Of a stretch of DNA of 29,897 nucleotides, positions 1 through 29,897 are shown piece by piece. Source of the stretch: a virus; the IMG/VR virus record IMGVR_UViG_3300032213_000168, positions 1 to 29,897 of that record, one strand, 5' to 3'. The notes under the pieces were generated by a model. It had not been told where the DNA came from. It saw only the letters and a list, made by a program, of their open reading frames with translations, and made no database searches. Numbering within the stretch: the stretch's first letter is position 1; every line of letters starts with the position of its first letter. A program made the position numbers and the translations under genes.

Positions 1-1
1 G

Positions 2-298
2 CTGAATCCGTCTGCGGCGGGTGGCGCTTGCGACCGTGTGACCATTACAAAAATCACTGGCCTGACCCATGGCATGGAAGTGCAAATGAAGTGGAAAGCA
101 ACCACGCCCGTGGTTATTGAAACCATTCCACAAAACAATGCATACCAACAAGACTTCAGTGCAATTGGTGGTTTGACTAACAATGCTGGTACTGGTGTTG
201 ATGGCGCAATCACTTTTACCACCTTGGATGCAAGTTCTGGTGACACCTATACCGTGGTTTTGGAGATGGTGAAACACTACGTCAACCCATTGGGCTAA
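2..298 (+). CDS. C-terminal part of an unknown phage protein (5' truncated)
   Basis: The reading frame is open from the first bases of the window and ends at a TAA at 296-298, so only the last 98 residues are visible. An internal GTG at 38 could be read as a start, but the frame continues upstream, so truncation is more likely. The visible part is rich in Thr, Val, Gly and Asn, looks like beta-strand (THGMEVQMKW, DTYTVVLEMVKHY) and has no membrane segment or catalytic motif. It directly precedes small late genes of a virion operon, so a head or decoration protein is plausible from position only. I do not recognise the family with confidence. Confidence 0.7.
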   Translation: MNPSAAGGACDRVTITKITGLTHGMEVQMKWKATTPVVIETIPQNNAYQQDFSAIGGLTNNAGTGVDGAITFTTLDASSGDTYTVVLEMVKHYVNPLG

Positions 299-300
299 TC

Positions 301-486
301 ATGGCAAAAAAACCAAACGGCTTGTATGCCAACATCAATGCAAAACGTGAGCGGATAGCCGAAGGTTCTGGCGAAAAGATGCGCAAAGTTGGTAGCAAGG
401 GTGCGCCAACAAAACAAGACTTTGTCGAGTCCGCAAAAACCGCCAAGATGAAAACTGGCGGCAAGATGTCAAAGTCTTGCTGGTAA
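301..486 (+). CDS. Small basic phage protein (61 aa), unknown function
   Basis: It starts at an ATG two bases after the preceding stop and ends just before the next gene, so it sits inside the same operon. The product is very basic (many Lys and Arg), has no hydrophobic segment, and contains the stretches LYANINAKRERIAEGSGEKM and GSKGAPT. Short proteins of this type (LYANI-AKR-RI--GS/GE-M) are common in uncultured podovirus-like genomes, but I know of no assigned function. The charge would suit nucleic-acid or capsid-interior contact, which is inference. Confidence 0.75.
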   Translation: MAKKPNGLYANINAKRERIAEGSGEKMRKVGSKGAPTKQDFVESAKTAKMKTGGKMSKSCW

Positions 487-489
487 ACC

Positions 490-873
490 ATGCCAAGCAA
501 ATCATCTTCCCAACACAAATTGATGGAAGCGGTTGCGCACAACCCTTCGTTTGCCAAAAAGGTGGGCATCCCTCAAAAAGTCGGCAAAGAATTTGCCAAG
601 GCTGATGAGGGCAAAAAGTTTAAAGAGGGTGGGCCAAACCTTTCTGTTAGTCGAGGCGAAAAACTTCCAACAAAACAAGGTGCAGGTCTTACCCAAAAGG
701 GTCGCGACAAGTACAATCGAGAGACTGGTTCAAACCTAAAAGCACCCCAGCCACAGGGAGGCGCACGCAAGGATTCCTTTTGCGCTCGAATGAGTGGTAT
801 GGCTGGGCCGATGAAAGATGAAAAAGGCGAGCCGACTCGTAAAGCGGCGGCGCTTGCACGTTGGAAGTGTTGA
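490..873 (+). CDS. DUF6321-like basic phage protein
   Basis: A 127-residue, strongly basic protein. The N-terminal part (residues 1-35, SSQHKLMEAVAHNPSFAKK) resembles a small module found on its own in many phages. The C-terminal half has the stretches LPTKQGAGLT, GRDKYNRETGSNLKAPQPQG and SFCARMSGM and ends in ARWKC, which I recognise from memory as the DUF6321 signature. Conserved cysteines lie near the C terminus. No enzymatic role is known. It precedes the adaptor gene by one base and is probably translationally coupled to it. The family call rests on recall and should be confirmed with a profile search. Confidence 0.8.
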   Translation: MPSKSSSQHKLMEAVAHNPSFAKKVGIPQKVGKEFAKADEGKKFKEGGPNLSVSRGEKLPTKQGAGLTQKGRDKYNRETGSNLKAPQPQGGARKDSFCARMSGMAGPMKDEKGEPTRKAAALARWKC

Positions 874-874
874 T

Positions 875-1945
875 ATGGCGTACTCTGAGACCTACGGACA
901 GACCTACAACGTACAGACGTTGATTGACCACGGCGCTCGTCGATGCGGAAAACTCGCCGAAGAGTTGACTTCTGAGCAGGTTCTGTCTTCGCGTCAGTCT
1001 CTTGGCTTCCTTTTGTCAAACCTCATCAACCGAGGCATCCAATACTGGTGCATCAGCAAAGAGGTTATTGGACTCACCCCTGACAAATACCGTTACACCC
1101 TGCCTGATGGGGCTGTAGACACGCTCAACGTGCTGTATCGCACCATGAACCGCCCTTCTGGCGCTTATTCTTCCTCCGCTGGTGGTGTGGTTGCAAACCT
1201 GTATGACGGCAACATTGACACCTATTGCCAGCAGACTTCTGCAAATGGTAGTTTCACAGTCAATTACGGCACTTCTGACCCCATCTATGCAGGCTCTATT
1301 GGGTTTTTGCCCTATATCGCTGGTGGTGGGTCGGCAACATGGAATATTTCGCTCGAATACTCGTCAGATGGGGTGACTTTCAACACTTTAGAGAACCTTG
1401 GAGCCATCGCTGTGAGTGACAACGTGTGGGTTTGGACGGACATAGACCCCGGTCAAAACGTCGCTTTCTACCGCATAAAAGCCTCCTCTGGGACGACTTT
1501 AGCCCTGCGTGAGTGGTATATCGGCAATAACAGCACCGAAGTGATGATGTCTCGCCTGAACCGCGACGACTACACCAACTTGCCAAACAAAAACTTCACG
1601 GCGAACCAACCCTACCAGTTTTGGTTTGACCGCACGATTCCAAACCCCACGATTTACTTGTGGCCTACCCCCAGCAACGCCTTTGTGCAGATGACTGTGT
1701 GGTACTCCACGCAAATTATGGACGTTGGCGCTTTGACTGATGAATTGCAGATTCCACAGCGTTGGTACGAGGCTGTGCTGTTCATGCTGGCTCACCGTAT
1801 GAGCCTCGAACTGCCGCAAGTTGGGATGGACAGGGTTGCCTACTTGGAAAAGATGGCTGAGAAGTACCTCTACGAAGCAGAGCAGGAAGAGCGCGACAAG
1901 TCGCCAATCTACTTTGCCCCTAACATTTCCGTCTATACGAGGTAA
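875..1945 (+). CDS. Head-tail adaptor/connector-like protein with an inserted galactose-binding-like domain
   Basis: A 356-residue protein started at the ATG at 875, immediately after the upstream TGA; an earlier in-frame ATG at 818 would overlap the DUF6321 gene by over 50 bases. Residues 1-95 and 220-356 are mostly helical and follow the adaptor pattern. The N-terminal part has TLIDHGARRCGKL and a Leu-rich helix ending NRGIQYW. The C-terminal part has LNRDDYTNLPNK, then IYLWPTP, then PQRWYEAVLFMLAHRMSLE and an acidic helix. Such proteins (P22 gp4 or T7 gp11 type) bind the portal and carry the tail. Residues about 97-218 are a beta-rich insertion (NLYDGNIDTYCQ, YSSDGVTFNTL, FYRIKASSG) resembling F5/8 type C carbohydrate-binding folds. 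The fold assignments are inferred from motif appearance. Confidence 0.65.
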   Translation: MAYSETYGQTYNVQTLIDHGARRCGKLAEELTSEQVLSSRQSLGFLLSNLINRGIQYWCISKEVIGLTPDKYRYTLPDGAVDTLNVLYRTMNRPSGAYSSSAGGVVANLYDGNIDTYCQQTSANGSFTVNYGTSDPIYAGSIGFLPYIAGGGSATWNISLEYSSDGVTFNTLENLGAIAVSDNVWVWTDIDPGQNVAFYRIKASSGTTLALREWYIGNNSTEVMMSRLNRDDYTNLPNKNFTANQPYQFWFDRTIPNPTIYLWPTPSNAFVQMTVWYSTQIMDVGALTDELQIPQRWYEAVLFMLAHRMSLELPQVGMDRVAYLEKMAEKYLYEAEQEERDKSPIYFAPNISVYTR

Positions 1946-1948
1946 CCG

Positions 1949-2323
1949 ATGCCAGTCTTTATGGACACAATTGGTTTGTCTTCTCTTGCCATCGCGGTGT
2001 GCGATAGGTGCAAGATGAAGCGTGCCTATGTGGACTTGAGACCTGATGGGAACGCCCCCGGTCTCCGCGTGTGCGGCGAAGGCTGTTGGGACACCCTCGA
2101 CCCCTATCGCTTGGCGGCTCGCAAAACCGAAAGGATTAACCTTCGCTTTGCTCGCCCTGATGTCAGCGTTGCGGCGAACGACAACTTCTTGATGACTGGA
2201 AGTCAGAACATGGACGGCTCAAGCCAGTTCCAGATTTCGACTGAGCAAAACACTCAGACGCCGACAAACACAGGGAACAAAGACACGATTGCTCCGAACC
2301 CTCCAGACAATACGAGTACATAA
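1949..2323 (+). CDS. Small four-cysteine (zinc-ribbon-like) phage protein
   Basis: A 124-residue protein beginning 3 bases after the adaptor stop, with GAGG just upstream of the ATG. The N-terminal half has Cys18-x2-Cys21 and Cys42-x3-Cys46, a spacing compatible with a zinc knuckle or ribbon, around ICDRCKMKR-like and RVCGEGCWD-like segments. It is followed by DPYRLAARKTE and FARPDVSVA, which recur in phage proteins located next to adaptor and fibre genes. The last 45 residues are Asn, Thr and Gln rich and probably disordered. The role is unknown. Position suggests a neck or tail-fibre attachment protein, which is inference. The stop codon abuts the next ATG. Confidence 0.7.
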   Translation: MPVFMDTIGLSSLAIAVCDRCKMKRAYVDLRPDGNAPGLRVCGEGCWDTLDPYRLAARKTERINLRFARPDVSVAANDNFLMTGSQNMDGSSQFQISTEQNTQTPTNTGNKDTIAPNPPDNTST

Positions 2324-5104
2324 ATGTCCGCACAAGTCACCATACTACAACTCCCAGCCGCTGGCGCTATCACAGGTGCTGAAGCGGTTCCTATTGTTCA
2401 AGGTGGCGTGACGGTGCAGACGACCACGGGCGCGATTGCCGCCGCCCCGTCGCAGGTTTACACCTACCTGACAGTTACGCAGACCCCGCAACTTCCAAAC
2501 AGCCGCTACGTTGGCGCGACCAATGGTTTGGTTATCACTGATGCTGGCGCTCAAGGACTCTTCAATATCAGCACCACAGGCGCTTTATTGTCGTTGGTGA
2601 ACTCTGGTACTGGCTTTCAGGTAAAAACGTCTTCTACAGCCATTACAGGGCGTTCTATCGCTGTTTCTGGCAACGGTCTGGCAATTACCAACGGCGACGG
2701 CATTGCAGGCAACCCAACCATCGCTTTGGATGGTCAAGTTTTGAACTTGGCAAACCTCAGTGCCAACGGCTTGTTGACCATCAGTTCTGGTGGCGCAATT
2801 AGCGCAACAACGATTGCTGGCACATCCAACCAAATTACGGTCACCAATGGCAGTGGCGTGAGTGGTGCGCCAACAATTGCCTTGGCAGACAACCCAGTTC
2901 TTGGCGGCACTGCCAGCCTGACTTTGCCTATTGGTGCGACAGGAAGTCGCCCAGTATCTGCCGTCAATGGCATGATTCGCTACAACTCAACGACTGCTCG
3001 ATTTGAGGGGTATCAGGGTGGCTCTTGGGTGACGCTGGGTTCTGGCGACGGTACGGTCACAAGCGTGAGCGGAACTTCTGACCAAATCACGGTTGTAAAC
3101 GCAACAACAACTCCAGTGGTAAGCATTGCGAGCAACCCAGTGATACCGGGGACTGGGAGCATCGCCGTTCCTGTTGGCACAACTGCACAGCGAAGCCTTG
3201 GCCCTGTCAACGGGATGTTCCGCTACAACACTACGACTGCGACCTTTGAAGGCTACGCAAACGGCGTGTGGGGTTCAATTGTTACGGGTTCTGGCGTTAC
3301 CTCGGTGGCTACGGGAACGGGTCTCACAGGTGGCCCAATCACCTCCACAGGCACAATTTCAATTGATGTGACTGGCGTTACTGCGGCAACTTATGGTTCC
3401 GCATCAACAGTCCCTCAGTTTGCGGTCAACGCTCAAGGTCAATTGACTTCTGCAACTAATGTGTCTATCTCTGCGACTGCCATCGGTGCGGTGACCTCCG
3501 TAAGCGGAACAGCCAACGAAATTACCTCAACTGGTGGTCAGACGCCTGTTTTGTCGTTGCCATCGGCTTTGACGTTCACTGGTAAGACGGTGACTGGCGG
3601 CGCATTCAACATGACTTCGGCAACTGTTGGGTCAGACACTGTTGCCACTTTGACCGCGACTCAGACATTGACCAACAAGTCCATGTCTGGCTCTGCCAAC
3701 ACATTTACAAACATCCCCAACAATGCGCTGACCAACAGCACCATTGTTTTGGGAACGACTACTATTGCCTTGGGTGGCACTTCACTGACTCCTGCTGGAT
3801 TGACCAGCGTGACGGTGACGCAAGACCCAACAAGCAATTTTCAGTTGGCGACCAAGCAATATGTTGATACCGTTGCATCAACTGGTATTCACTATCACAC
3901 CGCTGTTACCGTTGGGTCGCCAGTTTCCGCTGGAAACTTGACGGCGACTTACGCAAGTGGGGGAACAAGCACCACCATCACCACAATTGCAAGCGGTACT
4001 TACGTCACCTTTGCAAGCGGTGTTCCTGCAATTGGAACTCAAGTCACCACCGCAACCGCAAACGGTTTGGTTTCTGGAACTCAGTATTGGGTCACCGAGA
4101 TTGTTGGCGGAACAGTTCAGTTGTCATTGACCTATGGCGGAGCCGCCATCACAGGTTTGACAAACGGCACTGGCTTGTCGATTGCTTCCGTCCTCAACGC
4201 TGGTGTTGGTGCAACACTGACCAACGCAGGCACGCAAGCCGCTTTGACTATTGACGGCGTTCTGACTACCGTCGGTATGCGTGTGTTGATTTTCAACCAA
4301 ACAGACGCTACTCAAAACGGCGTGTACACCGTCACCACGGTGGGAACAATCTTGACGAATTGGGTATTGACCCGCGCAACTGACGCAAATACTTATTCGC
4401 CCTACAGCGCCAACTCTTTGGGTCAGGGCGATGCATTTTTTGTTTCGCAAGGTACACAACTTGCTGGCGAGACATGGGTTGTTTCTGCGACTGGCTCCAT
4501 CTTCTTCGGTCAGACAAACATCACGTTTGCTCAGATTTCAGACACTGCCGTCTACTCTGCTGGCACTGGTCTGACCCTGACTGGCACACAGTTCAGCATC
4601 AGTAACACTGCTGTGAGTGCAAACTCGTATGGCTCTGCAACTCAGGTCGGAACCTTCACCGTCAATGCACAAGGTCAATTGACCCTTGCAGGCAACACTA
4701 CAGTCACTCCAGCGGTCGGTTCTATCACTGGGTTAGGTACAGGGGTTGCGACATGGTTGGCAACACCTTCATCGGCAAATTTGGCGTCGGCAGTTACTGA
4801 TGAAACAGGTTCTGGTTCATTGGTCTTTGCAACGTCACCAACATTGGTTACACCTGTCCTTGGGACACCAACTTCTGTTACTCTAACGAATGCGACAGGG
4901 TTGCCTTTAACGACAGGCGTGACTGGAACGCTCCCAATTGCAAACGGCGGTACAAATTCAACTGCAACACCTACGGCAGGTGGCGCGGTTTATGGAACTG
5001 GAACTGCCTTTGCGTTTACGGCGGCAGGCACAGCGGGTCAAGTATTAACATCGGCAGGGTCAGGCGCACCAGTGTGGTCGGGCATCTCTGGCGGAACATT
5101 CTGA
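2324..5104 (+). CDS. Long tail-fibre-like structural protein (926 aa)
   Basis: The protein is dominated by Gly, Thr, Ser, Ala and Val, with no long hydrophobic or charged stretch, as is usual for trimeric fibre shafts. Two copies of a ~38-residue unit (residues about 202-240 and 283-321, each with VNGM-RYN-TTA-FEGY) are visible. Two copies of YGSA followed by F-VNAQGQLT occur near residues 357 and 770. Residues about 523-739 form a module with VGMRVLIFNQTD, NGVYTV and WVLTRATDANTY, seen in many phage fibres. The C terminus has LPIANGGTNST and AGQVLTSAGSGAPVW, another common fibre segment. It would sit on the virion exterior and contact the host; receptor and assembly state cannot be read from sequence. 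Confidence 0.8.
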   Translation: MSAQVTILQLPAAGAITGAEAVPIVQGGVTVQTTTGAIAAAPSQVYTYLTVTQTPQLPNSRYVGATNGLVITDAGAQGLFNISTTGALLSLVNSGTGFQVKTSSTAITGRSIAVSGNGLAITNGDGIAGNPTIALDGQVLNLANLSANGLLTISSGGAISATTIAGTSNQITVTNGSGVSGAPTIALADNPVLGGTASLTLPIGATGSRPVSAVNGMIRYNSTTARFEGYQGGSWVTLGSGDGTVTSVSGTSDQITVVNATTTPVVSIASNPVIPGTGSIAVPVGTTAQRSLGPVNGMFRYNTTTATFEGYANGVWGSIVTGSGVTSVATGTGLTGGPITSTGTISIDVTGVTAATYGSASTVPQFAVNAQGQLTSATNVSISATAIGAVTSVSGTANEITSTGGQTPVLSLPSALTFTGKTVTGGAFNMTSATVGSDTVATLTATQTLTNKSMSGSANTFTNIPNNALTNSTIVLGTTTIALGGTSLTPAGLTSVTVTQDPTSNFQLATKQYVDTVASTGIHYHTAVTVGSPVSAGNLTATYASGGTSTTITTIASGTYVTFASGVPAIGTQVTTATANGLVSGTQYWVTEIVGGTVQLSLTYGGAAITGLTNGTGLSIASVLNAGVGATLTNAGTQAALTIDGVLTTVGMRVLIFNQTDATQNGVYTVTTVGTILTNWVLTRATDANTYSPYSANSLGQGDAFFVSQGTQLAGETWVVSATGSIFFGQTNITFAQISDTAVYSAGTGLTLTGTQFSISNTAVSANSYGSATQVGTFTVNAQGQLTLAGNTTVTPAVGSITGLGTGVATWLATPSSANLASAVTDETGSGSLVFATSPTLVTPVLGTPTSVTLTNATGLPLTTGVTGTLPIANGGTNSTATPTAGGAVYGTGTAFAFTAAGTAGQVLTSAGSGAPVWSGISGGTF

Positions 5105-5115
5105 GGAAATAGAAA

Positions 5116-7824
5116 ATGGCACAAGCAGGCTACACCCCAATTCAGTTGTACTACTCGTCAACTGCGTCTGCCGTTCCTTTGGCGGCAAACCTTGCGGCTG
5201 GCGAATTGGCAATCAACACGACCGACGGCAAACTCTATTACAAGAGCAACGCTGGCGTTGTTTTGTTGTTGGCATCAAACGCCACCTCTGCTCCAGTTTT
5301 GTCATTCCAAACATCTTTGGGTGGTTTAACGCCATCAACTGCCACGACTGGTGTAGTGACTCTTGCAGGTACGTTGAATACAACTTCTGGCGGTACTGGT
5401 CTTACCTCATATACCGCAGGTGATTTGTCTTACTACGCCTCTGGTACAGCACTGACCAAGTTGGCTATCGGCACTTCAGGTTATTTGTTGACATCAAGCG
5501 GAACGGCTCCGCAATGGTCTAACAGCATCAGCATTGGCGCAGGAACATTTACATCCATTACGGATTCAGGCTTGACCTCTGGTCGCGTGACTTATGCAAC
5601 GACTGGAGGCTTGCTGACTGACTCTGCCAATTTGCTGTACAGCGGCACTGACCTGACTGTTTATGGCATCACAGTAGGCCGTGGTGCAGGTGCTGTGTCT
5701 ACCAATACTGCGGTGGGTGCAAGTGCTTTGGGGGCTAACGTAAGCGGTACTGCGAATACCGCAATTGGCGCAAATTCTTTGCAAAACAACACGGGTAGTA
5801 ACAATACCTCCGTCGGACGATTTGCAATGCAAACAAACGTGGGTGGAGGCGGTAATACCGCCGTTGGTTCTGCCGCACTTACAACAAATTCGGCTGGCGA
5901 TGGTAACACCGCAATTGGACAGCAGGCGTTACAAGCAAATACAGCATCTAACAACACTGCTGTAGGTTATCAGGCGGGTTATTCGACCACAGCCGCAAGC
6001 AACACGTTTTTAGGTTGGTCTGCTGGATACTTTAATAGCACAGGTACTAGTAACATAGCGGTTGGTTATGGGGCATATGCACAGAGTGGGACATTAGCCA
6101 CTGGCAATAACAATATTGCAATTGGTGATAATTCTCTGCGTTCAATTCAATCAGGTGCTAACAATACTGCTGTAGGTCATCAAGCAGGTTATTTGAACGC
6201 AGTTATTTCAAATCAAACTTTTGTAGGTTATCAAGCAGGTTATAGCCGCACTGCCAACAACGACAACTACTCAACAGTAATGGTTGGTTTTCAAGCGGGT
6301 TATTCAACTGTTAGCGGTATTGATAACACTTATGTTGGTGGTTATGCGGGTAAATTCCAAACAGGCTCAACTAATACAGCATTAGGTGGCGGTGCTTTAT
6401 ATGGTTCAAGCGGTTTATCAACTGGCATTGCAAACGTAGCAATTGGATATGCCGCAAGTCAAAACAATCAAAGTGGCTCATATAACGTGTCGGTTGGACA
6501 CTCTGCAAATGTTTCAAACACTGGTTCTTCAGGTTGTGTTGCTGTTGGCTATCAAGCGTTGTTTTTAAACACAGGGGGTTCAAGTTGCACTGCTATTGGC
6601 ACGCAGGCTTTGGCTAAATCCACTGTTTCCAATTACAACGTGGCGGTTGGTCATTCCGCTATGACCAATTGGAACAACACAGGCTCAGATGGAAGCGGTG
6701 TTGCAGTTGGGTATCAAGCGGCTGTAAACATGACAACCGCCTTGCGAACAACCGCTATTGGCTACCAAGCCATGTTAAACGCGACCACAGCAGGTTTCAA
6801 CACAGCCGTTGGTTCTGGCGCAATGGTTGGCCTTTCTGGAACCATCACAGGTACAGACAATATTGCAATTGGCTCTTGGCACGACGGCGTGATTGAAGGC
6901 CCAATGGCATATTTGTCAACAGGCTCTGAAAACGTAGCAGTTGGTCAAGCCTCAATGAAAGGCGGCGGCGTTGGGTTGTTGACTGGAAGTTACAACGCGG
7001 CTTTTGGTAATAGGTCTCTTGGGTCTATTACATCTGGCATCAACAACACCGCAATTGGCTACAACGCGGGTTACAACATTACATCGGGCCACGAAAATGT
7101 GTTTGTTGGTAGAAACGCTGGTTTCACCAACGCTGGCAACGCAAACACGTTTATTGGAGCCTACGCAGGTAACGTAAGCACTGGAAGTTCAAACACCTTC
7201 ATTGGCTCTGGGCTGGCTGGTTCAATCTACGCTTCTGGCGAGCGTATGACAACAGGCAACAAGAACACAATTGTTGGTAATTTTTCAGGCATTGTGAGCG
7301 GCATGGACATTTCTACGGCAAGCAACTATGTTGTGTTGTCTGACGGAGATGGAAATCCACGGGTGATAACCAATACTGACGGCTCAACTTTTGGGGCAAA
7401 AAGTGTAGGTTCTGGTTTTGCTGGTCTGACTGGGTATTCATTTAATGCCATGCTGTCCAAGCAAGGAACCGCATCTGGTGCAAAACAAGCGGTTACCTTC
7501 ACCATTAAGTATTTCCAAGGTAATAACGGTTGGGAGACTGGAAATTTATTGATTTATGTGTCTTCTTCTAAATTGGATGCGTCCAATAATTCGGGTGCGT
7601 GGTATTACTACACAGCCCTGCACTATGACACCGCTTGGAGTCTCACTTTAAAAGATAGCGGCGGTGACACCAGCGGTAGTTTTTCAATTACAAACACCAG
7701 CCCCGCTGGTGGATACAACACGCAAAAGACAGTCACTGTAACAATCACCACCGTGCCAAATACAGACACTATGGCCGCGCAAATTTTTTACTCCGACTAC
7801 CAAGGTGTCTACTCAATCACTTAA
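5116..7824 (+). CDS. Tail-fibre/adhesin-like protein with YadA-head-like repeats (902 aa)
   Basis: It starts at 5116 after GAGGAAATAG. Residues 1-60 look like a fibre attachment region (AGELAINTTDGKLYY), followed by GGTGLTSYTAGDLSYY. Residues about 196-725 hold roughly 30 repeats of 14-20 residues built on NTA(V/I)G-x-x-A, for example NTAVGYQAGYST. This resembles the left-handed beta-roll repeats of trimeric autotransporter heads. Residues about 755-902 form a distinct beta-rich C-terminal domain with aromatic strands (WETGNLLIYVSSSKL, GAWYYYTALHYDTAW). That domain could be the receptor-binding tip, by analogy with fibre architecture. No intramolecular chaperone or catalytic motif is evident. 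Many repeats are similar at the DNA level, so copy number may vary. Confidence 0.8.
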   Translation: MAQAGYTPIQLYYSSTASAVPLAANLAAGELAINTTDGKLYYKSNAGVVLLLASNATSAPVLSFQTSLGGLTPSTATTGVVTLAGTLNTTSGGTGLTSYTAGDLSYYASGTALTKLAIGTSGYLLTSSGTAPQWSNSISIGAGTFTSITDSGLTSGRVTYATTGGLLTDSANLLYSGTDLTVYGITVGRGAGAVSTNTAVGASALGANVSGTANTAIGANSLQNNTGSNNTSVGRFAMQTNVGGGGNTAVGSAALTTNSAGDGNTAIGQQALQANTASNNTAVGYQAGYSTTAASNTFLGWSAGYFNSTGTSNIAVGYGAYAQSGTLATGNNNIAIGDNSLRSIQSGANNTAVGHQAGYLNAVISNQTFVGYQAGYSRTANNDNYSTVMVGFQAGYSTVSGIDNTYVGGYAGKFQTGSTNTALGGGALYGSSGLSTGIANVAIGYAASQNNQSGSYNVSVGHSANVSNTGSSGCVAVGYQALFLNTGGSSCTAIGTQALAKSTVSNYNVAVGHSAMTNWNNTGSDGSGVAVGYQAAVNMTTALRTTAIGYQAMLNATTAGFNTAVGSGAMVGLSGTITGTDNIAIGSWHDGVIEGPMAYLSTGSENVAVGQASMKGGGVGLLTGSYNAAFGNRSLGSITSGINNTAIGYNAGYNITSGHENVFVGRNAGFTNAGNANTFIGAYAGNVSTGSSNTFIGSGLAGSIYASGERMTTGNKNTIVGNFSGIVSGMDISTASNYVVLSDGDGNPRVITNTDGSTFGAKSVGSGFAGLTGYSFNAMLSKQGTASGAKQAVTFTIKYFQGNNGWETGNLLIYVSSSKLDASNNSGAWYYYTALHYDTAWSLTLKDSGGDTSGSFSITNTSPAGGYNTQKTVTVTITTVPNTDTMAAQIFYSDYQGVYSIT
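5701..7290 (+). repeat. Degenerate tandem repeats encoding NTA(V/I)G units
   Basis: About 30 consecutive coding units of roughly 45-60 bases, each giving N-x-(A/T/F)-(V/I/F)-G followed by an Ala- or Tyr-rich half, such as GYQAGY. Recurrent DNA words include GGTTATCAAGCAGG and close variants near 5966, 6176, 6225, 6285 and 6546. Unit length varies, with longer units near 6860-6920 and 7200-7260, so the array is old and degenerate rather than a recent perfect expansion. Confidence 0.8.
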
Positions 7825-7834
7825 AGGAACAAGC

Positions 7835-8167
7835 ATGAATACCACTTGGAGCATCACAAAACTTGTTTGCTTTCCTATGTATGAAGGGGAAGCAAATGTT
7901 GTTGCAAATATTGAATGGAAGGCTGTTGGTACTCAAGTTGAGGCTGGGGTAACGCTTACAGCCGAAGAGACTGGAACCATTGGTTCAGGATTTTCACCAA
8001 ACATTCCAGACTTTACGCCGTATAACCAACTGACTGAGCAACAAGTTCTTAATTGGGTTTGGGCAAATGGAGTATCGCAAGAAGCCATTGATTTTAATTT
8101 GCAAGGCAAAATTGATGCGCAAATCAACCCGCCCGTCGTAACCCCACCCCTACCTTGGAGCAACTGA
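7835..8167 (+). CDS. Small phage protein, paralogue of the next gene (DUF7936-like)
   Basis: The chosen start is the ATG at 7835, preceded by AAAGGAAC; an earlier in-frame alternative at 7805 lies inside the fibre gene. The 110-residue product shares an architecture with its downstream neighbour. Both have an N-terminal TWxI strand, a V(V)-N--W strand pair, the motif (F/P)-PY-QLTE--V--WV, a short helix, QI----NPPV and a terminal PLPW. This pattern matches my memory of a phage family catalogued as DUF7936. The function is unknown. Position directly after two fibre genes suggests a fibre-associated or fibre-assembly role, which is inference. Confidence 0.7.
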   Translation: MNTTWSITKLVCFPMYEGEANVVANIEWKAVGTQVEAGVTLTAEETGTIGSGFSPNIPDFTPYNQLTEQQVLNWVWANGVSQEAIDFNLQGKIDAQINPPVVTPPLPWSN

Positions 8168-8168
8168 A

Positions 8169-8516
8169 ATGACAACTTACACATGGACAATTGACCAGAT
8201 GTACACCGTACAGCAACCTGACCCCAACTATGTGGTCAACGTGCTGTGGACTTTGACTGGCGTTGACGGTACTGCTACTGCCTCCGTGCAAAACAACAGC
8301 GTGTTTGACAGCAATCAGTCAAGCACTTTTATCCCCTACGACCAGTTGACCGAAGCATTGGTCATCGGTTGGGTTCAGGCGCAACTTGGTGAGCAAGGCA
8401 TTGCCAACAATGAAGCCTGCGTGCAGGGTCAAATCAATTCAATTTTGAACCCACCCGTGTCGCCTGCGAATACACCTTTGCCTTGGTATGTACCCCCAAC
8501 GCCTCCTGCGGCATAA
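8169..8516 (+). CDS. Small phage protein, paralogue of the previous gene (DUF7936-like)
   Basis: A 115-residue protein whose ATG follows the previous TGA by one base. It repeats the layout of the preceding gene: TYTWTIDQMY, then YVVNVLWTLTG, then FIPYDQLTEALVIGWVQ, then QINSILNPPV and PLPWYVPPTPP. The two copies diverge strongly outside these anchors, so the duplication is old or the genes were recruited separately. The sequence is acidic to neutral with no membrane segment. The role is unknown; association with the tail fibres is plausible from position. Confidence 0.7.
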   Translation: MTTYTWTIDQMYTVQQPDPNYVVNVLWTLTGVDGTATASVQNNSVFDSNQSSTFIPYDQLTEALVIGWVQAQLGEQGIANNEACVQGQINSILNPPVSPANTPLPWYVPPTPPAA

Positions 8517-8531
8517 TTGAAAAAGGGTGAA

Positions 8532-8559
8532 CCGCTGACCCATAACAGCGGAAATTTTT
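8532..8559 (+). terminator. Hairpin with T-tract between fibre and lysis genes (possible weak terminator or attenuator)
   Basis: CCGCTG (8532-8537) pairs perfectly with CAGCGG (8546-8551) across an 8-base loop and is followed by AAATTTTT. It lies in the longest non-coding gap of the late operon, just upstream of the ribosome binding site of the 54-residue gene. Six G/C-rich pairs and a 5-T tract displaced by AAA make a weak intrinsic terminator at best. It could reduce readthrough into the lysis genes or act as an RNA-processing or stability element. Confidence 0.4.
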
Positions 8560-8566
8560 AAGGAAA

Positions 8567-8731
8567 ATGGCAATGGAAAAACTGACTCTATCAACAAATC
8601 TGGTCAACGGCATTCTTCAGTATTTGGGCAACCAGCCCTATGCTCAAGTTGCTCAATTGATTGCGGGCATCCAACAAGAAGCCCAAGCACAAGCCAAGCC
8701 TGAAAAGGTTGATGCTGAACCCGTAAATTAA
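8567..8731 (+). CDS. Small helical protein (54 aa), unknown
   Basis: An ATG at 8567 (a second in-frame ATG is at 8573) follows AAGGAAA and opens a frame ending in TAA at 8729-8731. The product contains KLTLSTNLVNGILQYLG, QPYAQVAQLIAGIQQEAQ and a short polar tail, and is predicted mostly helical. Tiny proteins of this look (LVN-I--YL---PY--V--LI--IQ-E) are common in phages between tail and lysis genes. No function is known to me. Spacing, ribosome binding site and the lack of any other gene in this interval support it as real. Confidence 0.7.
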   Translation: MAMEKLTLSTNLVNGILQYLGNQPYAQVAQLIAGIQQEAQAQAKPEKVDAEPVN

Positions 8732-8740
8732 GGGGTAAGC

Positions 8741-8956
8741 ATGGAAGGGGTTGAAGAATTGGCTACCGAAACTGACAAGCGTTTAAGCGTTCATGAGGCG
8801 ATATGCGCAAGTCGTTACGAGAGCATTCAAGCCCGTTTTGACGACGGTTCCAAGCGCATGACCAAGATTGAGTACCTCTTGTATGTAGTTATTCTTGCCG
8901 TGTTGCTTGGCCCCGGCGTTGCCGCCGAGATGGTTAAAAAGGTGTTTGGACTATGA
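8741..8956 (+). CDS. Small membrane protein of the lysis region
   Basis: A 71-residue protein with a soluble, charged N-terminal half (RLSVHEAICASRYESIQARF) and one hydrophobic segment at about residues 45-66 (LLYVVILAVLLGPGVAAEMV), then a short basic tail. AGGGG precedes the ATG by a few bases. Its TGA overlaps the next ATG (ATGA). The layout, a short amphipathic part then a C-terminal TM, resembles XhlA-like lysis accessory proteins, but the similarity is only in architecture. It probably assists or regulates the holin downstream. Confidence 0.65.
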   Translation: MEGVEELATETDKRLSVHEAICASRYESIQARFDDGSKRMTKIEYLLYVVILAVLLGPGVAAEMVKKVFGL

Positions 8957-9222
8957 ATTGGGCAGATGTTCTCAAGGCGGTCATACCCATCATCGTGGCG
9001 TCGCTTGCTTGGCTCTTAGGTCAAGTCAATGACTTCTCTACGAGGTTGACTCGAATTGAGGGCGCTATGCCTGCCCTGATTACCAGAGAGGGTGTTCCTA
9101 CCGACTCTCCGCTTTCAGCCGAAAAGCGCCACGCAATGAAAGAAGAAATTTACAAAGACATCCATCAACTCCAAGTCAAAGTCCAACTGCTTGAAGAACG
9201 CGAAAAAATGGTGAAAAAATGA
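8953..9222 (+). CDS. Small membrane protein with coiled-coil tail, lysis region
   Basis: An 89-residue protein overlapping its upstream neighbour by 4 bases. An N-terminal TM segment lies at about residues 5-24 (DVLKAVIPIIVASLAWLLG). It is followed by a linker containing TRLTRIEGAMPAL and a charged helix (residues 56-89) suited to a coiled coil. An N-terminal anchor with a coiled coil resembles inner-membrane spanins, but the positive charges after the TM and the lack of an outer-membrane lipoprotein partner argue against a firm spanin call. It is best left as a lysis-cassette membrane protein. Confidence 0.6.
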   Translation: MNWADVLKAVIPIIVASLAWLLGQVNDFSTRLTRIEGAMPALITREGVPTDSPLSAEKRHAMKEEIYKDIHQLQVKVQLLEEREKMVKK

Positions 9223-9737
9223 TTCCAATCGTAGCCTCCCTCCTCACGACCCTTGCTTCAAACGGCTTGGGTCTTTTGTCATCTGCCATCCAAGCAAAGG
9301 GCAAAGAAGTCGTTGAGAATACGCTTGGCGTAAAGATTCCTGATGCGCCGACGCCTGAAGACGTTTCTAAGTTGCGCCAGTTGCAATACGACCACGAAGA
9401 GCGCCTGCTTGAGTTGGGTATTGAGAAAGCCCGCTTAGAGCAGGAAGAACTCAAAGCCTTGCTGGCGGCTCAAGCCAGCCAAGACAACAACGTCACTGAC
9501 CGTTGGAAGGCTGATATGTCTTCCGACTCTTGGTTGTCAAAGAATGTGCGCCCCGGCACTCTGGTCTACATCTTGACCGCCTACTTGCTGTTTGCCTTGC
9601 TTGACGGCGCTGGCTACAAAATAAGCGAGACTTACATAACTTTGCTGGGTCAATGGGGACTCATCGTGATGACCGCATATTTCGGCGGTAGGACGGTAGA
9701 GAAGGTCATGGAGATGCGCAAGGGAGGCAAGGAATGA
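9219..9737 (+). CDS. Holin, GTA-type three-TM family
   Basis: A 172-residue protein. Residues 1-22 are hydrophobic (MIPIVASLLTTLASNGLGLL), and the middle is a charged helix (about 50-95, EERLLELGIEKARLEQEEL). The motif SKNVRPGTLVYILTAYLL then begins the second TM (about 110-130), and a third TM spans about 137-157, ending MTAYFGGRTVEKV. The pair KN-RP----- and YFGGR--EK is characteristic of the holin family named for gene-transfer-agent release (Holin of 3TMs). The product would form inner-membrane lesions that release or activate the endolysin encoded immediately downstream. It overlaps both neighbours by 4 bases. Confidence 0.8.
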   Translation: MIPIVASLLTTLASNGLGLLSSAIQAKGKEVVENTLGVKIPDAPTPEDVSKLRQLQYDHEERLLELGIEKARLEQEELKALLAAQASQDNNVTDRWKADMSSDSWLSKNVRPGTLVYILTAYLLFALLDGAGYKISETYITLLGQWGLIVMTAYFGGRTVEKVMEMRKGGKE

Positions 9738-10075
9738 GCCTCAGTCAAGAACAAGCCGCATTCCTGCTGGATGCCTGCGCCCTCATCAAATACGCAACAG
9801 AACAGGGTTTTATGGTCACTGGAGGTGAATTAGCACGCACCCCAGAGCAACAGGCTATCTACGTCAAGACGGGGCGCTCTAAGACCTTGAATTCAATTCA
9901 CCTCAAGAGGTGCGCCATCGACTTGAATTTCTTCAAGGAAGGGCAGATAATATGGGACAAGGGCGTCCTTGCGCCTTTGGGAACCTATTGGGAGTCGCTA
10001 CACCCAAAAAACCGTTGGGGCGGAAATTTCAAGTCCTTGGTGGATTGCCCACATTTCGAGCGCAATGTCGGATAA
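9734..10075 (+). CDS. Endolysin, M15-family peptidoglycan peptidase
   Basis: A compact 113-residue zinc peptidase of the VanY/L-alanyl-D-glutamate peptidase type. The visible zinc ligands are His56 in NSIHLKRCAIDLNFF, Asp63 in the same segment and His107 in DCPHFE, and Asp104 is placed as the catalytic acid. The segments WESLHPKNRWGGNFKSL and TPEQQ-IYV---RSKTLNS also fit the family. It cleaves peptide cross-bridges of peptidoglycan at the end of infection. There is no signal peptide, consistent with dependence on the holin encoded just before it (ATGA overlap). The length is at the short end of the family but all key residues are present. Confidence 0.88.
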   Translation: MSLSQEQAAFLLDACALIKYATEQGFMVTGGELARTPEQQAIYVKTGRSKTLNSIHLKRCAIDLNFFKEGQIIWDKGVLAPLGTYWESLHPKNRWGGNFKSLVDCPHFERNVG

Positions 10076-10084
10076 GGAAAAAAG

Positions 10085-10720
10085 ATGACAACCGCTTCGG
10101 TAATGACTTACGACTCTTTGGTCGAAAACATCCAGTCATATCTGGAGCGTTCTGACACGCAGACGCTCGACAAAATCCCTCTTTTCATTATGCTGGCGGA
10201 GCAAATCATTGCTTCCCAGATTAAGTTTTTGGGCAACATGACCGTGAACACCAGCACGATGGTGATTGGTCAGCCCATCATTGACAAGCCCGCACGCTGG
10301 CACAAAACCGTTTCAATGAACGTCACCGTTGCTGGAGTGCGCCAGCCAGTGTTGCTTCGTAAGTACGAATACTTACGCGAGTACAACCCGAATGCAAACG
10401 TGACAGGCGTTCCTGCTTACTTTGGCGACTACGACTACACACATTGGCTTGTTGCTCCTACACCAGCCGCCGCCTATGAGTTTGAGGTTTTGTACTACGA
10501 GCGGATTCAGCCGCTTGATTCTTCCAACCAGACGAACTGGTTCACCATATACGCCCCGCAGGCGTTGCTGTATGGTTCTTTGCTTCAGGCTATGCCGTTC
10601 CTCAAGAACGATGAGCGTATGCCTATGTGGCAACAGAACTATGACCAAATCATTCAGACCCTGAAGGCTGAAGATGTACAGCGTATTGGTGACCGTCAAG
10701 CCACAGTATTGGATACCTGA
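10085..10720 (+). CDS. Phage adaptor protein (SU10-type head-tail adaptor)
   Basis: A 211-residue protein preceded by AAGGAAAAAAG. The N-terminal helices have TYDSLVENIQSYLERSD and IPLFIMLAEQIIASQIKFLG. A beta segment follows with MVIGQPIIDKPARWHKT, then LLRKYEYLREYNP, then the hallmark DYDYTHWLVAPTPAAAYEFE, YYERIQPLD and NWFTIYAPQALLYGSLLQA. The end has AMPFLKNDERMPMWQQ. I associate this pattern with the adaptor family named after phage SU10, which binds the portal and carries the nozzle. It lies just upstream of the nozzle-like gene in the same operon. The family name is recalled rather than searched. Confidence 0.75.
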   Translation: MTTASVMTYDSLVENIQSYLERSDTQTLDKIPLFIMLAEQIIASQIKFLGNMTVNTSTMVIGQPIIDKPARWHKTVSMNVTVAGVRQPVLLRKYEYLREYNPNANVTGVPAYFGDYDYTHWLVAPTPAAAYEFEVLYYERIQPLDSSNQTNWFTIYAPQALLYGSLLQAMPFLKNDERMPMWQQNYDQIIQTLKAEDVQRIGDRQATVLDT

Positions 10721-10722
10721 CT

Positions 10723-11964
10723 ATGAGTTTCAACTCCCCCTTTACAGGTAACGTCGTCCAGCCAACGGATGTCTCTTATCGCCGCATCATTCTGACGGAT
10801 GACTTGCAGTTGGAATGGCCTATCAACGGCACAACAACCGATGACGCCGCCGCCCGCATCATGGAGGTGTCAACCGCCTCCACCGCAAACGAATTGTGGA
10901 TGCCTCCTGCTAATCAAGCCTCGGTAGGTCAGGACGCGCTGATTCGCAACGTAGGCGCTGTTACCCTCACAGTCAAGACATATGGCGGTGCAGGCACGAT
11001 TGTCTCAATTGCCGCAGGCGAAGCGCAGTACATCTACATCACGGCAAACGCAACGACCGCAGGCACTTGGGGCATCATTGCCTACGGTATTGGCTCATCT
11101 GGCGCTGATGCCGCGACTCTTGCAGGTTATGGTCTGATTGCAATCGGTCAGACGTTGAACCAGTCTCAGCCTGTCACGAACTTCTCGTCCAACTACACAG
11201 CGGTCTTTGCTGACCTTGCAAACGCCTATGTGTGGACAGGTGGCGCAGGCACGTTGACCTTGAGTTCTGCAACTACCTTGGGCAACTCTTGGTTCATGCT
11301 TTTGCGCAACAGCGGCACTGGCGCATTGACTGTTACAGGCACTGGCGGGCAACTTATCAATGGCTCGACTTCTATTGTTTTACAGCCGACAGACTCAGCC
11401 ATCATTGTCTGTTCTGGAACCACTTTTTACACCGTTGGTTTGGGCAAGTCAACGCAGTTTGCTTTTACCCAACTGACCAAAGCGGTTACGAATGGAACCT
11501 ACACCCTGACAGCCTCTGAAGCCGCCAACGTGGTGCAGAAGTACACAGGTACTTTGACAGGCAACGTCACCATCATCGTTCCTCCAACAGTGCAGGTGTA
11601 CTACATTCAGAACGCTACAGTGGGTGGTGTAAGCAACTATTCAATCACAATTACCACCAACACTGGCGGCTCTTCCGCAACGATTGCTTCCAACCAACAA
11701 GCAACGCTGATTTGCGACTCTGTGAACTTGGTGAACGCCAACACGGTGTTGGCAGGTTCATCTTCGATTGGTTTGGTGGACGGAACGGTTGGCGCTCCTG
11801 CGCTGTACTTTGGTTCTGAACCATCAACAGGTTTGTACCGCGCCGCATCTGGTGAGTACAACATTGCCATCCTTGGCGTGTTGCGCTCTACTTTGTCGGC
11901 AACTGGTTTGGCAATTGTTGGGACAGGAAACTTCACAGGCGGTATCTCTGGCGGAGTGTACTAA
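10723..11964 (+). CDS. Beta-rich virion structural protein, fibre-like
   Basis: A 413-residue protein. The N-terminal 110 residues have FTGNVVQPTDVSYRRIIL, ARIMEVSTAS, LWMPPANQASVGQDALIRNV and AGEAQYIYITANATTAGTWG, a module repeatedly seen next to adaptor and nozzle genes in podovirus-like genomes. The middle is made of Gly/Thr/Val beta repeats. The C terminus has GAPALYFGSEPSTGLYRA followed by GNFTGGISGGVY, typical of fibre or tail-tip proteins. It probably decorates the tail near the nozzle. The terminal SGGVY resembles the terminal SGGTF of the 926-residue fibre. Its TAA overlaps the next ATG by one base (TAATG). Confidence 0.7.
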   Translation: MSFNSPFTGNVVQPTDVSYRRIILTDDLQLEWPINGTTTDDAAARIMEVSTASTANELWMPPANQASVGQDALIRNVGAVTLTVKTYGGAGTIVSIAAGEAQYIYITANATTAGTWGIIAYGIGSSGADAATLAGYGLIAIGQTLNQSQPVTNFSSNYTAVFADLANAYVWTGGAGTLTLSSATTLGNSWFMLLRNSGTGALTVTGTGGQLINGSTSIVLQPTDSAIIVCSGTTFYTVGLGKSTQFAFTQLTKAVTNGTYTLTASEAANVVQKYTGTLTGNVTIIVPPTVQVYYIQNATVGGVSNYSITITTNTGGSSATIASNQQATLICDSVNLVNANTVLAGSSSIGLVDGTVGAPALYFGSEPSTGLYRAASGEYNIAILGVLRSTLSATGLAIVGTGNFTGGISGGVY

Positions 11965-14210
11965 TGACCAAAAAAGTTTTTGCGATTGACACAGGCGCTG
12001 GCATTCAGCGCGACGGTACTGTGTTTGACATGAACTTTTACACCGACGGAAAATGGGTAAGGTTTCAACGTGGTCGTCCTCGCAAAATTGCAGGATACCG
12101 CGCCATCGTCAATGATGCGCATGGATACTCTCGCGGCATCTACGTCAATTCGGTAGACGGCTTTAACCAAGTCTTCAACGGCTACAACAATGGTCTTGAA
12201 GTCGTTGTAATTGACAACAATGGTATTGGTGCAGGCACAAACCAAATCAATCTTGGCGCACCCATCCTGACGCTTAACACGCTCGTTGGAGGCTCTGCCT
12301 ATACCAATGGCACATACACCAATGTAAACCTCACTGGAGGCACTGGAACGGGCGCTAAAGCCACGATTGTGGTGGCTGGTAACGTAGTGTCCACCGTGAC
12401 CTTAACGACGGCAGGAACCTACTACCAAGTGGGCGACACATTGTCTGCAACAGCGGCAAGCATTGGTGGAACAGGTTCTGGCTTTTCAATCAAGGTTGCA
12501 ACAACCAACGGAACATTCATTCCTAGTGATTTGAATCTGTGGCAGTTTGATTCCATGTTCGACTCACAGGGTTCTGGCAATCAATTGTTGCTTGCGCACG
12601 CTGGTCAAAATCTTGCGCAAATTGACGCAATTGTGAACACCAGCGTGTTTGCTGGCCCCATAAACGGCTTGAACATGGCTCCGCTGTCTGACACTGTTGG
12701 AACATCCCCAAGTGGTGACATCATCTCCGTGTCTGGTGGCGTGGTTGTTTTGCACCCCTATGTCTTTGTCTACGGCGACAACGGTCTTATCAAGAATTGC
12801 GTTGCAGGCAATCCCTATAACTGGAACGGTGAAGACGCCAACGAGACCAACGTCGCGTCAACCAAGATTGTCAAAGGCTTACCAGTTCGCGGTGGCTCCA
12901 ATGCCCCCTCTGGTTTGTTTTGGGCGCTTGACTCTTTGATTCGTGTGTCTTACGCGCCCACGACTGTGACCGTTGGCGGAGCCGCCCGCACGTTCTACTG
13001 GCGCTACGACATCATCTCCAGCCAGTCATCCATCTTGTCAAGCCAGTCTGTGATTGAGTACGACGGCATCTACTACTGGTGTGGTGTTGACCGCTTCTTG
13101 CTGTACAACGGCGTAGTCAAAGAAATCAAAAACAATTTCAACCAGAACTACTTCTTTGACAACCTGAACTACAACCAACGCCAGAAGGTGTGGGCGCAGA
13201 AGGTTCCTCGCTTCGGTGAAATCTGGTGGTTCTATCCATCAGGAGACAGCGAAGAGTGCAACAACGCAGTTATTTACAACGTCCGTGAAGACGTTTGGTA
13301 TGACGCTGGCTTTGCTTTAGGCGCACGCCGCACGGCTGGGTTTTTCTCGCAAGTGTTCAAGTACCCCATCAATGCTGGTGAAGACCTGACTGTTCAAGAA
13401 ACTTTGTTCACTGCGGATATTGCGACTACAAACGCAAGCGCCGTGATGACCATGTCAGTCAACAACGAGGTTGCTTACGGTCAATTGATTGTCGCAACAG
13501 GTGTTCCTTCTGGCGCTTATGTCTCAACCATCGTGGCAAACTCTGCCGCTACCACAGCAACAGGAAGTTCTGGCGCAAGCACCATCACGGTGGCAAGCGC
13601 CACAGGCATCTTGCGCAATCAGTTGGTGATTGGTACTGGGATTGCCGCAGGCGCAACCGTGGTCAGCATTGTTGGCACGACCGTGACTTTGTCCATCGCC
13701 AATACTGGCGCTGTCTCTGGTGCTGTCTCGTTCTCTGGAACCACCGTCACCATGTCAGCGGCGGCAACTGCAACTGCAATTGTCTCTGCCAACTTCCAAA
13801 GCGTGCCAAATCGCATCACGCTATGGCAACACGAAATTGGCACTGATGAAGTTATTTTTGAATCTTCAAACGCCATTGAGAGTTCGTTCCAAACATCAGA
13901 CTTGGGATGGGTGCAGGGCGGCCCTGCCCAGACCTCACCCGTCGGTGACAACTACTGGTTGCACTTAGAGCGGATGGAGCCTGACTTCATCATGTCTGGC
14001 GAGATGACATTCCAAGTGACTGGGCGCACATTTGCGCAGGCGGAAGACGTAACGTCTGACCCCTACCCATTTAGCCCAGACACCAAAAAGATTGACTTGC
14101 GAGAGCAACGCAGGGAACTGCGATTGATATTCACAAGCAATGTGCAAGGCGGCGATTACCAACTCGGTAAAATTCTGTTGAGCGCAAACGTAGGCGATGT
14201 GAGACCGTAA
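11964..14210 (+). CDS. Tail nozzle-like / DNA-stabilisation-like protein with inserted beta modules
   Basis: A 748-residue protein that reads like a beta-propeller tail protein (P22 gp10 or T7 gp12 class). It has DGTVFDMNFYTDGKWVRFQR and RPRKIAGY near the start, VFVYGDNGLIKNC and GNPYNWNG mid-protein, and IISSQSSILSSQSVIEYDG with YYWCGVDRFLLYNG, KVWAQKVPRFGEIWWFYP and YNVREDVWYD later. The C terminus has TGRTFAQAEDVTSDPYPF and LREQRRELRLIFTSN, common in this class. Residues about 98-185 (SAYTNGTYTNVNLTGG, GTYYQVGDTLSA) and 484-609 look like exchangeable inserts. It probably forms the distal tail tube closing the DNA channel. The start is fixed by TAATG coupling with the previous gene. Confidence 0.7.
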   Translation: MTKKVFAIDTGAGIQRDGTVFDMNFYTDGKWVRFQRGRPRKIAGYRAIVNDAHGYSRGIYVNSVDGFNQVFNGYNNGLEVVVIDNNGIGAGTNQINLGAPILTLNTLVGGSAYTNGTYTNVNLTGGTGTGAKATIVVAGNVVSTVTLTTAGTYYQVGDTLSATAASIGGTGSGFSIKVATTNGTFIPSDLNLWQFDSMFDSQGSGNQLLLAHAGQNLAQIDAIVNTSVFAGPINGLNMAPLSDTVGTSPSGDIISVSGGVVVLHPYVFVYGDNGLIKNCVAGNPYNWNGEDANETNVASTKIVKGLPVRGGSNAPSGLFWALDSLIRVSYAPTTVTVGGAARTFYWRYDIISSQSSILSSQSVIEYDGIYYWCGVDRFLLYNGVVKEIKNNFNQNYFFDNLNYNQRQKVWAQKVPRFGEIWWFYPSGDSEECNNAVIYNVREDVWYDAGFALGARRTAGFFSQVFKYPINAGEDLTVQETLFTADIATTNASAVMTMSVNNEVAYGQLIVATGVPSGAYVSTIVANSAATTATGSSGASTITVASATGILRNQLVIGTGIAAGATVVSIVGTTVTLSIANTGAVSGAVSFSGTTVTMSAAATATAIVSANFQSVPNRITLWQHEIGTDEVIFESSNAIESSFQTSDLGWVQGGPAQTSPVGDNYWLHLERMEPDFIMSGEMTFQVTGRTFAQAEDVTSDPYPFSPDTKKIDLREQRRELRLIFTSNVQGGDYQLGKILLSANVGDVRP

Positions 14211-14211
14211 C

Positions 14212-14472
14212 ATGGCGCTCGCACTTGTCTACGACCCTCGCTATCACGACTTCCAGTCATGGGCGTGCTTGATGTGCGAGGCGTATGCAGGACAGCAATT
14301 AGCCATTCCAAACCAACAAACAGATTGGAAAGAGTGGGCGGCGGGGCTTAAAGCCATCGACGTTTTTGTGAACGAGGGGATACCCGGCCCCTACCTGTAC
14401 GAGAACTGGTACGACTGGGCATCCGCTCTGGTCGGAGCCGTCAATCAACCTACACAGGAACTGGCAACATGA
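14212..14472 (+). CDS. Small Trp-rich phage protein (86 aa), unknown
   Basis: The product has an internally repeated pattern, F--W-C-M-EAYAGQQLAIP then W--WA-GL------VNEGIP-PYLYENWYDWASALV. This suggests two helix-turn units in which Trp-Trp pairs pack together. Similar short proteins with DW--WA motifs occur after nozzle genes in related phages. There is no membrane segment or catalytic motif. The stop overlaps the next start by 4 bases (ATGA), so it is probably coupled with the acyl carrier protein gene. The function is unknown; a minor virion component is the likeliest guess from position. Confidence 0.7.
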   Translation: MALALVYDPRYHDFQSWACLMCEAYAGQQLAIPNQQTDWKEWAAGLKAIDVFVNEGIPGPYLYENWYDWASALVGAVNQPTQELAT

Positions 14473-14750
14473 ACTTCTTAGAACTACTCAACGCGGTGGC
14501 GAAACTCGCACGCCCTATTCACTTTGAAACCGTCACCATCACCGACATGGAAACCCCCTTCCAAGAGATTGGAATTGACAGTCTCGACGGTCTAGTGATG
14601 ATGATGTATCTGACAGAACTCTACGGCATCGAAGAAGAGGTGTGCAAGGAGTGGAGTCCCAAAACCCCACAAGAGATGCACGACTTGCTGATGGCCCACA
14701 AGACCCGTGAGCCTGCCTCCGTCGAAGAGGCAATGGAGCAGTGCAAGTGA
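14469..14750 (+). CDS. Acyl carrier protein
   Basis: A 93-residue acidic protein with the ACP core FQEIGIDSLDGLVMMMYLTE. Ser38 in GIDSLDGL is the expected 4'-phosphopantetheine attachment site, followed by the hydrophobic and acidic recognition helix II. The later segment WSPKTPQEMHDLLM matches the helix IV region (TP-E-HDLL). The length is slightly above a type II ACP, with a short C-terminal extension (about residues 80-93). It would carry acyl chains as thioesters in the host cytoplasm after activation by a phosphopantetheinyl transferase, presumably from the host since none is seen here. It overlaps genes on both sides, and the next gene is a ketosynthase, which strongly supports the call. 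Confidence 0.88.
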   Translation: MNFLELLNAVAKLARPIHFETVTITDMETPFQEIGIDSLDGLVMMMYLTELYGIEEEVCKEWSPKTPQEMHDLLMAHKTREPASVEEAMEQCK

Positions 14751-15856
14751 TATACCTCACCCACTTCCGAACAGCGGCAACAACAGACTACGAGTTGTTT
14801 GACGACGTAGTGTTCCCTCAAAAGGTTCACTGGTTTCCTGACACCTACACCCGCGCAAAAAGCGGGCTTTTTTATGTCCCCCACCGCCTTGCTGAGAAGG
14901 TGCTGGACAACCAACTTCTCTCTTATTTGCGCGAGAACCCAGTTGGCAAGACCGCTTTCATCCTTGCTGGTGGCAATGCCCACTTTGCGGGGATAGGCCC
15001 GCGCCACTACGACAACCGCTTGTCCTACGTCTACAAGTTCATGCCATTTAGCCTCACGCAGGTGTTTGCAGGGCGTACAGCGCAAGCCTGCGGCTCAATG
15101 GATATGGTGACCACAGACGCCTCCGCCTGCGCCTCCAGCCTCAAGGTGATGATGGATGTACAGAACCTGATTCGACACTATGACTTTGACCGCGTGATTG
15201 TGCTGACCGTCGAGGATGGCGTGACAAACGCTGTTCTGGAGTTTTTTGGTGAAGCCAAGGCGGTGCTGACCCAAAAGCAGGAAGAGACTGGCATAAAGCC
15301 ATCCGCTTTCGACTCAACAAACTTTGGGTTTCGCATCGGTCAGGGAGCCGCTTTCGCTGTATTTGAGAGCGAGAGGGCTGTCAATCAGCAAAACCTCACG
15401 CCCCATGCTGAACTTTTGGGGGCATATAGCGCCTCAGAAAATTCGACAAATGCTATCGGACAATGCGAAAATGGTGAAGGCTTTGCAAAAGCGATGTCAG
15501 GTGCGATGCATTACTCAAAAGTAAACCCCGAAGACATCAAGATTGTGAAGGCGCACGGTACTGGAACAGCGTCGAATAACTTGTCAGAAAAAACCGCGCT
15601 TGGTAATACGCTGAAGGCTTTTGTGGCGACCTCGTACAAGCAAAAGATTGGTCACACTATGGGTAGCAGTGGATTGCTGGAAACATTACTATTGCTTCAA
15701 GACATGAAGAACGGTTTTGTCCCTGCAATTGAGAATCGAACCGAAACCGATTCGGTATACCTTTCGGAATCAATCAGCCCTCCAGAGGGTCTGGTAATGA
15801 GTTTGGCGGCAGGGATGGGGAATATCTATTCTGCCGCAATTTTTAAGGGGCTTTGA
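14747..15856 (+). CDS. Beta-ketoacyl-ACP synthase (KAS I/II-like condensing enzyme)
   Basis: A 369-residue thiolase-fold enzyme. All three active-site residues are visible: Cys128 in DASACASS, His270 in VKAHGTGTASNN and His303 in QKIGHTMGSSG. Lys298 sits five residues before the second His, where FabF has its conserved Lys. AFDSTNFGFRIGQGAAFAVF matches the family's FD---GF--G-GA segment. The canonical reaction is condensation of malonyl-ACP with an acyl thioester. The start is the GTG at 14747 in a GTGA overlap with the ACP stop, with GGAG 8 bases upstream; the GTG at 14741 is too close to that site. Oddities: it is about 40 residues shorter than FabF, and the C-terminal GFGGTN loop is replaced by GMGN (356-359). 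The altered loop may mean changed chain handling or acyl transfer. Confidence 0.9.
   Translation: MIYLTHFRTAATTDYELFDDVVFPQKVHWFPDTYTRAKSGLFYVPHRLAEKVLDNQLLSYLRENPVGKTAFILAGGNAHFAGIGPRHYDNRLSYVYKFMPFSLTQVFAGRTAQACGSMDMVTTDASACASSLKVMMDVQNLIRHYDFDRVIVLTVEDGVTNAVLEFFGEAKAVLTQKQEETGIKPSAFDSTNFGFRIGQGAAFAVFESERAVNQQNLTPHAELLGAYSASENSTNAIGQCENGEGFAKAMSGAMHYSKVNPEDIKIVKAHGTGTASNNLSEKTALGNTLKAFVATSYKQKIGHTMGSSGLLETLLLLQDMKNGFVPAIENRTETDSVYLSESISPPEGLVMSLAAGMGNIYSAAIFKGL
14850..14873 (+). terminator. Terminator-like hairpin inside the ketosynthase gene
   Basis: CCCGC (14850-14854) pairs with GCGGG (14862-14866) across the loop GCAAAAA and is followed by C and six T residues. The arrangement looks like an intrinsic terminator, although it lies within codons 35-43 of the ketosynthase. 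The five-pair stem is short. It may be coincidental coding sequence, or an attenuator lowering expression of the ketosynthase and downstream genes. Confidence 0.4.
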
Positions 15857-15857
15857 T

Positions 15858-16304
15858 ATGCAGATGGTAGACAGCAACCAACAGAAACTGACAAGCGAGC
15901 AGATTATTGAAATCGCCGCTGAGAATACCAAGAATGGTCGCCCCATTGAAGACATTAAGAATATGCTGAAGGTTGAATTCAGTATGCCTAACGTCTGGAA
16001 GATGCAACAGGGCAACACCATTTTTGTGGTGCATAAAACCAAGATTGCTGGCTGTGGTTTTTTTCGCGCATTGAATGCTGATACCGCCCGCAACTTCCTT
16101 GCAAATAGCCGAGTCTTCGCCGCCGCCGCCTACAAAGTAGGTTTCGACACGGTGGTGACTCAATTCACCGAGCCGACCATCTTGAATATCTTTCAAGCCA
16201 TTGGTCGCGACAAGCCCGCCAACATGGGATATGCCGTCCAGAAGACAAGCGACGGCGGCTACCAAGTTACTCTGACGCTGGGCGCTAAACGAGGAGCCAA
16301 ATAA
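15858..16304 (+). CDS. GNAT-fold-like small phage protein (possible T7 gp13 / P22 gp14 counterpart)
   Basis: A 148-residue protein starting one base after the ketosynthase stop. The first ~45 residues are helical. The rest reads as the second half of a GNAT fold: strands NTIFVVHKT and KIAGCGFFRAL, helix TARNFLANSRVFAAAAYKVG, strand FDTVVTQFTE, helix PTILNIFQAIG and a final beta hairpin GYAVQKTSDGGYQVTLTLG. The usual CoA-binding Q/R-x-x-G-x-G/A motif is not visible. T7 gp13 and P22 gp14 are small proteins encoded just before the ejection-protein genes, and this gene has the same position. An assembly role is therefore likely. Use of acyl-ACP from the preceding genes is only a hypothesis. Confidence 0.55.
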   Translation: MQMVDSNQQKLTSEQIIEIAAENTKNGRPIEDIKNMLKVEFSMPNVWKMQQGNTIFVVHKTKIAGCGFFRALNADTARNFLANSRVFAAAAYKVGFDTVVTQFTEPTILNIFQAIGRDKPANMGYAVQKTSDGGYQVTLTLGAKRGAK

Positions 16305-18187
16305 TGAGTGCAGTTATTGAAGCCATTGCAGACGCCGTTGGCGACGTCTTAGAGGCTGTTGGTGACGTTGTTGAGGACGTTGTTGACCTTGCAGAAGACG
16401 TTGTTGACTTTGTCGCAGAAAACCCTCTGTTGCTTGTCGCCGCTATTGCCGCGCCTTATGCTCTTGGGGCGTTTGCCGCAGAGGCTGGTGTTGTTGGCGC
16501 ACTTGAAGTTGCGGGAGCCGCAGAGGCAATTGAGATTGGAACGGCTGTTCTTGAGGCTACGGAAGTTGCCACCGCTGTAGCGTCAGCAGAAGCCGCCGCC
16601 GCAACCACCGTGATTGAGGCTGGTGCAACCATTGCTGAAGCCTCCGCCGCCGCAACTGCCGTGGCAGAGGGCGCAACTGTTGCAGAGGCTGTTACGGTCG
16701 CAACTGGTGGCGCTGTTGAGGCAAGCGCAATTGCTGAAGTTGCCACGACTGCCGCATCAGAAGCCGCAACCACAAGCGCATGGGAGACACTTTCTCAAGC
16801 CGCACAAAACATTACATCGACGATTGGTGAAACGCTCGCCCCCGGCGCAGACGCCTCCATCCAAAAAACCATCGGACAAGTTGCCTTGAACACCGCCACC
16901 AACGGCGGTGACTTGGAAAAGGGTTTAGAAACCACCTTCCTGTCCCTTGGTACAGGTTTTCTTGGCTCCGAGGTTGCAAGCGCAACTGGGTCTGAACTTG
17001 CTGGTCGCGTTGCCGCAAACGCAACAAACCAATTGGTACGCACTGGTGATGTCAACCTTACTGGATTGGCAAGCGGTGAAATTGGAAAACTGGTTGGCAG
17101 TGAAGTTGCTGACGAGACTGGCTCCAACCTTTTAGGTAAAGCCGCGTCAACCGTAACAAGTAGCACCCTGCAAGGAAAAGACGCAACCACTGGGTTGCTG
17201 AACCTTGGCATTGGTGAGGCGGTCAACACCGCATTCAACGCAGGCAACGACATAATCACTGGCGCTCCAAAGGCTGAGACCGTAAGCGACATCACTGGTG
17301 GAGATACAACAGCCACATCAAATGCGACTGACACTGTGCTAGGTACAACTGGAGTCCTAGACACAGTTACTGACGAAGACACGGTGTTAACTGGTGACAC
17401 AACGCCTGTCGGCGGTCTTGCCGCTGTAACTCAGACACCTACGATTACAACCTCTGACGACACTGGTTCAACTGCTGTGGTCATTCCTGATGACTTGTCT
17501 ACAGTTACCAGTGCTACATCACCAACAGTCAGCATTGATGACTTGACAAATGTCACCAAAGTCACTTCACCCGTAATTACGGGAGGTGATGATGTTATTG
17601 ATATTGTTGATGATACTGACCTGACTCCAGTCGTAACTGGCGCAACAACTACTGCAACAACTCCCGCAACAACTGTCTCAACAGCCGATGACGATTTGCA
17701 AACGCAGATTGATGCAATCGTTTCTCCTGAAGGCGGTAAAACTACAAGTGTTGTGACCGCTGAAGATGTTTTGTCGCCAAAAACAACGGTCACAACTGAC
17801 GAAGTTCCTGCTGGCGGTTTGAATATTATTCAAAAGACGCAAACAGAAGAACCTGTAGTTGACGCTGTTACTGGCGAGGTCAAAACGCCAACTACATCTA
17901 GCAACATTCCGTTGGCTGGCAGTGGAATTGTTTCTGGTCTCATCAAGAGCAATCTTACAAAGTCCCTCAACAAATCATTGGCTCCAGCCAAGAAGCCTGC
18001 TGGTGGATTGAAGACTGCTTTGAAGCCTGTCACCCCCGTGAAGAAAGCGGCGGCGGCTCCAAAGATGGACATCTCCAAACTGATTCCAATTGCCAAAGCG
18101 CCAGTAAAACCTACCGCGCCCAAAGGCAATTTGACACCAGTTACAAACATTGCTGGGCTGACATCAATGCTCAAGAAAGCGGGATAA
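16304..18187 (+). CDS. Large Ala/Thr-rich internal-virion-like protein (627 aa)
   Basis: The first 40 residues are an acidic amphipathic helix built from repeated V-D-V-V-E-like units (AVGDVVEDVVDLAEDVVDFV), followed by a hydrophobic stretch (PLLLVAAIAAPYALGAFAA). Residues about 60-160 are almost entirely Ala, Val, Glu and Thr, predicted helical. Residues about 160-320 contain Gly/Ser/Ala segments. The rest is a Thr/Asp-rich disordered region, ending in a Lys/Pro/Ala-rich basic tail. No enzyme motif is seen. Position first in the block that ends with a hydrolase-bearing protein suggests an ejection protein able to interact with membranes, which is inference. The start is set by TAATG overlap. 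Confidence 0.65.
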   Translation: MSAVIEAIADAVGDVLEAVGDVVEDVVDLAEDVVDFVAENPLLLVAAIAAPYALGAFAAEAGVVGALEVAGAAEAIEIGTAVLEATEVATAVASAEAAAATTVIEAGATIAEASAAATAVAEGATVAEAVTVATGGAVEASAIAEVATTAASEAATTSAWETLSQAAQNITSTIGETLAPGADASIQKTIGQVALNTATNGGDLEKGLETTFLSLGTGFLGSEVASATGSELAGRVAANATNQLVRTGDVNLTGLASGEIGKLVGSEVADETGSNLLGKAASTVTSSTLQGKDATTGLLNLGIGEAVNTAFNAGNDIITGAPKAETVSDITGGDTTATSNATDTVLGTTGVLDTVTDEDTVLTGDTTPVGGLAAVTQTPTITTSDDTGSTAVVIPDDLSTVTSATSPTVSIDDLTNVTKVTSPVITGGDDVIDIVDDTDLTPVVTGATTTATTPATTVSTADDDLQTQIDAIVSPEGGKTTSVVTAEDVLSPKTTVTTDEVPAGGLNIIQKTQTEEPVVDAVTGEVKTPTTSSNIPLAGSGIVSGLIKSNLTKSLNKSLAPAKKPAGGLKTALKPVTPVKKAAAAPKMDISKLIPIAKAPVKPTAPKGNLTPVTNIAGLTSMLKKAG

Positions 18188-18190
18188 AAA

Positions 18191-21106
18191 ATGGCTATTC
18201 TCCAAAAGCGCACATCAAGAAATCAATTGCCACAAGCGCGTGGATTGGAGCGTTCGCCTCTGTCTAGTGTTATCCGCGATGTTGACAATGCAAGACCTAA
18301 TGCTGGGTTCTTTGAATCCACTCGTCCTGAAGCACGCCGCATTACTTCAACAGGCGGCGTGAAGCCTTTGTCAAAAATAAACCAGCGCGAGAACATCTCT
18401 AACCCTGCTTTGGTTAGGGAGCCGCTGAGTCCATTTACGCCAAAGGCTCCCATCACTTCTAAAGTGGCTACGACAAAGCCCGCGATTACAAAACCTCCAG
18501 TCACAAAGCCGCCAGTTACAAAACCAACAACCAAGCCTGCGGTCACAAAGACTCCAGTGACTACTAAGCCTTCAATTACGTCGAAGACTACTACGCCTAC
18601 GACTAAGACGACCACGCCTACAACGTCAACTACGAAGCCTGCAATCACCACCAAGACGACTGCACCTACGGCTACGACCAAGACAACGCCAACAAGCACC
18701 GTTACAAAGCCAACAGTCACCAAGACTACTGGCACTGGCAATAATTTGACGAGCAAAGTTACCAACGCCGTCACTGGCGCTGTGATTGGTGCTGGAACAA
18801 AATTGTTGATTGACAAAATTACTGGCAAGCCTGTTGTCAAAACTGGCACTGGAACAACTGGTGGCACTGGCGGCAAAACAACCACCACACCAAACACGAC
18901 TGGCTCCAAAACAACCACGACTCCAAAGACAACACCCAAGACAACGCCAAAACCAACTACGCCAACTGGAAAAGTTACGCCAAAAACAACGACTCCAGTT
19001 ACAAGCAAGGTGTTAACTCAAGATGAGATTGATGCAGAACTTGCACGGGTCAAGGCGTCTGAAGAAAACATAGGTCTTCCAGAAGGCGCTGTTGACAATG
19101 GCGACGGAACTTATTCCGTTGTTGATGGCGAGTTCAAAACAATTTACGATGCCAGCGGCAATATCATAGGCATGGAAGCGGCTGAAACCACTGACACCAC
19201 AACTGGCAGTGATACCACCACTGGCGACGACACTAGCGGTGAACCTCAATACTTTACTGATGAAGATGGCAATGTCTGGTCTATGGATTCAGGTGGCGCG
19301 TATACGCTGTTCCAGTACGCTGATGGAACCAGCCCAGACGACACTACAGCCGAAGAAGAAAACATTTACACAGACCCTGAGACAGGCGCAATTTGGACAC
19401 TGGGCGAGGATGGTGAGTGGACAACTGACTACGTTGAACCTGAAACAGAAGAAGACAATACTTGGACTGACCCTGAAACAGGTAATGTTTGGCTGATGGA
19501 CACTGATGGAAATTGGAACAACACTTCAGATACAGGCGAAGACACCGCTGAAGAAACTACCGATGAAGTCGTCGAGGAAGAGGAAGAGATTCCAGAAGAA
19601 CGTAAGGGCGGGCTAATTACTATGATGAAACGTGGCGGAGTTCCGCATTTTGATGACGGCGGCGATGTCTCCTATATGCCTGAAGACGCTGAAGACAACG
19701 GCGATGGCACATTCACGCTGGACAACGTGGTCTATGACATGATGTCTGGTGACCCGCTGTACACAATGGATGATGATGGCAACATCATTTCCGTTGAGGC
19801 TTCTGCAAACTCTGGCTACGTTGACAATGGCGATGGCACATACACACTCAATGGCACAACCTTTGATGTGGAAACCGATATGCCCTTGTACCGTGACAAC
19901 CCCAAAGGTGGTGTTGACCTTGTTGAAGACAATGGTGACGGCACTTACACCGTGGGCGGCTCGACCTACAGCATGGACGGCAACAAGCGTTTGTATGACA
20001 CCGACAAGAGCGGGAACATTGTTAACGTAAGCCCTGACGCTCGCTACACCTCTGGCAATCCATTGGTAAACACTGGCGGCGGTAGCAACACCGTTGACAA
20101 AGGCTTCCTTGACACCATCACTGGCGCTCTTGGAACTACCGCAGGCGCGGCTGGTGCTGGCGCGTTGCTGGCTTCACTGCTTGGCGGTGACTTCGGTGGC
20201 GGAACTGGCAGTCAAAACCAAGGCGTGGATATGTCCAAGGTGGGCGTCATCAATCCGCGCACCACTGACTTTGGGATTGGCCCAACACGCTACGTTGGCT
20301 ACGAGGACTACGGCGTTGCGCCTGACCAAGAGTACACGCCCAATGAGGAGTTGTTGAAGAACCTGAACGCCCCCGGCTACAACCCCGTGAACGAAGGTGA
20401 CTATGGCTACGCCGAAGACGATATGCCTCCCGATGAACACATGATGGGCGAAACCGAAGAAACTGAGGAGCCACCCAAGATGGCAAATGGCGGTCTGTCC
20501 GCAATGGCTCCACAAGCCTCTCAGACGCACTTTACGTTTGGCAAACCCGTTGACGTATACGCTACCCTTGGTTTGCGCGAAGCGCCTGTTGCGTCGCCTG
20601 TAGACCAGCCTCGTCCTGTTGAGCCTCCTCCAAGCCCACAGCCTCAAGGTCAGCAGGGTCAGCAAGGTCAACAACCTCCTGCTGGGATGCCTATGGGTTT
20701 GCAAAAGCCTCCGCTCCAGCAGATGGGTACTCCGCAGGCTATGCCTCCACAACCTCCCGCAGGCATTCCTAAAGGTGTTCCTCCTGCTGGCGCTATGCGC
20801 AAGGGCGGTTTGCCGCACGCCTCCAACGTCCCAATGGTCGAAGGTCGCTACGACTTCCGCAACGGCTCGGCTGTGCATGGCGCAGGCGATGGACAATCGG
20901 ACGACATCCCAGCGATGTTGGCGGATGGAGAATACGTCATCGACGCAGAGACCGTGGCACAGATTGGTAACGGTTCAACAAAGGCTGGCGCACAGGCGTT
21001 GGACAAGTTCCGTGAGAGCATTCGCGCCCACAAGCGCTCTGCCCCGCTGAACAAGATTCCACCTAAGACCAAGGCGCTTACCTCATATCTCAAAGGAGCA
21101 AAATAA
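18191..21106 (+). CDS. Large modular virion protein with Thr-Lys-Pro linkers and NGDGTY repeats (971 aa)
   Basis: The N terminus is basic (residues 1-80). Residues about 93-275 are a Thr/Lys/Pro-rich low-complexity region, interrupted near 185-215 by a short hydrophobic helix (NAVTGAVIGAGTKLLIDKI). The acidic middle has three WxxDPETGxxW-like units (about 355-440) and four (D)NGDGT(Y/F) units (near residues 301, 501, 544 and 578). A Gly/Ala-rich hydrophobic stretch follows at about 645-680 (AGAAGAGALLASLLGG), then a Pro/Gln-rich linker. The C-terminal ~80 residues have VEGRYDFRNGSAVHGAG, DDIPAMLADGEYVIDAETV and ALTSYLKGAK, widely shared by phage virion proteins. It is probably an internal or tail-associated structural protein. 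Confidence 0.65.
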   Translation: MAILQKRTSRNQLPQARGLERSPLSSVIRDVDNARPNAGFFESTRPEARRITSTGGVKPLSKINQRENISNPALVREPLSPFTPKAPITSKVATTKPAITKPPVTKPPVTKPTTKPAVTKTPVTTKPSITSKTTTPTTKTTTPTTSTTKPAITTKTTAPTATTKTTPTSTVTKPTVTKTTGTGNNLTSKVTNAVTGAVIGAGTKLLIDKITGKPVVKTGTGTTGGTGGKTTTTPNTTGSKTTTTPKTTPKTTPKPTTPTGKVTPKTTTPVTSKVLTQDEIDAELARVKASEENIGLPEGAVDNGDGTYSVVDGEFKTIYDASGNIIGMEAAETTDTTTGSDTTTGDDTSGEPQYFTDEDGNVWSMDSGGAYTLFQYADGTSPDDTTAEEENIYTDPETGAIWTLGEDGEWTTDYVEPETEEDNTWTDPETGNVWLMDTDGNWNNTSDTGEDTAEETTDEVVEEEEEIPEERKGGLITMMKRGGVPHFDDGGDVSYMPEDAEDNGDGTFTLDNVVYDMMSGDPLYTMDDDGNIISVEASANSGYVDNGDGTYTLNGTTFDVETDMPLYRDNPKGGVDLVEDNGDGTYTVGGSTYSMDGNKRLYDTDKSGNIVNVSPDARYTSGNPLVNTGGGSNTVDKGFLDTITGALGTTAGAAGAGALLASLLGGDFGGGTGSQNQGVDMSKVGVINPRTTDFGIGPTRYVGYEDYGVAPDQEYTPNEELLKNLNAPGYNPVNEGDYGYAEDDMPPDEHMMGETEETEEPPKMANGGLSAMAPQASQTHFTFGKPVDVYATLGLREAPVASPVDQPRPVEPPPSPQPQGQQGQQGQQPPAGMPMGLQKPPLQQMGTPQAMPPQPPAGIPKGVPPAGAMRKGGLPHASNVPMVEGRYDFRNGSAVHGAGDGQSDDIPAMLADGEYVIDAETVAQIGNGSTKAGAQALDKFRESIRAHKRSAPLNKIPPKTKALTSYLKGAK
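18468..19008 (+). repeat. Thr-Lys-Pro coding low-complexity repeats
   Basis: Imperfect repeats rich in ACNACNAAG and CCNGTNACAAAG words encode KPPVTKPPVTKP-, KTTTPTTK- and TTPKTTPK-type sequence. The stretch at about 18728-18840 interrupts them with a hydrophobic segment. The repeats give long antisense open frames that are not genes. They probably encode an extended flexible linker. Confidence 0.75.
19090..20037 (+). repeat. Dispersed coding repeats: NGDGT(Y/F) and DPETG/Trp units
   Basis: Four copies of (V/E)DNGDGT(Y/F) are encoded at about 19090, 19690, 19819 and 19923, each followed by two short beta strands and an SGNI-, DGNI- or similar turn. Between the first two lie three acidic units with W-(S/T/L)-D--G and DPETG at about 19255, 19369 and 19459. 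The units resemble beta-hairpin repeats. Aspartate-rich turns could bind divalent cations, but this is not shown. Confidence 0.65.
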
Positions 21107-22113
21107 TGGCTGGCTTATTTCAAGGTGACCCGCTACCAGCGATAACCAAGACGACGGAGCAACAACAGACCGCTCCAGAGTTTTACACGAACTACCTCCA
21201 AGACATTGCAAACTTGGGTCAAAACGCCGTCCAGCAGGGCGGTGTGGCTGGGTTCAGCCCACTGCAACAGCAAGCCTTCCAAATGGCTCCAGACGTCGCG
21301 TTTGCGGGTCAGGGTAGTTTGGGTGCGGCATCTCAATTGATGGGTCAGGCGGGCGCTACAACCGTCCCTGATGTCATTGGCGACTACATGAACCCCTACA
21401 CCTCTGGTGTGGTGAATGAGATGAGTCGCTTGAGCAACCGCAACGTGATGGAAAACGTGTTGCCAAACCTCGGCGCTGGCGCTGTGGGTTCTGGTCAGTT
21501 TGGCTCGCGTCGTCAACAGCAGTTGACAGGTCAAACCTTGCGTGACATTCAGGCTGACTTGGCTGGCAAGCAAGGTCAACTTCTCCAGTCTGGTTACAAC
21601 ACTGCCGCAACAACTGCGCAGGCTGACTTGCAACGTGCCTTGCAGGCTGGTCAAGGCTTTACCAATTTAGGTCAAGAGCAACAACAACTTGGTCAGGGCG
21701 GTTTGAAGACTTTGTTTGATTACGGCACTGCCCAACAAAAGCAGGGTCAGGCTTTGCTCGATTACCCAATGGCACAGACTCAGCAGTTTGCTAAGTTGAT
21801 GCAGGGTTATCAGATGCCTATGGGAAGCACCACGCAGGCAACAGGCTCCGAGGGTTACTCAAACAGCCCTCTGTCGCAGATTGCTGGTCTGGGTTCTTTG
21901 TTTGCTTCTTTGTTCCCGAACACTGGAGCATCCGACGCACAGAAGGCATACTACGAAGAGTTGACTCGCCAAGCAACAAAACCCAAAAAGGATGGCGGCT
22001 CAATTACCAAGCGCGGAATTCGTCTTGCCGATGGCGGGATGGCTCCAGTCGATGCGGCATATCACGATGGCAACGGAAATTATTACGATGCCGACGGCTA
22101 CTTAGTGGAGTAA
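21106..22113 (+). CDS. Gln/Gly-rich internal-virion-like protein (335 aa)
   Basis: The start codon overlaps the previous stop (TAATG). The N terminus (PEFYTNYLQDIANLGQNAVQ) and the segment GFSPLQQQAFQMAP are common in phage proteins of this position. DYMNPYTSGVVNEMSRLSNR and SGQFGSRRQQQLTGQTLRDI then lead into a long Gln/Ala-rich helix (about 135-225, ADLQRALQAG, LGQEQQQLGQGG). The C-terminal part has a short hydrophobic stretch (IAGLGSLFASLFP) and a tail with DGGSITKRGIRLADGG. Such helical, Gln-rich proteins are candidates for DNA-ejection proteins. I know of no biochemical function for this family. Confidence 0.65.
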   Translation: MAGLFQGDPLPAITKTTEQQQTAPEFYTNYLQDIANLGQNAVQQGGVAGFSPLQQQAFQMAPDVAFAGQGSLGAASQLMGQAGATTVPDVIGDYMNPYTSGVVNEMSRLSNRNVMENVLPNLGAGAVGSGQFGSRRQQQLTGQTLRDIQADLAGKQGQLLQSGYNTAATTAQADLQRALQAGQGFTNLGQEQQQLGQGGLKTLFDYGTAQQKQGQALLDYPMAQTQQFAKLMQGYQMPMGSTTQATGSEGYSNSPLSQIAGLGSLFASLFPNTGASDAQKAYYEELTRQATKPKKDGGSITKRGIRLADGGMAPVDAAYHDGNGNYYDADGYLVE

Positions 22114-22117
22114 AAAA

Positions 22118-24091
22118 ATGGCAATAGCACCACAAGGTGGACTCTCTCAAGCCTCTGCAAAACCTCCAGTACCCGCTGGAGGCGGCAAAGCGCCAGCATT
22201 CGACGCAGACACCGTAGCGGCTGAACACATTGAAACGCAGAGCAAAGAAACGCCTGCGCAAGACTATGCAACTCGCGCTCTTGAAGAGCGTCGCAACCAA
22301 AGCAAATTGCTGAACTTGCAAATTGAGATGCTCAAGGCAAACCTTGAGTCTCGCATGAATCCTCCGTTTGACCCCACGCTGATGAAGACAGCGGCAGGAT
22401 TCTTGAAGCCCACCAAGACTGGTAGTTTTGGTGAGTCAGTTGGCTACGCCGCTGAAAATGCGGCTGATGAGGCTGAGAAACAGGTTGCACGAAACGCTCA
22501 AATCGACAAGATGAAAATGGAGTTGATGGAGAAGCAACAAGGTCTTAACCAACAGAACTTGATTGCTGACTACCAAGCAAGCCGACTCGGTCTCTTGCCT
22601 GCTGGCGTGAAGCCTAGTGGCGCACCTGCTGGTGGCGCAAGTGTTCTACCCACTGGCGCTCCTCCCTCTGGTGGCGGCGCTCCTGCTGGCGCACCCACTG
22701 GCGCTACGCCAAACGCTCTTAATTTTCAGGCTGGACAACTTCCTCCAAGCGGTGGCGCACCTGTTGGTCGCGCTGGCCCGACTGGCGGCGCTATTGAGAT
22801 GCCTCCCATCACTGACAGGCAGATTCAAGAGTCATACCTGATTGACCCAAGTGGCAAGTTGGCAAAAGAGTTGACAGAACAAGCCAAACTCCAGCGCGAA
22901 GACATCATCATGATTGATGGTAAGCCTTACCTCAAGAGCCAACGACAGTTCTTGGAAGGCAATCCTGACACTCAAATTGAACGTAACTTTGGTCGCTACA
23001 TTGGCACAATCAAAGTTCCCTATTGGTTCTCCAAGCAGTACGACGCTGTCAAAGCGGAAGCAGAACGCACAAACAACCCAGACATGGTGTTTGAGTTCTT
23101 CAAGAAGTACGATATGTTGGAGCCTACCAAGACGAAAGATGCGTCTGGCAAACCTGTGTACGAATCGCAAGACGAGAAGAAACGTCGCGAGGAAATTATT
23201 CAGAAGCGCCTTGAGGCGCAGATTGGTGAAGAGAAGTCTCAAATCACTGCGCTTGAAACCAATGCTCGACTTGCTCGCGACACGGTCAACATTGCAAAAG
23301 ACATTCGCGCAACAGCAGAGACAAACAAGACAGCGTTTGACCTGTTGAACAACCCCGGCATTGCGGACGCGGTCAAGCGTGCCGCCGAGCGAGGCATCAC
23401 CGCAGGCAGTCTGGGCAACTTCAGCATTCCTGCGCGTGAGTTGGAGTCCTACAAACTGTCTGATGCAGACCGTCAGGCGTTGCAGTTGATGGCGCAGAAG
23501 ATGTCGCAGTTGACGGTGCAGTTCCGTAAGTCGGCTCGCGCCCCCGGCGAAGGTGCAACGACCGAGAGCGAAGGCAGGCTGTACGCAGAGTTGGGTGCAT
23601 TGCCTAGCGACACCGCCGCAGTCATTCGCCTCAAGATGGAAGCCTTGGAAGAGAAGGCTAAGTTTGACCAAGCAGTGTTCAGAACATGGTCAAAGTTCAG
23701 CAAAGACCCTTCCAACACTTACCGCGACTTCTTGGCTTCTGGCTACGAAGAGGGAAGCGAACTCAACAAGATTATGGAGAACTACGACGCTCGCCTTGAA
23801 AAAATGCGCCGTGCAAACTCCGAGTTGTTCCGCACCACTCCAAAGCCTGCCGCACCTGCGGCAAATCCTCCCGCACCTGCGGCTCCGCCAGCAACGCCTC
23901 CAGCGGCTTCTACAAAGCCTACCGCGCCTGCCGCACCTCCTGCGCCAGCAAAGCCTGCACAGCCCGCAAAAGAGCCTGAGACAGCGCCTATTGCGCCTCC
24001 AGTAGTCACGGGTGATGATGACCCCAAATACAAGGCGCTGAAGAAGGGCGAGCAGTACATCTACAACGGCACAGTGCGAACCAAAAAATAA
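22118..24091 (+). CDS. Large coiled-coil and Pro/Ala-rich internal-virion-like protein (657 aa)
   Basis: GGAG precedes the ATG. Residues about 55-155 are strongly helical and charged (ALEERRNQSKLLNLQIEML, DEAEKQVARNAQIDKMKMEL). Residues about 165-235 are a Pro/Gly/Ala linker. Residues about 240-570 form a helical, probably folded core with REDIIMIDGKPYLKSQRQFL, KKRREEIIQKRLEAQIGEEK and YKLSDADRQALQLMAQKMSQ. The C terminus is another Pro/Ala-rich linker (about 573-630) and a small end domain (YKALKKGEQYIYNGTVRT). The architecture resembles ejection proteins that must unfold through a narrow portal. There is no enzyme motif. Confidence 0.65.
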   Translation: MAIAPQGGLSQASAKPPVPAGGGKAPAFDADTVAAEHIETQSKETPAQDYATRALEERRNQSKLLNLQIEMLKANLESRMNPPFDPTLMKTAAGFLKPTKTGSFGESVGYAAENAADEAEKQVARNAQIDKMKMELMEKQQGLNQQNLIADYQASRLGLLPAGVKPSGAPAGGASVLPTGAPPSGGGAPAGAPTGATPNALNFQAGQLPPSGGAPVGRAGPTGGAIEMPPITDRQIQESYLIDPSGKLAKELTEQAKLQREDIIMIDGKPYLKSQRQFLEGNPDTQIERNFGRYIGTIKVPYWFSKQYDAVKAEAERTNNPDMVFEFFKKYDMLEPTKTKDASGKPVYESQDEKKRREEIIQKRLEAQIGEEKSQITALETNARLARDTVNIAKDIRATAETNKTAFDLLNNPGIADAVKRAAERGITAGSLGNFSIPARELESYKLSDADRQALQLMAQKMSQLTVQFRKSARAPGEGATTESEGRLYAELGALPSDTAAVIRLKMEALEEKAKFDQAVFRTWSKFSKDPSNTYRDFLASGYEEGSELNKIMENYDARLEKMRRANSELFRTTPKPAAPAANPPAPAAPPATPPAASTKPTAPAAPPAPAKPAQPAKEPETAPIAPPVVTGDDDPKYKALKKGEQYIYNGTVRTKK

Positions 24092-24100
24092 GGACACAAC

Positions 24101-26026
24101 ATGGCTATTGCAGACGACGCACCAGCAGAAGCAATCAGAACTCAGTCGCCTGACGAGTTCGTGAAGGTGTACGGCCCTATCGCCGAGAAGGTCGGCAAAG
24201 AGATTGGCGTTGACCCAAAACTTATCCTTGGCAAGTGGGGCATGGAAACTGGCTGGGGCAAAAGCGTCATCGGCGACTACAACCTTGGCAACATCAAAGA
24301 CCCAAGCGGTAAAGGCAAACGGGCGCTTGATAAGGTCGAGGGAAGTAACGACGCCTATTTGTCGTTTGAAAGCCCCAATGATTGGGCAACCTATTACACC
24401 AATTTCATGAAACGTGGTTACCCAACCGCGCTTGGTGCTGGTTCTGATGCACAAAAATTTACCGAGGGTCTCAGTCAAGGCGTGAACGGTTCCTACTTTG
24501 GCAAAAAACCTCCAGAGGAATATCTTTCCGCGTTGTCTGGTAGCACCAAAACAGCCTCACGTTTTTTTGAGCCAACGGTTGATACGACAGACGACTCGCA
24601 GACTGAAGGCGAACGACTCAAGGGGGAGGGTGCTTCTATTGACCCTAACGCCACAAGCGGCGCAGGTGGCAAAGAAGAGACTGCGGCTGAAAAAGCCAAA
24701 CGTATTTATGAAGAGAACAAAGAAAACTTGGCTATCCCTGCCGCCGCCGCTGGAGCCGCTAAAGGTTTTGCTGAAAAGGTTTTGACAAATCCAAGCGCCA
24801 ACATGATGGCGGCTGGCGAGACAACACCAGAGGAAGTTCGCGCCCTACAACAGCGTGCGCGTACCGCTGAGATTCGTGCGCAAGAGATTGGTGATGAGAT
24901 TGCTCGTAGGCAGTCAAGCGGTGCATCCGTTGCTGACTTAGAAGATGAGTTGCGCCTGCGTCAATCTGTGGCGGCACAAGCCGAGCAAGAGTTGCGTGCG
25001 GCAACTGAAGAGGCAAGGCGTTTGAACAGAGCGCCTGCACCAACAGTGCCAGAAGGTGTAGCGCCTGTGGAGGCGACAGAGGCTCGCGCTGGTCGTGCAA
25101 GTGGCCCTAAAGTCGAGGGAGGCTCTGCCGTAAGGAACTGGACAATTGCAGAGGCTGGTCAAACTCACCAACTTCCGCAGGCTGTTCTTGACACGGTCAC
25201 AGACCAAACCAAGACCAGTCCCACAGGTGGCAAGGCAATCATTGAAAAAGACTTGCAGAACCTTGAAAAAATTAAGCAACTTGGCATGGGCGACAGCAAA
25301 CTGGTGACGCTTCCAAGTGGTGTTGAGTTGCAGTTACCAACAACCGCCGCCGCACCGTTTGAGGCTGAACTTGTTCAAAAGCAAGAGGCTGACAGAATTG
25401 CTCAGAAGGCGGCGGCTGACCAAGCCGAGGCACAACGCCTTGCGCAGGAGCAACAACTTGCCCAGCAAAGACAAGCCGCCCAGCAACGAGTAGAGCAGGC
25501 TCGCCAACAAAAAGCCGCCGCCGCTCAACAAACCAAAGCGGCTCAACAGCAAGCCAACGCAGAACGCACACAAGCCGCCGCAGAAGCACGCAGGGCTACG
25601 ACCGCTGAGACTACCGCTCGCGCCGCATCCAAGACTGCGCAAGAGGCGGCAGAAGCCCAGCCAAGCGCATTGAAGATGATGGCTCGCGAGGCTGGTCGCA
25701 GGTTCTCTGAAAAACTGCCAGTGATTGGCAACACCTTGAGCGCGGCTGGTGCTACCCTGTCAGTCAATGAGGCTATCGAACGGTACAAAGAAGGAGACTA
25801 CTCTGGAAGCGTTCTAGGCACGATTGAAGCCGCTTTGAACACCGCGTCAATGGCTCCGCCTACCAGCCCAGCCTCGTTGGCTATAAAGGGCGTAGGAACC
25901 GTTGGAAGCCTTGGCATGATTCCCGTATGGATTGCTCACGACTACTTTGGAAACAAAGGCCCGTGGGCGCAGAAAAAACAAAACCCATCCCAAAAAGCAA
26001 GGGGTGGGCTAACGCTGATGCGATGA
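24101..26026 (+). CDS. Internal-virion-like protein with N-terminal peptidoglycan hydrolase domain (641 aa)
   Basis: AAGGA precedes the ATG. Residues about 15-150 look like a glucosaminidase/lysozyme-superfamily domain: GVDPKLILGKWGMETGWGKS with Glu49 as probable catalytic acid, then DYNLGNIKDPSGKGK, YLSFESPNDWATYYTNFMKR and YPTAL. Residues about 235-315 and 424-520 are Ala/Gln/Glu coiled coils (QRLAQEQQLAQQRQAAQQR). Residues about 567-620 are hydrophobic and Gly-rich (GVGTVGSLGMIPVWIAHDYF). By analogy with T7 gp16, it could open the cell wall during DNA entry, separately from the endolysin at 9734. It is the last gene before the terminator and ends in RGGLTLMR. Muramidase versus glucosaminidase activity cannot be decided. 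Confidence 0.75.
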   Translation: MAIADDAPAEAIRTQSPDEFVKVYGPIAEKVGKEIGVDPKLILGKWGMETGWGKSVIGDYNLGNIKDPSGKGKRALDKVEGSNDAYLSFESPNDWATYYTNFMKRGYPTALGAGSDAQKFTEGLSQGVNGSYFGKKPPEEYLSALSGSTKTASRFFEPTVDTTDDSQTEGERLKGEGASIDPNATSGAGGKEETAAEKAKRIYEENKENLAIPAAAAGAAKGFAEKVLTNPSANMMAAGETTPEEVRALQQRARTAEIRAQEIGDEIARRQSSGASVADLEDELRLRQSVAAQAEQELRAATEEARRLNRAPAPTVPEGVAPVEATEARAGRASGPKVEGGSAVRNWTIAEAGQTHQLPQAVLDTVTDQTKTSPTGGKAIIEKDLQNLEKIKQLGMGDSKLVTLPSGVELQLPTTAAAPFEAELVQKQEADRIAQKAAADQAEAQRLAQEQQLAQQRQAAQQRVEQARQQKAAAAQQTKAAQQQANAERTQAAAEARRATTAETTARAASKTAQEAAEAQPSALKMMAREAGRRFSEKLPVIGNTLSAAGATLSVNEAIERYKEGDYSGSVLGTIEAALNTASMAPPTSPASLAIKGVGTVGSLGMIPVWIAHDYFGNKGPWAQKKQNPSQKARGGLTLMR

Positions 26027-26052
26027 TTTTGGAGTAGTTGCCACTCTCCTTT

Positions 26053-26076
26053 AGCCCCCTTCGGGGGGCTTTTTTT
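26053..26076 (+). terminator. Strong rho-independent terminator of the late operon
   Basis: AGCCCCC (26053-26059), a TTCG tetraloop and GGGGGCT (26064-26070) form a perfect 7-pair stem closed by C-G around the very stable UUCG loop. A run of T residues extends to 26076. It lies 27 bases after the last late gene. On the opposite strand the hairpin has no T-tract downstream, so it serves mainly plus-strand transcription, although it may also slow the converging leftward operon. Confidence 0.92.
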
Positions 26077-26260
26077 ATGCGTTGCCTGCGGTGAACATCA
26101 AAAGCATTTGCATTTGCTTCATGTGTTCTTCCGCCTGCTCTATGCCGTCGTCAAACCCTTGTTGGTACGCTTCAAGGCAAGCAAAAGCCAGAGTCGCCTC
26201 TGGGTCTCTCCTGCCCTCTTCGTATTGTTTTGCCAAGTGAGTGATGAGGCTGATGTCCAT
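26075..26260 (-). CDS. Small acidic protein (61 aa), unknown
   Basis: The last gene of the leftward operon; its TAA overlaps the T-tract of the convergent late terminator. The product is acidic and helical (HLAKQYEEGRRDPEATLAFA, FDDGIEQAEEHMKQMQMLLM) with a Met-rich C-terminal helix. There is no known motif. The start lies three bases after the upstream gene's stop, consistent with coupling. I do not recognise the family. Confidence 0.6.
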   Translation of the reverse strand: MDISLITHLAKQYEEGRRDPEATLAFACLEAYQQGFDDGIEQAEEHMKQMQMLLMFTAGNA

Positions 26261-26263
26261 GAT

Positions 26264-26485
26264 TTAAGCGGGTCGTTGGTTTTCCAATGCCTCGCCCACG
26301 TTGCGGTTCATGTCCTTGACAATTTCCACACAGCGAGCGTGTTCCTTGCGAGCGTACTCCACCGCAACGTACAACTCAATATTGTGGGCAAATTGCATGA
26401 TGTCAACCTCGTCCGCAATCAAAGGGTCTTTGCGTGGTCGGTCGCTTTGAAAGAAGATTTGCTTGACTGTTTCTTCGCTCAACAT
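26264..26485 (-). CDS. Small unknown early protein (73 aa)
   Basis: AAGGAAAAAAA just upstream of the ATG gives a clear ribosome binding site. The product is mainly helical with mixed charge (MLSEETVKQIFFQSDRPRKD, DIMQFAHNIELYVAVEYARK, EIVKDMNRNVGEAL). There are no cysteine clusters, membrane segments or catalytic signatures. Proteins of this look occur as unnamed early genes in many phages. It follows the nuclease gene by nine bases and is probably co-transcribed with it. Confidence 0.65.
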   Translation of the reverse strand: MLSEETVKQIFFQSDRPRKDPLIADEVDIMQFAHNIELYVAVEYARKEHARCVEIVKDMNRNVGEALENQRPA

Positions 26486-26494
26486 TTTTTTTCC

Positions 26495-27265
26495 TTACTT
26501 GTGAGAGTTTTTGATTTGCCAGAATGAGAGAAGATGGCAGAACATCTCCCAGCCACGGTCGAGGTCTTCTGCGCTCCATTCACGCACCACGACGAGGTCA
26601 GGGACGTTACGGGAGACAAAGACGTTTGCACAGCGTGCTTTGGGGATGCCTAAACCAACTCGATATGCCGCGAGTTGCATGAGGTGTTCATCGTATCCAT
26701 CAACCTTTGCGGGGTCGGTGAACTCTTTGGTTTTGATGTCAACGACGGCATTGAGGGAGCCAGCGCAAAATAAATCGCACTTACCTCCAAAACCTGCCTC
26801 ATGTGCGAATGACCGTTCGGAAATCCAGACGGCGTCGCCAAAGTGGTTTTTGATTGCTGTGACACAGGCGCTAACACTCTCTTGGTGCTTTCCTGATGGT
26901 CTGTCTTCATAGTGTCCTTGAATAGATGCATGGATGTCAGTTCCCGCATCCGCCGCAGACCGACCCTGTTCTTTGGAATCGTTGATGATTCGGTCGATGT
27001 ATTCCTTTTCAGGCTCGTCTGGGCGGCGGGGAAGGGTAAGCGCGGCAAGCAACACTTGTTGCTGTAGCCACGCAGTCAGGGCGGGTTTTGCCGCGACATT
27101 GAGGATAGTGGTCACCGAAGGAACCAAATTCATTACGCGAGCATCACGCAACGTAGTGTTGCGCATACCGCCTTTCTTGGCCTCAACAGTGTATTGTGGC
27201 ACGCCGTCGCGGGTGTACCAATGATTGCTTTCGCTTGCGCGAATTGCTGGTGTTGTCGTTGTCAT
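26495..27265 (-). CDS. RecB/Cas4-like PD-(D/E)XK exonuclease
   Basis: A 256-residue nuclease. The start at 27265 is chosen because its ATG overlaps the upstream TGA (ATGA) and follows AGGAAGAAG; the in-frame extension to 27298 would intrude on the upstream gene. Family motifs appear in order: His112 in GTDIHASIQGH, Asp164 in GGKCDLF, Asp176 and Lys178 in VVDIKTK, and Gln197/Tyr201 in QLAAY. This H, D, DxK, QxxxY order is that of RecB-type nucleases. The Fe-S cysteine cluster of Cas4 is absent. It probably processes DNA ends in phage replication or recombination, or degrades host DNA, together with the SSB-like protein of the same operon. Confidence 0.85.
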   Translation of the reverse strand: MTTTTPAIRASESNHWYTRDGVPQYTVEAKKGGMRNTTLRDARVMNLVPSVTTILNVAAKPALTAWLQQQVLLAALTLPRRPDEPEKEYIDRIINDSKEQGRSAADAGTDIHASIQGHYEDRPSGKHQESVSACVTAIKNHFGDAVWISERSFAHEAGFGGKCDLFCAGSLNAVVDIKTKEFTDPAKVDGYDEHLMQLAAYRVGLGIPKARCANVFVSRNVPDLVVVREWSAEDLDRGWEMFCHLLSFWQIKNSHK

Positions 27266-27501
27266 TCTTCTTCCTTTACGAGGGGTATGTCGCGCCACTC
27301 ACCTCTGTGAAGCGGTGGCAAAGTGTTGCCGTCTGCATCTACGCGGTGAACGGTCAAAATCATGTTGGGGTCTTCCCACCATTGCTGAAGTACCCTAAAG
27401 GTCTGCCTGCCTATGACAGGAAAACCATCAGGGATGGTGATTGTCCCAGTCGGAAAAGTGAGTTCCCGCTCCAAGAATCTAAGTTTTGCTGTAGGTTTCA
27501 T
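27262..27501 (-). CDS. Small unknown early protein (79 aa)
   Basis: It is encoded between the SSB-like and nuclease genes, its ATG two bases after the upstream stop and its TGA overlapping the nuclease ATG. The product contains AKLRFLERELTFPTGTITIP, QTFRVLQQWWEDP and RGEWRDIPLVKEEE. The mix of strands and a Trp-rich helix suggests a small folded domain, possibly a partner of the nuclease. No family is recognised. Operon position is the only functional clue. Confidence 0.7.
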   Translation of the reverse strand: MKPTAKLRFLERELTFPTGTITIPDGFPVIGRQTFRVLQQWWEDPNMILTVHRVDADGNTLPPLHRGEWRDIPLVKEEE

Positions 27502-27503
27502 GG

Positions 27504-28157
27504 TCAGAATGGGATGTCGTCGTCCATGTCATCAAAGCCAGAGCCACCAGAAGCGGCTTTAGCGGGCGCAGAATAGCCTGAACCGTTGCGGGACTGCCAC
27601 TCAGGTGAACCTTGAATCTTCTGCTTCAAATTGTCGCTAAAGGTCTCAAACATCTCATGGTCAGGGTTCTCAATCTCGAACAGTCCAACCTTGTTAAAAC
27701 CCTGCGGCAGGTTTGCCTTCATTGCTGACGGCACGCTGTTGATGGTGGCAATGTTGGTGTACTCTTTGCCGTTGTTGCCCATCGCCTTGATGACCGAAAT
27801 CATCGCCCATGCGCCAAGCACGTTCTTGAGTTCAAAGCCATTGAGTTCTGCCTGCGTGAACTCGCGTCCGCGCCATGTCTGCAAGTCTTTGCGCAGTGTG
27901 GCTTTCTCAGCCAGTGACAGCGTGAAGTTCTTGCTGATGGACATAGGCTCACCCTTTTGCGTCACGATGGGCTTGTCGTTATCGTCGTTGCCGTGAACCT
28001 CAAATTGCAACATGACCTTGGGCAAGTGCTTGACCTGACCTTGGTACTCTGTCTTTTGGGTTCCCAAGTCAACCACGCGGTAGCACCGTGCAAGGTGCAT
28101 CCCTTGGGGGACGGGTGTGAAGTTGCTATCGCCTGTGGCTTTCGCTGTTAATGCCAT
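27504..28157 (-). CDS. Phage single-stranded DNA-binding-like protein
   Basis: A 217-residue protein started at the ATG at 28157, which overlaps the upstream stop (TAATG) and follows AGGAG; the longer in-frame version would overlap that gene. The N-terminal ~170 residues look like an OB-fold (GMHLARCYRVVDLGTQ, LPKVMLQFEVHG, FELKNVLGAWAMISVIKAMG, NIATINSVP). They are followed by a flexible Gly/Ala/Ser linker and a C-terminal acidic tail, FDDMDDDIPF, the hallmark protein-interaction tip of bacterial SSBs. It would coat ssDNA during phage replication and recruit partners. The nuclease two genes downstream supports a replication/recombination module. Confidence 0.8.
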   Translation of the reverse strand: MALTAKATGDSNFTPVPQGMHLARCYRVVDLGTQKTEYQGQVKHLPKVMLQFEVHGNDDNDKPIVTQKGEPMSISKNFTLSLAEKATLRKDLQTWRGREFTQAELNGFELKNVLGAWAMISVIKAMGNNGKEYTNIATINSVPSAMKANLPQGFNKVGLFEIENPDHEMFETFSDNLKQKIQGSPEWQSRNGSGYSAPAKAASGGSGFDDMDDDIPF

Positions 28158-28342
28158 TATTCGCTCCTGATGGATAAAGTTTCTAGGGTGACAATTGGTC
28201 GGCTGGACAGCCCGCATTCCATGCGGATGATGTTCCAGTCTTCCTCGGTAGCAACGCCTGCCTTGGCTCTGTCAAGAGCCTCCTCAAGCATTTGCATTCT
28301 TTCCTGCATCATTTGATGCATCTCGTCTTGGCGGTCGCTCAT
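28157..28342 (-). CDS. Small coiled-coil protein (61 aa), unknown
   Basis: The start at 28342 is supported by an ATGA overlap with the stop of the small membrane-protein gene upstream; an extension to 28414 would overlap that gene in another frame. The product begins with a Met/Gln/Glu-rich helix (RQDEMHQMMQERMQMLEEAL), then AGVATEEDWNIIRMECGL and a short tail. It is probably helical and oligomeric. It has no recognised family and is translated just before the SSB-like gene. Confidence 0.65.
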   Translation of the reverse strand: MSDRQDEMHQMMQERMQMLEEALDRAKAGVATEEDWNIIRMECGLSSRPIVTLETLSIRSE

Positions 28343-28491
28343 TGTTTGCCCCACGGTATGCAGGTTGCAAAGATGATTGCCCAGACCACAACCCACGGAA
28401 GCGCAAACTTCCAAACAGGGATGCGGTTGTCTTTTTTGTTCAGAAGGGCTGTCTGAATCAAGTCCATATCGTCGTCTTTATGTTGTTTCAT
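28339..28491 (-). CDS. Small single-TM membrane protein (50 aa), first gene of leftward operon
   Basis: A 51-codon frame from the ATG at 28491 to a TGA at 28339-28341. The product has a charged N-terminal half (KQHKDDDMDLIQTALLNKKD), then WKFALPWVVVWAIIFATCIP as a single TM segment and a short basic tail. Its stop overlaps the next ATG (ATGA), matching the coupling seen throughout this operon. As the first early product it might target the membrane or host physiology, for example superinfection exclusion, but nothing in the sequence proves that. Confidence 0.6.
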   Translation of the reverse strand: MKQHKDDDMDLIQTALLNKKDNRIPVWKFALPWVVVWAIIFATCIPWGKQ

Positions 28492-28518
28492 GATTCGCTT
28501 TCGGGTTAAACTGGGGGT

Positions 28519-28527
28519 ACTGTATCA
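28519..28527 (-). promoter_or_regulatory. Candidate extended -10 element for the leftward operon
   Basis: On the minus strand TGATACAGT (28527 down to 28519) resembles an extended -10 box (TGn plus TACAGT). It lies about 28 bases before the ATG at 28491. No good -35 is visible; GTGCAA at 28547-28542 overlaps the -35 proposed for the opposite promoter. The match is weak. Confidence 0.25.
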
Positions 28528-28541
28528 CGTTTAATGCAGGC

Positions 28542-28570
28542 TTGCACTAATTTTTTTTCTAGTGTAACAT
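28542..28570 (+). promoter_or_regulatory. Candidate sigma70 promoter for the rightward operon
   Basis: TTGCAC (28542-28547), a 17-base spacer and TAACAT (28565-28570) give a moderate match to the -35 and -10 consensus. Transcription would begin near 28577, leaving a short leader with AAGAAAGGG before the ATG at 28595. The CACTA/TAGTG inverted repeat fills the spacer, a position where a bound repressor would block RNA polymerase. Confidence 0.35.
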
Positions 28571-28594
28571 ACAATTAACCAAGAAAGGGATAAG

Positions 28595-28807
28595 ATGACA
28601 CTCCAAGAATTTTTTCAGGACAAACCAAGGGGGACGATGATTGCGATGGCTAGGAAGTTAGGCATCAGCAAGACATGGTTTTCTCAGGTGGTGACAGGGC
28701 GAAAACTACCTAGCCCCGAACTTGCTCGCGACATCGAGTTGCACACTGGTAGGAAAGTGAAGAGGGCTGACCTTCGGCCCGACATTTTTGGAAAGACAGC
28801 GAAATGA
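28595..28807 (+). CDS. Cro/YdaS-like helix-turn-helix repressor
   Basis: A 70-residue DNA-binding protein. The HTH spans about residues 14-40: MIAMARKLGISKTWFSQVVT with the recognition helix KTWFSQVVTGRK, followed by LPSPELARDIELHTG and the C-terminal RADLRPDIFG. The S-x-x-LA--IE--TG and (R/H)-DLRPD ending are typical of Cro-like/YdaS antitoxin-type proteins. It is the first gene of the rightward operon and faces the divergent promoter region, so autoregulation and control of the leftward operon are likely. No CI-type partner is seen in the window. Its TGA overlaps the next ATG (ATGA). Confidence 0.8.
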   Translation: MTLQEFFQDKPRGTMIAMARKLGISKTWFSQVVTGRKLPSPELARDIELHTGRKVKRADLRPDIFGKTAK

Positions 28808-29472
28808 TATGGTACAAATTTCACATTGGAGACTACCTCACACACACGGTGCATCTGAGCGATGCAGAGGACTTGGCGTACCGCCGCCTGCTTGACCTCT
28901 ACTATATGAGCGAGAAGGAAATCCCTCTCGATATGGACGCAGTGGCACGCAAAATCAGGCTTGACTTAGACATAACCGAATCGGTTTTGGGTGAGTTTTT
29001 TGAAAAGACCGAAACAGGGTATTTCAACAGTCGTTGTGATGCTGAAATTGCAAAATATCAATCACAAGTTGCAGTCAATAGAGCGCTTGGTAAAAAGGGT
29101 GGACGTCCCAAAACCCGCATGGATAAAGGCTCCGCGAGGGTCGAAACCGAATCGGTAACCGAATCGAAACCCAACAATAACCCTAAGAAGATACAGATAC
29201 AGAAGAAGAATATAAATACATCGTCGAAATTCGACGAGTTCTGGCAACTATGGCCCTCCTCAAAACGCAAGGTCGCAAAGTCTGAGTGCGAGAAGAAGTG
29301 GTTCAAGCATGACCTCGACATGGTCGCGACAAAGATTCTGTCTCACGTTGCCGCGCTCAAGCGCTCTGAGCAGTGGACATCTGGCTTTGACCCTGCACCC
29401 CTGACGTACATCAACCAGCGCCGCTGGGAAGACGACGACGGTCAGCAGGCTCCAGCGCGGAGGGTGATATGA
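28804..29472 (+). CDS. DUF1376 replication-initiator-like protein
   Basis: A 222-residue protein. The N-terminal domain (1-95) has WYKFHIGDYLTHTVHLSDAE, AYRRLLDLYYMSEKEIPLD and GYFNSRCDAEIAKY, the DUF1376 pattern of phage replication proteins (YdaU type). A linker of about residues 95-140 is polar and Lys/Asn rich. The C-terminal domain has FDEFWQLWPSSKRKVAKSEC and a segment ending PAPLTYINQRRWEDDD, also common in phage replisome organisers. It probably binds the origin and loads the replicative helicase, by analogy with lambda O. Repeats in the linker-coding DNA may be the origin. It is coupled to the upstream repressor by ATGA. Confidence 0.8.
   Translation: MIWYKFHIGDYLTHTVHLSDAEDLAYRRLLDLYYMSEKEIPLDMDAVARKIRLDLDITESVLGEFFEKTETGYFNSRCDAEIAKYQSQVAVNRALGKKGGRPKTRMDKGSARVETESVTESKPNNNPKKIQIQKKNINTSSKFDEFWQLWPSSKRKVAKSECEKKWFKHDLDMVATKILSHVAALKRSEQWTSGFDPAPLTYINQRRWEDDDGQQAPARRVI
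28974..29240. other. Candidate replication origin: AACCGAATCGGT repeats, palindromes and AT-rich stretch
   Basis: AACCGA-A-TCGGTT (28974-28986) is a perfect 13-base interrupted palindrome. A near copy lies at 29145-29157 and a third, partial copy (AACCGAATCG) immediately follows at 29157-29166. Next comes an A-rich stretch (about 29167-29220), then TCGTCGAA-A-TTCGACGA (29221-29237), a perfect palindrome with 8-base arms. The order of iterons, an A/T-rich tract and location inside the initiator gene recalls the lambda origin in gene O. Function is inferred. Confidence 0.45.
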
Positions 29473-29798
29473 CACAAGATGAAATCATTGAGATGGCTAG
29501 ACAGGCGCAAATGCCGTTTTACTGGCGCACAGGTGAAATCACATACTTGGACAAACTTGAAGCCTTTGCCAAACTGGTAGCAAAACACACATTGATGAAC
29601 ATTGACCCAAGCAAGTTCATGTCGTACCAAGAAGGCATAAAGGCGGGTCGTACAGCCGAGCGTGAGGCGTGTGCAAAGATATTTGATGAAGTAATGCCGC
29701 TTGTGCCGTTTGCGCAGAATGACCAAGGCGGTTGCCTAATATGCGGGTTCACACCAAAACTGGCGGCTAAAGCAATCCGAGCAAGGGGGCAAGCATGA
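29469..29798 (+). CDS. Unknown early phage protein (109 aa)
   Basis: The ATG overlaps the stop of the DUF1376 gene (ATGA). The product begins MTQDEIIEMARQAQM and contains LEAFAKLVAKHTLMN and AGRTAEREACAKIFDEVMPL. These are helical segments of a type often found in small phage proteins near replication genes (EREACAK is a recurrent motif). A single CLIC pair near residue 89 (GGCLICGF) could bind metal only with other ligands. No function is known. Confidence 0.7.
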   Translation: MTQDEIIEMARQAQMPFYWRTGEITYLDKLEAFAKLVAKHTLMNIDPSKFMSYQEGIKAGRTAEREACAKIFDEVMPLVPFAQNDQGGCLICGFTPKLAAKAIRARGQA

Positions 29799-29897
29799 CG
29801 CCTTTAATTCGTGAAACTATCAAAATGGCTTTTGATGGTGGCATAGACCCTACCGAAATTCAATGGTTTGATTTATCGGGTTATGTAGACGATAGAA
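29795..29897 (+). CDS. Start of an unknown gene (3' truncated)
   Basis: An ATG at 29795 overlaps the preceding TGA (ATGA) and the frame stays open to the end of the window. The visible 34 residues include MTPLIRETIKMAF and EIQWFDLSGYVDD. The coupling and open frame support a real gene, but too little is visible to assign it. Confidence 0.55.
   Translation, partial: MTPLIRETIKMAFDGGIDPTEIQWFDLSGYVDDR

Follow-up and report, generated by a model that had tools for sequence, protein, structure and literature searches.

Acyl-ACP, an acyl chain held on an acyl carrier protein (ACP), is the substrate of HlyC-type enzymes. One of this kind, ApxIC, has a GNAT-like fold without the CoA-binding elements and uses acyl-ACP (PMC8339906), and another, CdiC, acylates class IV CdiA with 3-hydroxydecanoate (PMC8510554). 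In phages, GNAT-type genes occur at the gp13 position of T7-like marine phages, where a morphogenesis role has been suggested (PMC6775973). Phage ACP and ketosynthase (KS) genes stand side by side in roseobacter prophages, in the host-like order fabG-acpP-fabF (PMC8224337), and a phage ACP is found in Alteromonas phage R22Y (PMC11705849). Phage acpP and fabF have thus been reported as auxiliary metabolic genes of fatty acid synthesis, and it is already known that GNAT genes can lie close to those of ejection proteins.

Here we describe a viral locus in which these known enzyme kinds appear in a new setting, as an ACP-KS-GNAT cassette tied to a domain of a neighbouring putative ejection protein. 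The stretch analysed, called the window below, comes from IMG/VR and is a virus record 29,897 bases long. Among the open-access papers searched we found no report of an ACP-KS-GNAT cassette in phages or of its tie to an ejection-protein domain, nor of N-terminal acylation by a phage GNAT using acyl-ACP. That the three genes form an acyl-transfer cassette serving the injection machinery is the reading we favour, with somewhat less than even confidence. The context is the question of how short-tailed phages get the channel that they inject across the envelope of the cell.

Organization of the locus

The genes from the nozzle gene to the putative ejection gene are all on the + strand. The nozzle or stabilisation-type virion structural protein (11964..14210, phrog_3287), whose homolog in the public record MW202545 is annotated as 'phage stabilization protein', is followed on its 3' side by the gene of a small 86-aa protein (14212..14472), which relatives possess whether or not they carry the module and which therefore marks the insertion site. 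A diverged ACP (14469..14750), a KS of 369 aa (14747..15856) and a GNAT-fold protein of 148 aa, the predicted acyltransferase and third cassette member (15858..16304), come next. The following gene (16304..18187) encodes a 627-aa protein, which we regard as a putative ejection or internal virion protein from its operon place: the nozzle gene lies on one side of it, and on the other, at 21106-22113, a match to a DNA ejection protein (phrog_4287).

The open reading frames, Ser38 of the ACP, Cys128, His270 and His303 of the KS and the GTGA overlap given in a preliminary description of this DNA were all borne out in the sequence; in the overlap, the ACP stop TGA occupies 14748-14750 and the KS start GTG 14747-14749. 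That description saw no acyltransferase nearby, a point which has to be revised, as the very next gene has a predicted GNAT acyltransferase fold and always travels with the pair.

The ketosynthase and its carrier protein

The KS is, with certainty as far as sequence can assign it, a predicted beta-ketoacyl-ACP synthase of the KAS I/II (FabF-like) superfamily. It matched PF02801 (1.7e-17, 64 bits) and PF00109 (9.8e-11, 42.2 bits), both over the cut-off of 20.8, and the NCBIfam FabF model (E 1.1e-33), where its 116.6 bits fell far below the FabF equivalog cut-off of 493.75 bits (TIGR03150). In the PDB, 106 sequences matched at E ≤0.01, with the best match, to FabF enzymes, at 6.4e-24. In PHROGs, residues 2-319 matched phrog_35856 (E 4.3e-39), a family listed without function. 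C128, H270, H303 and the fourth catalytic residue, K298, are invariant in 76/76 sequences.

The predicted KS model had a mean pLDDT of 68 from a shallow alignment, and the alignments for structure prediction were built without MW202545. It resembles FabF/KAS II and the type II polyketide KS with its ACP (AntDE:AntF, PDB 6smp) with Z about 29 over 310-327 residues, sharing with both the thiolase-type fold, the Cys-His-Lys-His active site and an ACP encoded alongside. The phage enzyme differs from them in having only about 20% identity and a shorter N-terminal third (369 vs about 410 aa) that is not sequence-aligned. It also comes without a chain-length-factor partner or reductase. The C-terminal SFGFGG loop of FabF is LAAGMGN in the window KS (14747-15856), and Ala355 is invariant in 76 loci. 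This alanine takes the place of the acyl-pocket gating Phe of FabF.

The ACP was identified from the conservation of its phosphopantetheine serine (S38, in DSLDG), from its family profile and from its adjacency to the KS. As a single sequence it matched PF00550 weakly (E 0.0068, 17.1 bits, under the cut-off of 20.8), and 4 of 24 family members matched this model. The family profile found 40 PDB sequences (best E 1.4e-4), almost all of which bear the name acyl carrier protein, and D37, S38 and L39 are invariant in 81/81 sequences. The phage ACP is far in sequence from host AcpP; in the PDB profile alignment, hydrophobic residues stand at some of the positions where ordinary ACPs have the acidic residues of their recognition helix, which would fit a private partner.

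The GNAT-fold third gene

Pfam, PHROGs and PDB profile searches with the third gene gave only noise, so far as a sequence family is concerned. Its AF2 model (pLDDT 87, pTM 0.82) matched many GNATs in VIA-align, including RimI and phosphinothricin acetyltransferases, with Z about 11 over 122-133 residues at 2.9-3.3 A. Foldseek matches included the acyl-homoserine-lactone (AHL) synthases TofI and LasI, which are acyl-ACP users, and SbzI, a carrier-protein-dependent GNAT that was solved with its carrier protein. Matches in BFVD included 'Internal virion protein A'. From the modelled fold, the protein is a predicted acyltransferase.

Inspected by eye, the CoA-binding R/Q-x-x-G-x-G/A loop after strand 4 is missing and reads NADTARN. 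A CoA-using GNAT is therefore less likely, while a GNAT-fold acyl-ACP transferase is unaffected, ApxIC too being without CoA-binding elements. The loop does not decide on catalysis, since the same appearance would be expected of a GNAT that is non-catalytic. As in the HlyC/ApxC/CdiC-type lysyl acyltransferases, a GNAT-like fold adjoins the protein that would be modified, with acyl-ACP as the donor in our model. The phage cassette differs from those systems in that no sequence match was seen, it brings its own ACP and KS, and the proposed target is an N-terminus rather than a lysine. Nor is the His-Asp dyad of HlyC-type enzymes strictly conserved: D75 is kept, and H59 is absent in MW202545, L275 and L215, the first of which does have the KS. 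With T7 gp13 and the 'internal virion protein A' GNAT-type proteins the third gene shares the fold and the place between nozzle and ejection proteins; unlike them, it has a coupled ACP-KS pair at its side in the majority of members.

Spread and selection of the cassette

By pattern scan, at least 372 IMG/VR stretches encode a relative of the KS, and the carriers, most of them uncultured, make up a large group of phages from water. The ACP lies directly upstream in 92/92 distinct viral KS genes with enough upstream sequence. Among the first 81 loci collected, the ACP was present in all and the third gene wherever the contig reaches, barring a few contig-end cases. Median pairwise dN/dS was 0.093 for the ACP, 0.082 for the KS, 0.087 for the third gene and 0.154 for the 86-aa gene (the pairs are not independent). 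The number of stretches, the constant adjacency and the low dN/dS together mean that the ACP-KS association is not due to chance. The view that the pair is dedicated, co-evolving and part of the late virion block, between nozzle and ejection genes, is thus upheld by adjacency and strong purifying selection; far from being absent in relatives or under relaxed selection, the pair evolves at a dN/dS of about 0.09.

MW202545 has all three genes, with the KS annotated as 3-oxoacyl-ACP synthase and the other two as hypothetical. When genome contigs were scanned for cellular relatives of the KS, the single match was L083 (JAGYJQ010000016.1), although diverged relatives could escape this pattern scan. 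L083, a contig that resembles phage DNA and was assigned to a Balneolaceae MAG, has the same gene order and a KS 58% identical; the binning is possibly a host hint and possibly an error. No nozzle was detectable in its closest viral relatives (L146-L155) using the window nozzle protein.

In ten KS-containing contigs of 48-55 kb, no PPTase, FabG-type or malonyl-transferase gene was found with PF01648, PF13561 and PF00698, for which cellular genomes served as positive controls. The host must therefore supply phosphopantetheine, malonyl-ACP and any reduction.

Co-variation with the ejection-protein domain

The nozzle protein was used as bait, so that phages were fetched regardless of the module. 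Among those whose sequence runs on downstream for at least 2 kb, the KS was present in 17 and absent from 31. The GNAT-like gene was present in 16/16 complete KS-containing loci and in 3/31 KS-less loci. In the KS-less relatives the ejection gene is usually directly 3' of the 86-aa gene. The Caulobacter phages, the nearest isolates by nozzle, were not among the matches for any of the three genes (KS, ACP and third gene). In Caulobacter phage GB2A the small gene is directly followed by the next large gene. No KS was found elsewhere in 12 KS-less records, which may be fragments, by a search run without a positive control.

With few exceptions among the phages carrying the GNAT-like gene, the gene 3' of it opens with an acidic amphipathic domain. 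This domain starts M-[S/G]-A-V and continues into a conserved segment around DPLP...TAARGGDLEDIALSAG. Residue 2 is Ser or Gly in 76/80 sequences, residue 3 is Ala in 74/80 and residue 4 is Val in 74/80. Lysine is rare (mean 0.9 per 60 residues). In the window, the domain spans about 120 aa (16304..16663, + strand); it co-varies with the GNAT-like gene and is a candidate acylation target. The 627-aa protein is of unusual composition: its first 187 residues contain neither Lys nor Arg, residue 188 being the earliest, which leaves the N-terminal amine as the main amine on offer.

A profile of this domain, trained on KS-containing phages, matched 19/19 loci with the GNAT-like gene, including three KS-less loci outside the training set, and 0/28 loci lacking both GNAT-like gene and KS (L256, which ends before the GNAT-like gene, was left out of the count). 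On a nozzle tree of 77 phages, the domain occurred in 55/55 carriers of the GNAT-like gene and in 0/22 phages lacking that gene. Domain and GNAT-like gene agreed in 6/6 independent contrasts, all on branches with support (p 0.031 by a sign test); for KS and GNAT-like gene, 5-6 of 7 contrasts ran in the same direction and none in the opposite one. ACP-KS was found only in phages with both the GNAT-like gene and the N-terminal domain. Out of sample, MW202545 (with KS) carries the domain (E 2.9e-29) and GB2A (no KS) does not. Physical linkage or joint recombination of neighbouring genes could, even with no functional link, be part of the source of this co-variation.

A possible route of protein acylation

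The genes, intact active-site residues, predicted folds, adjacency, selection and GNAT-domain co-variation are established; from these we infer a route, in which all of the chemistry, as well as the target and any benefit to the phage, is to be read as conditional. The position of the cassette suggests, short of proof, that the phage makes its own acyl group to modify an injected protein. A host AcpS-type enzyme would load phosphopantetheine onto S38 of the phage ACP. The phage KS may then join a host acyl group and an ACP-carried malonyl into a special beta-ketoacyl chain on the phage ACP, or the chain may simply be loaded on it. From there the GNAT-fold protein would transfer this chain to the adjacent putative ejection protein. 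Because the N-terminal domain of that protein is nearly lysine-free, the amino group that receives the chain would most likely be the alpha-amine bared by Met removal at M-[S/G]-A-V. The lipidated amphipathic N-terminus might aid entry of the ejected protein into the host envelope. In this full form, with an acyl group from the phage ACP and KS capped onto the N-terminus of an ejected channel protein by a GNAT-fold transferase, virus-encoded protein acylation is a tentative proposal, to which we give somewhat less weight than to the cassette as such.

If it is true, lipidation of injected proteins by a phage-made acyl group would make membrane entry approachable by chemical means, and bacterial viruses would have a counterpart to the capsid proteins that are myristoylated in some animal viruses. 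It would also give a purpose to GNAT-type proteins beside ejection genes in many phages, and hundreds of aquatic phages would have a carrier-protein pathway for virion assembly instead of metabolism.

Alternative explanations

The main rival, which we hold to be rather unlikely, is that the GNAT-fold protein has no catalytic role and, resembling T7 gp13, acts in morphogenesis for this type of ejection protein. ACP-KS would then separately make an acyl product destined elsewhere, for instance for a tail protein or for the envelope of the host. The role suggested for GNAT-type genes at the gp13 position, the 'Internal virion protein A' match and the missing CoA loop are all in line with this. 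So are the GNAT-like homologs without ACP-KS (L215, L258 and L275), which mean that this protein can work without the pair, in such phages perhaps only as an assembly factor. A morphogenesis factor leaves unexplained, however, why ACP-KS is confined to loci with the GNAT-like gene (16/16 vs 3/31) and lies directly upstream of it. The preliminary description offered two roles, an acyl chain for a virion protein and altered host membrane lipids. The second, an auxiliary metabolic pair redirecting host fatty-acid synthesis or membrane lipids late in infection, is how the roseobacter-prophage genes have been read, and the ACP of R22Y is a further precedent. In our locus, by contrast, the pair is diverged, far from host FabF and AcpP, without fabG and inside the virion block. 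Since the module tracks the ejection-protein domain and the ten long contigs gave no reductase, malonyl transferase or PPTase, the virion-protein role is favoured and the lipid role appears improbable.

Still lower we place the production of a small acylated molecule, signal or toxin-like, by a GNAT-like protein acting as an AHL synthase. TofI ranked third and LasI 49th in Foldseek, and KS, ACP and transferase would suffice for a simple acyl amide; yet the top VIA-align rows held only ordinary N-acetyltransferases and acyltransferases, and such a product would account neither for the gene position nor for the co-variation with the ejection domain. As for the genes being drifting cargo without function for the phage, the slot between the 86-aa and ejection genes does hold other enzymes in relatives (a QueC-like protein, a glycosyltransferase and a PF10118 protein), but strong purifying selection and invariant active sites across many contigs contradict drift, and we give this explanation hardly any credence.

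Other genes in the slot

Modifying enzymes appear to be exchanged for one another at this slot. In L215 and L258, both KS-less, it holds the GNAT-like gene alone. In L275 (9413-10623), a PF10118 metal-hydrolase-type protein (9.2e-37) is directly upstream of the GNAT-like homolog, as if another enzyme took the place of ACP-KS. The KS-less L228 encodes a QueC-like PP-loop protein there (6448-7092; PF06508 1.1e-8, phrog_1550 1.9e-15), and L271 a PF11397 GlcNAc-type glycosyltransferase (4279-5223; 3.8e-54). Outside the slot, a YdaS-type helix-turn-helix protein (PF15943, 1.5e-10) is encoded at 28595-28807 of the window, upstream of a DUF1376 protein.
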